Below the pieces are notes generated by a model that ran no database searches, was not told the DNA's origin, and was given only the letters and a program-made list of their open reading frames with translations. Below are positions 1 to 60,600 of a DNA stretch of 60,600 nucleotides, piece after piece (position 1 is the stretch's first letter; every line of letters starts with the position of its first letter). Origin of the DNA: Porphyromonas sp. HMSC065F10. GTDB lineage: Bacteria; Bacteroidota; Bacteroidia; Bacteroidales; Porphyromonadaceae. The translations under genes were made by a program, and so were the position numbers. Location: contig NZ_KV793774.1 of the NCBI RefSeq assembly GCF_001808555.1, positions 1 to 60,600 of the forward strand, written 5' to 3'.

Positions 1-93
1 CCCCTCCCAGCACATCAAAATGCGAATTAGCCGAAAGTCGCTTTCGAACCCTCCTGCAAGCACTGGTTTATCCAGGCTTTCGGTAGCCTATCG

Positions 94-1185
94 ATGCCCT
101 TTAACATGTGGTGGAACCACGACGCCCAGGCGGAGCTTCGTCGCAAGGCTGACTTCGGCGATCGTGCCAGCTGGGGCGTGGGACTTGCTGTAGGACAGCA
201 CCACAACCCCTACTTCTCTACCCGTCTTGCTCTTGACTACCACACCATCCCGGTCTTTGGTCTCAATAGGACCGATGGCGTGAAGGGTCCGTTGCAGCTC
301 CGGGCGCTCAACCCCCACTTCGACTTCATGTTTGACCTCGTCAATTACTTCTCCTCTTACGATGAGAGTCGGGTCTTCCATGTGGTCCCCTTCGTCGGTG
401 TTGGCTACCTCGGTACCAATATCTCTGGGTATGAGAGCTACGAGACTGCCGCTCCCTACGCTCGCGGCTACTCTCAGGGAGCCTGTGACGCCAACTTCCT
501 CAATATCTTCAATTCGAAGGGCGTCAATAACGAGGACAACAACTTCTTCCGTGAGCTCGATCACTCCATCTCGGCCAACCTCGGACTGGATATCAATATC
601 AACTTCCACCCGCGGGTAGCGCTCACGATCGAGCCAATGGTGCTCTTCGTCCCCGGACTGGATGCGACCGATGCTATCGGTGCTGTCCGCGGTGGACTCA
701 CCTGCAACCTCGGCGAGACGCTCTGGAATGGCGTGCAGCCGATGGACTGGGATCTCGTCAATGGACTTCAGAGTCAGATCAATGACCTCCGCAGCCAGAA
801 TGCCGAGCTCAGCAAGCGCCCCGTACGTTGCCCCGAGTGCCCTGAGGTAAAGCCCGTTGTTGCTCAGAACTACGAGAATGTCGTGTACTTCCGTATCGAC
901 AGCTCTAAGATCGACAAGAACCAGGAGATCAACCTCTACAATACCGCTGAGTACGTCAAGGCCAATAACACCCCGATCACCGTGACGGGCTATGCCGATG
1001 TACAGACCGGTCGTGCTGACTACAACATGCAGCTCTCTGAGAATCGTGCCCGCAACGTGGCCGACAAGCTCATCAGCGAGTATGGCGTCCCCTCAGAGTT
1101 GATCACCATCGACTACAAGGGATCCGACGTACAGCCTTATGATGTCAATGCGTGGAATCGCGTCGTCATCATGAAGACTAAGTGA
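94..1185 (+). CDS. OmpA-family porin (Omp40/41-like), 5' end missing or broken
   Basis: Outer-membrane beta-barrel protein with a C-terminal peptidoglycan-binding OmpA domain, resembling the P. gingivalis Omp40/Omp41 porins. The barrel occupies roughly the first 220 codons. A proline/cysteine linker (SKRPVRCPECPE) follows, then the OmpA domain with NVVYFRIDSSKI, GYADVQTG, LSENRARNV and a final WNRVVIM strand. The listed ATG is not the natural start: homology continues upstream in the same frame to about position 31 (VAFEP then HWFIQAFG, the first barrel strand), and no signal peptide is present. An in-frame TAG at 28-30 interrupts that reading. The real start lies before the window, so the gene is either 5'-truncated here with a nonsense change or carries a sequence error. 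Family assignment is secure; the state of the N-terminus is not. Confidence 0.85.
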   Translation: MPFNMWWNHDAQAELRRKADFGDRASWGVGLAVGQHHNPYFSTRLALDYHTIPVFGLNRTDGVKGPLQLRALNPHFDFMFDLVNYFSSYDESRVFHVVPFVGVGYLGTNISGYESYETAAPYARGYSQGACDANFLNIFNSKGVNNEDNNFFRELDHSISANLGLDININFHPRVALTIEPMVLFVPGLDATDAIGAVRGGLTCNLGETLWNGVQPMDWDLVNGLQSQINDLRSQNAELSKRPVRCPECPEVKPVVAQNYENVVYFRIDSSKIDKNQEINLYNTAEYVKANNTPITVTGYADVQTGRADYNMQLSENRARNVADKLISEYGVPSELITIDYKGSDVQPYDVNAWNRVVIMKTK

Positions 1186-1273
1186 TATCACTGAGGAAGT
1201 ATCCTGCTGGAGCTTTGAGTCTCCGGGGCTAAGTGTGAGTAGGATGAGGGCTAGTACAGATAGTGTACCCCTT

Positions 1274-1301
1274 TTTGTTGTCAATTCTTTTTGTAGTTTT
1301 G
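1274..1301 (+). promoter_or_regulatory. Possible Bacteroides-type promoter for the collagen-like lipoprotein
   Basis: TAGTTTTG at 1294-1301 fits the TAnnTTTG -7 element. A TTTG at 1274-1277 lies 16 bp upstream, shorter than the usual 19-21 bp, so the match is partial. The stretch 1186-1408 otherwise holds no gene. Confidence 0.3.
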
Positions 1302-1408
1302 ATTTTTCTTGTCACCTTTGTCCCAAGAATAGATGACGAGTGGTCGTCAGGACTTCTCTGTAAACGCAAACGATAATAGACAATATATTTATTCACAAAA
1401 CAGTAATT

Positions 1409-4318
1409 ATGAGAACAAACAAGTTTAAGATTGGCTTGCTGTCAGTTGCTGCTGTCCTCGGGCTGGGGGTCTTCTCCTCCTGCTCCAAGGACTTCCAGGG
1501 TGACATCGACGCTATCAACCAGCGTTTGGACAATCTGACAAAAAAGTTCGAGGGTGGCACCTATGTGACCAAGATCGAGAAAACAGCCAATGGTATCAAG
1601 CTCTATCCGAGCAAGGGTGACCCCATCGAGGTTACCAATGGTAAGGATGGCAATCCTGGAACCATCGTCAAGATCGGCGAGGACGGCTTCTGGTACATCG
1701 ATGACCACAAGACCGACTATCCTGCTGCAGGTAAGCAGGGTCCTAAGGGTGACCCCGGCGCTAAGGGTGAGCCCGGCGCTAAGGGTGATCCCGGCGCTAA
1801 GGGTGCTGATGGAGTTTACTACGTACCCGGTACCACGGGTAATGAGAAGGGTTTCTGGGTGAAGGTTGATCCTAATACCAAGCCTGCCACTCGTACTATC
1901 ACCACTGACAAGTGGCTGCCCGAGGGAACTATCTCTGCTGTTTATGAGAATGGCGTCGTTACCCTGATGAATGTTAAGGGTGCCAAGGACGGCATCGTTA
2001 AGCTTGGTCAGGCTAGCGGCTTCCAGCTGAAGTTTATCCCTTCGGTTGTTGCCGATGAGGGCGGCGCTCTGCCGATCGTTGCCGTTGGTGGTCTCTCCAC
2101 TCCGTGCGAGAACGATGTAACTGCTGCTACGCGCGTTATGCTTCGCGTAAGCCCCAGCAACGTCACTGTTGACCAGATCAAGACGGATGGTATCTACGTC
2201 CGCTACAACAATCCTACGGTGCTTCGTTCTGCTAAGGCTAACCCCTCTGCAAAGTTCGTAAGCCTGAAGGATGGAGTTCTGACTGTGGACATCTCCGCAC
2301 AGACCAAGTACATCAACGACGAGGCTAATAAGATTGATCAGATCGCTGTAGTTGTGCCTATGGTCAATGGTGCTGAGAATGAGTCTGACTGGGCAAAGCT
2401 TGACAAGAGTGTGATCTCTTATACGGATCTCCACCTCGCCAAGAAGTCCAACTCCAAGCTCTTCCCCAGAACTGTGGAGCGTGCTAAGACGCTTGCTAGG
2501 ACTCTTGACTCTAAGTACACCGGTGCAGAGGATGAGTATCGCTACTCTGTAGTAGATCTCCAGTACGATGAGACTATCGACCTGAAGGATCAGGTGACCA
2601 CTCTTCTCAAGGACAAGGGGTTTGAGGGCTTTAATGTGTATGCTCTCTCTTATGCCTTTGACCTGAAGGACGGCACCAGGGCGAACAAGGATATCACTTT
2701 CAAGCGCGGTGACAATGACACCGAGCAGCAGGAGTTCATCACTCTTGACGGATCCAAGATCTCTGCACGCGTATATGGTCAGTCATCCAACCGTGCCGCC
2801 GTTGGTCGTACCCCGATCGTCCATGTAAAGCTGATGAGCAATGACTGTGTTGTTCGTGATGCGTTCATCGTCATCAACATTGTAGAGAAGAAGATTGAGC
2901 CGACGCCCGTTGATCCTATCAACGTTGTCGTTGAGGCTTCTGATCTCTCTTGCGATGGCTTCAAGTACACGACCAATGCGAAGTGGATGAACGAGAATAT
3001 CTACCACAAGGCCAACCTGCCTAAGGAGATCTTCCACAGTAAGTTCGATTGGAGTCAGGAGACTACTGGTGTCGGTACCATTTCTCAGGAGCAGGATCCC
3101 AAGGACGCTGAGTCTTACATCCTTGTATGGACTGTAACTCGTGATGAGCTCATCGATGCTCTTGGGGACAAGGACAGCGTAGAGATCTCTAAGACTGGTC
3201 ACTACAAGTGGAATGGCAACGATATCGCTGTTACCTTCAAGACCACTATCAAGCGTCCTGAGTTCGACCTCGGTAAGATCACTCGTGATAACTACTGGTT
3301 CGACAACTTCTCCTACGTTCGCTTCAATACTCTGACTCCGGATCTCGGATCTGTTGATCCTACGCTCTGCACCTTCGATACTCCGTTCTCCAACGTCTTC
3401 AAGTCCAAGAAGGATGCAGGTAAGATTGTGGTAGACTTCGGTCAGGTCAATGATGGCGCTAAGGTAAGCTTTGTCTTCGACAAGAAGCAGCCCACCCTTA
3501 AGGAGGCATTCGGATATACTCTTGAGCCCAGTGCAGATGGTACCAAGCTCCTTGCTGTTAAGGAGAACATGCCCTCTGAGGTGGTTGCAACCATCGTGAC
3601 AGATAAGAAGATCACCTTCGGTGACACTGAGAAGGTTACCAATACCTACGATTACGTTGTTTCTTACAATCAGAACAGCAAGATCGGTAAGCAGCTACTC
3701 AATGCTGCTGAGGAGAACATGATGGCTCGCATCCGTATTGCTGCCGAGAATGAGTGCGGTGTGCGTATGACTGTCAAGGGTCTTAAGGACGGTGACAGCT
3801 TCCTCGTTCACTTCCTCCGTCCGGTTAGCATGGATGCAGAGACAAAGAAGTTCTTTGTAGATGGTAAGGACTTTGGTGAGGAGTTCACCTGGCTTGACAT
3901 TAATGATATCGTTAGTCTCAAAGACTGGCGTAATTATGTCAAGGATACCAAGGAGTATTACTTCATGCCGAAGCACGAGAACTACTTCAAGTACTACGAT
4001 ATCCAGTCCATCAAGATTGATACTAAGAATATCAAGCCTATTGGTCTGAAGGTCGGTGGTAATGCTGAGACAACGATCCCGGAGAACATCATCTTCAAGC
4101 AGACTGCTGACAATGAGTCTGTAGAGGTCGTTGTCAATGGTCAGAAGGTTACGAAGACTTTCCCCTACGGACGTCTCACCTATCGTAACAACGGCTCTAA
4201 TATTGATGAGGGCTTTAGCATCGAGGTACCTGTAACCGTTACCTACAAGTGGGGTAAGATCAACAATGGCAAGGTTATCGTACCCGTCAAGAAGACCTCA
4301 GAGCTTCGTTCCCTTTGA
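1409..4318 (+). CDS. Large surface lipoprotein with collagen-like segment (DUF4988/PL29-N-like N-terminus)
   Basis: A 969-residue exported lipoprotein. The signal peptide ends in a lipobox with Cys25 (VFSSC). A short heptad-like segment (about 30-48, DIDAINQRLDNLTKKF) follows, then a domain with the GEDGFWYIDD motif that resembles the DUF4988/PL29 N-terminal region of Bacteroidota surface proteins. Residues about 108-135 are nine Gly-X-Y triplets (GPK, GDP, GAK, GEP and so on) encoded by an 18-bp tandem repeat. The remaining roughly 800 residues look like beta-rich repeat domains with no catalytic motif I recognise. The gene is monocistronic, ending in a strong terminator at 4371-4409. Codon use is more A/T-ended than its neighbours, compatible with high expression. 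Surface display is inferred from the family; the function is unknown. Confidence 0.85.
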   Translation: MRTNKFKIGLLSVAAVLGLGVFSSCSKDFQGDIDAINQRLDNLTKKFEGGTYVTKIEKTANGIKLYPSKGDPIEVTNGKDGNPGTIVKIGEDGFWYIDDHKTDYPAAGKQGPKGDPGAKGEPGAKGDPGAKGADGVYYVPGTTGNEKGFWVKVDPNTKPATRTITTDKWLPEGTISAVYENGVVTLMNVKGAKDGIVKLGQASGFQLKFIPSVVADEGGALPIVAVGGLSTPCENDVTAATRVMLRVSPSNVTVDQIKTDGIYVRYNNPTVLRSAKANPSAKFVSLKDGVLTVDISAQTKYINDEANKIDQIAVVVPMVNGAENESDWAKLDKSVISYTDLHLAKKSNSKLFPRTVERAKTLARTLDSKYTGAEDEYRYSVVDLQYDETIDLKDQVTTLLKDKGFEGFNVYALSYAFDLKDGTRANKDITFKRGDNDTEQQEFITLDGSKISARVYGQSSNRAAVGRTPIVHVKLMSNDCVVRDAFIVINIVEKKIEPTPVDPINVVVEASDLSCDGFKYTTNAKWMNENIYHKANLPKEIFHSKFDWSQETTGVGTISQEQDPKDAESYILVWTVTRDELIDALGDKDSVEISKTGHYKWNGNDIAVTFKTTIKRPEFDLGKITRDNYWFDNFSYVRFNTLTPDLGSVDPTLCTFDTPFSNVFKSKKDAGKIVVDFGQVNDGAKVSFVFDKKQPTLKEAFGYTLEPSADGTKLLAVKENMPSEVVATIVTDKKITFGDTEKVTNTYDYVVSYNQNSKIGKQLLNAAEENMMARIRIAAENECGVRMTVKGLKDGDSFLVHFLRPVSMDAETKKFFVDGKDFGEEFTWLDINDIVSLKDWRNYVKDTKEYYFMPKHENYFKYYDIQSIKIDTKNIKPIGLKVGGNAETTIPENIIFKQTADNESVEVVVNGQKVTKTFPYGRLTYRNNGSNIDEGFSIEVPVTVTYKWGKINNGKVIVPVKKTSELRSL
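1747..1806 (+). repeat. 18-bp tandem repeat coding Gly-X-Y triplets
   Basis: About three near-identical copies of an 18-bp unit (ggtgaccccggcgctaag and variants) encode G-D/E-P-G-A-K. They form the core of the collagen-like segment of the lipoprotein. Such in-frame repeats can change copy number between strains without breaking the frame. Confidence 0.8.
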
Positions 4319-4338
4319 TTTAGCTTCATGAAATGACA

Positions 4339-4354
4339 TAGAGCATATGCTCTA
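4339..4354. repeat. 16-bp perfect palindrome TAGAGCATATGCTCTA
   Basis: A perfect inverted repeat lies 20 bp after the lipoprotein stop codon and just before the terminator hairpin. It may be a small RNA hairpin in the 3' UTR. No function can be assigned. Confidence 0.4.
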
Positions 4355-4370
4355 ACGTCACATATTCCTT

Positions 4371-4409
4371 AGGAGGCACTTTCACTTCGGTGAAGGTGCC
4401 TCCTTTTTT
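4371..4409 (+). terminator. Rho-independent terminator after the collagen-like lipoprotein
   Basis: AGGAGGCAC plus TTTCAC, a TTCG tetraloop, then the complementary GTGAA and GTGCCTCC arm, followed by TTTTTT. It is a long GC-rich stem with a stable UUCG loop and U tract, a textbook terminator. Confidence 0.92.
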
Positions 4410-4412
4410 GTT

Positions 4413-4420
4413 TACATTTG
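4413..4420 (+). promoter_or_regulatory. -7 element TACATTTG for the thioredoxin-like lipoprotein
   Basis: TACATTTG fits TAnnTTTG and sits 20 bp before the chosen ATG (4441), directly after the terminator of the preceding gene. No good -33 element is visible. Its position argues against any start codon further upstream. Confidence 0.5.
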
Positions 4421-4440
4421 CCCTATATATCAGTTACGTT

Positions 4441-5370
4441 ATGTGTCGATCTATATTTGCCGTTGTTGCGCTTTCGCTGATGCTGTCCTATGGACTCCTC
4501 TCTTGCGCAAGGGAGAAGCATACTGCCGTCTATCTCGACCAAGCGGGCGTAGCTTGGTTAGATACCGTTCCCACCCCGTCCGACCTCTCTTCGCCTGAGG
4601 AGCGGGCAGAGTACCGACTCCTTCACTATTGGGATGGGCTTGTCTTTACGGACGAGACGTATACCCACGATGCTGACTTTATGAGCCGGGTCTTTGATCG
4701 TTATGTCTCTCAGCTACCGGAGGTCGACTCTGCGACTGCTTATCCTGCTGTTATGGATCTCATGAGGCGAGCAGAGGCAGACTCCGTCGCCTATTATGTC
4801 TTTACCCACCTGGCTGACGGCCTCTATGAGCGTGGCGACTATGAGAGCTATCTGCCCTTTGCTCGTGCGATTATCGCCTCTGATTACTCTTCGGAGGACG
4901 ATAAAATGATCCCGGAGTATCAGCTCTCGTTGGTCTTGAAGAACCGCCCCGGTACGCCTGCTGCCGACTTCACCTACAATACTCTTGATGGAGTGTCATC
5001 GATGAAGTCGCTTCTCGGAGTGCGCCCACTGATCCTCTTCTTCTACAACGTCCCCTGCCATACCTGCCATAGGGTTATGGCTGACATACAGTCCTCTGAG
5101 ACCTTGTCTGCCGCTATCTCAGCTTGTAAGCTATCGGTGCTGACGGTGGACAAGATGGGACCCCTTGAGAAGTGGACGAGGTCCGTTAAGGACGAGCTTC
5201 CTAAGGGCTGGATCCATGGCTACAATTACACAGATCTACACGACACGGACCTCTATAACATTAAGGGTGTCCCTACGATCTACCTTTTGGACAAGGACGG
5301 CACTGTCCTGATACGCGAGGCTTCTGTTGCCTCACTCGAGCAGTGGTGCCTCGCTAATCTCTCACTCTGA
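4441..5370 (+). CDS. Thioredoxin-like lipoprotein with DUF5106-type N-terminal domain
   Basis: A 309-residue lipoprotein. The signal peptide MCRSIFAVVALSLML leads to a lipobox ending LLSC. The N-terminal half resembles the DUF5106 domain found before thioredoxin folds in Bacteroidota. The C-terminal half is a thioredoxin-like domain with the active-site motif CHTC (in FYNVPCHTCH) and the cis-Pro motif GVPTIYLLD. It probably acts as a periplasmic disulfide oxidoreductase or reductant donor; the partner is unknown. The start at 4441 was preferred over the frame-open ATG at 4390 because 4390 lies inside the terminator hairpin of the preceding gene and the later start gives a proper lipoprotein signal. 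Confidence 0.8.
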   Translation: MCRSIFAVVALSLMLSYGLLSCAREKHTAVYLDQAGVAWLDTVPTPSDLSSPEERAEYRLLHYWDGLVFTDETYTHDADFMSRVFDRYVSQLPEVDSATAYPAVMDLMRRAEADSVAYYVFTHLADGLYERGDYESYLPFARAIIASDYSSEDDKMIPEYQLSLVLKNRPGTPAADFTYNTLDGVSSMKSLLGVRPLILFFYNVPCHTCHRVMADIQSSETLSAAISACKLSVLTVDKMGPLEKWTRSVKDELPKGWIHGYNYTDLHDTDLYNIKGVPTIYLLDKDGTVLIREASVASLEQWCLANLSL

Positions 5371-5589
5371 CTTCTCGGGTGCTATAGGCGATCTCGGAGC
5401 TGGGAGAGCTCATACGAGCTATCTGTTTCTGCGACCCCTTGAGGGTTGACTTAAGCCTATGGAGCGGCCATTCTTGCGGGTGTAGCCCTACTTCTGGTTG
5501 ATGATTCTCATAGGTCTTGCCCTCTGCTTTCCGGTGAGGAGGAGAGCTGCTGGATAAGAACTATACCAGCCGGATTTATCCGGCCGTGA
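5371..5589. other. Intergenic region between convergent genes
   Basis: No credible gene is seen here. It contains a perfect inverted repeat GCCGGATTTATCCGGC at 5569-5584, immediately before the 22-bp palindrome array, which could be a hairpin at the 3' end of the upstream transcript. Confidence 0.5.
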
Positions 5590-5649
5590 CTAATACCGAT
5601 ATTAGGTGAGCCTAATATCGGTAAAAGAATTCTCTAATATCGGTATTAG
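5590..5649. repeat. 22-bp-period palindrome array A (3 units)
   Basis: Three 16-bp units start at 5590, 5612 and 5634, exactly 22 bp apart. They are CTAATACCGATATTAG, CTAATATCGGTAAAAG and CTAATATCGGTATTAG, separated by unrelated 6-bp spacers GTGAGC and AATTCT. The array lies between the 3' ends of the thioredoxin-like gene and dprA. Related arrays occur at 22060, 41258 and 54997. Confidence 0.93.
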
Positions 5650-5678
5650 AGAAATCGATCATCGGGTGGGGGTGGGGA

Positions 5679-6815
5679 TCAGAGGGAGGTGCGCTCGTAG
5701 CGGGCGCCAGGGAGGGAGCGGACTTTGCCGGACATCTCCAGCTCGAAGAGTCGTCCGGAGAGTATGCCGGGTGACTCACCCAGCCTCATGGAGAGGTCGT
5801 TGAGCGTGAGCGTCCCTGCCTCCTGCAGTGTCGCAAGGATGGGATCCTCGTCCCCCTCTCCCTCCTCGGCAAAGGGGAGCTGCCGCTTGGTGCTGGCGTC
5901 AAGGAGGAGGCTTAGCTCCTCAAGGAGTGTCTCCGGGTCGGTGAGACAGGTGGCGCGCTGGTCGGTGAGTAGCCTATTGCACCCCTCGGAGGTGGAGTCA
6001 AAGATCCGCCCCGGCACGGCAAAGACCGATCTCCCGTAGTCAAGGGCGAGACCGGCTGTGATGAGCGCTCCGCCTCGTCGGGCACTCTCCACGACCACCG
6101 TGGCGCGAGTCATCCCGGCGACGATGCGATTACGGAGGACGAAGTGCTGCGGGAAGGCTCGGGTATGGTAGCCGTACTCCGTCACCACCCCTCCTCCGCT
6201 ATGGATCATCTCTGTGGCGAGGTCTCTGTGGCGGGAGGGGTAGAGCGTGTAGTGCCCGTGCGCCACCACACCGACGGAGCGTAGGCCGTGCTTGACTGCT
6301 GCTCGGTGGGCAAGGGCGTCGACCCCATAGGCGAGTCCGCTGACGATGACCAGGTCGGGCCTTAGCTCCGCCCAGCGCCCTACCATCCGCTCGATCACAT
6401 CGGCTGCGTAGGTGGTGCAGCGACGGGTGCCGACGATGGCGATCATCGGGCTGTCGACGGGGAGGGTCCCCTTGACGTAGAGGACAAGGGGCGAGTCGGC
6501 ACAGTTGAGCAGGTAGTCGGGGTAGCCTTCTTCTCCATAGAAGAGTGGGGTGATCGTCTCGCCTGCTGCTGCCCTCTCGCTCAGCGTCCGGAGCTCCTCC
6601 TCAGCCCTTCGGAGGGAGTCCTCGGAGCGGATGAGTCGTGCTAAGGAGGGGCGGATGTTGGGGTTTTGCGCCAGCTCGTCTGCCGTTGCCTCAAAGATCC
6701 GCTCCGGATGATTGTCAAAGTCCTCGAGGAGGGCGTGGCTGATGGTGGAGCCGACACCCGGGAGCATCGTCAGTCGCAGGAGGGCAAGCTCGGCAGGGGT
6801 CAGTGAGAGGGACAC
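5679..6815 (-). CDS. dprA: DNA-processing protein DprA
   Basis: DprA binds incoming single-stranded DNA during natural transformation and loads RecA. This 378-residue protein has an N-terminal helix-hairpin-helix/SAM-like region, the Rossmann-like core with AIVGTRRCTTYA, SGLAYGVDALAHRAA, LRNRIVAGMT and SARRGGALITA, and a C-terminal winged-helix (DML1-like) segment. The start is GTG at 6815, overlapping the thioesterase stop by 16 bp. It is the last gene of the seven-gene minus-strand operon and its 3' end abuts palindrome array A. Presence of dprA suggests competence, in line with known transformability of Porphyromonas. Confidence 0.95.
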   Translation of the reverse strand: MSLSLTPAELALLRLTMLPGVGSTISHALLEDFDNHPERIFEATADELAQNPNIRPSLARLIRSEDSLRRAEEELRTLSERAAAGETITPLFYGEEGYPDYLLNCADSPLVLYVKGTLPVDSPMIAIVGTRRCTTYAADVIERMVGRWAELRPDLVIVSGLAYGVDALAHRAAVKHGLRSVGVVAHGHYTLYPSRHRDLATEMIHSGGGVVTEYGYHTRAFPQHFVLRNRIVAGMTRATVVVESARRGGALITAGLALDYGRSVFAVPGRIFDSTSEGCNRLLTDQRATCLTDPETLLEELSLLLDASTKRQLPFAEEGEGDEDPILATLQEAGTLTLNDLSMRLGESPGILSGRLFELEMSGKVRSLPGARYERTSL

Positions 6816-7249
6816 GGGAAGGGGAGGGGCTTGAGGTGCTTGTCGCAGTAGTCCATGAGGATGTCGAAGTACTCCCCCCTCGTCAGTCGACCATCCTGCA
6901 CACCGGCGACGTGGACCCGACCGGAGCAGACCACCACGCCATCGCTCTCGCGGATCACGTCCTCGTCGACCACGAGGAGGGGTCCCTTCCGGTCTATCGT
7001 GACGCCGATGACGAAGGTGTCGTCGGACCGGAGTGAGCGGTGATAGTCCAGCTCCGCATGGGTGACAAACATGTCAAATCCCTCGCCGTGCTTGCTCGAG
7101 AAGCTGTCACCGATGATGCGGAGAAATTGGTGCCGCGCGTGCTCCATGTAGTGGAGGTAATTGGCATGGTTCACCACACCCTGGATGTCGCACTCATAGT
7201 CGCGGACGATCAGGGTGGGACTGATGTAGAGATAGCTCTTGGGTGCCAT
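6800..7249 (-). CDS. Hotdog-fold acyl-CoA thioesterase (YbgC/FadM-like)
   Basis: A 149-residue single-hotdog protein of the 4-hydroxybenzoyl-CoA thioesterase group. The family motif is seen near residues 19-34: D-C-D-I-Q-G-V-V-N-H-A-N-Y, where the Asp and the His/Asn region form the active site. The substrate is probably a short- or medium-chain acyl-CoA, but it cannot be read from sequence. It sits 3 bp after the U32 gene and overlaps dprA, so it is co-transcribed. Confidence 0.85.
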   Translation of the reverse strand: MAPKSYLYISPTLIVRDYECDIQGVVNHANYLHYMEHARHQFLRIIGDSFSSKHGEGFDMFVTHAELDYHRSLRSDDTFVIGVTIDRKGPLLVVDEDVIRESDGVVVCSGRVHVAGVQDGRLTRGEYFDILMDYCDKHLKPLPFPCPSH

Positions 7250-7252
7250 GGC

Positions 7253-8527
7253 TCAGAAGTACTTGCTCCCCCTCTCCTTCTTCCGCTTCCTCATCACGAA
7301 GAGGCGATCCCCCGGGCGCAGCTCCTCGGGTACTTTTATGCTAAAGGGGATGCCGATCTCGTCGATGCGGCTCCTTCGCTCGGACTTGTCCCCGAGCAGC
7401 ATCTGCTTTGCCTGAAAGAATACCGCCCCGGTCGTCGGACCGGTCACCAAGAGCCGCTCGCCCTCCTCGACATAGCCGGTCTCCAGCACCAGCTCCGCCA
7501 CGCCGATCTTCGTATAGTAGTGGGAGACGCGGCCGATGCCCACCTTCACCTCCGTCGTGGCAGAGCCATAGTGGTCGGTCCACTCACCGAGCCGCTGACC
7601 GAGGTAGTAGCCGTCCCAGAAGCCTCGGTTGAATACCGTAGCCAGTCGCTCGTCCCAGCCGGCTATCTTATCCGCTCCGTAGCTGCTGTCTAAGTAGGCC
7701 CGGATCGCCTCGTCGTAGCACTCGGAGACCGTGCGGACGTACTCCGGACCGCGGGCGCGACCCTCGATCTTGAAGACCCGCACGCCGGCGTCGATCATCT
7801 TATTGAGGAAGTGGATCGTCTTGAGGTCCTTGGGCGACATGATGTACTTGCCGTCGACGGTGAGCTGATCACCGGTGGCATCGTCAGTGACGAGGTAGCG
7901 CCGACGGCAGATCTGATTGCACTCGCCCCGATTGGCAGACTTATTCATCTCCCCGAGGCTGAGGTAGCACTTGCCGCTCACCGCCATGCAGAGCGCTCCG
8001 TGGGCAAACATCTCGATGCGGATCGGCTCCCCCTTGGGTCCACAGATATGCTCCTCCTCTATCGCACGGTGGATCAGCTCCACCTGGTCCAGCGAGAGCT
8101 CGCGGGCAAGCACCACGACATCGGCGTAGCGGGCATAGAAGCGGAGTGCCTCGACATTGGAGATATTGAGCTGAGTGCTGAGGTGGACCTCCACCCCCTG
8201 CTCGTAGGCGTAGGCCATAGTGGCTATGTCGGTGGCTATGATGGCGGAGATGCCGGCGGCCTTGGCGGCGTCGATGATCTCGTGCATCCGCACCATATCC
8301 TCGGGGTAGATGATGGTATTGATGGTGAGGTAGCTCTTCATCCCGTGGTCACGGAGCAGGGCTGCCACCTCGGGCAGGTCCTCGAGCGTGAAGCTCTTGG
8401 AGGAGTGGGCCCGCATATTGAGCCCCTCGATGCCGAAGTAGGCGGCATCGGCACCACCCTGGATCGCTGCCATAAGCGACTCCCGGCTGCCGGCCGGTGC
8501 CATGATCTCGAAGTCTTTTCTTTCCAT
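7253..8527 (-). CDS. U32 family protein (TrhP/YegQ-like)
   Basis: A 424-residue protein of family U32, whose members were named as collagenase-like peptidases (P. gingivalis PrtC) but include the tRNA/rRNA hydroxylation proteins TrhP and RlhA. Seen: the N-terminal EIMAPAGSRESLMAAIQGGADAAYFG barrel start given in part by APAGS and GADAAYFG, the conserved cysteines in CMAVSGKCYLS and NRGECNQICRRRY, and the GRARGPEYV motif. The four cysteines fit an iron-sulfur cluster. A role in tRNA U34 hydroxylation is likely from family knowledge; proteolysis is less likely. Confidence 0.85.
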   Translation of the reverse strand: MERKDFEIMAPAGSRESLMAAIQGGADAAYFGIEGLNMRAHSSKSFTLEDLPEVAALLRDHGMKSYLTINTIIYPEDMVRMHEIIDAAKAAGISAIIATDIATMAYAYEQGVEVHLSTQLNISNVEALRFYARYADVVVLARELSLDQVELIHRAIEEEHICGPKGEPIRIEMFAHGALCMAVSGKCYLSLGEMNKSANRGECNQICRRRYLVTDDATGDQLTVDGKYIMSPKDLKTIHFLNKMIDAGVRVFKIEGRARGPEYVRTVSECYDEAIRAYLDSSYGADKIAGWDERLATVFNRGFWDGYYLGQRLGEWTDHYGSATTEVKVGIGRVSHYYTKIGVAELVLETGYVEEGERLLVTGPTTGAVFFQAKQMLLGDKSERRSRIDEIGIPFSIKVPEELRPGDRLFVMRKRKKERGSKYF

Positions 8528-8541
8528 TAATATCCTTTTGC

Positions 8542-9906
8542 TTAGATGGCGGGCAGGCTCATGCCGGTAAACTTGCGGTAGAGGTCGAGGGCGTAGACAT
8601 CGGTCATGCCGCTGATGTAGTCGAGGGCGGACTGGATCTTGCCGTAGAGCGTCGGTGACGACATGTCGTACTGCGAGGGGATGCGATTAAACCAGAGCTT
8701 GGAGTAGGCTCGCTCCGGATGGCGCTGTGCCTCGATCAGGTTGTCTAAGAGTGAGGAGAAGATCCGAAATCCCGCCAGCTCAATGTCGAGCACCTCGCCG
8801 GCGTAGTAGATGCGGTCAAAGGCGACCTCCCGCGCCTCCCTGTACGCCTCCCGCTGTCGCTCCTCCATGGCACCGATCAGGCTGCCGTGGAAGGTGCCGC
8901 TCAGGATCTCCTCCCGGTGGGCGAGGAAGGTGTCGATGGCGGAGAGGGTGAGACGATTGACTACCTTGCCACGGAGGTAGGCGATCTGCTCGTTGTCGTC
9001 CGAGAGCCGACCGATCACCCTACCGGCCTCCTCCCGCTCTGTGTCGGTGAGGAAGGGGTAGAGCAGCTCGCTGCACTCCTCCTGTGAGAGGATCTTAAGC
9101 TTGTATGCATCCTCGAGATCCATGATCTGGTAGCAGATGTCGTCCGCCGCCTCGACTAAGTAGACAAGTGGGTGACGAGCGTACTCGGGGTGCTCGCTCT
9201 CCTCGCCCTCCTCGCTGAGCGCAGGCAACCCGAGCTTCTGCGCTACTCGGTGTAGCGTCTCCTCCTCGCTCGCAAAACAGCCAAACTTCCCCGTCTCACA
9301 CTCCTTGGCGGAGGTGTAGGGGTACTTGATGAAGGAGCCTATCGTGGCGTAGGTGAGGCCATAGCCGCCGGGGCGTCTGCCGCAGAAGGTGTGGGTCAGT
9401 AGGCGGAGACCATTGGCATTGCCATCGTAGTGGACAAAGTCGGTCCAGCGGCCGCCCTCCGCCTCGAGGCTCTCCCGCCAGCGGGTGCCGGCACCCTCGG
9501 TGAAGTAGGCGTGGATGGCCCGCTCCCCGGCGTGACCAAAGGGAGGATTGCCCATGTCGTGCGCCAGGCAGGCAGCGGAGACGACGGTGCCGACGTCGGA
9601 GAAGTCGAAGGGCAGCTCCGGCTCCTCAGCCTTGACAGCACGGCCGATGGCATTGCCGAGCGAGCGGCCGACGCAGGAGACCTCGAGCGTGTGGGTGAGG
9701 CGGTTGTGGACAAAGATCTGCCCCGGGAGGGGGAAGACCTGCGTCTTATTCTGCAGCCGGCGGAAGGGGGCACTGAAGATCAGTCGGTCGTAGTCCCTCT
9801 GGTAGTCGGTTCGCCCGGGCTGCTCGGCCGCCGACTCCTCCTGACCAAAGCGCTCACTCGCCATGAGTTGCGCCCAGTCCATCCGCTTTCTCTTATCCTC
9901 TGTCAT
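8542..9906 (-). CDS. dgt: dGTP triphosphohydrolase-like HD protein
   Basis: A 454-residue HD-superfamily deoxynucleoside triphosphate triphosphohydrolase. It has FRRLQNKTQVFPL and HNRLTHTLEV near the N-terminus, the HD motif CLAHDMGNPPFGHAGE (about 114-129), and EAADDICYQIMDLEDA as the second metal-binding region. It cleaves dNTPs to the nucleoside and triphosphate, limiting dNTP pools. The gene is 5 bp downstream of the sirtuin gene and 14 bp upstream of the U32 gene in one operon. Confidence 0.92.
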   Translation of the reverse strand: MTEDKRKRMDWAQLMASERFGQEESAAEQPGRTDYQRDYDRLIFSAPFRRLQNKTQVFPLPGQIFVHNRLTHTLEVSCVGRSLGNAIGRAVKAEEPELPFDFSDVGTVVSAACLAHDMGNPPFGHAGERAIHAYFTEGAGTRWRESLEAEGGRWTDFVHYDGNANGLRLLTHTFCGRRPGGYGLTYATIGSFIKYPYTSAKECETGKFGCFASEEETLHRVAQKLGLPALSEEGEESEHPEYARHPLVYLVEAADDICYQIMDLEDAYKLKILSQEECSELLYPFLTDTEREEAGRVIGRLSDDNEQIAYLRGKVVNRLTLSAIDTFLAHREEILSGTFHGSLIGAMEERQREAYREAREVAFDRIYYAGEVLDIELAGFRIFSSLLDNLIEAQRHPERAYSKLWFNRIPSQYDMSSPTLYGKIQSALDYISGMTDVYALDLYRKFTGMSLPAI

Positions 9907-9911
9907 GGTGC

Positions 9912-10619
9912 TCAGAGATTTCGCTCCCTCAGGAGGTCAACAAAGTGGCGCACGCCGGCTGAGGCGCCCTCGTGGATCTGCTCAAAGTCGCCCGGCACCG
10001 GCACCGGCTTGGGGTCAATGAGGAACTTCGGGATCCCGCTCGGGGCGCAGGTGGAGAGACCGGCGGCGGGATAGACGACGAGGCTGGTGCCGATGATGAG
10101 GAAAATGTCTGCTGCCATAGTGGCGCGGATCGCATCGCTCATGCGGGGGACCCCCTCACCGAAGTAGACGATGAAGGGACGCAGCCGGCGCCCACTGCGG
10201 TCGGTGGCATCGATGGCCATCTCCAGCTTGCCGTCCGGGAGGGGAAGCGGTGTCTCCGGGTCGTCCATGGTGCAGCACTTCATCAGCTCGCCATGGAGAT
10301 GGATCACGTGGCTGCTCCCTGCCCGCTCATGGAGGTCGTCGATATTCTGCGTCACGATGGTGACGTCGTAGTCCTGCTCCAGCTCAGCGAGGAGCTTGTG
10401 TCCGGCATTGGGCTGAGCGGCAGCGCAGCCGAGGCGGAGCTTATTGGCGAAGCGGATGCAGCGTGCGGGGTCCCGCAGGATCGCCTCATGGGTAGCCACC
10501 TCGGCGACAGGCTCATTCTCCCACAGCCCGTCAGCGTCGCGAAAGGTGCTGAGCCCGCTCTCGGCACTCATGCCGGCGCCGGTGAGCACCACCAATCTCT
10601 TTTTATTTCCTTGACTCAT
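9912..10619 (-). CDS. NAD-dependent deacylase (Sir2 family) lacking the usual zinc cysteines
   Basis: A 235-residue sirtuin. The NAD-binding motifs GAGMSAESGLSTFRD (15-29) and TQNIDDLHERAG are intact, as is the catalytic His in HLHGE. The zinc module that normally follows with two Cys-x-x-Cys pairs is reduced to one CC pair (MKCCTMDD), as in many Bacteroidota sirtuins. It then continues with RPFIVYFGEGVP and the GTSLVVYPAAGL nucleotide motif. It likely removes acyl groups from protein lysines. It is co-transcribed with GH92 and dgt. Confidence 0.9.
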   Translation of the reverse strand: MSQGNKKRLVVLTGAGMSAESGLSTFRDADGLWENEPVAEVATHEAILRDPARCIRFANKLRLGCAAAQPNAGHKLLAELEQDYDVTIVTQNIDDLHERAGSSHVIHLHGELMKCCTMDDPETPLPLPDGKLEMAIDATDRSGRRLRPFIVYFGEGVPRMSDAIRATMAADIFLIIGTSLVVYPAAGLSTCAPSGIPKFLIDPKPVPVPGDFEQIHEGASAGVRHFVDLLRERNL

Positions 10620-10631
10620 AGTCCTTGTCTC

Positions 10632-12863
10632 TCAGAAGTCTCGGGGCTCGCTCCCCATATAGATGTCGAGGATCCCCCCGCGAGCGATGTCCTCATAGTC
10701 GAGGTAACGCTTGGTGTAGTCACCGCCATTGAGCCGGATCCTCTGGATGTAGATATTCTCCGCACTATTGTCGTGCACGCGGATGGTGAAGTGCCCGTCT
10801 CGCACGCTCAGCTCTGCTGCATCGATGATAGGGCTGCCGAAGTAGTAGCGCCCGCCCGCCGGCTCCACCTGATAGAGCCCGATGGCGGTGAGGAGGAGCC
10901 AGGCACTCATCTGCCCCGCATCCTCATTACCCGACAGCCCGTCCGGTGCCGCATGGTACAGCTCCGTCATCACTTGGCGGAGGAGTGGTGCCGCCTTGGA
11001 CTGCCTGCCGAGGACACTGTAGAGGTAAATGGTGTGGTGGCTCGGCTCATTGCCGTGGGCATACTGACCGATCAGGCCGGATATGTCGGGGGATGCATCG
11101 GCACCGGTGAGGTCGGAGGAGATGGAGAAGAGGCTATCCAACTTGGCGATCAGCCGCTCCTCTCCGCCGAAGCAGCCCGCCAGCCCCTCCACATCCTGCG
11201 GGACGAGGAAGGTGTACTGCCACGCATTGCCCTCGCAGTAGTCGTCGTCGCGGTGCTTGGAGGCGGTGGGGTCAAAGGGGGTGTGCCACTCGCCATCGCT
11301 GCCCTTGCCCCTCATAAAGCCGGTCACCGGGTCGAAGAGGTGGTGGTAGGACTTGCTCATCTTGAGGAAATAGGTGTAGTCCTCCTCGTGCCCAAGGTGC
11401 TTTGCTGCCTCAGCAAGGGCGGCATCGGCGATCGCATACTCCATGTCGTAGGCGACGCTCTCGCCCATCTTGTCGTAGGGGATGTAGCCGTACTCACGGC
11501 GGAGATCCTTCCCCCGCTCGTTGAGGAGGGCGGTCTTCTTCAGTTCCTGGTAGACCGAGTCGGGCTCCTCGCAGAGATCCTTCACGATCGCATCAGCAAG
11601 CACACAGATGCCGGGGTCGCCCACCATCGTATTGGTCTCATTGGCATAGAAGTGCCAGACCGGCACCTTGCCTCCCTCGCTCGAGATCGCTGTCATCGTG
11701 CCGACGATGTCCCTCATGCGGTCGGTCTGAGTCAGCGTGAAGAGCGGGTGATAGGCTCTGTAGGTATCCCAGAGGGAGAAGGTCGATCGGGTCGTGTAGC
11801 CCGGGTCGGCGTGCTTGGTAAAGTCGGCGCCAAGGTACGACCCATCCACATTGCTATAGTCGGAGGGGGTGATGAGGGTGTGGTACAGGGCGGTGTAGAG
11901 GGTGACGAGGGTGGCGGAGTCGCTCGCTGCGATACGCATCCGACCCAGCTCCTCCTCCCACGCCTCGTCAGCGGCCTTGCGGACGCTGTCGAAGTCCCAC
12001 CCGGGGCACTCGGCTGCCATATTGGCCCACGCATCCTCGGTGGAGGTGGGGGAGAGGGCGACCTTTAGGAGGACCGGCTCCGTCGGCTGAGCCAGGTGGA
12101 TGTAGGCATAGTTGTAAGGCACGTCGCTCTCCTTTCCCGGCGTGGGGTTCGTGCCGTAGTCGATGGTGCGGATCGGGGTGGAGAGCTCAGCAGCGAAGTA
12201 GACCCGCTGATCCTTTGCCCAGCCGGTGGAGTAGCGGTAGCCCTCCACTCTCGTGTCGCTCACTTGCTTTACCTCGCCCTTGGTCAGCCGGTCCCAGTTT
12301 CCCCCATTGGCAAGGTCCCAGATGATCGCCGGCTGCTCTGCTCCCTCGGGGAAGGCGTACCGGTGCAGTCCCACCCGACTTGTCGCCGTCAGCTCTACGT
12401 CTATGCCGTATCGGGTGAGCCGGGTGGCGTAGTAGCCCGGGCGGACCACCTCACGGCTCCGGTCGGAGTAGCTCCACTGACCGCTCGCCGGATCGTCCGC
12501 CGTCCCTCGCCCCGGAGTCACCTCGCCCGTCACCGGCATTACCGTCAGGTCGAGGAGGTCTCCGATGCCGGTCCCGCTCATATGGGTGTGGGAGAAACCT
12601 ATGATCGTGCTGTCGGAGATGTGGTAGCCGCTGCACCAGTCCCAGCCCTCCGTGACGGAGGTGGGACCGAGCTGGACCATCCCGAGCGGGACACTCGCAC
12701 CGAGGAAGACGTGCCCGTGACCTCCTGTCCCGATCCAGGGATCCACGAGATCGGTTAGCTTGGTCGGATAGTCGGGTGCGCCCTCTTCTACGGTCTTGTG
12801 GCAGCTGAGTGTCAGGAGGAGGGTCATCACCGCCGGGAGGGTGAGGATTATCTTATAGCTCAT
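10632..12863 (-). CDS. GH92 family alpha-mannosidase lipoprotein
   Basis: A 743-residue exported glycosidase. The signal peptide ends in a lipobox (TLLLTLSC). The start of the N-terminal beta-sandwich has DPWIGTGGHGHVFLGASVPLG, the GH92 hallmark. The C-terminal (alpha/alpha)6 domain carries GNEPSHHTIYLY and GNEDAGQMSAWL with the presumed catalytic acid/base and calcium-binding residues. GH92 enzymes are calcium-dependent exo-alpha-mannosidases acting on N-glycans and similar mannosides, so it likely trims host glycans in the periplasm or at the surface. Its ATG overlaps the stop of the upstream unknown gene (ATGA). Confidence 0.93.
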   Translation of the reverse strand: MSYKIILTLPAVMTLLLTLSCHKTVEEGAPDYPTKLTDLVDPWIGTGGHGHVFLGASVPLGMVQLGPTSVTEGWDWCSGYHISDSTIIGFSHTHMSGTGIGDLLDLTVMPVTGEVTPGRGTADDPASGQWSYSDRSREVVRPGYYATRLTRYGIDVELTATSRVGLHRYAFPEGAEQPAIIWDLANGGNWDRLTKGEVKQVSDTRVEGYRYSTGWAKDQRVYFAAELSTPIRTIDYGTNPTPGKESDVPYNYAYIHLAQPTEPVLLKVALSPTSTEDAWANMAAECPGWDFDSVRKAADEAWEEELGRMRIAASDSATLVTLYTALYHTLITPSDYSNVDGSYLGADFTKHADPGYTTRSTFSLWDTYRAYHPLFTLTQTDRMRDIVGTMTAISSEGGKVPVWHFYANETNTMVGDPGICVLADAIVKDLCEEPDSVYQELKKTALLNERGKDLRREYGYIPYDKMGESVAYDMEYAIADAALAEAAKHLGHEEDYTYFLKMSKSYHHLFDPVTGFMRGKGSDGEWHTPFDPTASKHRDDDYCEGNAWQYTFLVPQDVEGLAGCFGGEERLIAKLDSLFSISSDLTGADASPDISGLIGQYAHGNEPSHHTIYLYSVLGRQSKAAPLLRQVMTELYHAAPDGLSGNEDAGQMSAWLLLTAIGLYQVEPAGGRYYFGSPIIDAAELSVRDGHFTIRVHDNSAENIYIQRIRLNGGDYTKRYLDYEDIARGGILDIYMGSEPRDF

Positions 12864-13915
12864 GATTGAAATAAATCTTGGGTGTCGTCACTTGTCTCTG
12901 AGAGGCGTAGGGGGATAAAGATGTAGGCATCCTCCTCCGTCAGCCCAAGGCTGCAGAGGTACTCAGCGTCCTCAGTGGCCATGATGGAGAGGAAAGGGAT
13001 CGCCTCCTCCATCCCCTCGTGCATAGACGGGTGGGGGAAGAAGAGTGGTCGCTCCGGTTCATCCGGATCTAACTTGGGCGGAGCCTCCAGCCTGTAGAGC
13101 TTCTCCGCCCCACGATTGTCCCTCAGTAGGCAGGCCTTGAAGGGCTTGGGTGTGCGGGTGTCCGCATCAAGGAGGCTGTCTGAGTCGGCTTGCCGGTAGA
13201 GCCGATCCATATTCTCGTCATCGTAGCGCAGGAGGATGCCGTGCGTCCGCCGCTCCGAGAGACTGTCCATCGTCTCGTCACCGACCAGTATCATCAGCAG
13301 ATCCTCCGGGAGGATCCCCTTCTCCCTCATCTCCATCTGCGCCGTCTCTCCCACGTCCGTCCGGTCATCAATGATGGCGAAGAGCTCCTCCGGGATCGCT
13401 TCGGACCGGCGTCTCTCCTTCTCCTCCCCACGGGGGTCCTCATCTGCGAGCACCTCACCGGTCATCAGAGCCACGATAGGCATGCCATCCATATAGCCGT
13501 CACGGTAGGCCTGGAGGGCGATGTCATCCCCCAGGCTCTCCAGCAGGCTCTTTTCCTCATCCGTGGTCCATATCAGCATGGGGTAGAGATCCCGCAGCCC
13601 CGGGATGTCGGACTGTGGCAGAGATAGGAGCAGCCGACGCGGCTCGGCGGTGTCATCGGACTCATAGAGGACTGCGCGGAACTTGCGGGGAAGCACATTG
13701 TAGCCCGCACTCCGCTCCTTGCGGTCCGCCTTGGAGACCAATTGACGAAAGTACTCCTCGGTCTGCAGGAAGATCTCGAAGTGGCGCTGCCCGAGGGCAA
13801 ACATATCAAGCCGCAGATCCGGGCGGGTCAGGTAGAGTACCTGATCGGGCCAGATGTTTTGCGATCGGAGGATCTCTTTCATCTCCGGGGAGAGCATTTG
13901 GAGGATATTTGCCAT
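12860..13915 (-). CDS. Uncharacterised acidic cytoplasmic protein, first gene of the seven-gene operon
   Basis: A 351-residue protein I do not recognise. It has no signal peptide or membrane span, is rich in Glu, Asp and Leu, and begins MANILQMLSPEMKEILR. Short repeated themes such as EDAEYLCSLGLTEEDAYIF near the C-terminus and DLYPMLIWTTDEE in the middle suggest an alpha/beta fold. The open frame extends upstream to 14020, but the promoter at 13972-14003 lies inside that extension, so ATG 13915 was chosen. Its stop overlaps the GH92 start by 4 bp, so the two are translationally coupled. Confidence 0.75.
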   Translation of the reverse strand: MANILQMLSPEMKEILRSQNIWPDQVLYLTRPDLRLDMFALGQRHFEIFLQTEEYFRQLVSKADRKERSAGYNVLPRKFRAVLYESDDTAEPRRLLLSLPQSDIPGLRDLYPMLIWTTDEEKSLLESLGDDIALQAYRDGYMDGMPIVALMTGEVLADEDPRGEEKERRRSEAIPEELFAIIDDRTDVGETAQMEMREKGILPEDLLMILVGDETMDSLSERRTHGILLRYDDENMDRLYRQADSDSLLDADTRTPKPFKACLLRDNRGAEKLYRLEAPPKLDPDEPERPLFFPHPSMHEGMEEAIPFLSIMATEDAEYLCSLGLTEEDAYIFIPLRLSETSDDTQDLFQS

Positions 13916-13971
13916 AGCGTGGGGGCTGTAGTGTGATAGTCTGTGTAGGACTGCCGATGCGGTCCTTCTCG

Positions 13972-14003
13972 CAAATATACCCTTACTACCCGCCACCTCC
14001 AAA
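13972..14003 (-). promoter_or_regulatory. Bacteroides-type promoter of the seven-gene minus operon
   Basis: On the minus strand, TTTG (14000-14003) is followed after exactly 20 bp by TATATTTG (13972-13979), a full match to the -33/-7 consensus. Transcription should start near 13965, about 50 nt before ATG 13915. Confidence 0.85.
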
Positions 14004-14058
14004 AAAGTGAGAGCGCCCACGGATAAAAATCATCCGCAGACGCTCTCGGGGGAGGGAG

Positions 14059-14131
<73 letters not shown>

Positions 14132-14188
14132 AAGGGACAGCCTCTTAGAGTGCCACCCGCCCCACCTCTCACCTGGGGTAAGGCTCCG

Positions 14189-14218
14189 CAAAGGTACGAA
14201 ATTATCTCTCTCCGGCAA
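14189..14218 (-). promoter_or_regulatory. Promoter for tRNA-Thr
   Basis: On the minus strand TACCTTTG (14189-14196) is preceded by TTG (14216-14218) with a 19-bp spacer. Start would be about 50 nt upstream of the tRNA. Confidence 0.7.
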
Positions 14219-14287
14219 TGTGTCACTTCCACCTCACGATGCGAATTAGCCAGTGCATGGGTGACGGCGGTGAGGTCTTAACATTAG

Positions 14288-14318
14288 TTGGCGAGGGGGG
14301 GTTTTTAGTGTACCTTTG
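14288..14318 (+). promoter_or_regulatory. Promoter of the B12-riboswitch operon
   Basis: TTG (14288-14290), a 20-bp spacer and TACCTTTG (14311-14318) match the Bacteroides promoter. Transcription would start about 7 nt later, directly at the 5' edge of the riboswitch P1 stem (14325). Confidence 0.82.
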
Positions 14319-14324
14319 TCGTGA

Positions 14325-14517
14325 GCTATGGTGCGATGCGCTCTCAGCCTGAGGCGCGCATCCCATCACAAGAGGGAAGTCCGGTGCGAGTCCGGCACAG
14401 TGCCCGCTACTGTATTCCTCCATTAGGCTGCTTGCCATTCTTTATTACCACTGTCGACCGAGTCGATGGGAAGGTACGCAAGCAAGACCGGAGGTGAGTC
14501 AGGAGACCTGCCATGGC
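14325..14517 (+). promoter_or_regulatory. Cobalamin riboswitch
   Basis: P1 pairs GCTATGG (14325-14331) with CCATGGC (14511-14517). The core has the diagnostic AGAGGGAA, CCGGTGCGAGTCCGG and CCCGCTACTGTA blocks, a variable arm ending GGGAAGGTACGCAAGCAAGAC, and a full B12 box AGTCAGGAGACCTGCC ending at 14513. It precedes the exported chelatase gene by about 60 nt. Binding of adenosyl- or methylcobalamin should reduce expression of the operon. Confidence 0.96.
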
Positions 14518-14534
14518 TGTAAGATAATTTTTCG

Positions 14535-14568
14535 GATCCCGCTCGGGGGCAAGTGGGTCGGATGTTTT
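14535..14568 (+). promoter_or_regulatory. Possible expression-platform hairpin of the riboswitch
   Basis: GATCCCGCT (14535-14543) can pair with AGTGGGTC (14552-14559) with one bulge and one G-U, followed 4 nt later by TTTTT (14565-14569). It could act as a weak terminator or occlude the start codon at 14580. This is inferred from base pairing only. Confidence 0.35.
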
Positions 14569-14579
14569 TCATACACGTT

Positions 14580-15536
14580 ATGAGTAAGACATACCGTCTT
14601 ATCCTCTTTGGTGTACTCTGTATGCTATTCTCTAATGTAGTTGTTAGGGGTGAGGAGAAGATATTTGTGGAGAGTCCGCTCTTTGACTCCCTCAGAGAGG
14701 GAGAGAGAGGGGCGATACTGATGGTTCACTTTGGCACCACACACGATGACACCCGTGTGCGGACGCTTGACGCACTCAATCACGCAGTCGGAGCCGCTTT
14801 CCCCGGCATAGAGCTATGCGAGGCCTACTCCTCGCGGATCGTCTGCAAGCGGCTTCGTGACCGAGGGATCGATAAGCTCTCGCCTATGGAGGCGATGGAT
14901 AAGCTCCGGGCGGAGGGGGTGACCCATCTGCTGATCGTCCCGTCTCAGGTGATCTATGGGCTGGAGATGAAAGCCTTAGAGCAGGAGGTGGAGCAGCGGC
15001 GGGGCGACTTCCGGGAGATCCGCCTGACGACGCCACTCCTCTTCTACGAGAAGGACTACCGAGAGCTGATCGATCGGGTGTTGGTACCATTGGCGAAGGA
15101 TAGGGATACCGCTTACCTCTTGGTGGGGCACGGCACCTACGACAGCTCCACAGCGCAGTATGCGATGCTGGACCACTTCCTGATGGATCGAGGACTCTCG
15201 CAGATCATTGTCGGTTGCATTGAGGGCTACCCCTACTACGATCAGGCGCTCAGGCGTCTCCGTGCCACCGGACTCCGGAGGGTCTGCCTTATGCCACTGA
15301 TGATGGTGGCGGGCGAGCATGCCAAGCACGACATCTCCGACGAGTGGGCCACCGCCCTGCGTGACGAGGGCTATGAGGTGACCGTGGATGCCCGAGGGCT
15401 GGGAGAGCTGCCAGAGGTGCAGGAGCTGGTGGTGGAGCGGGCACGCTTCTTTGCTCACTATCGCCGCCTCCTGATCGGGGAGAAGAAAAAGATCTATGAG
15501 AAAACCGGTGTCAAGCTGAGTGCTGAGGATGAGTAG
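14580..15536 (+). CDS. cbiK: Exported CbiK-family sirohydrochlorin cobaltochelatase, riboswitch controlled
   Basis: A 318-residue class II chelatase of the CbiK family, which inserts Co2+ into sirohydrochlorin. Metal and catalytic residues are seen as His184 (VGHGT), Glu215 (CIEGYP) and His248 (AGEHAKHD). An N-terminal signal peptide (MSKTYRLILFGVLCML, cleavage near VVRG-EE, no lipobox Cys) predicts a periplasmic enzyme, like the CbiKP of Desulfovibrio and unlike the cytoplasmic Salmonella CbiK. The ATG at 14580 was chosen because it begins the signal peptide; an in-frame ATG at 14553 lies in the riboswitch expression platform. It is first gene of an operon with a TonB receptor, whose start overlaps its stop. 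Whether the metal is cobalt, iron or nickel in vivo cannot be read from the sequence. Confidence 0.9.
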   Translation: MSKTYRLILFGVLCMLFSNVVVRGEEKIFVESPLFDSLREGERGAILMVHFGTTHDDTRVRTLDALNHAVGAAFPGIELCEAYSSRIVCKRLRDRGIDKLSPMEAMDKLRAEGVTHLLIVPSQVIYGLEMKALEQEVEQRRGDFREIRLTTPLLFYEKDYRELIDRVLVPLAKDRDTAYLLVGHGTYDSSTAQYAMLDHFLMDRGLSQIIVGCIEGYPYYDQALRRLRATGLRRVCLMPLMMVAGEHAKHDISDEWATALRDEGYEVTVDARGLGELPEVQELVVERARFFAHYRRLLIGEKKKIYEKTGVKLSAEDE

Positions 15537-17901
15537 GCCAATGCGATGGGCGATCGGTCTCCTGCTGCTCCTCTGCTCCCTCGCTGCTGAGGCGACGGAG
15601 GTGCTTCGGGGACGTGTGACAGACACGGAGGGGAGGCCGATGCCGGGTGTCACCATCAGGGTACGACCTCTGCAGGAGAGCAAGGTCGTCGTGGCGATGG
15701 TGACCAATAAGGAGGGAAGGTACAGCTTTTCTCTTGCCCCCGGCGACTATCGGGTGACTGCCGGACTGATGGGCTACAGGGAGGAGACGAGGTCGGTGTC
15801 CCTCCCGATGAGAGAGACGGTAGACTTTGTCCTCAAGGAGGATCCAAAGCTGCTCGGCGAGGTGGTGGTGCTCGCTCCCTCGCACGAGCGCGCCTTACAG
15901 CATCAGGCGCTCTCCGCCATGAGTCTCGACGTCAGCTCCGTGATCTCCTCCCTCAGCAGCCTCAGCGACTTGGTGGGGCAGTCCTCCGGGGTCAATGTCC
16001 GTGGTCAGGGAGGGCTGGGCTCAGGCGTGGAGCTGTCGATCAATGGTCTCGGTGGTCAGGCGATCCGCTACTTCATCGACGGGGTCCCGCTCTCCTCCCG
16101 CGGGAGTGGTCTTAGCCTCGAGACGCTGCCGGCCAATATCGTTGACCGAATAGAGATCTACAAGGGCGTGGTCCCCCCGGAGCTGGGGATGGATGCGCTC
16201 GGGGGGGCGGTGAATATCATCACCAGGAAGAGCCGGGCGAGCTTCTTGGATGCCTCCCTGAGATTTGGCTCCTTCGGCACCATCGGTGCAGATCTGCACG
16301 GACAATATCGCCATGCAGCGAGCGGGCTTACGCTTCGCCCCACGCTGAGCTGTCTCTCCAGTCGGAATAACTATACGATGAAGGGGGTGTCGGTCTGGGA
16401 TGAGGAGGCGTACGACTTCGTCCGGAGGGACCTCCCCCGCTTCCACGATGGGTACCGCACCCTCACCGCCGGGGTGCAGCTCGGGGTGACTCAGGTGCGG
16501 TGGGCCGATGAGGCACTCCTCGGGGTGCAGTACACCGGGAGTGACAAGGAGATCCAGACCGGGTTTATGCAGACCCTCGTGATAGGCGAGGCGACCAGGC
16601 GACGGTCCGACCTGAGCCTCACAGGCAGGTATGCCAAGAAGGATCTGCTGACCCCGGGACTCTCGGCTCAGATCGATGCCGCTGTCGCGAGAGATCACAT
16701 GCTGCTCGCTGACACCACCTACAGGAAGTATTCGTGGGACGGCACCTCCGTAGAGACCAATTACAGTGAGGTGACCCGCCGGGGGAAGGCACTCCGTCAC
16801 ACGCTCCGTCCCGGTCTCTCGGCGCGAGTCAATCTCTCCTATGACCTGAGGAAATGGGGGAAGCTCAACTTCAATTACCAGCTCTCTCTTGTCGAGAACC
16901 ATCGCTACGACGACTACGACACCTCTTTTGACGAAACGAAGGACCGGATGGCACGGCACATTCTCGGCCTCTCCTACGGCGGCTACCTCCTCAACGGCAG
17001 GCTCCATGCGCTCACTTTCGTCAAGGACTACCTCTACACCGTCTCCATAGGTCAGTCTGACCTCGAGTGGCTCACCGGCTCGACCGACGTGCCCTCTCAC
17101 TTTACGAAGAATAACATCGGCTATGGTCTCGGGCTGCGGTATGCCCCGCTGGAGGCGCTGTCGGTAAAGGGCTCCTTTGAGTACGCCACGCAGCTCCCGT
17201 CTGCCCGCGAGCTGATGGGTAATGGGATCACCATTTATCCCAATTTCAAGCTCCGCCCCGAGAGAGCATACAACCTCAACCTTGTGCTCTATGGCCAGAC
17301 CGCCCCGGCGCAGAGCCATTTCCTCAATTACGAGGCGACGCTCTTCTACCGCGATGTGCACGACTTCATCCACCGGGTGGTCCATAGCGATGTGGAGAGC
17401 CAGTATGAGAATATCGGCACCTCCCGGATCGTCGGGCTGGAGGGGGAGCTGAGGTACACCTACGACTCCCTCCTGGACATCACGCTCAATGGCACCTACA
17501 CCGATGAGCGGGACCGGACAAGGCAGGATCGCTACGGCAAGACCAATGCCACCTACGGCTACCGGATCCCCAATCGCCCCTGGCTCTACGGCAATCTGAT
17601 CACCGGACTGACCATGAGGGAGCCCTTTGGGATCAATATGAGCAAGATCCGGCTCAATCTCTCCCTCGGGTACATCAAGTGGTTTTACCTCACCTGGGCA
17701 GCCTTTGGCTCCCGTGAGTCTAAGGCGATCATCCCCAGCCAGTACAATCTCTCCGGAGGGGTCACGTGGTCCTTCCGCCACAATAGATACTCCATCTCGC
17801 TGCAGGGCGACAACCTCCTGGATCGTCCGCTCTACGACAACTATATGCTGCAGAAGCCGGGGCGCTCCGTCTACTGCAAGCTCCGTCTATTCCTCAATTA
17901 A
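15529..17901 (+). CDS. TonB-dependent receptor of the riboswitch operon (XusA-like position)
   Basis: A 790-residue outer-membrane receptor. Signal peptide, then a carboxypeptidase-regulatory-like domain (about 22-105; LRGRVTDTEGRPMPGVT), a plug with VNVRGQGGLGSG and YFIDGVPLSSRGSG, EIYKGVVPPELG and ALGGAVNIITRKS, then the beta barrel ending in an aromatic/hydrophobic residue context (LRLFLN). The start was taken as ATG 15529, which overlaps the chelatase stop; a GTG at 15520 is also possible. From the B12 riboswitch and the gene neighbours, the substrate is probably a corrinoid, tetrapyrrole or metal-chelate complex. The XusABC comparison would favour a metal complex. Confidence 0.92.
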   Translation: MSRPMRWAIGLLLLLCSLAAEATEVLRGRVTDTEGRPMPGVTIRVRPLQESKVVVAMVTNKEGRYSFSLAPGDYRVTAGLMGYREETRSVSLPMRETVDFVLKEDPKLLGEVVVLAPSHERALQHQALSAMSLDVSSVISSLSSLSDLVGQSSGVNVRGQGGLGSGVELSINGLGGQAIRYFIDGVPLSSRGSGLSLETLPANIVDRIEIYKGVVPPELGMDALGGAVNIITRKSRASFLDASLRFGSFGTIGADLHGQYRHAASGLTLRPTLSCLSSRNNYTMKGVSVWDEEAYDFVRRDLPRFHDGYRTLTAGVQLGVTQVRWADEALLGVQYTGSDKEIQTGFMQTLVIGEATRRRSDLSLTGRYAKKDLLTPGLSAQIDAAVARDHMLLADTTYRKYSWDGTSVETNYSEVTRRGKALRHTLRPGLSARVNLSYDLRKWGKLNFNYQLSLVENHRYDDYDTSFDETKDRMARHILGLSYGGYLLNGRLHALTFVKDYLYTVSIGQSDLEWLTGSTDVPSHFTKNNIGYGLGLRYAPLEALSVKGSFEYATQLPSARELMGNGITIYPNFKLRPERAYNLNLVLYGQTAPAQSHFLNYEATLFYRDVHDFIHRVVHSDVESQYENIGTSRIVGLEGELRYTYDSLLDITLNGTYTDERDRTRQDRYGKTNATYGYRIPNRPWLYGNLITGLTMREPFGINMSKIRLNLSLGYIKWFYLTWAAFGSRESKAIIPSQYNLSGGVTWSFRHNRYSISLQGDNLLDRPLYDNYMLQKPGRSVYCKLRLFLN

Positions 17902-17911
17902 TCACGACATC

Positions 17912-19207
17912 ATGAAGAAAAACTTCGCAACACTCCTTATCTCCTCACTCCTGACCCTCGGTCTCCTCTCCTCCTGCGGGGAGGACACCCCTGATCCTAC
18001 GCCTACGCCTGTAGAGGCGGAGGGCTTCGACCTCTGGATCCCGGTCAAGGGAGCCACCGGCAAGACTCAGAAGGAGTATGACCAAAATATCATCGTCCGT
18101 GCCAAGGATCTCACGAAGGGGACGATCTCCATCACCGGGAAAGGCGCCGATACGGGTGGTACGTCACTCACCCCACACATCATCTATAGGGACGGCTATT
18201 ACTACGGTGTATCGAGGGAGGGCAACTTCGGGAAGTTTGAGGTCGGTGCCACGGTCCGGACGATCAAGGAGTTTCCACTGCCGATGATCAAGGATCGGCA
18301 GTTCTCCCACGCCTGGTTCGATCGGAAGACGGTCGTGCTGGTCGGCTCCACCGGTAAGCAAAAGGAGGTCTCCTGGGCGAGGATCGATACGCAGGAGATG
18401 AAGCTCCTCGACTCCGGCACACTGGCCCTGAAGGCTCCGGCTGTGGATGAGATTTTCTGTGCCAGTGGTCTCCTCGGCTATCGCCGGTCGGATAATACAC
18501 TCATCTTCCCCCACATCTACATCTCCAAGAAGCGCAGTGACCGAGCAAAGATGCTCCGCGGAGAGATCTACGTCGCCTTCATCGACGCGGCGACGATGCA
18601 GGTGAAGTCGGTCGACACCGATAAGCGGGCGGACTGGCTCGGATCTATGTCCTTTGGGGACAATAGGACCTGCAACACCTTTACCGACAAGGCGGGAAAC
18701 TTCTACTTCGTGGCCGCCAAGATCCTCAAGGAGACGACGAGACCAAGTACCACAGCACAGCGGAGCCTTATCCTCCGCGTCAATAGCGGTGCTATGGAGA
18801 CAGACAAGTCCTACGACGCCTACGATCAGCCTCGGGGCAAGATCATCGATCTTACTCCGGTCAGCGACGATGAGGTGATGCTCTACGTCCAGGATCCCAA
18901 GCAGGCTACGCCCGGCAATCCCATCTGGGACTCGGCAAAGAATAGGTACGTCTTCTTCTGGCAGATCCTGAACCTCCGCACCCACAAGGTACGCCGCATC
19001 GAGGGCGTACCCCTCTCTGTCGGCAACTTCAGCCACTTCGCCGCACCCTCGGGAGGCAAGGTCTTCCTCGGTGCCAATGTGGCGAGCGGCAATAGCTGCA
19101 TCTACATCTACGACCTCAAGAGTGGCAAGGTGTCCAAGGGCGCTGAGCTGGAGGCCGGCTTTGAGATCGAGCGTATAGTCCCGGTCTATCGTAAATCCAT
19201 TAAGTAA
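17912..19207 (+). CDS. DUF4374 lipoprotein 1 (XusB-like)
   Basis: A 431-residue lipoprotein: MKKNFATLLISSLLTLGLLSSC, then a Pro/Thr linker (DTPDPTPTP) and a beta-propeller-like DUF4374 domain. Shared family landmarks are FDLWIPV, KGADTGGTSLT, YYYGVSREGNFGKF, ASGLLGYRRSDNTLIF and YVQDPKQATP. The best-known member, Bacteroides thetaiotaomicron XusB, is a surface lipoprotein that binds siderophores and works with a TonB receptor (XusA) and a PepSY protein (XusC). The same order is seen here. The start at 17912 is set by the lipoprotein signal; the open frame continues upstream inside the receptor gene. Surface ligand capture is inferred. Confidence 0.88.
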   Translation: MKKNFATLLISSLLTLGLLSSCGEDTPDPTPTPVEAEGFDLWIPVKGATGKTQKEYDQNIIVRAKDLTKGTISITGKGADTGGTSLTPHIIYRDGYYYGVSREGNFGKFEVGATVRTIKEFPLPMIKDRQFSHAWFDRKTVVLVGSTGKQKEVSWARIDTQEMKLLDSGTLALKAPAVDEIFCASGLLGYRRSDNTLIFPHIYISKKRSDRAKMLRGEIYVAFIDAATMQVKSVDTDKRADWLGSMSFGDNRTCNTFTDKAGNFYFVAAKILKETTRPSTTAQRSLILRVNSGAMETDKSYDAYDQPRGKIIDLTPVSDDEVMLYVQDPKQATPGNPIWDSAKNRYVFFWQILNLRTHKVRRIEGVPLSVGNFSHFAAPSGGKVFLGANVASGNSCIYIYDLKSGKVSKGAELEAGFEIERIVPVYRKSIK

Positions 19208-19221
19208 CTCACAATATCGTT

Positions 19222-20523
19222 ATGAAACTCAAGAATATACTCATCACCCTCATCGTCGCTCTTGCGACTCTCTCCCTCTCCTCCTGCGAGGAGTCAGGGA
19301 AGGATACTCCCAACCCCGCCGAGGAGACCGGATCGATCGACCTCTGGATCCCCCTCAATGATCTCAGTGGCTCCATGAAGGGCCAGGATGCCTACGTCAT
19401 CCTGAAGGCGGACGACCTCTCCAAGGGGACCCTCAGCGTGGAGGGCAAGGGTGCCGACATCAGCGGCACATCCCTCACGTCCAATGTGGTCTACCGTAAC
19501 GGCTACTACTATAGTGTCTCGCGAGCAGGCAACTTCGGGAAGTTTAGGATCACCGGCACCGCCGCCGAGATGATCAAGGAGATCCCTACGCCTCAGGTAC
19601 TCGACCGTCGCTTCGCTCACGCCTGGATCAACGACAGCCACATCGTGCTGATGGGGTCGGCCGGCGATGATAAGCGGGCGGTCAATTGGGTGCTCATCAA
19701 TACCGACGAGATGCGGGTGGAGAAGGAGGGACAGCTTGAGCTGGAGGCTCCGCAGGAGAATGAGCAATTCAACTCCAGTGGCCTCCTCGGCTACCGCAAG
19801 TCGGATAACACCCTCATCTACGTCTATGTCTATATGCCCCTGAGCAAGAAGTCCAAGCTCCTCCGGGAGCGTCGCAACGAGTACTATGTGGCATTCATCG
19901 ACGCATCTACGATGAAGGTCAAGAAGGTCGAGAGCGATAGCCGCGCCGGCTTTATCGGCTCCACCTCCTATGGCGACACGCAGACCCGCCACACCTTCAC
20001 CGATGCGGAGGGCAACTTCTACTACATCGCCTGCGACATCCTGATGGAGGATGGCGTCAAGCCCGGCTCCTCATCCTCGACCCGTCAGGCAAGTAAGCTC
20101 TTCCGTGTCAAGAGTGGCGAGACCGCCATTGACAAGAGCTACGAGGGCTATGGTCAGGAGCGCGGTAAGATCGTGGACATGGCTCTGCTCAATGACAATG
20201 AGCTCCTCCTCTACGTCCAGGATCCGAAGCAGGCCACGCCCGACAATCCTACCTGGAACTCAAAGACCAACCCCTATGTCTTCTTCTATCAGGTGCTCAA
20301 CTTCCGCACCCACACGGTGAAGCGTCTGACGGACATCCCGCTCTGCAGAGGATCCTTTGCTCAGGGAGCTGACGTGAGAGACGGCAAGGCCTATATCGGT
20401 GCCAATGTGAATGATGACCCCAGTGCCCGCTTCTACGTCTACGACATCAAGAGTGGTAAGGTGACGAAGGGAGCCGACCTCGCCTCCGGCTACGAGATCA
20501 GCCGGGTCATGTCGGTGAAGTAA
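19222..20523 (+). CDS. DUF4374 lipoprotein 2 (XusB-like), tandem paralog
   Basis: A 433-residue paralog of the preceding gene, starting 14 bp after it. Signal peptide MKLKNILITLIVALATLSLSSC. The same landmarks recur along the full length: IDLWIPL, KGADISGTSLT, YYYSVSRAGNFGKF, SSGLLGYRKSDNTLIY and YVQDPKQATP. The two copies differ most in the charged loops (for example SKKSKLLRERRNEYY against SKKRSDRAKMLRGE), which may reflect different ligands. Probably a tandem duplication kept because each copy recognises a different complex, or because they form a heteromeric surface cap on the receptor; both are inference. Confidence 0.88.
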   Translation: MKLKNILITLIVALATLSLSSCEESGKDTPNPAEETGSIDLWIPLNDLSGSMKGQDAYVILKADDLSKGTLSVEGKGADISGTSLTSNVVYRNGYYYSVSRAGNFGKFRITGTAAEMIKEIPTPQVLDRRFAHAWINDSHIVLMGSAGDDKRAVNWVLINTDEMRVEKEGQLELEAPQENEQFNSSGLLGYRKSDNTLIYVYVYMPLSKKSKLLRERRNEYYVAFIDASTMKVKKVESDSRAGFIGSTSYGDTQTRHTFTDAEGNFYYIACDILMEDGVKPGSSSSTRQASKLFRVKSGETAIDKSYEGYGQERGKIVDMALLNDNELLLYVQDPKQATPDNPTWNSKTNPYVFFYQVLNFRTHTVKRLTDIPLCRGSFAQGADVRDGKAYIGANVNDDPSARFYVYDIKSGKVTKGADLASGYEISRVMSVK

Positions 20524-20532
20524 TCCCCCGCA

Positions 20533-21975
20533 ATGAAGCACTGGAAGCAACTGCATCGGATCCTCGGGACGATCCTCGCGCCGCTCTTTGTCCTCTGGCT
20601 CATCTCCGGGTCGGTGATGATCTTCAGCAGCTATCCCCGGCTGGGGGATGCGGCTGACAGGGTCGCCGACACCATCCCGGAGCTGCTGCCACCCTTAGAC
20701 AGCGTGAGGAGTCGCCTGCCGGAGGGGGAGCGCTGTACGGCGCTCGCTCTCGGCACCACCTATGGCGTCCCCACCTTTACCATCGAGACCGACTCGGGGA
20801 CGAGGCTGACGCTGAGAGCCGACAGTACGCTCGCCCCGGTGGATCCCAAGGCGATGCCCGAGGAGTGGTGCCGAAGCTATGCGGGTCGCTTCAGCAGCTA
20901 CCCGATAGCGCACATCGACACGCTCCGGAGCATCGACACCTGGACCGCCTATGAGCGGAATAAGAAGGAACTGCCGATCTACCGCTTCGTCTTCGATGAC
21001 CCGGAGGGGACCTGGCTCTACCTCTCGGGAAAGAGTGGGAGGGCGCTCCAGTGCTGCACCAAGCGAGAGCGGATCGTCTCCTCGCTGGGGACCGTCCCCC
21101 ATATGTTTTACTACCCCGGGCTGCGGAGCAATAGATCGCTCTGGGTCTGGGTGGTCAGCCTCCTCGGTGGACTGGGCGGGGTGATGTGCCTCAGCGGACT
21201 GGTGGTGGGGATCCATATGCTGATCCGCCACTACAGGCGCCGGCACCGTCTCGGCAGTCCATACCGTGGGACCTTCCGCTGGCACCACATCGCCGGTTGC
21301 CTCTTCGGTCTCTCCCTGATGCTCTTCGCCCTCAGTGGAGCCTCTTCGCTCATTGACCTCTCGGACTTCCCGACACCGAGGCACGACAAGAGTCTCGCCA
21401 AGCGGTCGCGGGCGGAGGATCCGGTTGACCTCTCCCTCTTCGCCACCGACTATCGTAAGCTCGCTGCACGGACCGGGGTCACGGGGATTGCCTGGCGTCA
21501 GTACGGCACCAAGCCCTACTATGAGGTGACCTACGGAGAGAGGAGTGAGACCCTCGACGGGAGTGACCCGAGCCTGGCACCGCTGTGGCTCACGGAGAGT
21601 GATCTGCGGAGCAAGCTGGAGCCGGTCTTTGGCAGTCCGATGAGGATCGAGCTGATCGATGAGTATGACAATTACTACGCCTACAATCGGGGAGACTACG
21701 AGCTGCCGATCTATCGGGTGAGTGTCGAGGACGCAGATGGGAGCCGGCTCTATGTCAGCCCCACCGGTGGCTACTCGCGCTACTTCAGTCGCAACGATCG
21801 GCTGCAGAAGTGGCTCTACCCCTTCTGCCACAACCTGAGGTCAAAGTTCTTCTCCGAGCATGGGACGATCCGCCTTGTGGCGATGCTGACGCTCGTGCTG
21901 GGCGGACTGGTGGTCTCCGTGACCGGAGTGGTGATGGGGTGGCGCTACCTGAGGCGGCTGACTCGACGAAAGTAA
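20533..21975 (+). CDS. PepSY-associated membrane protein (XusC-like)
   Basis: A 480-residue inner-membrane protein of the PepSY_TM family. Four membrane spans are seen: near 10-32 (ILGTILAPLFVLWLI), about 205-235 (VWVVSLLGGLGGVMCLSG), about 253-275 (GCLFGLSLMLFALSG) and about 448-472. Two PepSY domains lie in the periplasm between them. Conserved histidines in LHRILG, VPHMFYYPG, FRWHHIAG and FCHNLRSKF are candidate heme or metal ligands. Relatives such as XusC and FoxB-like proteins are thought to reduce imported ferric-siderophore iron in the periplasm. Here it may reduce a metal centre or corrinoid. It is the last gene of the riboswitch operon. Confidence 0.88.
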   Translation: MKHWKQLHRILGTILAPLFVLWLISGSVMIFSSYPRLGDAADRVADTIPELLPPLDSVRSRLPEGERCTALALGTTYGVPTFTIETDSGTRLTLRADSTLAPVDPKAMPEEWCRSYAGRFSSYPIAHIDTLRSIDTWTAYERNKKELPIYRFVFDDPEGTWLYLSGKSGRALQCCTKRERIVSSLGTVPHMFYYPGLRSNRSLWVWVVSLLGGLGGVMCLSGLVVGIHMLIRHYRRRHRLGSPYRGTFRWHHIAGCLFGLSLMLFALSGASSLIDLSDFPTPRHDKSLAKRSRAEDPVDLSLFATDYRKLAARTGVTGIAWRQYGTKPYYEVTYGERSETLDGSDPSLAPLWLTESDLRSKLEPVFGSPMRIELIDEYDNYYAYNRGDYELPIYRVSVEDADGSRLYVSPTGGYSRYFSRNDRLQKWLYPFCHNLRSKFFSEHGTIRLVAMLTLVLGGLVVSVTGVVMGWRYLRRLTRRK

Positions 21976-22059
21976 GGTCCTCGTAATCTGTGACCTATGC
22001 TTAGTTATGCTACCGATACCGGAACTGCTGCACGGAGAGCAGGTGGAGACGCCCTCAGA

Positions 22060-22141
22060 CTAATACCGATATTAGATTTGTCTAATACCGGTATTAGAGA
22101 AACCTAATATCGGTATTAGACAAATCTAATATCGGTAAAAG
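22060..22141. repeat. 22-bp-period palindrome array B (4 units)
   Basis: Units start at 22060, 22082, 22104 and 22126: CTAATACCGATATTAG, CTAATACCGGTATTAG (a perfect palindrome), CTAATATCGGTATTAG and CTAATATCGGTAAAAG. Spacers are ATTTGT, AGAAAC and ACAAAT. The first and third spacers are reverse complements, so the whole array has dyad symmetry. Lies between the riboswitch operon and the corrin operon. TAGATTTG, which fits a -7 element, is created across a unit-spacer junction at 22073-22080 and again on the other strand at 22121-22128. Confidence 0.93.
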
Positions 22142-22145
22142 AATT

Positions 22146-22236
22146 AGGGGTCCACACCCTGCTGAGAGCCGGCCCTCCCGGGGCGGGTGACAGATAGACC
22201 CGGATCACGAGGTCTGCCGATCGCAGTAGATACCTG
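22146..22236 (+). promoter_or_regulatory. Structured leader of the corrin operon with TPP-riboswitch-like blocks
   Basis: GGGGT (22147-22151), GCTGAGAG (22161-22168) and ACCCGGATCAC (22198-22208) occur in the order and pairing (GGGT with ACCC) of a THI box. A P3a-like GC hairpin lies between them. The 3' part instead folds as AGGT/ACCT (22210-22213, 22232-22235) around CTGC/GCAG and lacks the canonical P4/P5 sequence. It may be a degenerate TPP element or an unrelated structured leader. No cobalamin box is present here. Confidence 0.25.
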
Positions 22237-22237
22237 A

Positions 22238-23665
22238 ATGAATGAGATAGAAGATCGTATGAAGAGAGGAAAGATATATGTCGTCGGGATCGGTCCCGGC
22301 AGTCCGGAGCAGGTGACACCTGCCGTGGAGCAGGTGCTTCGTCAGGCCGATGTAGTGGTGGGGTACAAGTACTACTTCCGCTTCGTTGAGCCGCTGCTCC
22401 ACGAGGGGGCGGAGTGCATCGATACCGGCATGCGTCAGGAGCGTGAGCGGGGAGAGCTCGCCTTTGAGCGGGCGGAGGCGGGTGCCACCGTCTGCATGAT
22501 CAGCTCCGGTGACGCAGGCATCTACGGGATGGCCCCGCTGCTCTATGAGATGCGGGATGAGCGGGGGAGTGAGGTGGAGCTGGAGACCCTCCCGGGGATC
22601 TCCTCCTTCCAGATGGCAGCGGCACTCCTCGGTGCCCCGATCGGTCACGACTTCTGCTCCGTCTCCCTCTCTGACCTGATGACCCCCTGGGCGGTGATCG
22701 AGCGGAGGATCGTGGCGGCAGCGGAGGGCGACTTCGTCACCGCCGTCTTCAATCCCCGCAGCCGGCAGAGGTACTGGCAACTGACTCGCCTCGTGGAGCT
22801 CTTTCTCCTACACCGCAAGGGGGACACCCCTGTCGGCATCGTCTATCAGGCCGGCCGACCGGAGCAGAGGGTGCAGGTCACGACACTGGATCACCTGGAC
22901 GAGGCGGAGGTGGATATGCTGACGATGATCCTGATCGGCAATAGTCAGAGCTACATCTCCGGTGACCATATCGTCACGCCGAGAGGGTACTACCGCGAGG
23001 AGGAGCAGGAGGGCTCTGTCGGTGCCAAGATCATGAGCGAGAGCTTCCACACCATCCTCCCGCTCCTCAAGCATGCCGACCGATACGATACCGGACACCT
23101 CTGGGCGCTACTCCATGCCGTCCACACGACGGCAGACTTTGAGATGGAGGAGCTGCTCCACACCGATCCTGAGGCTGTGCGGCGGATCTATGAGCGGATA
23201 AGCTCCGGCGCAGTCGACACCATCGTGACCGATGTTACGATGGTGGTCTCCGGGATAAGGAAAAAGGCCCTTGAGCGGTATGGGCTGGAGGCCAAGTGCT
23301 ACCTCCACGACCCTCGCATCGCGGAGATGACGGCGGGCGGTAAGCTCACCCGCACGCAGGCGGGGATCCGTCTGGCGGTGAAGGATCATCCCCGGGCGCT
23401 CTTCGCCTTTGGCAACGCCCCCACGGCGCTGATGGAGCTCGCCGACCTGATCCATCAGGGGAAGGCTGAGCCGGCAGGCATCATCGCCGCACCGGTGGGC
23501 TTTGTCCACGTCTGTGAGTCTAAGCATATGATCAAGCCCTTCCGGGAGATCCCCAAGCTGATCATCGAGGGGCGCAAGGGCGGGAGCAACCTCGCTGCCA
23601 CGCTCTGCAATGCGATCCTGAGCTATGACGATGCGGCGGCGATACGCCCCGGCAGAGACGTATGA
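22238..23665 (+). CDS. cbiHC: CbiH-CbiC fusion: cobalt-factor III (C17) methyltransferase and precorrin-8X methylmutase
   Basis: A 475-residue two-domain corrin enzyme. Residues about 8-245 are a CobJ/CbiH-type SAM methyltransferase (YVVGIGPGSPEQ, MISSGDAGIYGM, LPGISSFQMAAALLG, VFNPRS) that methylates C17 and drives ring contraction. Residues about 265-470 are CbiC/CobH precorrin-8X methylmutase, with the catalytic His in LLHAVHTTADFEM, and DVTMVVSGI and GNAPTALMEL. The start was left at ATG 22238; ATG 22259 (MKRGKIYV) is a good alternative that begins right at the methyltransferase strand. It is the first gene of the corrin operon, and its stop overlaps the next start by 4 bp. Confidence 0.93.
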   Translation: MNEIEDRMKRGKIYVVGIGPGSPEQVTPAVEQVLRQADVVVGYKYYFRFVEPLLHEGAECIDTGMRQERERGELAFERAEAGATVCMISSGDAGIYGMAPLLYEMRDERGSEVELETLPGISSFQMAAALLGAPIGHDFCSVSLSDLMTPWAVIERRIVAAAEGDFVTAVFNPRSRQRYWQLTRLVELFLLHRKGDTPVGIVYQAGRPEQRVQVTTLDHLDEAEVDMLTMILIGNSQSYISGDHIVTPRGYYREEEQEGSVGAKIMSESFHTILPLLKHADRYDTGHLWALLHAVHTTADFEMEELLHTDPEAVRRIYERISSGAVDTIVTDVTMVVSGIRKKALERYGLEAKCYLHDPRIAEMTAGGKLTRTQAGIRLAVKDHPRALFAFGNAPTALMELADLIHQGKAEPAGIIAAPVGFVHVCESKHMIKPFREIPKLIIEGRKGGSNLAATLCNAILSYDDAAAIRPGRDV

Positions 23666-24846
23666 AGATCTTCCTCATCGGTATCAGCGACAGTCGGGAG
23701 CAGACGCTCTCGGAGGAGGTGCGGGAGGTGATCCGCTCGCACCGGCACTTCTCCGGCGGGCGACGCCACCATGAGATTATGCGCCCCTTCCTCCCGGCGG
23801 AGCACGACTGGATCGACATCATCCCTCCGATAGATGATCAGATCCGCAGCTATGGCAGGTATGAGGATATGGTGGTGGTGGCCTCCTGTGACCCGATATT
23901 CAATGGCATCGGTCAGCGGATCATGGAGTTGCACCCCGAGGCGGAGATCACTCTCTTCCCCCACTTCCACTCCCTCCAGATGCTGGCTCATGCAGCGCTG
24001 CTTCCCTATCAGGATATGCATGTGGTCTCGCTGACCGGTCGCCCCTGGAGGGCGCTTGACGAGGCTCTGATCTGCGGGGAGCGGATGATCGGCATCCTGA
24101 CCGACCTGAGGCACCACACGCCTCGCACGATAGCGGAGCGGATGATCGCCTATGGCTATGACAATTACGTCGCATACGTCGGCGAGCATCTCGGCAATCG
24201 GGCGGAGCAGAGGGTGACGCGGCTGTCGATAGAGGAGATGATGGAGAGGGACTTCGGCTACCCCAATAACCTGATCCTCCTCCGCACGAGGACTCCGGAG
24301 CGTCCCTTTGGGATCCCAGACGAGGCCTTTGTCCCGCTGGAGGGACGCCCCCGGATGATCACCAAGTCACCGATACGGCTGCAGAGCCTGTCGCTCCTCG
24401 GGCTGCATCAGGCGCAGACGCTTTGGGATGTGGGCTCCTGCACCGGCTCTGTCTCGATAGAGGCTAAGCTGCAGTTTCCCCACCTCTCTGTGGTCGCCTT
24501 TGAGATTCGCCCGGAGGGCGGGGCGCTCCTGGAGACCAATGCCCGGAGGCTCCATGCCCCAGGGATCGACTTCGTCCCGGGAGACTTCCTGGAGGCTGAC
24601 CTCTCGGCCCTCCCGACCCCGGATGCGGTCTTTATCGGAGGTCACGGCGGACGACTCCCGGAGATGATCCGGCGGATCTATCCGCTGCTGTCTGCGGGCG
24701 GGCGGATCGTCTTCAATTCTGTCAGTGACGAGAGCCGACAGCTCTTCCTCAGCAGCCTTGCCGATGTCGGCACCGGGCTGTCGGAGGAGACGCTAATGGC
24801 GGTCGACCACTTCAATCCCATCCATGTGATGCAAGCAACGAAATGA
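23662..24846 (+). CDS. cbiET: CbiE-CbiT fusion (CobL-type): cobalt-precorrin-7/-6B C5 and C15 methyltransferase/decarboxylase
   Basis: A 394-residue fusion. The N-terminal CbiE domain (about 1-200) begins MKIFLIGISD and has VVVASCDPIFNGIG and YVGEHLGN. The C-terminal CbiT domain (about 210-394) is a Rossmann methyltransferase with the SAM loop LWDVGSCTGSVSIEA, and PDAVFIGGHGG. Together they methylate C5 and C15 and decarboxylate the C12 acetate side chain. ATGA overlaps on both sides show translational coupling with cbiHC and the cbiG-cbiF fusion. Confidence 0.93.
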   Translation: MKIFLIGISDSREQTLSEEVREVIRSHRHFSGGRRHHEIMRPFLPAEHDWIDIIPPIDDQIRSYGRYEDMVVVASCDPIFNGIGQRIMELHPEAEITLFPHFHSLQMLAHAALLPYQDMHVVSLTGRPWRALDEALICGERMIGILTDLRHHTPRTIAERMIAYGYDNYVAYVGEHLGNRAEQRVTRLSIEEMMERDFGYPNNLILLRTRTPERPFGIPDEAFVPLEGRPRMITKSPIRLQSLSLLGLHQAQTLWDVGSCTGSVSIEAKLQFPHLSVVAFEIRPEGGALLETNARRLHAPGIDFVPGDFLEADLSALPTPDAVFIGGHGGRLPEMIRRIYPLLSAGGRIVFNSVSDESRQLFLSSLADVGTGLSEETLMAVDHFNPIHVMQATK

Positions 24847-26666
24847 AAGAGAAGAATGTAGCCATACTCACCATCTCCCGCGAGGGGAGAGAGATTGCCC
24901 TGCTGCTCAGGGACGAGCTCCCGGGTGTCACTCTCTACAGCACGGTGGAGGCGGAGGGTTTCCACACTATGGCGTCCCTGCGGGAGGGGTGCCGGGAGCT
25001 GATCGGAGAGTACTCTGCGCTGATTTTCTGCTCCGCCCTCGGGATCTGTGTCCGGACCGTGGGCGATCTCCTGCAGGATAAGCACATCGATCCCGCCATC
25101 CTCTGCATCGACACGACGGGTCACTACGTGATCCCCGTCGCCTCGGGGCATGTCGGCGGAGCCAACGATCTCGCCCGTCGCATCGCCCATATCCTCGGTG
25201 GTGAGGCTGTCGTCACGACGCAGAGCGACCGGCGGGGACTGTGGGCTCTTGATACGCTGGGCGAGGAGCAGGGCTGGCGGACAGAGCTGCTCGGCACAAC
25301 GATGAATCATGCCATCGCCCTCTTCGTGGAGCGTCACCGGGTGGCACTTCTCATAGAGACACGCTCGGCGGGGACAGCGCTCCTTGAGCGGACGAGGCCG
25401 GAGTGGGTCACTCTTTTCCATAAGGCAGAGGAGATCCGACCCCGGGACTTTGACCTCCTGATCAACGTGGGGTGCCGGTACCACGCAGAGATAGATCTGC
25501 CGCAGCTCTGCTACCGCCCGCCCCTCCTTCATCTCGGTGTCGGGTGCCGGCGCATGGCCGACCCGACCGGGGTGACCGACCACATTCTCTCGGAGGTGAG
25601 GGTAGGGGGCTTCTCCCCTCTCTCCATAGCGGACCTCTCCAGCATAGAGCTGAAGCGTGGCGAACCGATCCTCGAGGCGCTGGCAGAGCGACTGGGGGTG
25701 CCGGTCCGCTACTACGACAGCGAGACGCTCGATGGGGTGAGCGTGCCGCATCCCTCGGAGCGGGTCGATGAGGCGACCGGCTCTGCCAGCGTCTCCGAGG
25801 CGGCTGCCCTCACCTCCTCGGGAGGGGGTGAGCTGGTGATCGAGAAGCAGAAGGGGAAGCTCAGAGAGGGGAGTGACTTTACCTTTGCCCTCGCCATAGA
25901 GCGCAAGGGAGTGATGAGAGGGCACATCGAATTTGTTGGCGCAGGACCGGGGGACCCGGACTTGATCTCTGTGCGGGGGAGGCACTTCCTTGAGACGGCA
26001 GACCTGATCCTCTACGCTGGGAGCCTCGTCCCGGTGGCTCTGACGGAGTGCGCCAAGGAGGGAGCGGTCGTCCGCAGCTCCGCAGGGATGGCACTCGGGG
26101 AGCAGATAGCCCTGATGAAGAGCTTCTACGACCGGGGGGCGCTCGTCGTGCGACTCCACACCGGTGACCCCTGCATCTATGGCGCCATCGAGGAGCAGAT
26201 GGCAATCCTCGACGAGGAGGGCATGGAGTACCACATCACACCGGGGATCTCCTCCTTCCAGGCGGCTGCGGCAGAGCTGCAGAGCGAATTCACCATCCCG
26301 GAGCGGGTGCAGACCATTATCCTGACCCGAGGCAGCGGACGCACACCGGTGCCGGAGCGGGAGCAGCTCTCCCGGCTCGCCGCCTCGCAGAGCACGATGT
26401 GCATCTACCTCAGTGCCTCGATCGCTGAGGAGGTGGAGCGGGAGCTGCTCACCCACTACCCACCGACCACCCCTGTGGCGGTCTGCTATAAGCTGACCCA
26501 CCCCGAGCAGCGGATCTACCGCGGGGAGCTCAGGGATCTCGCACGGATCGTCCGCGAGCAGGGACTCAAGCTCACCACCATGATCGTCGTCGGTGAGGCG
26601 ATAGGCAATCGCGAGGGGCTGTCTCGCCTGTACCACAAGGACTTCAAGCATCTCTTTCGCCCATGA
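24843..26666 (+). CDS. cbiGF: CbiG-CbiF fusion: cobalt-precorrin-5A hydrolase and cobalt-precorrin-4 C11 methyltransferase
   Basis: A 607-residue fusion. The N-terminal CbiG part (about 1-335) opens the lactone ring and loses C20 as acetaldehyde; it shows IFCSALGICVRT, SGHVGGANDLARRIA and NVGCRYHAEID. A low-complexity linker (about 305-355) leads to CbiF (about 358-600) with FVGAGPGDPDLISVRG, LYAGSLVP, HTGDPCIYGA, TPGISSFQAAAAEL and TRGSGRTPVPE. These are consecutive steps in the anaerobic pathway (C11 methylation, then ring opening), so fusion may channel unstable intermediates. Confidence 0.93.
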   Translation: MKEKNVAILTISREGREIALLLRDELPGVTLYSTVEAEGFHTMASLREGCRELIGEYSALIFCSALGICVRTVGDLLQDKHIDPAILCIDTTGHYVIPVASGHVGGANDLARRIAHILGGEAVVTTQSDRRGLWALDTLGEEQGWRTELLGTTMNHAIALFVERHRVALLIETRSAGTALLERTRPEWVTLFHKAEEIRPRDFDLLINVGCRYHAEIDLPQLCYRPPLLHLGVGCRRMADPTGVTDHILSEVRVGGFSPLSIADLSSIELKRGEPILEALAERLGVPVRYYDSETLDGVSVPHPSERVDEATGSASVSEAAALTSSGGGELVIEKQKGKLREGSDFTFALAIERKGVMRGHIEFVGAGPGDPDLISVRGRHFLETADLILYAGSLVPVALTECAKEGAVVRSSAGMALGEQIALMKSFYDRGALVVRLHTGDPCIYGAIEEQMAILDEEGMEYHITPGISSFQAAAAELQSEFTIPERVQTIILTRGSGRTPVPEREQLSRLAASQSTMCIYLSASIAEEVERELLTHYPPTTPVAVCYKLTHPEQRIYRGELRDLARIVREQGLKLTTMIVVGEAIGNREGLSRLYHKDFKHLFRP

Positions 26667-27355
26667 CACCGATCACGATCGTCTCCCTCGGCAGCGGGGA
26701 GCCGGAGGATATCACCCTCCGTGCATACCGGGCTCTGCAGGATGTGGAGCGCATCTACGCCATAGGTGAGGCGGCAGTAGAGATCATCCGGGCGCTTCCC
26801 TCAGGAGCGGTGCTGGAGAAGAAGGTGACCATACTCTCCGTCCCTATGCAGAGTGACCGGAGAGCAGCCGCCTCAGCCTACGAGGCACTCGCCGGTCAGC
26901 TCGAGGCGGACTGTCTCGCCGACATCTCCACCGCTCTCGTCACCATCGGCGACGCGGGGACCTACTCCAGTGCGGGCTATGTCTGCCGGCTCCTCAGGGA
27001 GAGGGATATGCCCCACTTCATCCTCCCCGGCATCCCCTACTATATGACGCTGCCGGCGTGCCTCAGCAGACCGCTGGTCCTGGGGGAACAGTCGCTCCTC
27101 GTGCTCAGTCGGGTTGAGAGTGCGGAGCAGCTCCGGGAGGCGATCGACAGGGACCGGGTGGTGGTCGTGATGAAGCTTTCCCGCTCGGAGGAGGCGGTGC
27201 GGGACTTCCTCCGGACCGATCCTCCGGTCTCTATCCTCTATGGTGAGTACATCGGCGACGAGGAGCGGGAGCTGGTCACCGACAGCCTGAGATCCCTCCC
27301 CGAGACCCCTTTCCCCTACTTCTCCCTCCTTATCATAAAGCCAAGCACGAGATGA
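26663..27355 (+). CDS. cbiL: CbiL: cobalt-factor II (precorrin-2) C20 methyltransferase
   Basis: A 230-residue SAM-dependent tetrapyrrole methyltransferase of the CobI/CbiL group. Seen: VSLGSGEPEDITLRA at the N-terminus, TIGDAGTYSSAGYV, LPGIPYYMTLPACL and VVMKLSRSEEAVRDFL. It places the C20 methyl group that marks the first committed corrin step. It overlaps the cbiG-cbiF fusion by 4 bp and the binding-protein gene by 4 bp. Confidence 0.92.
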   Translation: MTPITIVSLGSGEPEDITLRAYRALQDVERIYAIGEAAVEIIRALPSGAVLEKKVTILSVPMQSDRRAAASAYEALAGQLEADCLADISTALVTIGDAGTYSSAGYVCRLLRERDMPHFILPGIPYYMTLPACLSRPLVLGEQSLLVLSRVESAEQLREAIDRDRVVVVMKLSRSEEAVRDFLRTDPPVSILYGEYIGDEERELVTDSLRSLPETPFPYFSLLIIKPSTR

Positions 27356-28680
27356 AAATGCAGACCTATCTGAGACCTTTGCATAATACCCCATCTGCGG
27401 CGTCACATTCGAGATTCGGGCTTGGTCATGTGCGTAAGCACACTCCCTTCGCCCTCACTCTCAGTCCCTTGCATCTGGAGTATTCTGCAAAGTCCCTGCC
27501 GAAAAAGCGGTGCTTTTTCGGCGAAAGACCATTTTGCAAAGGTCTTTATCTATATGGTGCTCTCGCCCTTCTCCTCCTTCTCCTCTCCTCCTGTGGGGGA
27601 AAGGAGACGCAGGGCAGGGAGGAGACGATGATCGCCGGCGACTCGCTCATCCGCTATGCCGAGGGGCTGAGGATCACCCGCAGTGAGGGCGTGACACTGG
27701 TCGACATCTCCGACCCGACGAAGCCGGAGAGCGAAGTCTATCGCTACGCCTTAGTCCCCCGAGGGACCGATGCCGGTGGGGAGATCCCCGAGGGCTACAC
27801 GCCGATAGAGGTGCCGGTGAGCCGGGTGATCGTGATGACGACGCTGCAGCTCTCCAATTTCATCAAGCTCGATGCCGTCGACCGGGTCGTCGGTATGCCG
27901 AGTACCCACTTCCTCTTCAATCAGAAGATGCTCGACCGCCTGGCGGAGGGCAAGGCGCGGCGGATCGGGATAGAGGGAAACTTTGACTCCGAGCTGATCA
28001 TGGCACTGGAGCCGGACCTGATCCTCGTCTCCCCCTTCAAGCGCGGAGGGTATGATGCCCTCAAGGAGCTCGACATCCCGCTCCTCACCTTCCTCGGGTA
28101 CAAGGAGACCTCCCCGCTCGGTCAGGCGGAGTGGATCAAGCTCACCGCCCTCCTCCTCGGGAAGGAGGATCAGGCGGAGCAGACCTTTGACCAGATAGAG
28201 CAGCGCTATCACCAGCTCCAGAGTCTCATCACGCCCGACCTGCCCCGTCCGAAGATCCTCAGCGGTGAGCTGCACGGGGGCAACTGGTATGTCGTTGGCG
28301 GGGAGAGCTACCTCGCGCACCTCTTCCGCGATGCCGGTGGGGACTATTTCCTGAGGGACAATAAGGAGTCCGGGGGTTTTTACCTCGACTTTGAGACCGT
28401 CTACAGCCAGGCGGCGGATGCGGACTTCTGGCGGATCACCAATAACTACAAGGGCGACTACTCCTACGATGTGCTCGCGCGCACAGACGCTCGGTACAGA
28501 GACTTCCGGGCGTACAAGGAGCGGAAAGTGCTCTACTGCAATCTCTCGGAGCGCCCCTTCTACGAGGGTTCACCGGTGGAGCCGGAGGTGGTCCTTGCCG
28601 ACCTGATCCACGCCTTCCACCCCGAGCTGCTCCCCGACCATACGCCCGTCTACTACGACCTCCTGACGAGGGAGAAGTGA
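27352..28680 (+). CDS. BtuF/IhtC-like ABC substrate-binding lipoprotein with a MITE inserted in its signal peptide
   Basis: A 442-residue periplasmic-binding protein of the corrinoid/heme/siderophore class (PRVIVM-type domain: VSRVIVMTTLQLSNFIKLD, EPDLILVSPF, KILSGELHGG, WYVVGGESYLAHLF). It feeds the FecCD permease and ATPase that follow. The N-terminus is odd: MKMQTYL is separated from LYGALALLLLLLSSCGG by 60 extra residues encoded by a 175-bp element plus a 5-bp target duplication. Removing it restores a perfect lipoprotein signal, MKMQTYLYGALALLLL then SSC. The insertion is in frame, so the ORF stays open. Export may now depend on an internal start (GTG or TTG inside the insertion) or fail. 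The original start at 27352 is supported by the ATGA overlap with cbiL. Confidence 0.88.
   Translation: MKMQTYLRPLHNTPSAASHSRFGLGHVRKHTPFALTLSPLHLEYSAKSLPKKRCFFGERPFCKGLYLYGALALLLLLLSSCGGKETQGREETMIAGDSLIRYAEGLRITRSEGVTLVDISDPTKPESEVYRYALVPRGTDAGGEIPEGYTPIEVPVSRVIVMTTLQLSNFIKLDAVDRVVGMPSTHFLFNQKMLDRLAEGKARRIGIEGNFDSELIMALEPDLILVSPFKRGGYDALKELDIPLLTFLGYKETSPLGQAEWIKLTALLLGKEDQAEQTFDQIEQRYHQLQSLITPDLPRPKILSGELHGGNWYVVGGESYLAHLFRDAGGDYFLRDNKESGGFYLDFETVYSQAADADFWRITNNYKGDYSYDVLARTDARYRDFRAYKERKVLYCNLSERPFYEGSPVEPEVVLADLIHAFHPELLPDHTPVYYDLLTREK
27372..27546. mobile_element. 175-bp MITE-like element inside a signal peptide
   Basis: Terminal inverted repeats are GAGACCTTTGCA (27372-27383) and TGCAAAGGTCTT (27535-27546). 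The element is flanked by 5-bp direct repeats TATCT (27367-27371, 27547-27551). Internally, GACCTTTGCATAATACCCC at the left pairs imperfectly with GGAGTATTCTGCAAAGTC (27477-27494), and GCCGAAAAAGC is followed by its exact complement. It encodes no transposase. The ends resemble the GAGAC-TTTGCA termini of insertion sequences and MITEs in Porphyromonas. Confidence 0.85.
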
Positions 28681-28686
28681 TATACC

Positions 28687-29727
28687 ATGTCCCGCTCCCG
28701 TAACGCCATAGCCTTCGGCATCATTGCGATCCTGATCGTCGTCGCCTTCGTCCTCAATCTCTCTCTCGGGACGATTGCGATACCCTTCCGCGACGTGGTG
28801 GATATCCTCCTCGGGCGCGACACCGGAGGGAGTGAGATCTGGCGTAACATCGTCTGGAAGAGCCGCTACCCGCAGACCATCACCGCCCTCGTCGCCGGCG
28901 CGGGGCTCTCCATCAGCGGACTGCTCATGCAGACGGTCTTCCGAAATCCCCTCGCCGGCCCCTCGGAGCTCGGCATCAGCTCCGGTGCCAGCCTCGGCGT
29001 GGCGACCCTCGTGCTCCTCTCGGGGAGCATCAGCCAGAGGGCGCTGATCCGCATGGGCTTCGTCGGGGAGATGGCGGTCTCCGTGGCGGCACTCCTCGGG
29101 GCACTGGCGGTGATGGGGATCATCATGATCATGTCGGAGAAGGTGAAGGGGAATGTCGTCCTCCTCATCATGGGTGTGATGATCGGCTACATTGCCAATG
29201 CGATCATCGGTGTGCTGAAGTTCTTTAGCAACGATGAGGATGTCCGCAGCTATGTCGTCTGGGGACTGGGAAGCTTCTCCAAGGTGAGCGGCGACCGCGT
29301 CACCACCTTCGTCCTCCTGATGCTGGTGCTGATCCCCCTCTCCTTTCCCCTCATCAAGACGCTTAACCTCCTGCTCCTCGGAGAGAACTATGCCCGCAGC
29401 CTTGGGCTCAATTACAAGCGCGCCCGCCACCGGGTGATCTTCTGCTCCTGTCTCCTCACCGCCATCGTCACCGCCTACTGCGGCCCGATCGTCTTCATCG
29501 GTCTGGCGGTGCCGCACCTCTGCCGCACCATTTTCGCCACCTCCAACCATCGGATCCTGATGCCGGCGGTGACGCTCGTCGGAGCGTTGCTCGCCCTGAT
29601 CTGCAGCGTCATCGCGCGGATGCCGGGCTTCGAGGGGGCGCTGCCGATCAATTCGGTCACCGCCCTCATCGGTGCCCCGATCGTCATCTGGGTCCTCTTC
29701 AGTCGCCGTCGGGGCGAGAGACTATGA
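28687..29727 (+). CDS. FecCD/BtuC-family ABC permease
   Basis: A 346-residue inner-membrane permease with about ten membrane spans. Family landmarks: LGTIAIPFRDV, YPQTITALVAGAGLSISGLLMQTVFRNPLAGPSELGIS in part (GLLMQTVFRNPLAGP), GLAVPHLCR and the C-terminal GAPIVIWVLFSRR. It forms the channel for corrinoid, heme or siderophore uptake with the neighbouring ATPase and binding protein. Start 6 bp after the binding-protein stop; the stop overlaps the ATPase start by 4 bp. Confidence 0.93.
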   Translation: MSRSRNAIAFGIIAILIVVAFVLNLSLGTIAIPFRDVVDILLGRDTGGSEIWRNIVWKSRYPQTITALVAGAGLSISGLLMQTVFRNPLAGPSELGISSGASLGVATLVLLSGSISQRALIRMGFVGEMAVSVAALLGALAVMGIIMIMSEKVKGNVVLLIMGVMIGYIANAIIGVLKFFSNDEDVRSYVVWGLGSFSKVSGDRVTTFVLLMLVLIPLSFPLIKTLNLLLLGENYARSLGLNYKRARHRVIFCSCLLTAIVTAYCGPIVFIGLAVPHLCRTIFATSNHRILMPAVTLVGALLALICSVIARMPGFEGALPINSVTALIGAPIVIWVLFSRRRGERL

Positions 29728-30737
29728 GTAAGGAGATCACCATAGAGCTGCGCGACCTCGCCATCGGCTACCCGCACAGGGTGGTCGCCGAGGGGCTCTC
29801 CGCCACCGTCTACTCCGGTGAGCTCACCTGCCTCATCGGATCCAATGGCGTGGGCAAGTCGACCCTCCTCCGCACGATTGCCGCCTTCCAACCCAAGCTC
29901 GGCGGCTCCATCCTTGTCCGCGGGGGCGAGATAGACAGCTACAAGAGCCGAGAGCTGGCGCGACTCATCAGCGTCGTGCTGACGGAGCGGATAGAGGTGG
30001 GACACATGACCGTGCTCGACCTTGTCTCCCTCGGGCGCAGCCTATACACCGGCTTTTGGGGAAAGGTGGATGCCGCCAATGAGCGGAAAGCCCTCGACGC
30101 CCTCCGTCTCGTGGGTATGGAGCGCTTCGCTCCCCGCGACGTCGGGACGCTCAGCGACGGAGAGCGACAGAAGGTGATGATCGCCAAGGCGCTCGCCCAG
30201 GAGACCCCGATCATCCTCCTCGATGAGCCCACCTCCTTCCTTGACTTCCCCTCCAAGGTGGACATGATGCAGCTCCTCCACCGGCTCTCCCGAGAGACGC
30301 ACAAGACCATCTTCCTCTCCATCCACGACCTCGAGATGGCGCTCCAGATCGCCGACAAGATCTGGCTCCTCGATGATGAGAAACGACTACACATCGGCAC
30401 CCCGGAGGACCTCTCCCTTGATGGGACACTGAGTGACTTCTTTGAGCGGCGAGATATCGTCTTTGACCGACTCAGAGGGCTTTTCCGCATAGAGAACCCC
30501 CACACCCGCACCATCCGTATCAGCGCTCCCACACACCGGCTCCTCCCGCTCTACCATATGGTCGTGAAGGCGCTGAGGCGCAATGCCATCCTCGCTACCC
30601 CTGAGGCGGAGAGTGCCGATGCGATCGAGCTCTCCGATGAGGGGTTGCTCCTCAGGACCGCTGACGGAAGGAGCCATCACCCCACCACGATCGAGGAACT
30701 CCTCGACCTACTAACTAACGACGAGCACCATGGGTAA
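29724..30737 (+). CDS. ABC transporter ATPase (BtuD/FecE-like) with C-terminal extension
   Basis: A 337-residue ATPase for the preceding permease. Walker A is GSNGVGKST (39-47), the signature is LSDGERQKV, Walker B is IILLDEPTSFLD, and the switch His is SIHD. Relatives end near residue 250. This one continues about 80 residues (FRIENPHTRTIRISAP to LLDLLTNDEHHG) with a small alpha/beta-looking tail of unknown role, seen in some Bacteroidota FecE-like proteins. It overlaps the next gene by 8 bp. Confidence 0.92.
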   Translation: MSKEITIELRDLAIGYPHRVVAEGLSATVYSGELTCLIGSNGVGKSTLLRTIAAFQPKLGGSILVRGGEIDSYKSRELARLISVVLTERIEVGHMTVLDLVSLGRSLYTGFWGKVDAANERKALDALRLVGMERFAPRDVGTLSDGERQKVMIAKALAQETPIILLDEPTSFLDFPSKVDMMQLLHRLSRETHKTIFLSIHDLEMALQIADKIWLLDDEKRLHIGTPEDLSLDGTLSDFFERRDIVFDRLRGLFRIENPHTRTIRISAPTHRLLPLYHMVVKALRRNAILATPEAESADAIELSDEGLLLRTADGRSHHPTTIEELLDLLTNDEHHG

Positions 30738-32574
30738 GATCCTTATCATCGGCGGTACTACCGAAGGCAGGGCTGCGGTGGAGGTGTGCGAGGAGGCGGG
30801 CAAGCCCTTCCTCTACTCCACGCTTGGCACCTCTCAGGAGATCGCCCTACATCATGGCACCCGGCTGGAGGGACCCTTGGATGCCGATGCGATGACGTCA
30901 CTCTGCCGGCGGGAGGAGGTGAGTGTCCTCGTCGATGCGGCTCACCCCTTTGCCACCATCGTCCACCGGAATGTCGCCAAGGCGGCAAGCGAAGTCGCCC
31001 TGCCGACGGTTCGGTATGAGCGAGCCTTCCCTCCACTCCCCGAGGGGGCGCTCTCCGTCAGCTCCTTCCCCGAGGCGATGAAGGAGCTGGAGCGGCTCGC
31101 TCCCCGCAGACTCCTTGCCCTCACCGGGGTCAAGAGCATCGCTGCCATGGGAGACTACCCGCTGAGGCACGAGGTCTGGCTGAGGGTGATGCCGATACCC
31201 GAGACGGAGCGGATCATCAGCGAGAGCGACTTCCCCCGCAACCGCCTCATCTACTACGACCGGGAGCAGGACGACCGGGCGCTTATGGAGCGACTGCGAC
31301 CCGACCTGCTGCTCCTCAAGGAGAGTGGCGAGAGCAGTGGCTTTGAGGAAAAAGTGAAAGCCGCCACAGCCCTCGGCATCCCGATACTCGTCATCCGCCG
31401 ACCGACCCTCGGCTACCGACCAACGGAGACCGTCCTTGGTCCCGTGGGACTCCGCAGGGCGCTCGAGCGGCTGGATCCGGACTTCTTCCCCCTCCGCATC
31501 GGCTTCACCACCGGCACCACCGCCACCGCTGCTACTACGGCGGCTCTGCTGGCGCTCCTCAATGATGAGACCTACGCCGAGGTGCCGGTACGGCTCCTCA
31601 CCGGTGAGGAGATCCGCTTCCCGATCAGCGAGACCTGCATAGAGAGCGAGGAGTGCGCCACCGCCACGGCGATCAAGTACTCAGGGGACGATCCCGACGT
31701 GACGAGCGGCACCACCATCCTCTCCACTGTCCGCCTTACTGACAGCCACACCGGCGTCACCTTCTATGGGGGCAAAGGGGTGGGGCGGATCACCCTCCCC
31801 GGCATCGGACTGCCGATCGGCGACCCGGCCATCAACCCCGGTCCTCGGCAGATGATGACCGAAGCTGTGGGACGACTTGTCGACCTCAGTCGGGTCGGCA
31901 TCGACATCACCATCACCGTCCCGGAGGGTGAGACGCTGGCACCGCACACCTTCAACCCCCGCCTCGGCGTCGTCGATGGCATCTCGATCCTCGGCACCAC
32001 CGGAGTGCTTCGCCCCTTCTCCACCGAGGCGTGGGTCGACTCAATCCGCCGAGAGATGGGTGTCTCGCGGTCGGTCTTCGGGGAGCACCTGGTGATCAAC
32101 TCCGGTGGCAAGAGCGAGAGGTGGCTCCGAGCGCACTTCCCCGACCTCCCGCCCAATGCCTTCGTCCAGTACGGCAACTTCATCGGTCGCTGTCTCGAGA
32201 TGGCGCGATCGATGGACTTTGCCCACATCACCCTCGGCATCATGATAGGTAAGGCGGTCAAGCTGGCGGAGGGGCAGCTCGACACCCACAGCAAGAAGTC
32301 GGTGATGAGCAAGCCCTTCATCCGCAGCCTCGGTCGGGAGAGCGGTCTCGACGAGGCAACGCTCGACCGCATCGACGGCATCACCATGGCGGGCGAGATC
32401 TGGGAGATCCTCCCCGACCACGCGCACCCCTTCTACCACATCCTCCTCGACCGCTGCTACGCCGTCTGCAAGCCTCTCGTCCCGGGGATCCGGCTCGACC
32501 TGATCCTGATCGACAAGGAGGGCGGACTGATAGAGCGAAATGCAGAGGATAAGAATAAGAGAAACCACGTATGA
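30730..32574 (+). CDS. cbiJD: CbiJ-CbiD fusion: cobalt-precorrin-6A reductase and cobalt-precorrin-5B C1 methyltransferase
   Basis: A 614-residue fusion. The N-terminal CbiJ/CobK (about 1-245) begins KILIIGGTTEGRAAVEV and has VDAAHPFA and LALTGVKSIAAM. The C-terminal CbiD (about 255-600) starts with RIGFTTGTTATAAT and contains GGKGVGRITLPG, ISILGTTGVLRP and FGEHLVINSGGKSE. CbiD methylates C1 and CbiJ then reduces the ring with NADPH, consecutive reactions joined in one protein. The stop overlaps cbiA by 4 bp. Confidence 0.93.
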   Translation: MGKILIIGGTTEGRAAVEVCEEAGKPFLYSTLGTSQEIALHHGTRLEGPLDADAMTSLCRREEVSVLVDAAHPFATIVHRNVAKAASEVALPTVRYERAFPPLPEGALSVSSFPEAMKELERLAPRRLLALTGVKSIAAMGDYPLRHEVWLRVMPIPETERIISESDFPRNRLIYYDREQDDRALMERLRPDLLLLKESGESSGFEEKVKAATALGIPILVIRRPTLGYRPTETVLGPVGLRRALERLDPDFFPLRIGFTTGTTATAATTAALLALLNDETYAEVPVRLLTGEEIRFPISETCIESEECATATAIKYSGDDPDVTSGTTILSTVRLTDSHTGVTFYGGKGVGRITLPGIGLPIGDPAINPGPRQMMTEAVGRLVDLSRVGIDITITVPEGETLAPHTFNPRLGVVDGISILGTTGVLRPFSTEAWVDSIRREMGVSRSVFGEHLVINSGGKSERWLRAHFPDLPPNAFVQYGNFIGRCLEMARSMDFAHITLGIMIGKAVKLAEGQLDTHSKKSVMSKPFIRSLGRESGLDEATLDRIDGITMAGEIWEILPDHAHPFYHILLDRCYAVCKPLVPGIRLDLILIDKEGGLIERNAEDKNKRNHV

Positions 32575-33866
32575 ATAGCTTCCTCATCGGCGCACCCCGC
32601 TCAGGCAGCGGAAAGAGCATCGTCACCATGGGACTCCTGCGGGCGCTCGTTCGGCGGGGGCTGCGGGTGCAGTCCTTCAAGTGCGGTCCGGACTACCTCG
32701 ACCCGAAGCTCCACGCCACAGCGACCGGTCGCCCGTCGATCAATCTCGACACCTTCCTCTATGGCGAGGATGGTGTGGAGGAGATCTACCGCCGATATGC
32801 CGCCGGGGCTGAGGTGACGGTGGCAGAGGGCGTGATGGGACTCTTCGACGGCTATGACAGGGATCGCGGTTCGTCCGCCGAGGTGGCGCGCCTGCTTCGC
32901 CTGCCGGTGGTTCTGGTGGTGACGCCGGGGGCGATGGCATACAGTCTGGCACCCCTGCTCTACGGCTACCGCCACTTCGATCCACGGGTGTCGATAGCCG
33001 GTGTGATCCTCAATAAGGTGAGCTCCCCCCGGCACCGACACTTCCTCACCGAGGCGGTGGAGGCGGCGGGGCTGCCGGTCCTCGGAGTACTTCCCAAGTG
33101 CGACGCCCTTGTGATCCCCGAGCGCTACCTCGGCCTGCAGACTGAGGAGCGGGATGTCGCTGAGCAGTATGCCGAGGCGGCAGCGGATCTGGTTGAGGCG
33201 AGCATTGACCTCGACTGCCTGCTGGAGCGGACGGCGTGCGAGGGGATCACCGCTCCACGGGAGTCGGCGGAGCGGAGGGCTGACCTCCGTATCGCTGTCG
33301 CCCTGGACGAGGCGTGCAGCTTCGTCTACGAGGAGAGCCTGAGGGTGCTCGCCCGCTTTGGCGAGGTCACATTCTTTAGTCCGCTGCGGGATGATCGTCT
33401 GCCGGAGTGCGACTTCCTCTACCTTCCGGGTGGGTACCCGGAGCTATACTTGGAGCAACTGGCGCACAATCGGTCGATGCTCCGCAGTCTCCGGGAGTAC
33501 GCTGACAGCGGCCGCCCGCTCCTCGCCGAGTGTGGCGGGATGATGCTCCTCTGTCGGCAGATCATCGACGAGAGCGGTCGGGCGTACGATCTCGCCGGGG
33601 TGCTTGACCAGGTGGCAACGATGGAGGGGAAGCGGCTGACGCTCGGCTACCGGAGCTTCACGCTCGATGGCGTGGCGGTGAGGGGTCACGAGTTTCACTA
33701 CTCCCATATCATCGATCCCCTTCCCTCCTCCCTGCAGCAGTACGATGCTCGTGGGGAGGCGGTGCCTGCGGCTCTCTGGCGGCGGGGGCGGCTACTGGCG
33801 AGCTACACCCACCTTGCACTCACGGACGAGCTGGTGGCTCGCCTGATCGGAATGGAAATCAAGTAA
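32571..33866 (+). CDS. cbiA: Cobyrinate a,c-diamide synthase CbiA
   Basis: A 431-residue glutamine- and ATP-dependent amidotransferase that amidates the a and c side chains of cobyrinate. The dethiobiotin-synthetase-like N-terminal half has the P-loop PRSGSGKSIVTMGLL and VAEGVMGLFDG. The C-terminal class I glutaminase-like half has the nucleophile in LLAECGGMMLL, YLPGGYPEL and the His in GHEFHYSHI. It is the last corrin enzyme of this operon; the later steps (CbiP, CobU/S/T, CbiB) are not in the window. Confidence 0.94.
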   Translation: MNSFLIGAPRSGSGKSIVTMGLLRALVRRGLRVQSFKCGPDYLDPKLHATATGRPSINLDTFLYGEDGVEEIYRRYAAGAEVTVAEGVMGLFDGYDRDRGSSAEVARLLRLPVVLVVTPGAMAYSLAPLLYGYRHFDPRVSIAGVILNKVSSPRHRHFLTEAVEAAGLPVLGVLPKCDALVIPERYLGLQTEERDVAEQYAEAAADLVEASIDLDCLLERTACEGITAPRESAERRADLRIAVALDEACSFVYEESLRVLARFGEVTFFSPLRDDRLPECDFLYLPGGYPELYLEQLAHNRSMLRSLREYADSGRPLLAECGGMMLLCRQIIDESGRAYDLAGVLDQVATMEGKRLTLGYRSFTLDGVAVRGHEFHYSHIIDPLPSSLQQYDARGEAVPAALWRRGRLLASYTHLALTDELVARLIGMEIK

Positions 33867-33879
33867 CACCTTAGTCTAT

Positions 33880-36012
33880 ATGTCACATCACTTTCTTCCT
33901 CTCCTCGCTGCGGGGCTACTCCTCGGCACCGTCGCCATGGCGCAGACGCTGCCGGGCGACTCGGTGCGGGACTACAGCCTCGACGAATTTGTCGTCACCG
34001 GCACCGGGACACTCCGGCTGATCAAGGATGCCCCGGTACAGACCGAGGTGATCGACCGGAAGGCGCTCCGGAGCTTTGGCCACGCTCCGCTCTCGCAGAT
34101 CCTCTCCGGGCTGATCCCATCAATAGACTTCAGCCGGAGCGATATGGGCACCTCGATGCAGATGGGTGGCCTCTCGGGTGGGTACGTTCTGATCCTCGTA
34201 GACGGCAAGCGGCTGATGGGCGACCTCGGCGGGCAGGTCAATCTCGATGTCATCGACCCGACGCGTATAGAGCGCATCGAGGTGATCCGCGGTGCCTCGT
34301 CCGCCCTCTACGGCAGTGATGCCATAGCCGGCGTGATCAATATCATCACCCGCAAGAGCACGCGCGACCTCTCGCTCGTCAATACCACCCGCATCGGCTC
34401 CTACGGCTCGGTGATCCAGTCGACCTCCGCACAGGCGACGATCGGCAGGGTCACCTCGCGGACGGACTTCCACCTCAAGCACTCCGCCGGCTGGCAAAAC
34501 ACCACCTACGAGGACCCCAATAGGTACGAGCACCCGGTGACCAACTCCGTCAATAACACCAGCAACCCTTACCTTGACTATACCCTCGGTGAGCGGCTCG
34601 ACTGGCGCCCCTCCAAGCTCCTCTCCGCCTACCTCGAGGGAAGCGTCTACCGCAAGGACATCCACCGACCCACCGGCATCCCGGACTACAAGACCTACGA
34701 CTTCCGCTACCGCAACGCCTCCGCTGCCACCGGCATCCGCTGGCAGCTCCCCGAGGGACACCTGCTCACGGCGGACCTCCTCTACGACCGGCACGCCTAC
34801 TACTACGTCTACACCGGGCTTACCTGGATCAAGGAGTGGGATGATACGGGGAAAGAGAATAGCTACCCCTACTACCCCGATGACGTCGCTCTGCAGAGCG
34901 ATCAGCAGAGACTGATCGGTCACCTGAAGGGAGTCCTCGAGCTGCCGGTACACCATCGCCTCAGCACCGGACTGGACCTGCAGTACAATTGGCTCATCGC
35001 CCCTTACCGGCTTGACCGCGAGCGGGTGCAGGACTATCTCCTCGGGCTCTATCTGCAGGACGAGTGGGACCCCATTGACCGGCTCAACGTCACCGCAGGT
35101 GCACGACTTACCTATCATCCTGCCTTTGGGCTAAAACTCTCGCCAAAGCTCTCCCTCAGGTATAAGGTGGGGCCGGTTAATCTCCGCGGGACTTACTCGG
35201 AGGGCTTCAAGACACCCTCCAATAAGCAGCTCCACTACCGCTACGTCCGCCAGATGGGGATGCTGGCACTCTACCTCGGCAACGAGGGGCTGGATGCCCA
35301 GTCGAGCCGCTACCTGTCGGGAGACGTCGAATATCGGGAGGGACCCCTCTCGCTCCACGTCACGGGGTATGCCAATTGGCTCCGCAATATGATCACCCTC
35401 GTCACCGTGCCGCGCTCTGAGGCTCCGTCGGAGCTCCTCCTCACCTACGACCCGGCGCGCGTGCGGATGTATAAGAATATGGACAGCGCCCGCACCCTCG
35501 GGGTGGACTTCCAGGGGAAGTGGCAGGTGCTGCCCTCGCTTGCCCTCTCAGCGGGCTACAGCTACCTCGACACCGATGCCCTGCTCTACGACCTCGAGGA
35601 GGAGACGATGAAGCGGGTGATCATCGACGGGATGGCACACCACCGCGGTACCATCGGCCTCGACTGGTCGCGCGAGCTGCTCCCCGACCGCTACCACCTC
35701 GGCGTGGGGCTCTACGGCAGGATGCAGAGCACGCGCTACTACCAGGACGATGGCAATGGCAAGCCCTACACCCTCTGGCGGATCAATACCCGCCACGACC
35801 TTACCCTCAGCAACTCCTGGCGACTCGCCATCGATGCCGGGGTCGACAATATCTTCGATTACTACGAGACCACCTACCATGGGCTCCACTATGGGACCTA
35901 CACTCCGGGGCGCACCTTCTACCTCTCTTGCACGATCAACTTCGGCAAGGAGCTGAGGTCTGCCTCCGGCAGGTCTCACCGACAGTCTACAGACGATGAC
36001 TCTGAGGAGTGA
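33880..36012 (+). CDS. ihtA: TonB-dependent receptor (IhtA/BtuB-like)
   Basis: A 710-residue outer-membrane receptor without the carboxypeptidase-like domain. Signal peptide MSHHFLPLLAAGLLLG to AMAQ, then the TonB box region (YSLDEFVVTGTG), plug with VILVDGKRLMG-type motif (YVLILVDGKRLMGD), RIEVIRGASSALYGSDAIAGVINIITR in part (IRGASSALYGSDA), and a barrel ending LSCTINFGKELR. It is followed by a chelatase-like lipoprotein and preceded by an ABC importer, the same gene set as the P. gingivalis IhtA-E heme locus. Within the corrin operon it may bring in heme, other tetrapyrroles or corrinoids. Confidence 0.88.
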   Translation: MSHHFLPLLAAGLLLGTVAMAQTLPGDSVRDYSLDEFVVTGTGTLRLIKDAPVQTEVIDRKALRSFGHAPLSQILSGLIPSIDFSRSDMGTSMQMGGLSGGYVLILVDGKRLMGDLGGQVNLDVIDPTRIERIEVIRGASSALYGSDAIAGVINIITRKSTRDLSLVNTTRIGSYGSVIQSTSAQATIGRVTSRTDFHLKHSAGWQNTTYEDPNRYEHPVTNSVNNTSNPYLDYTLGERLDWRPSKLLSAYLEGSVYRKDIHRPTGIPDYKTYDFRYRNASAATGIRWQLPEGHLLTADLLYDRHAYYYVYTGLTWIKEWDDTGKENSYPYYPDDVALQSDQQRLIGHLKGVLELPVHHRLSTGLDLQYNWLIAPYRLDRERVQDYLLGLYLQDEWDPIDRLNVTAGARLTYHPAFGLKLSPKLSLRYKVGPVNLRGTYSEGFKTPSNKQLHYRYVRQMGMLALYLGNEGLDAQSSRYLSGDVEYREGPLSLHVTGYANWLRNMITLVTVPRSEAPSELLLTYDPARVRMYKNMDSARTLGVDFQGKWQVLPSLALSAGYSYLDTDALLYDLEEETMKRVIIDGMAHHRGTIGLDWSRELLPDRYHLGVGLYGRMQSTRYYQDDGNGKPYTLWRINTRHDLTLSNSWRLAIDAGVDNIFDYYETTYHGLHYGTYTPGRTFYLSCTINFGKELRSASGRSHRQSTDDDSEE

Positions 36013-36056
36013 TCGCAACTATAGTTTTTTACTCACTTTTTAATTATCACTTTACT

Positions 36057-37088
36057 ATGCGTAAGCTAATGAAACTGATGCCCCTCCTACTGATGGGCAT
36101 GCTCGCTACAGCCCTCAGCGGCTGCGAGGAGAGCAACAAGCCGGACCTAAAGTCCAATTTTGACCGCAAGATGACCGCCGTGACTCAGGAGGTCAAGACG
36201 ACGAAGAGCACCGACAAGGCACTCCTCCTCGTCTCCTTCGGTAGCACCTGGGATGCTCCACAGCAGTCCTTCAAGGAGCTGGTCAAGAGCTTCAAGGCAA
36301 AGTTCCCCGATCGGGACGTCTACTTCTCCTTCACCTCCGAGATCTGCATGACCCGCTGCGCCCAGAAGGGGTGGAACTACTATGCCCCGCAATTCTACAT
36401 GGAGGCGCTCGGCAATGCCGGCTACAAGGACATCGCCGTGCAGTCCCTCCACGTCATCCCCGGTGAGGAGTATCTCCGGGTGCAGAATTGCCTCAAGGAC
36501 TTCCACAACCACAGCGTTGAGGGCGGCAAGACCCCCTTTGCCGATGTGACTGTCTACCTCGCCGGACCGCTCCTCTACGAGGGGGTCGACTGTGACAAGG
36601 TGGCCGCTGAGCTGCACAAGAATTTCGGTAAGGAGGTCAAGGCCGGTAAGCTCGTATGCTTCATGGGTCATGGTAACCCTGCCAACATGAACTACGGCAA
36701 TGGTAACAGCCGTTACATCATGATCGAGGAGGCGCTCCAGAAGCTCGACAAGCACTACTTCGTTGCCACGGTCGACATGGAGGGCAACTACATCGGCGAG
36801 ATGATCGGACGGATGAAGAAAGCCGGCTTTAACTCCGGCGAGGTGATCCTCCACCCGCTGATGTCCATCGCCGGTGACCACGCCAATAACGACCTCAAGG
36901 GCGGGATCAATACCCCGGCCGAGGAGGGCAGCTGGCGTGCTGAGATGGTCAAGGCCGGCTACACCTGCCCGCTCGAGAATTGCATCATGAAGGGACTTGC
37001 CGACTATCCCGCCATTGCCAACGTCTGGATCAGCCACATGGAGCAGGCCCTGAAGGAGGCACCTATGTATCCTGAGAAGGAGGATTAA
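36057..37088 (+). CDS. ihtB: CbiK-family chelatase lipoprotein (IhtB-like)
   Basis: A 343-residue lipoprotein: signal peptide MRKLMKLMPLLLMGMLATAL and lipobox Cys23 (SGC). The CbiK fold keeps His205 (FMGHGNP), Glu242 (VDMEGNYIG) and His275 (SIAGDHANND), the metal-binding and catalytic set. P. gingivalis IhtB, an outer-membrane heme-binding lipoprotein and putative chelatase, is the closest characterised relative I know. It probably binds or (de)metalates a tetrapyrrole next to the receptor encoded just upstream. The start at 36057 gives the lipoprotein signal; the frame is open back to 36009. A 44-bp gap from the receptor is the largest in the operon. Confidence 0.88.
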   Translation: MRKLMKLMPLLLMGMLATALSGCEESNKPDLKSNFDRKMTAVTQEVKTTKSTDKALLLVSFGSTWDAPQQSFKELVKSFKAKFPDRDVYFSFTSEICMTRCAQKGWNYYAPQFYMEALGNAGYKDIAVQSLHVIPGEEYLRVQNCLKDFHNHSVEGGKTPFADVTVYLAGPLLYEGVDCDKVAAELHKNFGKEVKAGKLVCFMGHGNPANMNYGNGNSRYIMIEEALQKLDKHYFVATVDMEGNYIGEMIGRMKKAGFNSGEVILHPLMSIAGDHANNDLKGGINTPAEEGSWRAEMVKAGYTCPLENCIMKGLADYPAIANVWISHMEQALKEAPMYPEKED

Positions 37089-37109
37089 TCTCCCCCCTCT
37101 CACTCTCTC

Positions 37110-37146
37110 AGCGTCCCCTGTCGTGTATCCCACGGCAGGGGACGCT
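37110..37146 (+). terminator. Hairpin at the end of the corrin operon
   Basis: AGCGTCCCCTG (37110-37120) pairs perfectly with CAGGGGACGCT (37136-37146), with an inner CGTG/CACG pair. The following sequence is only weakly T-rich (CCTTGT). Confidence 0.7.
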
Positions 37147-37174
37147 CCTTGTAAGCCTTTCGGGGTAAAAATGG

Positions 37175-37182
37175 TATCTTTG
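37175..37182 (+). promoter_or_regulatory. -7 element TATCTTTG for pyrG
   Basis: TATCTTTG matches TAnnTTTG, 51 bp before the chosen ATG at 37234. The -33 element is weak (TTG at 37149-37151, 23-bp spacer). It lies inside the upstream extension of the pyrG frame and supports the downstream start. Confidence 0.6.
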
Positions 37183-37233
37183 CGACACAGTGTAGATGGG
37201 TCTATGCTGCCATCATCCAGTCATTGTAGCGCC

Positions 37234-38877
37234 ATGAAAACAAAGGACACCAAGTATATATTCGTCACCGGCGGGGTGGTCTCCTCCCTCGGTAAGGGCA
37301 TCATCGCCTCCTCTCTCGGTCGACTGCTGATCAGCCGCGGGCTGAAGTGCACGATCCAGAAGTTTGATCCCTACATCAATATCGACCCCGGGACGCTCAA
37401 TCCCTACGAGCATGGCGAGTGCTTCGTTACCGATGACGGCTACGAGGCTGACCTCGACCTGGGGCACTATGAGCGCTTCCTCGACATCAAGACCTCCCGC
37501 AATAGCAACGTCACCACGGGGCGCGTCTATCAAAACGTGATCCAGCGGGAGCGCCGGGGAGACTTCCTCGGCAAGACGGTACAGGTGGTTCCCCACATCA
37601 CGGACGAGATCAAGCGCTGTGTCAAGCGTCTCTCCAAGGACGACGACTACGACATCATCATCACCGAGATCGGCGGCACGGTGGGCGACATCGAGTCGCT
37701 CCCCTTCCTCGAGGCGGTGCGCCAGCTCAAGTGGGAGCTGGGCGATGACAATTGCATGGTGATCCACCTCACCTACGTCCCCTATCTCCATGCGGCTAAG
37801 GAGCTGAAGACGAAGCCCACCCAGCACTCCGTCAAGTCGCTCCAGGAGGAGGGCATCCAGCCGGATATGCTGGTGCTGAGGAGCGAGATGAAGCTCGAGG
37901 AGGACCTGCTGCGCAAGGTGGCACTCTTCTGCAACGTCCCCAAGGAGGCGGTGATCCAGTCTTACGACTGCCCCTCCATCTACCGTGTGCCGCTACTCCT
38001 CGAGGAGCAGAAAATGGATGAGGCGGTGCTGCGGCAGCTCAAGCTCCCCGTCGGCCCCGCTCCGGAGCTGAAAGAGTGGCGCCACTACCTTGAGCTGGCT
38101 GAGGAGGCGGAGAAGAAAGAGCCGGTCAAGATCGGTCTTGTCGGCAAGTACGTCTCTCTCCAGGATGCCTACAAGTCGATCGATGAGGCGATCCAGCAGA
38201 GCGGTGTCTACAATGGCCGCTTAGTCGATCTCGTCCGCATCTCGAGCGAGAAGATCACGGATGAGAATGTCGCTGAGCTGCTTGCGCCCTGCGATGCAGT
38301 GGTGATCGCTCCGGGCTTTGGCTCGCGCGGCATCCCCGGCAAGCTGACCGCGATCCGCTACTGCCGTGAGCACGACCTGCCGACCCTCGGCATCTGCCTC
38401 GGCATGCAGTGCATCTGCATCGAGATAGCCCGCGATATGCTCGGGCTGGAGCAGGCAAATAGTACCGAATTTGACACCCAGACCCCCGATCCCGTCATCG
38501 ACCTGATGGAGGAGCAGAAGGAGGTGACCATGCTGGGAGGCACCATGCGCCTCGGTGGCTACGATTGCGAGCTGACTAAGGGCAGCAAGGTGGCACAGAT
38601 CTACGGCGCAGAGACCATCCGTGAGCGTCACCGCCATCGGTATGAGTTTAATAGCAAGTACGACCAGGCCTTTGAGGAGGCGGGCGTGCTGATCGCAGGT
38701 CGCAACCCCGAGACCGGTCTCGTGGAGGTGGTGGAGCTGCCCGACAAGCAGTGGTTCATCGGTGTGCAGTATCACCCCGAGTACTCCAGCACCCTCCAGC
38801 ACACCCACCCGCTCTTCATGTCTCTCGTTGAGGCGGCCCTTAGTCACAAGGCTGCCCGTGAGGGAGAGACCAAGTAA
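37234..38877 (+). CDS. pyrG: CTP synthase
   Basis: A 547-residue enzyme converting UTP to CTP with glutamine. The synthetase domain begins TKYIFVTGGVVSSLGKGI and has KIDPYLN-type FDPYINIDPGT, EIGGTVGDIESLPFLEA and LKTKPTQHSV. The glutaminase domain has the nucleophile in LGICLGMQC and the His/Glu in YHPEYSS. Length is normal. The ATG at 37234 begins the conserved MKTKDTKYIF; the frame is open 111 bp further upstream but a promoter element sits in that stretch. Confidence 0.97.
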   Translation: MKTKDTKYIFVTGGVVSSLGKGIIASSLGRLLISRGLKCTIQKFDPYINIDPGTLNPYEHGECFVTDDGYEADLDLGHYERFLDIKTSRNSNVTTGRVYQNVIQRERRGDFLGKTVQVVPHITDEIKRCVKRLSKDDDYDIIITEIGGTVGDIESLPFLEAVRQLKWELGDDNCMVIHLTYVPYLHAAKELKTKPTQHSVKSLQEEGIQPDMLVLRSEMKLEEDLLRKVALFCNVPKEAVIQSYDCPSIYRVPLLLEEQKMDEAVLRQLKLPVGPAPELKEWRHYLELAEEAEKKEPVKIGLVGKYVSLQDAYKSIDEAIQQSGVYNGRLVDLVRISSEKITDENVAELLAPCDAVVIAPGFGSRGIPGKLTAIRYCREHDLPTLGICLGMQCICIEIARDMLGLEQANSTEFDTQTPDPVIDLMEEQKEVTMLGGTMRLGGYDCELTKGSKVAQIYGAETIRERHRHRYEFNSKYDQAFEEAGVLIAGRNPETGLVEVVELPDKQWFIGVQYHPEYSSTLQHTHPLFMSLVEAALSHKAAREGETK

Positions 38878-38952
38878 AGCAGCTCTACACACTAAGTACA
38901 GACGATCATCTCGATGGCTCGCTCTGCCGAGCTGTCCTCAGACAGATAAGTA

Positions 38953-40860
38953 ATGGATAAAAATACGATCATCGGTCTCGTCCTCATGGGCGTAGTCCTC
39001 GTGGTATTCTCCCTGCTCGGTCGCCCCTCCAAGGAGGAGCTGGAGCTCCGGCAGCGCTACGCTGACTCCGTGGCGCTCGCCGCTCAGACCGAGGAGCGCG
39101 CCATGGCCGACTCCATAGACCGGATCGCGACAGAGGACTCCCTCCGCAGGAGTGCCACCCTCGCACAGTACACCCCCGCCGAGCGCGACTCCATCCTGAC
39201 GGCTCAGGCAGCGGAGGCATTTGGTCCCTTCGCCACAGCTGCACACGGCAGGGAGCAGACCTTCACGATCGCCAATGACTCCCTCTCTGTCACCCTCTCC
39301 ACGAAGGGCGGTAAGCCGATCTCCTCGGAGATATTGGGGTATAAGGACTACCAGGGAGCTCCGGTCCGGCTCATCCGACCGGACGACAGCCACTTCAATC
39401 TCACCCTCTTCACGAGTGGAAACCGCGTCGTCCGCACCGAGGACCTCTACTTCGTCGGTGAGCAGGTGAGCCCCACGCAGGTCAAGATGTCTGCCATGGC
39501 GACCAATGGCTCCAGCCTCACGCTCGTCTACACCCTTCTCCCCAAGTACCTCATCGATGTCACGATAGTCGGCACGGGAGACTTCAAGAGCGTGATGGCA
39601 CCCAACTCCCCCTTCCTCGATGCGGAGATGTCTCTCTCTATCTATAAGAATGAGAAGAGCGAGCAGGCCGAGCAGCGCTACTCCGGCATGGCGTACGAAT
39701 TCACCGATGGTGACGTTGACAAGTTCGATACCGGCAAGTCGGTGGATAAAGAGCTGACGAACGAGGTGAAGTGGGTCGCCTTCCGAGACATGTTCTTCTC
39801 CACGATCGTCTACTCCCGCAATCGCCTCGGCACGCTGGCGGCAAGCCAGGAGGTGATCAAGGGAGATCCTGAGAAACTCAAGGAGATGGAGGCAAAGTTT
39901 GTCCTCCCCTTCGATGGCACACAGCCCATCTCGCTCCAGATCTACAGTGGCCCCAACGACCACACCCTCCTGAAGAGCCTCGACAAGGACCTTGGCGACA
40001 AGACTCACCTGACCGAGGTGATCGATATGGGGAAGTGGTTCCGCTTCATCACCGTCTGGGTCGTCCTGCCGGTCTTCAACTTCCTTGAGAAGTACATCTC
40101 CAATTACGGGCTCATCATCATCCTCCTGACGCTGATCATCAAGCTGATACTCGCCCCATTTACCTACAAGTCCTTCAAGAGTCAGGCCAAGATGCGGGTC
40201 ATCAAGCCGCTCGTCGATGAGATCAATGCGAAGTATCCCGGCGAGGACAAGATGATGGAGCGCAATAAGGCGACGATGCAGCTCTACCAGAATGCCGGTG
40301 TCAACGTCATGGGTGGCTGCCTGCCGATGCTCCTCCAGATGCCGATCCTCATCGCCATGTACCAGTACTTCCCCACCAGCCTCAACCTCCGCGGTGAGAG
40401 CTTCCTCTGGGCGCAGGACCTCAGTACCTACGACGACGTGATCCGCTGGGGTGCCGACATCCCGATGATCGGGGACCACATCTCGCTCTTCTGCCTCCTG
40501 ATGACCGTGACGCAGATCATCTACATGCGGCTCACGCAGTCCGGTACGGCAGGCGGTGATCAGCAGTCTGCCTGTATGATGAAGGCGATGCCGATCTTCA
40601 TGTCGGTCTTCCTCTTCTTCTTCCTCAATAACAACGCCTCCGGACTCTCGCTCTACTACTTCGCCTCCCTCCTCATCAGTATCCTGCAGACCAAGGCTTT
40701 CCAGTGGGCCATCGATGAGAAAAAGCTCTTCGCCCAGCTGCAGGAGAATGCCAGGAAGCCCAAGAAAAAAAAGCAGTCAGGCTTCATGGAGCGGCTTGAG
40801 AGAGCTCAGAAGGAGCAGATGAAGAAGCTCCGCGAGCAGCAGCAGAAAAACGGACGCTAA
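38953..40860 (+). CDS. yidC: Membrane protein insertase YidC
   Basis: A 635-residue Gram-negative-type YidC/Oxa1 insertase. N-terminal membrane anchor (MDKNTIIGLVLMGVVLVVFSL), a large periplasmic beta domain (about 60-350), then the conserved five-helix core (FNFLEKYISNYGLIIILL, KMRVIKPLVDEINAKYP, GGCLPMLLQMPILIAMY). The C-terminus is a basic tail (KKKKQSGF...KKLREQQQKNGR) typical of Bacteroidota YidC and possibly ribosome binding. It lies 75 bp downstream of pyrG, an order often seen in Bacteroidota. Confidence 0.96.
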   Translation: MDKNTIIGLVLMGVVLVVFSLLGRPSKEELELRQRYADSVALAAQTEERAMADSIDRIATEDSLRRSATLAQYTPAERDSILTAQAAEAFGPFATAAHGREQTFTIANDSLSVTLSTKGGKPISSEILGYKDYQGAPVRLIRPDDSHFNLTLFTSGNRVVRTEDLYFVGEQVSPTQVKMSAMATNGSSLTLVYTLLPKYLIDVTIVGTGDFKSVMAPNSPFLDAEMSLSIYKNEKSEQAEQRYSGMAYEFTDGDVDKFDTGKSVDKELTNEVKWVAFRDMFFSTIVYSRNRLGTLAASQEVIKGDPEKLKEMEAKFVLPFDGTQPISLQIYSGPNDHTLLKSLDKDLGDKTHLTEVIDMGKWFRFITVWVVLPVFNFLEKYISNYGLIIILLTLIIKLILAPFTYKSFKSQAKMRVIKPLVDEINAKYPGEDKMMERNKATMQLYQNAGVNVMGGCLPMLLQMPILIAMYQYFPTSLNLRGESFLWAQDLSTYDDVIRWGADIPMIGDHISLFCLLMTVTQIIYMRLTQSGTAGGDQQSACMMKAMPIFMSVFLFFFLNNNASGLSLYYFASLLISILQTKAFQWAIDEKKLFAQLQENARKPKKKKQSGFMERLERAQKEQMKKLREQQQKNGR

Positions 40861-40888
40861 CACGCCAACCCATATAAGAGTTAAGTAT

Positions 40889-41077
40889 ATGAACTTCAAG
40901 AAAATCCTTATCACCCTTGCGATCATCTTCCTCCTCTGCGTAGGGATCTACTACGCCGTCAAGGGTGCCGTCCACCTCCTCGCCTTCGCCGGGATCTCCC
41001 TCCTCGTGCTGGTGATCATCGCTCTGGTGATCTGGCTCCTCGTCAAGAGAAACGCCACGGACGACCCGCAGAGCTAA
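40889..41077 (+). CDS. Small two-span membrane protein
   Basis: A 62-residue protein with hydrophobic segments at about 5-28 (ILITLAIIFLLCVGIYYAV) and 30-52 (LLAFAGISLLVLVIIALVIW) and a polar tail. It starts 28 bp after yidC and precedes the terminator, so it is probably co-transcribed. No family recognised. Confidence 0.65.
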   Translation: MNFKKILITLAIIFLLCVGIYYAVKGAVHLLAFAGISLLVLVIIALVIWLLVKRNATDDPQS

Positions 41078-41138
41078 GGTCTCTCTATGCTGGCGGCACC
41101 GAGGACCCTCCTTGATCCGTCGTCCCCCTACCCACATA

Positions 41139-41187
41139 CCCCCCTCTCTCTCTGCCGAGACCTCGGCAGAGAGAGGGGGCTTTTTTT
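41139..41187 (+). terminator. Terminator of the yidC transcription unit
   Basis: A long hairpin, CCCCTCTCTCTCTGCCGAG / CTCGGCAGAGAGAGGGGG, with a 2-nt loop region and a following TTTTTTT (41181-41187). Confidence 0.92.
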
Positions 41188-41257
41188 ACCCCACTTCCGC
41201 GCCCTCTCTACTCCCTCGGTCTATAGCCCGTCTACCTCCTATCCCTCTGGCGAAACT

Positions 41258-41317
41258 CTAATACCGATATTAGTGATCGCTAATATCGGTATTAGTGATC
41301 ACTAATATCGGTATTAG
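41258..41317. repeat. 22-bp-period palindrome array C (3 units)
   Basis: Units start at 41258, 41280 and 41302: CTAATACCGATATTAG, then two copies of CTAATATCGGTATTAG, with spacers TGATCG and TGATCA. It lies between the 3' ends of the yidC unit and the minus-strand metalloprotease operon. The following bases (atttaggggt) resemble those after array B (aattaggggt). Confidence 0.93.
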
Positions 41318-41603
41318 ATTTAGGGGTGATCCTAAGGTCGATTGAAAGGACAGGGAGGAGGGGTAGGGAGACACAGCCTACCGAGAATCCGAGATACCTG
41401 TTGTCCTCGCTTCCCAAGGCTTTCGGGGCCACGCCCCTCAATGCCTCGGTGATGTAGCGTGCACCCAACAGAGGGTGCTGTCCCTCTCGATCCCACTGGA
41501 GCGTAAGTATGAACCGACAAATAGAAGGCACAAAGAAGTCCCCTGAGTGGCTGAGTAGCGTCTCTCGCTTCCCGAGAGGTGGTGTGTAGATGACCTTTAT
41601 ACA
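41318..41603. other. Non-coding stretch after array C
   Basis: No convincing gene. A short minus-strand frame (41292-41621) runs through it and array C but lacks family features. A small inverted repeat (GCACCC / GGGTGC near 41460-41480) is present. Confidence 0.5.
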
Positions 41604-41650
41604 TAAAAAGAAGCGGGGCATGCCGACCGGGTGGTCAACATGCCCCGCTT
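41604..41650 (-). terminator. Terminator of the SusC/SusD operon
   Basis: Read on the minus strand, AAGCGGGGCATG and CATGCCCCGCTT (41611-41650) form a 12-bp stem with an inner GACC/GGTC pair, followed by CTTTTT. It lies 20 bp after the metalloprotease stop. Confidence 0.9.
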
Positions 41651-41669
41651 GATGGGTGGGTGTAAGGGA

Positions 41670-44156
41670 TCAGTTCTTACCGCTGAGGGCGCGATCGATC
41701 ATGTAGTAGAGATCGGCGTAGTGTCCCGCCTCGGGGTGGTTGCCCATCCGCGATGAGATGACTGAGCGGGCACCGAGGAGGCTCTTGTAGAGAGGTCCAC
41801 GGACGTTGATCGCCTGAGTCTTGAGCTTCTGCTTGTCGTTGCTCTTCTTCCCGTCGAGCCCGAGCCCGCTGAGCAGCTGAGAGACGTAGGCATACTGCAT
41901 ATTGCGCTCCACAGGGGTGAGTGCTCCGCCGTTTTGCCACACATAGTCGTGCAGGTCGGCGAGGTAGGCCTCGGGGGTGTAGGGGTTTCGCTCCTCGGAG
42001 TAGAGAGCCGTATTGGAGAGACGGCTCAGGACGGAGGTGCCGGTCAGCATGCTCATGGTGGAGAAGATCTGGTCGGAGAAGTTATTGGGCTGCTTGCCCA
42101 GCTTCGCCGTCACCTCCTTCGTGGACATCCAGCGGGGGAAGTCAATTGACTGGTCGAGGACAAAGCGAAGTGCGCGCTGCTGCTCCTTCCGGGAGGGCAC
42201 GGAGTACTTGGTCTGCCCGTCACCGTGCACGGGGAGATTTCTCCTAAAGCCTCCGATGACGGAGGTGGCGTGGCCGATGTAGAGGCGGAATTGCCCTGCC
42301 AGCGAGCTGAGCAGGCGCTCCTGAGCCTTGTAGGTCTTGCCGTCCTCCTGAGGAGTCCAGTCAAAGAGATGATCCACGGTGCGCTTTAGATTCTCGATGC
42401 CATAGTAGCTTGCCAGCACCGGATCATCACCGAGGTCCTCGGTCTGAGCGGTGTAGTCGGCATTGGAGAGGATCTGCTGCGGTCCGTAGGCGAAGCGACG
42501 GTCACCCTGCTTATCGGTGATCCAGCGATTGAGGATCGGACGCTCCTCCTCCGGGGTGGCAGCCTCGTAGATCGGCTTGTAGCCCCAGGAGATGGCGTAC
42601 ATATCGTACATGCCGATGAGCGGGGGGAGGAAGTTGGTCACGCCATCACCGGGCTGTGCGACGTAATTGTAGCGTGCGTAGTCCATGATGGACGGGGTGG
42701 TGCCGTACTTGGTAGTGAAGTCGGGTGAGCGGAGGTCCTCCACCTTGTAGGAAGAGGAGGCGCCCATATTGTGCCTCAGACCGAGGGTGTGCCCCACCTC
42801 GTGTGCCACGATGTAGCGCAGCATCGGACCGAGGACGGAGATCTCGTAGTGGAGCCCGCGGGCGGAGGGGTCGGCAGCCGCTGTCTGGCAGAATCGCCAG
42901 TCGTGCACCAGCTCGAGCACGTTGTGGTAGAAGTATACCGAGGCCTGGAGGATCTCACCTGTGCGGGGGTCGGTCCAGGAGGGACCCATCGCATTGGCCT
43001 GCTGAGAGGAGGAGTAGATGAGGCAGGTGTAGCGGATGTCGTTGGGGTTAAAGCTCGGGTCATCCTTTGGATAGCGCTTCGCGACGATGGCGTCCTTGAA
43101 GCCTATCGCCTCAAATGCCTTCTGCCAGTCCTCGATGCCTTGCTTGAGGTAGGGGTACCACTCTTCGGGGAATGCATCATCGATGTAGTAGACGATCGGC
43201 TTGGCGGGGACGACGAGTTCGCCTCGCTTGTGTCGCTCGATATCCTCGGGCTTTGGCTCGAGGCGCCAGCGATTGATGTACTTCACCTTCTCCATCGACA
43301 GGGCGTCGGTGGTGATCTTGGTGGTCCCATTGGTGAAGTAGCCTATGCGGTAGTCGTGCAGGCGGGGACGCATCATATCCTTGTAGTCCGGCAGCAGACC
43401 AAGGGAGGCGTTGATCACAGCTGTGAAGGGCTCCTTATCCACGGTGTAGACAGCGCGGACGGTCACGTTGAGATTACGCGGGAAGGCGCTGATGTCGGTG
43501 ATGGAGGAGAGGTCCTTCTTGAAGCTCCCGCTCAGCTTATTGGCTCCGAAGAAGGAGTCAAAGGGGGACTTGGGGAGGAAGGGTGTGATCGGGGCCTTGT
43601 CGGTGAGGAAGAGCGACGTGGCGTCGATGACCACAGCGGTGGAGTCGGGGCGCCAGGTGGCGATCTTGAAGGCACTCAGCACCGGCATCAGGTGATTGTC
43701 CTGCACCCTCTTGTAGATTGAGGACTCGGGGTCTGCGGTGATGGCGGTATTGAGCTGGTGGAGGTAGAGGCGCTCATCGTCCTTTGACCAAGAGACCATG
43801 AGTGGCTCCGCCGGCATCTCACCGGCGATGACGTCGGTATTGTCGCTGATGGCATCAACACGACCGGTGAAGAGCATCGGTCGATCGAGGAGGGCGACCG
43901 GGATCTCCATGTAGACCTTCCCCTTCTGGAGGTGCAGGTCGATAAATCCTCGCACGGTCTTGGAGGGATTCTTGATGACGTCGGAGTACTTCTTCCCCTT
44001 GTCGTCCTTATCCTCCTTCCCCTTGTCGTCTTTCGGCTCGTCCTCTTTGTCCATGACTGCCCCGATCAGGTCGCCGAAGTCTTGGGCCTGTAGGCGGGTG
44101 GCGCCGGTCGGTAGCAGCAGCAGCAGGGTGAGGAGGAGTCTGTAGCAGTGTCTCAT
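41670..44156 (-). CDS. Exported zinc metalloprotease (DUF5117/DUF5118 family)
   Basis: An 828-residue secreted protein: signal peptide MRHCYRLLLTLLLLLPTGA to LQAQ, a lysine/aspartate-rich segment (EDEPKDDKGKED) and N-terminal DUF5118 and DUF5117-type domains. A metzincin-like catalytic motif is HEVGHTLGLRH (HExxHxxGxxH) in YIVAHEVGHTLGLRHNMG, with SIMDYARYNYVAQPG downstream as the Met-turn region. It probably degrades proteins or peptides in the periplasm or at the surface. As last gene of the SusC/SusD operon, it suggests that this importer handles peptides. Confidence 0.88.
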   Translation of the reverse strand: MRHCYRLLLTLLLLLPTGATRLQAQDFGDLIGAVMDKEDEPKDDKGKEDKDDKGKKYSDVIKNPSKTVRGFIDLHLQKGKVYMEIPVALLDRPMLFTGRVDAISDNTDVIAGEMPAEPLMVSWSKDDERLYLHQLNTAITADPESSIYKRVQDNHLMPVLSAFKIATWRPDSTAVVIDATSLFLTDKAPITPFLPKSPFDSFFGANKLSGSFKKDLSSITDISAFPRNLNVTVRAVYTVDKEPFTAVINASLGLLPDYKDMMRPRLHDYRIGYFTNGTTKITTDALSMEKVKYINRWRLEPKPEDIERHKRGELVVPAKPIVYYIDDAFPEEWYPYLKQGIEDWQKAFEAIGFKDAIVAKRYPKDDPSFNPNDIRYTCLIYSSSQQANAMGPSWTDPRTGEILQASVYFYHNVLELVHDWRFCQTAAADPSARGLHYEISVLGPMLRYIVAHEVGHTLGLRHNMGASSSYKVEDLRSPDFTTKYGTTPSIMDYARYNYVAQPGDGVTNFLPPLIGMYDMYAISWGYKPIYEAATPEEERPILNRWITDKQGDRRFAYGPQQILSNADYTAQTEDLGDDPVLASYYGIENLKRTVDHLFDWTPQEDGKTYKAQERLLSSLAGQFRLYIGHATSVIGGFRRNLPVHGDGQTKYSVPSRKEQQRALRFVLDQSIDFPRWMSTKEVTAKLGKQPNNFSDQIFSTMSMLTGTSVLSRLSNTALYSEERNPYTPEAYLADLHDYVWQNGGALTPVERNMQYAYVSQLLSGLGLDGKKSNDKQKLKTQAINVRGPLYKSLLGARSVISSRMGNHPEAGHYADLYYMIDRALSGKN

Positions 44157-44181
44157 GTGTTATGTGGTGATGTCTGAGTGA

Positions 44182-45159
44182 TTAATTGCTCGGGGTCTGG
44201 CGCTTCTTGGCGGCAGCGTTGCCGATGGTCTGGAGGTCCATGCCGGTCTTTTCCTTGATGAAGGAGCGGAGGGCGTCGTACTTCTCGTGCATGATCGTGT
44301 AGTCGCCCATAGCCTCCTGGATCTCCGCCTCCGACATTGTCGTCATGCGGTAGATATAGTCGGCAATGTCGAGTGAGGGGTCCTTGTGGGCCTTGTAGGT
44401 GGCCCAACCACTATTAAACTCATCGTAGTCCCAGAAGCCGTGACTCATCAGGACATCCCTACGATGATCAAGGTCTTCCTTCTTACCAACCTTCTGTCTC
44501 TTGCCAATGACTTGGCCGTAGTAGTCCTGAGAGAGTGCCTTGAATGCTGTGGGGGCGCTGATGCGGTGAGCAAAGATGAAGGTCCAGAGCGTAGAGTGCA
44601 GTCGGGGGATCATCTCTGTGCGTATCTCCTCACGCGTCTTGTACTTCAGCACTTGCGACCCTTTCTTGATAATGATGACCTCCCCCTCGCGGTACATATT
44701 GAAGGCTATGTGGTCACGGAGTGAGGTGGCAAAAACATCATTTTTTCCCTTGTACACATTGAGCGTGTCTGCCATGAAGCAGCGCAGAGGGAAGTACTGC
44801 TTGATGAAGTCATCAGAGTATCCGGGGAGGAATTCCTCAGTGAAGAAGCGAAGGTTATCCTCCACCATCTTCATAGCCTCCGTGCTGGCCGGATCAATGG
44901 CGGTGTACCGCGGACCGCGAATCTGGGTGCTGCCGAGGTTCCACCTGGCATGCTTGGGGTCAAAGTTGTAGACGATCTCAAGACCGGTCCGCTTGTAGAT
45001 GTCGTAGATGGTGTGAGATACGTAGTCGGAGCCGTCCTTGATCTCGTACTGTGGCTTGCCCAACTCCGAGACTACGGGAGCCTCCCGATGGCAGGCGACG
45101 GTAGTAAGCAGTATCAGTCCCGCGAGAGTGGCGAGTGTCGATGTCGTATGGCGTTTCAT
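44182..45159 (-). CDS. SusD-associated lipoprotein related to Peptidase_Mx1, catalytic motif lost
   Basis: A 325-residue lipoprotein (lipobox Cys23 in LLTTVAC). Position and layout (IYKRTGLEIVYNFDP, DYYGQVIGK, GFWDYDEFNSGWATY, DIADYIYRM) match the putative zinc-binding metallopeptidases encoded with SusC/SusD pairs in Bacteroidota. The expected HExxH motif is replaced by WTFIFAHRI at 192-200, so only the last His remains and zinc catalysis is unlikely. It may act as a substrate-binding accessory. Family placement is from pattern recognition and is moderately sure. Confidence 0.6.
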   Translation of the reverse strand: MKRHTTSTLATLAGLILLTTVACHREAPVVSELGKPQYEIKDGSDYVSHTIYDIYKRTGLEIVYNFDPKHARWNLGSTQIRGPRYTAIDPASTEAMKMVEDNLRFFTEEFLPGYSDDFIKQYFPLRCFMADTLNVYKGKNDVFATSLRDHIAFNMYREGEVIIIKKGSQVLKYKTREEIRTEMIPRLHSTLWTFIFAHRISAPTAFKALSQDYYGQVIGKRQKVGKKEDLDHRRDVLMSHGFWDYDEFNSGWATYKAHKDPSLDIADYIYRMTTMSEAEIQEAMGDYTIMHEKYDALRSFIKEKTGMDLQTIGNAAAKKRQTPSN

Positions 45160-45186
45160 ATCCTATATTGGTCTCTATAGTGAGGA

Positions 45187-46674
45187 TTACTTCGTCGCTT
45201 TCCCTCCGCCGAGTACAGCGTCGGAGATACGGACGGTGTGTGGCACAGGGAGGACGTACTTGGGGGACTTGGCGGGGAGGGTGTACTCCTCGGTCCCTGT
45301 CTCCTTATCTGTACCGGTGATGTAGGTGTGGTGCAGCTCCGGCATCCCCTGACGACGGAGGTCAAACCAGCGGAGCTGCTCGAAGCAGAACTCCCTACGG
45401 CGCTCCTCGCGGATGAGACGAATCACCTCGTCCTGCGTGGCTGGAGTTGCCAGCGTGGCGTGCTCGGGTGTGATGCGGGCACGGCGGAGGGCGTTCAGAT
45501 CCTTCATCGCACGGGAGAGGTCGCCCTTCATAGCGTAGGCCTCAGCGCGATTGAGGTACGCCTCGGCGGAGCGGATGGCAAAGCCATAGGTGCCGGTAAC
45601 CTCGCTCATATCGGTCTTGACGATGTCGGTTGTGATTACCCATTTTGGAGGAGCAAACCATCCAGCCACGTTCTTCTTAGTGGTATTGATGAAGTACCCT
45701 TTTTCGCCATTGTATCTTAGGTCTCCCTTGCCAAAGGAAGACATAAGGTCGTCCGAGGGACCAAAGTAGTAGGCGTAGTTGTTAATCAATTCCTCGATGT
45801 TGCCGAAGCCATAGGAGTAATTGATCTCCTTATTTTCCTTGCAGATGAATTTTTTCGCCTCGTCACTGCCCGGCGCAGGGAGCGTATTGAGATCCCTGAG
45901 TGCGCCATTGAGTGAGAGGGCTAGGTCGGCATACTCTATCACCTTGTCCCACTGCTGCATGTGGAGGTAGACGCGAGAGGCGAGTACGGCGGTGGCAGCG
46001 TGGTTCCAGCGGAATATATTTCGCTCGCCACTCGCCTTGGCAAAAGCCTCATGAGCACCCTGTATGTCCTTCTCCATCTCAGCATAGTCCTCCGCTACGG
46101 TGGCGCGGGGGAAGCTTACGTCCTCGGCAAAGTGGTGGTAGTTGAGCGGGACACCCATAGCCGTGGAGGCGGTGGCAGGGTCGTACGGCTCGCCATAGAT
46201 ATTGGTCAGCATGAAGTAGGCAAAGAGGCGTATCGCATGAGCCTCACCCTCGAGCTGTGCTTTCTCCTCCACAGTCCCCTTCATGTCATCGAGGGCATCG
46301 AGGATGATATTGGCTGTGAGGATATGCTCATAGAGCGTCAGCCAAGTGAGGTCAGTATTAAGCACCTTTGTGGGCGAGAGCTCAGGATTGTCCTGCCAGG
46401 TGTAGTATCCGTATCCTGTCTTTCGCTTATCCTCACTTTGTGAGGCTTCCGCATTGATTTTACAAGTGACATCGTCTGTGAGGAGGTCAAGGTACCTGTA
46501 GGGGAGGGCAACCTCCTTGAAGTACGCATCTCCGTAGAGGATCTCGGAGTAGTCCTTGGTGGTCGTCGGGACAATGGTGTCCTGCGAGTACTCGTCCAGG
46601 AACCCTTTGCATCCCGAGAGGATGAGGGTCGCCAGCAGAGCTGTGGTCGCTACGAGTGAAGTATATCGTTTCAT
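45187..46674 (-). CDS. SusD/RagB-family nutrient-binding lipoprotein
   Basis: A 495-residue surface lipoprotein (MKRYTSLVATTALLATLILSGC). It has the SusD start GFLDEYSQDTIVPTTTKDYSEIL, TPR-like helices in the middle (ASRVYLHMQQWDKVIEYADLAL) and the C-terminal RSAEAYLNRAEAYAMKGD and EERRREFCFEQLRWFDLRR motifs. It forms the lid on the SusC-type channel encoded immediately upstream. Ligand probably peptide-like in view of the peptidase genes. Confidence 0.94.
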   Translation of the reverse strand: MKRYTSLVATTALLATLILSGCKGFLDEYSQDTIVPTTTKDYSEILYGDAYFKEVALPYRYLDLLTDDVTCKINAEASQSEDKRKTGYGYYTWQDNPELSPTKVLNTDLTWLTLYEHILTANIILDALDDMKGTVEEKAQLEGEAHAIRLFAYFMLTNIYGEPYDPATASTAMGVPLNYHHFAEDVSFPRATVAEDYAEMEKDIQGAHEAFAKASGERNIFRWNHAATAVLASRVYLHMQQWDKVIEYADLALSLNGALRDLNTLPAPGSDEAKKFICKENKEINYSYGFGNIEELINNYAYYFGPSDDLMSSFGKGDLRYNGEKGYFINTTKKNVAGWFAPPKWVITTDIVKTDMSEVTGTYGFAIRSAEAYLNRAEAYAMKGDLSRAMKDLNALRRARITPEHATLATPATQDEVIRLIREERRREFCFEQLRWFDLRRQGMPELHHTYITGTDKETGTEEYTLPAKSPKYVLPVPHTVRISDAVLGGGKATK

Positions 46675-46704
46675 AATATGAAGTGTCCGTTCTGTAGTGA
46701 GCGA

Positions 46705-49700
46705 TTAGAATCCCAGGTTGACCGTCACGGCGAAGGAGGGCAACGGAGGGGTCGTACGAGATCCAAGGGTGACCTGAGACGGATCCTGTCCGTGGAGGTC
46801 CTTGGAGGCGAAGAGGAGGAGGTTGTAGCCCTCCAGTCTCACATTGGCAGAGCGGAGGAAACCGGTCTTCTCCAGCAGCTCCGGGCGGAAGCGGTAGACG
46901 AGCGATGCGGAGCGGAGACGGACGTGGGATCCACTGACGACACGGAGGTCGCTCTTATTGTACATCTGCCAGCGATTGCGGGCAAACTCGTACTTATAGC
47001 GGCTCCCCTCGCTTAACAGGGTGCCTGGCTTGATCGCTACATCATCCAATGAATTTGACGAGATGGCGGGGATATTCGTCTTCGTCTCATCGCCCGGCTG
47101 ACGCCAGCGATCCACCAGCTCGGAGGAGAGGTTCTCCTGAGGCTTCGGTGTGGTCTGACCGCCGTCGTTGTAGAGGTCATTGAGGCGGACCTTATTGCCA
47201 ACGCTGTAGCTGAAGAAGAGGTTAAGCGTCAGGTCCCTCCACCTCAGTGAGGTGCCCATACCTCCCTGTGCGATCGGGATGCGGGAGCCGGAGTTGACAA
47301 AGGCGCGGGCATAGAAGTCCTCCCTCGTCTCACCCTCCTTGGACGGCTCGATGCCGTAAAAGTCAGGCAGACCCTTCTCTGTCAGACCCTTGAAGCGGTA
47401 GGAGTAGAAGGTATTGACTGACTCGCCATTCCGGATCACGCTACCATTGAGGAGCTGGAGATAGGTGTAGTCGGTATTGATACCGCCGTCGGTGACGATG
47501 TTTTCGTTATGGGAGCCATTGACATTGAGGGTCCAGGTCCAGTCCTTCGTGCGGATCGGGGTCACCGTGGCCATGAAGTCAAGTCCCTTATTGACGAGCG
47601 TACCGGCATTGATCTGGATATTGGTACGTCCGAGGGTGTGAGAGACCACCTTATTGATCAGCTGGTCGGTACCGATACGCTGGTAGTAGTCGACGGAGAA
47701 GGTCAGACGGTTGTCGAAGAGGGCGGTCTCGAAGCCGGCATTCCACGACGTATTCTTCTCCCAGCGGAGGTTGGGATTGGGGAGCTTGGAGATGTGGCTC
47801 TGGAATTGCTCGCTCAGGCTCTCGTACTCTCCGAAGCGCATGATCAGGCTCGGTGTCTGGTCGTCGGAGACATTACCCTGGATACCGTAGGAGCCCTTGA
47901 AGCTAAGGAGATTGAGCCAGCTGACGTCCTTCAGGAAGTCCTCCTCGTGGGCGTTCCAGCGTGCGGAGAGCGACCAGATCGGGAGGAAGCGAGCCTTGGG
48001 ATCTTGACCAAACTTATTGGACCCCTCAGCGCGGACGTTGAAGGTGGCGATGTAGCGCCGGTCGTAGGTGTAGGTGAGGTTGGCAAAGAGGGAGACGAAG
48101 TTGGAGAGACTATTCGTTATCCGGTCTCTCGAGTACTCTGCCATATTCTTGTAGGCGAGCCAGACTGTCGGGTCGATGTACATAAAGGTCTGACCGCGCT
48201 CCGGCAGGTAGCCGTACTCCTTGGAGGAGATACCGGTGTAGTGTACGGAGCGGAGCTCGGGACCGGTATTGATTGAAAGGACGTGCGGTCCGCGGCGGAG
48301 GTTGTAGATCAGCTGCGCACGCCACTGCCAGCTGAGGTTGCGCATGTTATTGGTGCTCATCATACCGCCATAGGGCAGTGTGCACATCTCCTTGCGGAAC
48401 TTCTCGGTGTCCGGTAGGGGGCTGCCGTAATTGAGCCGGCGCATCTTTGCCGCCTCGTAGGACTGCTCGTCAAACCACGACTCACTCTGCGTATTGCTCA
48501 TATTGAGACCGAAGGTAGTATTGAGCTTCAGGTCGAGGATGGGGCGGTACTCGAGGAAGGCGATGGCATTGTAGCCATTCCCCTTCACCGTATTGCCGGT
48601 ATGCTCCATCTCGTGCATCATGTTGAAGCGAAGCTCCTCCATGTAGCCCATAGAGTTGTTGTAGAAGAGTCGCTCCCCGGCGTCGTCATAGGCGGCGATG
48701 GCTCGGGAGGTGCGGAGGGCATAGGCGTAGGGAGAGACGCTCATGTAGGTGTAGTTCTTATCACTGCCATTGACGCGGAATTGCACCTGAGCGGTCACCT
48801 GCTTCGAGGGACGGAAGTTGATCTTCAGCATCCCATTGTAGTTATTCACCCCTTTCCCCTTCACGAGGTCGGGCTGGAGGGCAACGCTTCCGGAGGCGTA
48901 GTAGGTCGCCTTGTCGTTGCCACCGCTGAGACTGAGGTTGTGCCGCTGAGAGGCGGTGTCGCGGAAGAGGAGGTCAAACCAGTCAGTGTTATTCTCCTCC
49001 AGCGTCTTCACACCTTGGAGGAACTGGTCCTCCGTCAGCTTCCTGTCGTAGAGGTCCATCAGCAGTCCCTCGTACCCTACGCGGGAGACGCGGAAGAGGA
49101 AGGGAAGACCACGCTCCTCGATCTCCTTGGAGACCTCGATGCGCTCCTTGGAGTTCATCAGCGCCATCTGTCCGTAGTTGGGTCGCTGGTTGTAGGTGAC
49201 GGAGCCGCTGTAATTGACAGCAAAGCGCCCACCGGAGCCTTTCTTCGTCGTGACAACGATGACGCCATTGGCGGCGCGCACACCATAGATCGCGGTGGCG
49301 GCGGCGTCCTTCAGCACATCGATCTTCTCGATGTCCATTGGGTTAAGTCCCGAGATGGCGTTACCGATGAGATTGACATTATCTAGCGAGTTGATCTCCT
49401 CAGCCGATAGCGGTACCGGGTCGTCGAGGATGATACCATCGACCACCCAGAGCGGGTCGCGACTGCCGGAGAGTGTGGAGACGCCGCGCACGCGGATCTT
49501 GGCCGCGGCACCCGGCGTGGAGACATCACCGAGGACGGTCAGTCCCGGGATCTTACCGGAGAGCATCTGATCGACGGAGCCGGCATCAGCCGTCAGCACG
49601 TCAGAGGCGTCGATGGTGACAACGGAGGAGGTGGAGAGCCGCTTCTCCGTATCCTGGTATCCTGTACTCTCCACCAGCACCTCACCCAGCAGCTCGGCTG

Positions 49701-50259
49701 CCTCGCGGAGGGTCATGTTGACGGTAGCACTCTTGGGCTTTACCTCCTCCGTCTTCATGCCGATGAGGGAGAAGACGAGGACGGCGGTCTTGATATTGGG
49801 CACATCGAGCTTGTAGGAGCCATCGACATTGGCGGTCGTGCCTCTGTTGCTCCCCTTCAGCCGGATCGTGACACCGGGGAGGGGCTCCCCTGCCTCATCA
49901 ACCACGGTACCGTGGATGGTGGTCGGACCACTCTTGACCGGTCCGGACTTCGTGATCACCACCTGCTTGCCGCTGATGGTGTAGGTCATCCCGGACCCCT
50001 CAAGGAGGCGATCCATGGCTGCCTTGAGAGATACGTTACTCACCTTGAGTGAGACCTTCCGGCTCGCTTCCTTGGAGAGGCTCTGCGGAGAGAAGGTAAT
50101 AGTCACGCCTGTCTGCTTTTGCACCCGATTCAGAGCTTCCTGCAGAGTCGTCTGACTCAGAACGAGTGTCACAGTCTCCTGAGACTGGGCATAGACCTGC
50201 AGGCATAAGCCGATGAATAGGGCGACTATGGCGGTAAAGCGTCGGATAGTTGTGTCCAT
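46705..50259 (-). CDS. SusC/RagA-family TonB-linked outer-membrane channel with STN domain
   Basis: An 1184-residue receptor. The signal peptide is followed by an STN (secretin/TonB N-terminal) domain (about 28-108), which usually passes signals to an anti-sigma factor. Next come a carboxypeptidase-regulatory-like domain (about 113-190, IHGTVVDEAGEPLPGVT), a plug (VRGVSTLSGSRDPLWVVDG, ATAIYGVRAANGVIVVTTKKG in part GVRAANGVIVVTT) and the barrel ending FAVTVNLGF. The STN domain suggests regulation by an ECF sigma/anti-sigma pair, but none is encoded nearby. It is first gene of a four-gene operon. Confidence 0.95.
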   Translation of the reverse strand: MDTTIRRFTAIVALFIGLCLQVYAQSQETVTLVLSQTTLQEALNRVQKQTGVTITFSPQSLSKEASRKVSLKVSNVSLKAAMDRLLEGSGMTYTISGKQVVITKSGPVKSGPTTIHGTVVDEAGEPLPGVTIRLKGSNRGTTANVDGSYKLDVPNIKTAVLVFSLIGMKTEEVKPKSATVNMTLREAAELLGEVLVESTGYQDTEKRLSTSSVVTIDASDVLTADAGSVDQMLSGKIPGLTVLGDVSTPGAAAKIRVRGVSTLSGSRDPLWVVDGIILDDPVPLSAEEINSLDNVNLIGNAISGLNPMDIEKIDVLKDAAATAIYGVRAANGVIVVTTKKGSGGRFAVNYSGSVTYNQRPNYGQMALMNSKERIEVSKEIEERGLPFLFRVSRVGYEGLLMDLYDRKLTEDQFLQGVKTLEENNTDWFDLLFRDTASQRHNLSLSGGNDKATYYASGSVALQPDLVKGKGVNNYNGMLKINFRPSKQVTAQVQFRVNGSDKNYTYMSVSPYAYALRTSRAIAAYDDAGERLFYNNSMGYMEELRFNMMHEMEHTGNTVKGNGYNAIAFLEYRPILDLKLNTTFGLNMSNTQSESWFDEQSYEAAKMRRLNYGSPLPDTEKFRKEMCTLPYGGMMSTNNMRNLSWQWRAQLIYNLRRGPHVLSINTGPELRSVHYTGISSKEYGYLPERGQTFMYIDPTVWLAYKNMAEYSRDRITNSLSNFVSLFANLTYTYDRRYIATFNVRAEGSNKFGQDPKARFLPIWSLSARWNAHEEDFLKDVSWLNLLSFKGSYGIQGNVSDDQTPSLIMRFGEYESLSEQFQSHISKLPNPNLRWEKNTSWNAGFETALFDNRLTFSVDYYQRIGTDQLINKVVSHTLGRTNIQINAGTLVNKGLDFMATVTPIRTKDWTWTLNVNGSHNENIVTDGGINTDYTYLQLLNGSVIRNGESVNTFYSYRFKGLTEKGLPDFYGIEPSKEGETREDFYARAFVNSGSRIPIAQGGMGTSLRWRDLTLNLFFSYSVGNKVRLNDLYNDGGQTTPKPQENLSSELVDRWRQPGDETKTNIPAISSNSLDDVAIKPGTLLSEGSRYKYEFARNRWQMYNKSDLRVVSGSHVRLRSASLVYRFRPELLEKTGFLRSANVRLEGYNLLLFASKDLHGQDPSQVTLGSRTTPPLPSFAVTVNLGF

Positions 50260-50513
50260 AATGCTAATGCTACCGATAGTGTTTGTAAATTGTATTCGTA
50301 TGAAGTCCTTCCACTCCGGGAGTGGGGTTGCCGTGATTGCTAAAGGAGTTGAAGCCGGGTGCCAGCTTGGTATGCGACAAAGGTATTAATTTATTTTACA
50401 CTTTCCGGTGGTTTTGGTAAATTTTATTCAAGGCTCATCCCTCACCGACGTAATATGAAGTGATAGAGATGGGAGAAGAGGGCGGTCGTAGTCTGCCGGT
50501 GGTGCATGGAGGG
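50260..50513. other. Leader and spacer between recG and the SusC operon
   Basis: Contains the -7 element for the SusC operon and about 110 nt of 5' UTR. No gene is seen. Confidence 0.5.
50378..50385 (-). promoter_or_regulatory. -7 element TACCTTTG of the SusC/SusD operon
   Basis: On the minus strand TACCTTTG matches TAnnTTTG. No clear -33 element is found at 19-21 bp, so an activator or ECF sigma factor may be needed. Confidence 0.55.
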
Positions 50514-52628
50514 TCAGCTGATCTGGCCCCAGTCGGGGGCGTCGGTCATCAGCTCGGCGAGGGTGGTGCGGATGGGCGTGTTGATCTCCTTGGAGAGCGT
50601 GGGGTCGTCCTTGAGGAGCCAGTCGACCAGCCGGGCGGCAAAGGTGACGGCGGTCACATCTCGGCTGAGATCCGCCACACGGAGGTTCATCGCCGTGCCG
50701 CTCTGCTGCGTCCCCTCCAGCTCGCCATAGCCCCGCAGCGCCATATCCTGCTCGGCAATGTAGAAGCCGTCCGTGCTGTCGCACATCACCTGGATCCGCT
50801 TCATCGAGGTGGCGCCCGCCTTGGGTCCCACACGGAGGATGCAGTAGCTCTGCTTATCGCCTCGCCCGACACGCCCGCGGAGCTGGTGCAGCTGCGAGAG
50901 ACCGAAGCGCTCCGCCGCTGTGATCACCATCACTGTGGCATTGGGCACATCCACCCCCACCTCGATCACCGTGGTAGCTACGAGGATCTGCGTCTCGCCG
51001 GCGGCAAACTTCCGCATCTCCTCCTCCTTGTCCGCCGCCTTCATCTTCCCGTGCACCATCCCCACTTGATAGGAGGGGAAGATACTCCTTGTCTCGTCGT
51101 ACCCCTCCTCAAGCGACTTCAGGTCGCTCTTCTCGCTCTCCTCGATGAGCGGATAGACGATGTAGACCTGCCGTCCCTCTCGGAGTTGCATATGGAGGAA
51201 CTTCCGCACCTCCACCACGTCCTTCTCGAGGGCAAAGCTAGTCTTGATGGGCGTGCGCCCCGGTGGGAGCTCATCGAGGACCGAGACGTCAAGGTCGCCG
51301 TACATTGTCATGGCGAGCGTGCGGGGGATCGGGGTGGCGCTCATGATGAGGATGTGGGGGTGGAGGGCGGGGTTTTTCTCCCAGAGCCGGCTCCGCTGGT
51401 AGACGCCGAAGCGGTGCTGCTCATCGATCACCGCCATACCGAGGGCGTGGAAGCGGACGTAGTCCTCGATCAAGATGTGGGTGCCGACGAGGATGTCCAC
51501 CTCGCCCGCCTCCACGCGGGCGGTGATCTGCTCCTTCTCCCGCTTCCGCATCGATCCGGTGAGGAGGGCGACGGATGTTTTCTGTCCTCGGAGCATCCTC
51601 GTGAGGGTATTGTAGTGCTGCTGCGCGAGGATCTCCGTCGGTGCCATCATACAGGCCTGCATGCCGCTGTCCACCGCCTGGAGCATCGCGAGGAGCGCCA
51701 CGACCGTCTTCCCCGAGCCCACATCGCCCTGTAGGAGGCGGTTCATCTGATGTCCCGAGGTGACGTCCTCGCGGATCTCCCTGAGGACGCGCTTCTGCGC
51801 CCCGGTGAGCTCAAAGGTGAGCCCCTGCTCATAAAAGGTCATGAAGTGGTCCCCCAGCGGTCCGAGGACGAAGCCGCCACTCTCTGCCTGCCGCTCGGCG
51901 TGGATCAGACGCATCCGGAGGCGGAGGTAGAAGAGCTCCTCCAGCTTGAGCCGCCGCTGTGCCGCCTCCAGCTGTGCCGAGTCAGTGGGGAAGTGCATGG
52001 CGTAGAGCGCCTGAGCCCTCGGCATCAGCCCATATTGACTCAGGAAGTAGCCGGGGAGGGTCTCGGGGATCTGCCCCTGCACCCGGTCAAATGCCCTACG
52101 GACGGCACCCGAGAGTGCCTTGCTATCCATCCCCGAGCGCTTCATCCGCTCTGACGTGTGGTAGAGGGGGAAAAAGCTCCCGACGCTCTCCCCCGCCTTG
52201 CTCGCCACCTCGATGTCGGGGTGGGTGATGCTGATCACGCCCTTGAAGGCCTTGGGCTGACCGAAGAGGATGTAGTCCGTGTCCTGACGAAGGGTGCGGG
52301 TCCAGTAGGAGATGCTATTAAACCATACCAGCTCCACCATCCCGGTGCCATCACTGAAGTAGCCCCTCAGCCGCTTGCGGTGTCCCTGTCCCTCCTGCTC
52401 GAGACTGACGATGCGCCCTCTCAGCTGGACGTATGCCAGTCCGGTGGAGAGCTGGCTGATGGGGTAAATCTGCGTCCTGTCGAGGTACTTGTAGGGGAAG
52501 TAGAGGATCAGGTCCTCCAGCGTCCGAAGGGACAGCTCGCTTGCCAGCAGGTGGGCGCGTCGCTCCCCGATCCCACTCAGGTAGGTGAGATCGCTGCCGA
52601 GCAAGGTGCCGTCTCCGGGTCGTGCCAT
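50514..52628 (-). CDS. recG: ATP-dependent DNA helicase RecG
   Basis: A 704-residue helicase for branched DNA and replication-fork reversal. The N-terminal wedge/OB domain (about 1-200; GIGERRAHLLASEL, YFPYKYLDRT) is followed by helicase motifs I (LLQGDVGSGKTVVALL), II (VIDEQHRFG), III (MSATPIPRTLAMT) and VI (QLRGRVGRG). Normal length. It starts 4 bp after the ispD stop. Confidence 0.96.
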   Translation of the reverse strand: MARPGDGTLLGSDLTYLSGIGERRAHLLASELSLRTLEDLILYFPYKYLDRTQIYPISQLSTGLAYVQLRGRIVSLEQEGQGHRKRLRGYFSDGTGMVELVWFNSISYWTRTLRQDTDYILFGQPKAFKGVISITHPDIEVASKAGESVGSFFPLYHTSERMKRSGMDSKALSGAVRRAFDRVQGQIPETLPGYFLSQYGLMPRAQALYAMHFPTDSAQLEAAQRRLKLEELFYLRLRMRLIHAERQAESGGFVLGPLGDHFMTFYEQGLTFELTGAQKRVLREIREDVTSGHQMNRLLQGDVGSGKTVVALLAMLQAVDSGMQACMMAPTEILAQQHYNTLTRMLRGQKTSVALLTGSMRKREKEQITARVEAGEVDILVGTHILIEDYVRFHALGMAVIDEQHRFGVYQRSRLWEKNPALHPHILIMSATPIPRTLAMTMYGDLDVSVLDELPPGRTPIKTSFALEKDVVEVRKFLHMQLREGRQVYIVYPLIEESEKSDLKSLEEGYDETRSIFPSYQVGMVHGKMKAADKEEEMRKFAAGETQILVATTVIEVGVDVPNATVMVITAAERFGLSQLHQLRGRVGRGDKQSYCILRVGPKAGATSMKRIQVMCDSTDGFYIAEQDMALRGYGELEGTQQSGTAMNLRVADLSRDVTAVTFAARLVDWLLKDDPTLSKEINTPIRTTLAELMTDAPDWGQIS

Positions 52629-52632
52629 GGGG

Positions 52633-53322
52633 TTATTCTTTGTCAGCGGAAAGGATCAGGGAGGCGAGGGCGAGGTCGCGGGGGGTGGTGATCTTGAGAT
52701 TGTCCGGGTCGCCCTCGACGAGGAGCGGACTGCGTCCGGTGTGGAGGCTGTAGAGCCCGGCGTCATCCGTCTGGGCCGTGTCGCCCTCCGCCTCGTAGGC
52801 GGCGAGGACCGCCTCGCGGGTAAAGAGCTGCGGTGTCTGCACGCAGCGGACGAGGCTTCGGTCGAGGACAGTGCTAGCCCCGTCCGGGGTGATCATCCGG
52901 AGGCTGTCCGTGGGGCGAGTCACCGGGACGACCGCCTCGCTGCCCTCCATCGCAGCGAGCAGCCGGTCCCACATCTCCCGCCTGAGGATCGGGCGTACCC
53001 CGTCGTGGATCGCCACCAGCTTGATCTCCTCCGACACCTCTCTCAATCCGTGGAGCACGCTCTCCCCACGTGTCGCACCTCCATGCACCAGCGTCAGGGA
53101 GACGCCCGGGCAGTACTCCTCCAGCAAGGCGCGGACCCTCTCGTTGTCATCGGGAGGGATTACGAGGATCAGTTGATCGCCCGGAGTGAGGAGGGAGGAT
53201 GCCGCAAGCACCGTATGGGCGAGGATCGGTCGCCCCTCCAGAGGGAGGTACTGCTTGGGCAGCGGAGCACCCATACGGACCCCCCGACCGGCGGCGACGA
53301 TGATAAGGGCTGTGCGTCTCAT
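52633..53322 (-). CDS. ispD: 2-C-methyl-D-erythritol 4-phosphate cytidylyltransferase
   Basis: A 229-residue enzyme of the MEP isoprenoid pathway. Nucleotidyltransferase motifs: IIVAAGRGVRMGAPLPKQYL in part (AAGRGVRMG, PKQYLPL), HDGVRPIL, VPVTRPTDSL and TPQLFTREAV with TDDAGL. It overlaps the methyltransferase stop by 4 bp and is followed by recG. Confidence 0.95.
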   Translation of the reverse strand: MRRTALIIVAAGRGVRMGAPLPKQYLPLEGRPILAHTVLAASSLLTPGDQLILVIPPDDNERVRALLEEYCPGVSLTLVHGGATRGESVLHGLREVSEEIKLVAIHDGVRPILRREMWDRLLAAMEGSEAVVPVTRPTDSLRMITPDGASTVLDRSLVRCVQTPQLFTREAVLAAYEAEGDTAQTDDAGLYSLHTGRSPLLVEGDPDNLKITTPRDLALASLILSADKE

Positions 53323-53855
53323 CGGTAGAGCTGTGATATGGTGTAGAGGACGATGCCGGCCGCGACGGAGACATTGAGCGAGTGCTTGGTGCCGTACTGC
53401 GGGATCTCGATGCAGTGGTCAGAGGCATCGACTACCGCCTGCTGCACGCCGTGGACCTCATGCCCGAGGATGAGGGCGGTGGGGCGCTCGGTGTCGATCA
53501 CTTGAGCCACGTCAGGGAGCAGGATGCTGTCGTGCGCCTGCTCCACGGAGAGGATCAGGTAGCCCTCCTCGCGTGCCTGCCGCACCGCATCAAGGGTATC
53601 GGAGCAGTAGCTCCAGTCGACCGTCTCCTCTGCACCGAGGGCGCTCTTGTGCAGGTCGGCGTGGCCCGGCTTACCGGTGATGCCGCAGAGGACGATCCCC
53701 CGCAGTCTCAGCGCATCGGCGGTCCGGAAGACCGCTCCCACATTGAGCAGACTCCGCACGTTGTCCAGTATCACAAGGATGGGGCACTTAGGCGCTGCGG
53801 AGTACTCCTCCGGCGAGAGCCTTCCCATCTCCTCCATAGTTAGTTTCTGTCCCAT
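53319..53855 (-). CDS. TrmH/SpoU-family RNA methyltransferase
   Basis: A 178-residue SPOUT methyltransferase acting on rRNA or tRNA ribose. Motifs are LDNVRSLLNVGAVFRTAD (motif 1), LILGHEVHGV (motif 2) and IPQYGTKHSLNVSVAAGI (motif 3), forming the knotted SAM site. The frame is open up to 53924, but a -7 promoter element at 53864-53871 lies in that extension, so ATG 53855 (MGQKLTMEEM) was chosen; the transcript would have almost no leader. First gene of the unit with ispD and recG. Confidence 0.9.
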   Translation of the reverse strand: MGQKLTMEEMGRLSPEEYSAAPKCPILVILDNVRSLLNVGAVFRTADALRLRGIVLCGITGKPGHADLHKSALGAEETVDWSYCSDTLDAVRQAREEGYLILSVEQAHDSILLPDVAQVIDTERPTALILGHEVHGVQQAVVDASDHCIEIPQYGTKHSLNVSVAAGIVLYTISQLYR

Positions 53856-53863
53856 AGTCAGGA

Positions 53864-53871
53864 CAAAGGTA
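53864..53871 (-). promoter_or_regulatory. -7 element TACCTTTG of the methyltransferase-ispD-recG unit
   Basis: TACCTTTG on the minus strand, 8 bp before ATG 53855. The predicted start site is within a few bases of the ATG, so the mRNA may be leaderless or nearly so. No -33 element is obvious. Confidence 0.55.
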
Positions 53872-53933
53872 CCCATAGACGATGGATTTTGATTATCTTG
53901 TCTCACCATTCCCAATCGTATCATCCATACATA

Positions 53934-54965
53934 ATGAATAGACGATCCCTGACCCTGCCATCCCTGTCGCTCCTCCTGCTACTTCTCCTCTCCTGCGGGA
54001 GGGGTGGGGTGAGTGCTGAGACGGTGGCCGATAGCGTGCCGGCTACAGATAGTACTATCGCTGCTCCGGAGCCGGAGGAGCAGCAGCCCCTCACGGCGGC
54101 AGACATAAGCCTGCGGGAGGAGCTGCTCTATGAGGAGTACCACCTCGACTCCGTCTACGACTACCGAGATACCTTCCGTGTGGTGCAGTATGACCAGGTG
54201 CGCGAGCGACTTGCCTACATCGAGAGTCTCTACGAGGAGGCGAACCGCTGGGCGGTGGTCGCCAATCGGCAGAATAAGAATGGTGAGTCACCGACGATCA
54301 AGGACTTCCACCGCAACGAGTACAAGCACGTGACCGACAAGTATGGGGTCGAGCGCTATCAGTCGGCGGCACTCTACGAGCTAAGCGACACGCTCCAGCC
54401 GGTCCGCTATACTCAGGACGGCTCACTCGTCCACGTCATTGACTCCGTTGGCTCCTTCTACCACATCTTCCTTGCCCGACACGACGAGGGGGAGTATATG
54501 GTGAAGCGGAAGTACCTCGAGCTGCTGCCGGACAGTGTCTTCTTTGACCACGTCATCTTCGTCGACCGAAATAATCAAAACATCCTCACCGTGGAGCGCG
54601 AGTCTCGTGGGCAGTGGCTCGTCAGGAGTGTCAACCCCGCCACCACCGGCCGTAAGCGACCGCCCTATGCACGCGCTACGCCGCTCGGGATCTACCTCCT
54701 GCAGGAGAAGAAACCCAAGATGTACTACACCGGCGACGGCAGCTCGACGATTGCCGGCTTTGCCCCCTATGCCAGCCGCTTCTGCTGCGGGGCCTATATC
54801 CACGGGGTGCCGGTCAATGACCCTCACGGCAAGATCCGCGAGTGGAGCCCCAGCCTTGGCACCACGCCCCGCTCCCATATGTGTGTCCGCAATGCCTCCA
54901 GCCACGCCAAGTTTGTCTACGACTGGGCGCCTCTCCGCAATTCGCTCATCGTGGTGATCGAGTGA
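53934..54965 (+). CDS. L,D-transpeptidase (YkuD-type) lipoprotein
   Basis: A 343-residue lipoprotein: MNRRSLTLPSLSLLLLLLL with lipobox Cys in LLSCGRG, an acidic Thr/Glu/Pro linker, a helical segment (EELLYEEYHLDSVYDYRD) and a C-terminal YkuD domain. It contains HGVPVNDPHG and the catalytic SHMCVRNASS with nucleophile Cys. It likely makes 3-3 peptidoglycan cross-links or attaches proteins. The start at 53934 was preferred over ATG 53889 because it begins the lipoprotein signal. It converges on the second transpeptidase-type gene, with array D between them. Confidence 0.88.
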   Translation: MNRRSLTLPSLSLLLLLLLSCGRGGVSAETVADSVPATDSTIAAPEPEEQQPLTAADISLREELLYEEYHLDSVYDYRDTFRVVQYDQVRERLAYIESLYEEANRWAVVANRQNKNGESPTIKDFHRNEYKHVTDKYGVERYQSAALYELSDTLQPVRYTQDGSLVHVIDSVGSFYHIFLARHDEGEYMVKRKYLELLPDSVFFDHVIFVDRNNQNILTVERESRGQWLVRSVNPATTGRKRPPYARATPLGIYLLQEKKPKMYYTGDGSSTIAGFAPYASRFCCGAYIHGVPVNDPHGKIREWSPSLGTTPRSHMCVRNASSHAKFVYDWAPLRNSLIVVIE

Positions 54966-54996
54966 CATAAAAAAAGCTCCCGCCAGAGCGAAAACA

Positions 54997-55078
54997 CTAA
55001 TACCGATATTAGGCGCGACTAATATCGGTATTAGTGTTTTCTTTTACCGGTATTAGTATTCGCTAATACCGATAGTAG
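54997..55078. repeat. 22-bp-period palindrome array D (4 units)
   Basis: Units start at 54997, 55019, 55041 and 55063: CTAATACCGATATTAG, CTAATATCGGTATTAG, CTTTTACCGGTATTAG and CTAATACCGATAGTAG, with spacers GCGCGA, TGTTTT and TATTCG. The CTTTT arm of unit 3 is the reverse complement of the AAAAG arm seen in arrays A and B, so this variant recurs. Lies between two convergent transpeptidase genes. Confidence 0.92.
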
Positions 55079-55154
55079 TCCCAGGGAGGGTCGAGGACGA
55101 TTGTATGGTGGGGAGACTGAGGAAGGTAGCTCCCTATGGCGAGCAGGAGGGCGG

Positions 55155-55856
55155 TCAGGAGCGCTGATTGCGACTCTCGCCGTAGATGTAGAGCACGCTG
55201 CCGCCCTTGATGGTGTCGATGATCGGGCGGTTGAGAGCCGGTGGTAGGGCAGGACAACCCCAGCTGCGCCCCAGTCGCCGACCACCACGGCAGACGGACG
55301 GGTCGGCATAGGCGGCGCCGTGGATCACGATCGCACGGGCGAGGGCGTTGTCATTGACCCCCTTCTCCAGACCATTGAGCCGAAGTGAGTAGCCATTCTT
55401 GCCGGTGTAGGTCCCCTCGGTGAGGTAGAGCCCCAGCGAGCTCTGATGGCTCTCGGGGCGATTGGAAAATCGGGTGGCATAGAGGTCGCCGCTATTGCGC
55501 CCATGGGCGACGAGGGAGTGGAAGAGGAGCTTCCCCTCCGCCATGTCCAGCACAAGGAGACGCTCCTCATTGGACGGCTTCGTGAAGTCGATCAGCGTGA
55601 GCACCTCTTTCTTCCGATTCTTGATCCTGAAGTAGCCGTCGTAGGCCTTGCGAAATGCCTCCTCCTCCACCCAGGCACTCAGCCCCAGCCGGTCATAGAT
55701 CACCCGACAGCTGTCTGTGTGCGCTACAAGTATGGTATCGGCTGCCGAGGTCTGAGCCTCCTCGCTATCGTGAGGCGAACCTGCCATGAGGAGCAACAGC
55801 GCTCCGCATAGCAGGGTCATAGTCAGTACCGATATAGTTTTCTCTCCCTTCTTCAT
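55155..55856 (-). CDS. Murein L,D-transpeptidase catalytic-domain family protein (YkuD_2)
   Basis: A 233-residue exported protein. Signal peptide (ISVLTMTLLCGALLLLMAG), then the YkuD_2-type catalytic domain with VAHGRNSGD, AIVIHGAAYAD and SWGCPALP, where His and Cys form the active site. It acts on peptidoglycan cross-links in the periplasm. Chosen start is ATG 55856; a GTG at 55859 is adjacent. The -7 element at 55865-55872 ends 9 bp before the start, so the mRNA is probably leaderless. Confidence 0.87.
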   Translation of the reverse strand: MKKGEKTISVLTMTLLCGALLLLMAGSPHDSEEAQTSAADTILVAHTDSCRVIYDRLGLSAWVEEEAFRKAYDGYFRIKNRKKEVLTLIDFTKPSNEERLLVLDMAEGKLLFHSLVAHGRNSGDLYATRFSNRPESHQSSLGLYLTEGTYTGKNGYSLRLNGLEKGVNDNALARAIVIHGAAYADPSVCRGGRRLGRSWGCPALPPALNRPIIDTIKGGSVLYIYGESRNQRS

Positions 55857-55864
55857 CACGGGGA

Positions 55865-55872
55865 CAAAGGTA
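55865..55872 (-). promoter_or_regulatory. -7 element TACCTTTG of the YkuD_2 gene
   Basis: TACCTTTG on the minus strand, 8 bp before the ATG at 55856. No clear -33 element. Confidence 0.55.
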
Positions 55873-55908
55873 CCACAATCTTCTCTCGGGATCTATCTTA
55901 ACTCCCGC

Positions 55909-56364
55909 TTATGGCATCACCTGACGCTGCAGCGACAGCATATCGCTGAGGTACTCGTCCAGGATCTTACGGACAAAGCCGGGGGAGCCCTCCACCATCT
56001 GCTCCACCCGTGGGGGCATCGAGAGGGTGAGCAGCTGTCCGCTGATCTGCACCTGAGTCTTGTAGTCGGGGTCATCGGGGTGGTCGACGTCGGAGATGAT
56101 GTAACGTCGCCCATCATCGGTGCTGTAGGTGAAGTCTCCCCGACCCTTGTAGTCCTTAAAGATCGACTTCACGCTGTACTCGTAGTATCCGGCCTGTGCC
56201 GAGGTGAAGTGGTAGGAGATGTACCCCTTGGCCCCGGTGTGGTCAAAGGTGGACCTCCACGTGGATCCGCTCAGATCCTGCGCCTGCAGGACGACCGGTG
56301 CAGCCCCTATAATAAGGAGCAGAAGTAGGATATGGACTCTGAGGTAGGTGATAATCTGTTTCAT
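55909..56364 (-). CDS. Small exported protein of unknown function
   Basis: A 151-residue protein with a signal peptide (MKQIITYLRVHILLLLLIIGAAPVVLQAQ) and a small beta-rich domain: STWRSTFDHTGAKGYISYHF, YSTDDGRRYIISDVD and QISGQLLTLSMPP, then a helical tail. The strand pattern resembles small periplasmic beta-barrel or lipocalin-like folds, but I do not recognise a family. Monocistronic by context. Confidence 0.7.
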   Translation of the reverse strand: MKQIITYLRVHILLLLLIIGAAPVVLQAQDLSGSTWRSTFDHTGAKGYISYHFTSAQAGYYEYSVKSIFKDYKGRGDFTYSTDDGRRYIISDVDHPDDPDYKTQVQISGQLLTLSMPPRVEQMVEGSPGFVRKILDEYLSDMLSLQRQVMP

Positions 56365-56565
56365 AATGCTGATTCTCTTATACTACTATGATGGGATGTA
56401 AGGACATAGGTTTGATCGGTCTCCCCGGTGAAGTGTTATCATTTGTTGCCGGTTGCTATGCCTTCTCGGAGGGGGTTGGGACCCTTTAGCCCCCTTTAGG
56501 ACCCTTTCGTGCGATGCTCAAAAGGCTGATCCAGACAGAGATTGCGAGGTTTTCTCGGAGGAGAG
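56365..56565. other. Divergent intergenic region without a gene
   Basis: Contains short direct repeats of GGACCCTTT near 56478-56510 and no gene. The plus-strand promoter of the small coiled-coil lipoprotein begins at 56566. Confidence 0.4.
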
Positions 56566-56596
56566 TTTGCTCAATTAAAAATAAGATGTAACTTTG
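56566..56596 (+). promoter_or_regulatory. Bacteroides-type promoter of the coiled-coil lipoprotein
   Basis: TTTG (56566-56569), a 19-bp spacer and TAACTTTG (56589-56596) form a full consensus match. Start near 56603 gives a 5' UTR of about 44 nt before ATG 56647. Confidence 0.87.
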
Positions 56597-56646
56597 CCCC
56601 CGAGTATAGGCAATATTTTACACACTTAAAAGATAGATTTAGAGTT

Positions 56647-56898
56647 ATGAAGAAGATTATCGCTATCAGCGCTGCTGCTGTATGTATGATGATGGGTCTT
56701 GCTTCTTGCAACAAGACTGAGAACCAGCAGAACGCTGACCAGGCTAAGGAGCAGATCGACCAGAAGGCTGACGCCCTCAAGGAGCAGATCGACGAGAAGG
56801 CTGACCAGGCTAAGGAGGTTGTCGATGAGGCAGCTGACAAGGCTGACAGCCTCGCTGCAGCTAAGACCGCTGAGCAGGCAGAGCAGGCTGTTAAGTAA
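56647..56898 (+). CDS. Small coiled-coil lipoprotein
   Basis: An 83-residue lipoprotein. Signal peptide MKKIIAISAAAVCMMMGLASC, then a charged helical repeat (QIDQKADALKEQIDEKADQ, an 11-residue theme) continuing to AEQAEQAVK. The helix is Ala/Lys/Glu/Asp-rich, like small Lpp-type or LEA-like envelope helices. Codon use is strongly biased to frequent codons, and the promoter is a perfect match, so it is likely very abundant. The ATG at 56647 is after the promoter; the frame is open upstream to 56542 but that region holds the promoter. Confidence 0.85.
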   Translation: MKKIIAISAAAVCMMMGLASCNKTENQQNADQAKEQIDQKADALKEQIDEKADQAKEVVDEAADKADSLAAAKTAEQAEQAVK

Positions 56899-56942
56899 TT
56901 AACACCCCCCTGTTGTCGGTAGATAGCCGACCATAATACAAG

Positions 56943-56981
56943 GAGAGCCCCGCACGGACCGAGTGTCAGTGCGGGGCTCTC
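56943..56981. terminator. Bidirectional terminator hairpin
   Basis: GAGAGCCCCGCAC (56943-56955) pairs perfectly with GTGCGGGGCTCTC (56969-56981). It lies between convergent genes. The U-tracts are poor on both sides; a smaller hairpin GTCGG/CCGAC (56916-56932) precedes it. Confidence 0.75.
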
Positions 56982-57003
56982 TCTATCGGTATATGCGTGG
57001 GGG

Positions 57004-58116
57004 CTATCTCTTGAGCAGGTGCAGGTAGTCGCCGTAGCCCTCGCGCTCCATCTCCTCCTTGGGGACAAAGCGGAGGGCAGCGCCATTGATGCAGTAGCGG
57101 AGACCGCCACGCTCGCGAGGACCGTCGTCAAAGACGTGTCCCAGGTGTGCCTCGCCCAGCTTGCTCCTCACCTCAGTCCGGAGCATACCGAAGCGGCGGT
57201 CGGTCCGTTCCACGAGGAGGCTGTCGCTGATCGGTCGGCTGAAGGCGGGCCATCCGCAGCCGCTGTCGTACTTGTCTGAGGAGAGGAATAGCGGCTCCCC
57301 CGTAGTGACATCGACGTAGATCCCCTCCCTAAACTCTCGGTCGTATGGGTGGCTGAAGGCTCGCTCCGTGCCGCCCTCCTGAGTTACCTCGTACTGCAGG
57401 TCGGTGAGACTCTGACGCAGCTCCTCCTTGCTCTTACGGCTAAAGCGGGGCTGATTCGCCTCGCGCGCCTTCCGGAAGAGCGCAGGGGAGATGTGGCAGT
57501 AGCCGGAGGGGTTTTTCTCCAAGTAATCTTGGTGATACTCCTCCGCACGATAGAAATTCCGGAGTGGCATCCCCTCCACCGCTATCGGCTTGCTGTACTG
57601 CGTGCGGAGCTGGTCCAGTGCAGCGGCCACCACCGGCTCATCGGCGGGGTCGCTGTAGTAGATGCCGGTGCGGTACTGTGTGCCGCGGTCGTTGCCCTGA
57701 CGATTGACTGTCGTAGGGTCTATGGCGAGGAAGAAGGTCTCCAGCAACTTTGCCGTCGACAGCACCTCCGGGTCGTAGACCACCCTGACGGTCTCGGCGT
57801 AGCCCGACTTGTCGCCACAGACGATCTCATACGTGGGGTCGGGGGTATTTCCATTGGCATACCCCACCTCTGTCTCCACCACGCCACGGATCTGGCGGAG
57901 GAAGTGCTCCGTCCCCCAGAAGCATCCACCGGCGAGGTAGATCTCTCTTACGCTATCGTTCATCGCTTGCTCAGTCATAGCCCCCTCCTCCCCGCTCCCT
58001 CGGGCTGATAGACAGCTGCCGGTCAGCAGGGAGAGTAGGAGAAATGGGACAGTGAGGAGCCTTGACGTCCTCACTGACCGGAGGGGGAGTAGTCTCTCAG
58101 TCGTCCGTCTCCTCAT
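57004..58116 (-). CDS. msrAB: Exported methionine sulfoxide reductase MsrA-MsrB fusion
   Basis: A 370-residue two-domain repair enzyme. An N-terminal lipoprotein-type signal ([16 protein letters not shown]) suggests a periplasmic site. The MsrA domain (about 58-215) has the catalytic Cys in [10 protein letters not shown] and [13 protein letters not shown]. The MsrB domain (about 230-365) has [20 protein letters not shown] and the catalytic Cys in [11 protein letters not shown]. The two halves reduce S- and R-methionine sulfoxide respectively. It overlaps the lipocalin gene by 20 bp, so the pair forms an oxidative-stress unit. Confidence 0.94.
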
Positions 58117-58717
58117 CCTCCTCGTCCTCGAGATCCTCGTCTGTCTCCGGCTCCACGGGACGCTCTCGGGTGCCCTGCTCGACCCAGACGAGGCGGTCGG
58201 TGTCGTAGCCGAGTGCCTTGGCCTTGGAGACGAAGAGCTCCTTCACCTCCTCCGGCATCTCCATCGTGCGGGAGAGGAACCATACGTAGTCGGTATTGCG
58301 GCCGACGACGAGCGCATAGCGATACTCCGGGTCGAGCTCCACGATGTTGTAGGAGCTGTAGAAGGGGCCGAAGAAGGAGACCATCAGCCGCCCCACCTCG
58401 GGGTCCTCGATCGGCTTTGCCCTGCCGATGGAGTCGCTCCAGCGCTCCCTCTTGCAGTCGTAGCCGCTATTGACTACCCGGATGGTGCCGTCGTCATTGA
58501 GGGAGTACTCGGCTGTGGTGTTGTCGAGATCTTTCTCAAAGCGGGAGTCGAGGCGGGCGATCTCGTACCACTTGCCGAGATAGCGCTCCAGGTCAAAGCC
58601 TCTCACCGGCCAGGCTCCCCGGGGCAGCCCCATCTTTTTCCAGATGTAGTAGTAAGCAGCAGCGCCGGCTGCGGCAGCGGTGCCCGTAAGGGCTATAAGT
58701 AGATTCTTTGCTTTCAT
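58097..58717 (-). CDS. Lipocalin (Blc-like) with acidic tail
   Basis: A 206-residue lipocalin. A hydrophobic N-terminal segment ([21 protein letters not shown]) acts as a membrane anchor or signal; no lipobox Cys is seen. The lipocalin signature is [20 protein letters not shown] (GxWYEIARxD), followed by [12 protein letters not shown] and [11 protein letters not shown]. The C-terminus is very acidic ([10 protein letters not shown]). Bacterial lipocalins bind membrane-derived lipids, often under envelope stress. First gene of a two-gene unit with msrAB. Confidence 0.92.
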
Positions 58718-58755
58718 TGTCCTATTGGTGATGTAGTTATCTTATCCTTGTCACC

Positions 58756-58763
58756 CAAAGGTA
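58756..58763 (-). promoter_or_regulatory. -7 element TACCTTTG of the lipocalin-msrAB unit
   Basis: TACCTTTG on the minus strand, 38 bp before ATG 58717. No matching -33 element. Confidence 0.55.
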
Positions 58764-58801
58764 CCAAGAATGCAGAAGAATACGAGGACTCGCACCTACC
58801 C

Positions 58802-60481
58802 CTAACTTACCAGCAGGACCATCCACTGGGCCGCCATGACGCGGACGAAGAGGGTGAGGGGGTAGATGGTGGCGTAGCCGACGGAGGGGATGTTATTCTT
58901 CGTCGCGTCAGGGGTGAGTGAGAGCGCCGGAGCAAAGGTCATGCTCCCCGCCACGTAGCCGAGGAGGGAGAAGTAGTCCAGCCGGAGGCAGAGCCGCCCG
59001 ATGATCAGCGTGACCCAGAGCGGGATCATCATCATCAGCGCCGCATAGCCCATCCAGACCAGTCCGCCGCTTGCGATTTTCTCCACAAAGCTCTCGCCCA
59101 CGCTCAGTCCGACGCAAGCAAGGAAGAGTGCAATGCCCAGCTCGCGCAGCATATGATTGGCGCTCTCGGTATTGTGGGTGTTGAGGCGGAAGTGGGTGCC
59201 GAAGTTGCTCAGCAGGATCGCCGTCACGAGAGTCCCGCCGGCAAAGCCGAGCTTGACCGGCATCGACATCGAGGGCAGGTGGATCCGTAGGCTCCCGATC
59301 AGCACTCCGATGAGGATCGTGAGGGCGACGACGAGGAGATTGGGCTGGCGGAGGGTCTTACGTGAGTTGCCCAGCACCTGCTCCACGTGCTTCACATCCT
59401 CCTCGTGCCCAACGACGATCACCGTATCACCCACCTGGAGCAGCAGCTCCGGTCGCGCCATCAGGTAGACGCCGGCGCGGTAGACGCGCGTGATCGAGGC
59501 ATTGTAGAGGGAGCGGAGCTTCAGGCTCCCGATGCTCTTTCCATTGATCCTGTCGCGGGTGACGAGGCAGCGGTGTGAGACCACGTCGGTCGCCCCTCGT
59601 GTGATCCACTCCGGCTCCACGAGCGGCACTTCCCTGCCGAGGAAGGCGCAGATCGTCTCCTTGTCGCTCTCGTCGGAGATCACCATCAGGCGGTCACCGA
59701 GGCGGATGATCGACTTCGGTCCCGCCATCTCCACCTCCCCCGAGTCGTGGTGCATGATGCGGGAGATCACGACGTCATACTTCTCCAGCACCGACTTTGA
59801 CTCGTAGACGCTCTTGCTGTCCATCCAGGGGTTGCTCACCTCGAGGGTGTAGACCACCGCATCCTTGTGGGCGGCACGCTCCCGCTCTTCTATCTCCTTC
59901 TCCTCACGCGGGACATCGATCCGGAAGACCCACTTCAGCAGAGACATCGTCAGGATCATCCCGAGGATCGCCACCGGATAGCCGAGGGCGTACCCGATGC
60001 CGACATCCCCGAGGGCGGCGCTGCCGACAGCGCGGGCGCTCTCCTGCGTCGCTGCGAGAGCGGGCGTATTGGTCACCGCACCGGAGAGGATGCCCATCAG
60101 TGTCGCCATAGGCGTCTGCGTCACTCGGTAGAGGACGTAGGAGACGATGAGGGAGAGGAGGATCGAGAGGAGAGAGAGGAGGTTCAGTCGCACCCCTCCC
60201 TGACGGAAGGTGGCAAAGAATCCCGGTCCCACGGTCATACCGATGCCGAAGATGAAGAGGATCATCCCCGTCTCGCGGACAAAGGAGAGCACCTGAGGAT
60301 CGAGCCGAAGCCCCAGGTGCCCGAGGAAGATACCGGTGAAGAGGACCCAGGAGACGCCGAGGGAGAAGCCTCCGAGGCGGATCTTGCTGAGTAAGACGCC
60401 GATGGTGAGCACCAGGGCGAGGATAAAGATGGAGGAGGCAATGTCCCCCGTCCAGAGTAGGTTGCGTATTATCTCGACCAT
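58802..60481 (-). CDS. AspT/YidE-type putative transporter with RCK_C domains
   Basis: A 559-residue membrane protein of the aspartate:alanine exchanger (AAE) family. Two similar halves of about five membrane spans (FILALVLTIGVLLSKI, FGIGMTVGPGFF in the first; LGIALFLACVGLSVG in the second) carry the family motifs GAVTNTPALAA and GSMTFAPALSL. Two TrkA-C/RCK_C ligand-binding domains lie between (about 205-290 and 295-380). Substrate unknown; relatives exchange amino acids or dicarboxylates. The final 119 bp of the window upstream hold no recognisable promoter. Confidence 0.9.
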   Translation of the reverse strand: MVEIIRNLLWTGDIASSIFILALVLTIGVLLSKIRLGGFSLGVSWVLFTGIFLGHLGLRLDPQVLSFVRETGMILFIFGIGMTVGPGFFATFRQGGVRLNLLSLLSILLSLIVSYVLYRVTQTPMATLMGILSGAVTNTPALAATQESARAVGSAALGDVGIGYALGYPVAILGMILTMSLLKWVFRIDVPREEKEIEERERAAHKDAVVYTLEVSNPWMDSKSVYESKSVLEKYDVVISRIMHHDSGEVEMAGPKSIIRLGDRLMVISDESDKETICAFLGREVPLVEPEWITRGATDVVSHRCLVTRDRINGKSIGSLKLRSLYNASITRVYRAGVYLMARPELLLQVGDTVIVVGHEEDVKHVEQVLGNSRKTLRQPNLLVVALTILIGVLIGSLRIHLPSMSMPVKLGFAGGTLVTAILLSNFGTHFRLNTHNTESANHMLRELGIALFLACVGLSVGESFVEKIASGGLVWMGYAALMMMIPLWVTLIIGRLCLRLDYFSLLGYVAGSMTFAPALSLTPDATKNNIPSVGYATIYPLTLFVRVMAAQWMVLLVS

Positions 60482-60600
60482 AAGCGTATGATGCTGAGGG
60501 TTGATCGAGTAACGCCTGATTGTCTGTTCATAACTTTAACTCCCGAAAGAAATTGTGTGAGACTACTAAGGGCTTATCTTCGGGGGCGCATCCCGGGTCG

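Follow-up and report, generated by a model that had tools for sequence, protein, structure and literature searches.

In the window analyzed here, a 60,600-nucleotide stretch of the Porphyromonas sp. HMSC065F10 genome, a cobalamin riboswitch is followed, in this order, by genes for an exported CbiK, a XusA-like TonB-dependent receptor, a pair of XusB-fold lipoproteins and, last, a PepSY membrane protein. The reading that we favor, with confidence somewhat above even, is that this unit salvages the tetrapyrrole from which corrin synthesis starts and is repressed by B12, and that cobalt would be loaded outside the cytoplasm.

Layout of the Import Unit and the Downstream Corrin Operon

The features of the region are as follows.

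14312..14529, + strand: cobalamin riboswitch aptamer RF00174, complete (Rfam 85.9 bits; exact B12 box match at 14496)
14580..15536, + strand: CbiKp1, class II cobaltochelatase family, predicted N-terminal signal peptide (PF06180, 207 bits)
about 15529..17901, + strand: TonB-dependent receptor, XusA homologue (9GBC match; plug domain)
17912..19207, + strand: XusB-like surface lipoprotein 1, beta-propeller (AlphaFold2 pLDDT 83; B. fragilis XusB Z 31.9; lipobox LLSSC)
19222..20523, + strand: XusB-like surface lipoprotein 2 (52% identity to lipoprotein 1; lipobox LSLSSC)
20533..21975, + strand: PepSY_TM inner-membrane protein, XusC-like (PF03929, 45.5 bits; four likely TM segments)
22060..22147, no strand assigned: the palindrome CTAATACCGATATTAG in four copies of 22 nt, lying between the import unit and cbiHC (repeat search)
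22238..27355, + strand: cbiHC, cbiET, cbiGF and a TP_methylase gene read as cbiL (NCBIfam; PF00590)
27352..30737, + strand: btuF, btuC, btuD-like ABC importer (PF01497; homologous to IhtC, D, E of P. gingivalis)
30730..33866, + strand: cbiJD and cbiA (TIGR00312, 359.8 bits; GATase_3/CbiA domains)
33880..36012, + strand: second TonB receptor, BtuB/IhtA-like (PF00593, PF07715; synteny with CbiK2 in relatives)
36054..37088, + strand: CbiK2, second exported CbiK, a lipoprotein and IhtB/FetB homologue (PF06180, 156.8 bits; lipobox LSGC)

The riboswitch match (E 8.5e-20; gathering score 31.5 bits) covers RF00174 model positions 1-189, indicating a full-length aptamer. Folding of the leader (z -1.2) was uninformative on the expression platform, and the promoter and terminator consensus scans returned sites no commoner than in shuffled sequence. 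The receptor start overlaps the stop codon of CbiKp1, and a terminator scan of the gap between the import unit and cbiHC predicted no terminator-like site. Both the riboswitch, described as complete in the original prediction, and the five-gene unit behind it were recovered in full, including the PepSY membrane protein.

The ~15 kb after the unit (22238-37088) form a corrin-ring operon comprising cbiHC, ET, GF, L, JD, A and btuFCD, with the second exported CbiK as its last product; the cbiL label is based on operon context and on the TP_methylase family. Neither this operon nor the second CbiK had been reported in the original prediction, and their presence changes the interpretation of the unit. 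The btuFCD-like genes are 52-61% identical to the genes behind ihtB of Porphyromonas gingivalis.

The Exported Chelatase CbiKp1

CbiKp1 has a signal-peptide-like N-terminus, MSKTYRLILFGVLCMLFSNVVVRG, and a signal peptide is retained in its orthologues despite divergence of the N-terminal region, in line with the export proposed for it beforehand. Its nearest solved structure is the sirohydrochlorin cobaltochelatase CbiK of Salmonella (1QGO, E 1e-33), with which it shares the family and the metal-binding His-Glu-His, conserved here as His184, Glu215 and His247; the same triad was present in 71 of 75 signal-peptide CbiK forms. Unlike the Salmonella enzyme, CbiKp1 carries a signal peptide, and it scored 157.8 bits against the NCBIfam equivalog NF047852, under the cut-off of 400 bits, so that it is not filed as a proven CbiK equivalog. 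Judging from its sequence, CbiKp1 is a predicted cobalt chelatase that would act outside the cytoplasm. An extracytoplasmic class II chelatase is also represented by 2XVX (E 5.7e-26 to CbiKp1), the periplasmic CbiK of Desulfovibrio vulgaris. Unlike the organism studied here, D. vulgaris possesses a cytosolic CbiK as well and synthesizes the precursor itself. CbiK2 matched FetB (9B86) with an E of 6.9e-47, and its metal site is H-D-H, not H-E-H.

XusA- and XusB-Like Import Proteins

The best solved relative of the receptor was XusA of Bacteroides thetaiotaomicron (9GBC, E 8.7e-89, residues 56-787). Both lipoproteins missed the Pfam DUF4374 cut-off of 25 bits (19.5 bits and no match, respectively). 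The DUF4374/XusB label given to them in the original prediction nevertheless stands, because the predicted structure of lipoprotein 1 matches B. fragilis XusB at the Z given above and the family profile of the lipoproteins retrieves XusB by sequence (E 1e-12). Bacteroides XusABC, too, consists of a receptor of the XusA type, lipoproteins with the XusB fold and a PepSY membrane protein. The unit in the window departs from that system in that a cobalamin riboswitch replaces iron control, XusB is present twice, an exported CbiK is included and the genes are linked to those for the corrin ring. The earlier idea that a Xus-type set of genes is controlled by B12 and accompanied by an extracytoplasmic chelatase is supported.

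Homology to XusA and XusB could also mean that this is an ordinary Xus system for xenosiderophores, placed beside B12 genes by chance. B. fragilis XusB, the nearest solved XusB, binds ferrichrome (PMC13142918), which counts against the salvage explanation. However, the classical Xus locus is under iron control (PMC10434189), unlike this riboswitch-led unit, and such genes are repeatedly linked to exported CbiK and to B12 boxes across Bacteroidales, so we regard this explanation as quite improbable. Another view is that the cargo consists of finished corrinoids or cobinamide, as in BtuBG, with CbiK serving only as a periplasmic corrinoid or tetrapyrrole binder. This would fit B12-riboswitch control and the btuFCD-like importer nearby, and the model of lipoprotein 1 also resembles BtuG. 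However, the BtuG match (Z 20.7) is much weaker than that to B. fragilis XusB, CbiK has retained its metal-binding triad, and the association of chelatase location with HemB described below would be left unexplained; corrinoid cargo is therefore unlikely.

Missing Precursor Genes and Chelatase Location

The Porphyromonas sp. genome has exactly two CbiK genes, both exported, and a search of it for any other CbiK or CbiX returned none, the sole CbiX match being CbiKp1 itself. HemB, HemC and CobA were absent over cut-off from the same genome. Since these three and any further CbiK are lacking, de novo synthesis of the CbiL substrate is not expected in this bacterium. CbiD and the corrin ring are present, and the genome accordingly resembles the tetrapyrrole precursor salvagers of Shelton et al. 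2018 (PMC6461909), in which the corrin pathway is found without early tetrapyrrole genes. The salvagers tested in that study take up 5-aminolevulinate (PMC6461909); by contrast, our proposal places entry at the sirohydrochlorin level, invokes extracytoplasmic cobalt insertion and names the genes.

We compared 48 related genomes with a corrin ring, 25 HemB-negative and 23 HemB-positive. A cytosolic CbiK or CbiX was found in 0 of the 25 HemB-negative vs 20 of the 23 HemB-positive genomes. The Fisher value for this association, 1e-10, takes no account of common descent and is not usable as a probability; a phylogenetically paired test had three supported pairs, on average 2.2 concordant and 0 discordant, and was underpowered and not significant. 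In the CbiK tree, cytosolic forms of HemB-positive Porphyromonas branch from within two separate clades of exported forms. Several of these genomes have their cytosolic CbiK no more than 10 kb from the CobA gene, and in one genome (G025) it is directly upstream of cbiHC.

Several observations count against the salvage explanation. Exported CbiK also occurred in 9 of the 23 HemB-positive genomes, and in three of these nine (G055, G263 and G293) no cytosolic class II chelatase was found. Furthermore, one genome (G292) has an exported CbiK yet no CbiD match, and one HemB-negative corrin genome (G114) gave no CbiK match.

Recurrence in Bacteroidales

Among 52 named loci, 23 CbiK genes had a XusA-like/XusB pair nearby, all 23 of them exported, and in 16 of the 23 a B12 box stood at the first gene of the unit; note that the criterion was lax, allowing the pair up to 9 kb from CbiK, and that two loci contributed two CbiK each. 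The original prediction had proposed searching relatives for the gene set behind cobalamin riboswitches, and this search was positive: the combination of exported CbiK and XusA/XusB genes, in most cases with a B12 box, is recurrent across Bacteroidales. The riboswitch and the adjacency to cbiHC were also conserved in relatives. That the gene set is unique to this genome was considered and rejected, as the same set was found in relatives.

Relation to the Iht System and Heme

The view that no characterised system has such a composition was too strong. The partly characterised Iht system of P. gingivalis (IhtA, IhtB/FetB, IhtCDE) is an established case of an exported CbiK accompanied by a TonB receptor, and it likewise has a BtuFCD-like importer and a cobalamin riboswitch preceding its operon. 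IhtB/FetB is an exported CbiK homologous to CbiK2, and the window contains an Iht-type arrangement of a TonB receptor beside a lipoprotein CbiK (33880-37088), with the importer (27352-30737) in the same cluster but not adjacent. Unlike the CbiKp1 unit, Iht lacks the XusA/XusB/PepSY part, has a lipoprotein CbiK belonging to the other clade, and is annotated as heme/iron uptake. P. gingivalis is HemB-negative, and its Iht operon shows the same logic, which counts for the salvage explanation.

Heme or metalloporphyrin remodelling, in which exported CbiK strips iron from heme or swaps its metal and thereby supplies iron or protoporphyrin, has been proposed for IhtB/FetB. IhtB was described as a putative heme-binding lipoprotein and Iht as heme/iron uptake (PMC10913741), the bacteria concerned are without HemB, and FetB, related to CbiK2, was reported to make Mn-protoporphyrin (PMC13402209), which counts against the salvage explanation. 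However, ihtB was reported not to be Fur-regulated and showed no significant change with iron/heme (PMC10913741), and a separate heme dechelatase, HmuS, is known in Bacteroidota (PMC12583661). Together with B12 control and cbi adjacency in the window, and the riboswitch before iht as well, these points make remodelling an unlikely account of the unit.

Proposed Mechanism and Its Meaning

Building on the gene content, the riboswitch, the export signals, the chelatase triad, the missing precursor and chelatase genes, and the link of chelatase location to HemB across genomes, we infer the substrate, cobalt as the in vivo metal, the roles of the XusB-like, PepSY and BtuFCD-like proteins, and the order of events. 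In the salvage route, a tetrapyrrole at the sirohydrochlorin level (sirohydrochlorin, or siroheme/precorrin-2) would be caught outside the cell by the XusB-like lipoproteins and handed on to the XusA-like receptor, and the exported CbiK would then insert cobalt in the periplasm to give cobalt-sirohydrochlorin; if siroheme were the cargo, CbiK would have to take out the iron before inserting cobalt. The PepSY protein may supply electrons or assist passage through the membrane, and the BtuFCD-like importer encoded alongside would carry the cobalt complex inward, where CbiL and the downstream Cbi enzymes would make the corrin. Sufficient B12 would switch the operon off via the riboswitch.

The original prediction had listed cobalt chelates, corrinoid precursors or other tetrapyrroles as possible cargo. 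With a corrin pathway adjacent, a sirohydrochlorin-level precursor is the most likely of these, ahead of any cobalt chelate. Acquisition of cobalt itself, with CbiK releasing the metal from imported cobalt chelates for use in the cell, agrees with B12 control and the cobaltochelatase family, but no cytosolic chelatase was found for re-inserting the cobalt and the missing tetrapyrrole stays unexplained, making it highly improbable. Improbable too, to a lesser degree, is a wider scheme in which several early B12-synthesis steps are extracytoplasmic, scavenged tetrapyrroles being methylated and cobalt-loaded in the periplasm and only cobalt-sirohydrochlorin imported. This scheme draws on P. levii and a sister species, which are without HemB and HemC and have exported CbiK enzymes; there the uroporphyrinogen methyltransferase CobA, too, has a signal-peptide-like N-terminus, and it has a flavin-attachment-like motif at its end.

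The salvage route offers candidate genes for a question that has stood since 2000, namely how P. gingivalis and relatives have a functional corrin pathway without the starting tetrapyrrole, and it bears on the "enigma" of P. gingivalis B12 synthesis. It suggests that B12 synthesis may be what the "heme" system Iht/FetB of this species serves, that neighbours could be the source of sirohydrochlorin or siroheme on which many Bacteroidales of the gut and mouth depend, and that biosynthetic metal insertion can move out of the cytoplasm when the substrate is external.

The cobalamin-riboswitch unit opens a locus for B12 synthesis

The gene set of the original prediction was confirmed, and its position relative to the corrin-ring genes is as follows:

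14312-14529, full cobalamin riboswitch
14580-15536, CbiK (hereafter CbiKp1), then TonB receptor, two lipoproteins and PepSY_TM protein
directly 3' of the PepSY gene, same strand, corrin-ring operon: cbiHC, cbiET, cbiGF, TP_methylase read as cbiL, btuF/C/D-like genes, cbiJD, cbiA, second TonB receptor, second CbiK (with lipobox)

Since both parts lie on one strand, a terminator scan predicted no terminator between the PepSY gene and the corrin operon, and one riboswitch was found for the two together, the unit forms the leading part of a locus for B12 synthesis. A 22-nt palindrome, CTAATACCGATATTAG, occurs four times between the PepSY gene and cbiHC (22060-22147); it is repeated less often in the corresponding gap of P. 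bennonis (L019).

Both lipoproteins, previously assigned to DUF4374, fell below the Pfam cut-off for that family; they are nevertheless XusB-like by a lipoprotein family profile, which matched XusB by sequence, and by the predicted structure of lipoprotein 1 (Z 31.9 against B. fragilis XusB, rmsd 3.1 over 351 residues). The closest solved relative of the TonB receptor is XusA itself (9GBC; PMC13142918). CbiKp1 begins with MSKTYRLILFGVLCMLFSNVVVRG, and its orthologues in relatives have quite different yet signal-peptide-like N-termini (e.g., MRKLLLGTMAVLISMLCHQQVSAQ), a pattern typical of conserved export, as predicted here by a hydrophobicity rule devised for this analysis in place of a dedicated predictor. 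CbiKp1 retains the metal-site triad, a better fit to catalysis than to binding alone. In the second CbiK of the window (36054-37088), the metal-site Glu is replaced by Asp (H-D-H), as in 25 of 44 lipoprotein CbiK and nine cytosolic CbiK.

No cytosolic CbiK or CbiX in the HemB-negative genomes compared

HemB, HemC and CobA gave no match over the cut-off in the window's genome (99.8% complete), which does encode CbiD along with the remaining ring genes of the operon. With these gaps, and with cobalt-sirohydrochlorin as the substrate of CbiL, the ring must begin from imported material. A CbiK search of this genome gave two matches, both inside the window, and the single CbiX match was CbiKp1 again; thus, the only CbiK-type chelatases found there are exported forms, judged by their predicted signals. 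The same precursor gap exists in P. gingivalis (Roper et al. 2000, as cited in PMC13227078; discussed in PMC6461909) and is reported for several porphyromonads (PMC4700951).

We then compared the 27 corrin genomes among the 32 high-quality family genomes and 21 from a spread of the order, classifying each CbiK by its N-terminus, which is not seen for one CbiK gene of G019, a fragment at a contig edge. Neither a cytosolic CbiK nor any separate CbiX was present in the 25 HemB-negative genomes, 24 of which had an exported CbiK; among the 23 HemB-positive genomes, 14 had a cytosolic CbiK, six a short CbiX and three (G055, G263 and G293) exported forms only, these counts being inflated by shared ancestry. 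On the CbiD tree HemB changes at least six times, and a paired test of HemB against chelatase location had only three well-supported pairs, none discordant. Since nine of the 23 HemB-positive genomes also hold an exported CbiK, export alone is no marker of auxotrophy; the stronger statement is that the auxotrophs are without a cytosolic chelatase form. The remaining HemB-negative genome (G114, L065) has corrin-ring genes and btuFCD, yet no CbiK match. In G292, an exported CbiK adjoins a TonB receptor (L066:9254-12220); that genome has no CbiD match, so the product would serve another use.

Origin and spread of the unit

The CbiK tree has two large clades, one IhtB-like and mostly of lipoproteins, the other containing CbiKp1 and mostly with signal peptides. 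Cytosolic CbiK of HemB-positive species are nested in the former in one Porphyromonas genus and in the latter in the other; location has therefore shifted two or more times, in parallel with HemB, on a quick, midpoint-rooted tree with SH-aLRT support only, the direction of change being a parsimony reading. The cytosolic gene lies less than 10 kb from cobA in several HemB-positive species, and in P. canoris (G025) directly upstream of cbiHC, the place taken in the window by CbiKp1, receptor, both XusB and PepSY. Tree and gene position point to CbiKp1 as the biosynthetic chelatase, moved to another compartment.

Scanning named genomes gave 80 CbiK loci. Neighbours were counted in 52 of them, which hold 55 plus-strand genes of the CbiKp1 type. 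The proposed search of relatives for the gene set behind cobalamin riboswitches was productive: a XusA-like/XusB pair lies near 23 of the 55, all 23 CbiK are exported, and in 16 of the 23 a B12 box stands at the first gene. Among the hosts are Porphyromonas bennonis, P. uenonis, P. levii, Proteiniphilum, Bacteroides cellulosilyticus, B. muris, B. heparinolyticus, and Prevotellaceae and Muribaculaceae bins. Dysgonomonas and Butyricimonas loci carry exported CbiK, other TonB receptors and PepSY proteins before cbiHC, indicating that XusB belongs to a front end that varies. A Cetobacterium bin (a fusobacterium) has exported and cytosolic CbiK in tandem behind a B12 box (L112:9071-10846).

Relation to Iht and proposed route

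The P. gingivalis operon ihtABCDE (L007:6953-13493), which carries a heme-uptake annotation, stands behind a cobalamin riboswitch (RF00174 at 764546-764785, ~200 bases upstream of ihtA). Rodionov et al. 2003 may already have noted this riboswitch. The CbiK N-terminus in this genome, MKKLILATLGLMAIAMLSCS, is identical to the published signal peptide of IhtB (PMC10913741). Iht is described as hardly characterised, and ihtB as showing no significant change with iron or heme and no Fur regulation (PMC10913741). The main competing view comes from a later review, in which Mn-protoporphyrin is reported to depend on FetB, the IhtB protein (PMC13402209).

For the whole route, we favour, with moderate confidence, cobalt insertion outside the cytoplasm: XusB would capture external cargo, which would enter via the XusA-like receptor, exported CbiK would insert cobalt in the periplasm, and the BtuFCD-like importer, alone or together with PepSY, would carry the product inwards. 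We infer the roles of XusB, PepSY and BtuFCD from family knowledge. Candidate cargoes are sirohydrochlorin, precorrin-2 or siroheme, the last of which would need iron removal first.

The claim that no characterised system has such a composition is too strong. Iht and D. vulgaris already provide examples of an exported CbiK accompanied by a TonB receptor, and Xus is known as well. In the literature searched, no account was found of the joint unit, of its control by B12, of how widely it occurs or of its tie to the lack of tetrapyrrole synthesis.

P. levii and a sister genome, both HemB- and HemC-negative, encode a CobA with a signal-peptide-like start (L070:7368-8624, plus strand; L071:7893-9122, minus strand); export of a SAM-dependent methyltransferase would, to our knowledge, be highly unusual. 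Both are fused to an extra C-terminal part ending DAVSGAT or DAVTGAS, which resembles a flavin-attachment motif.
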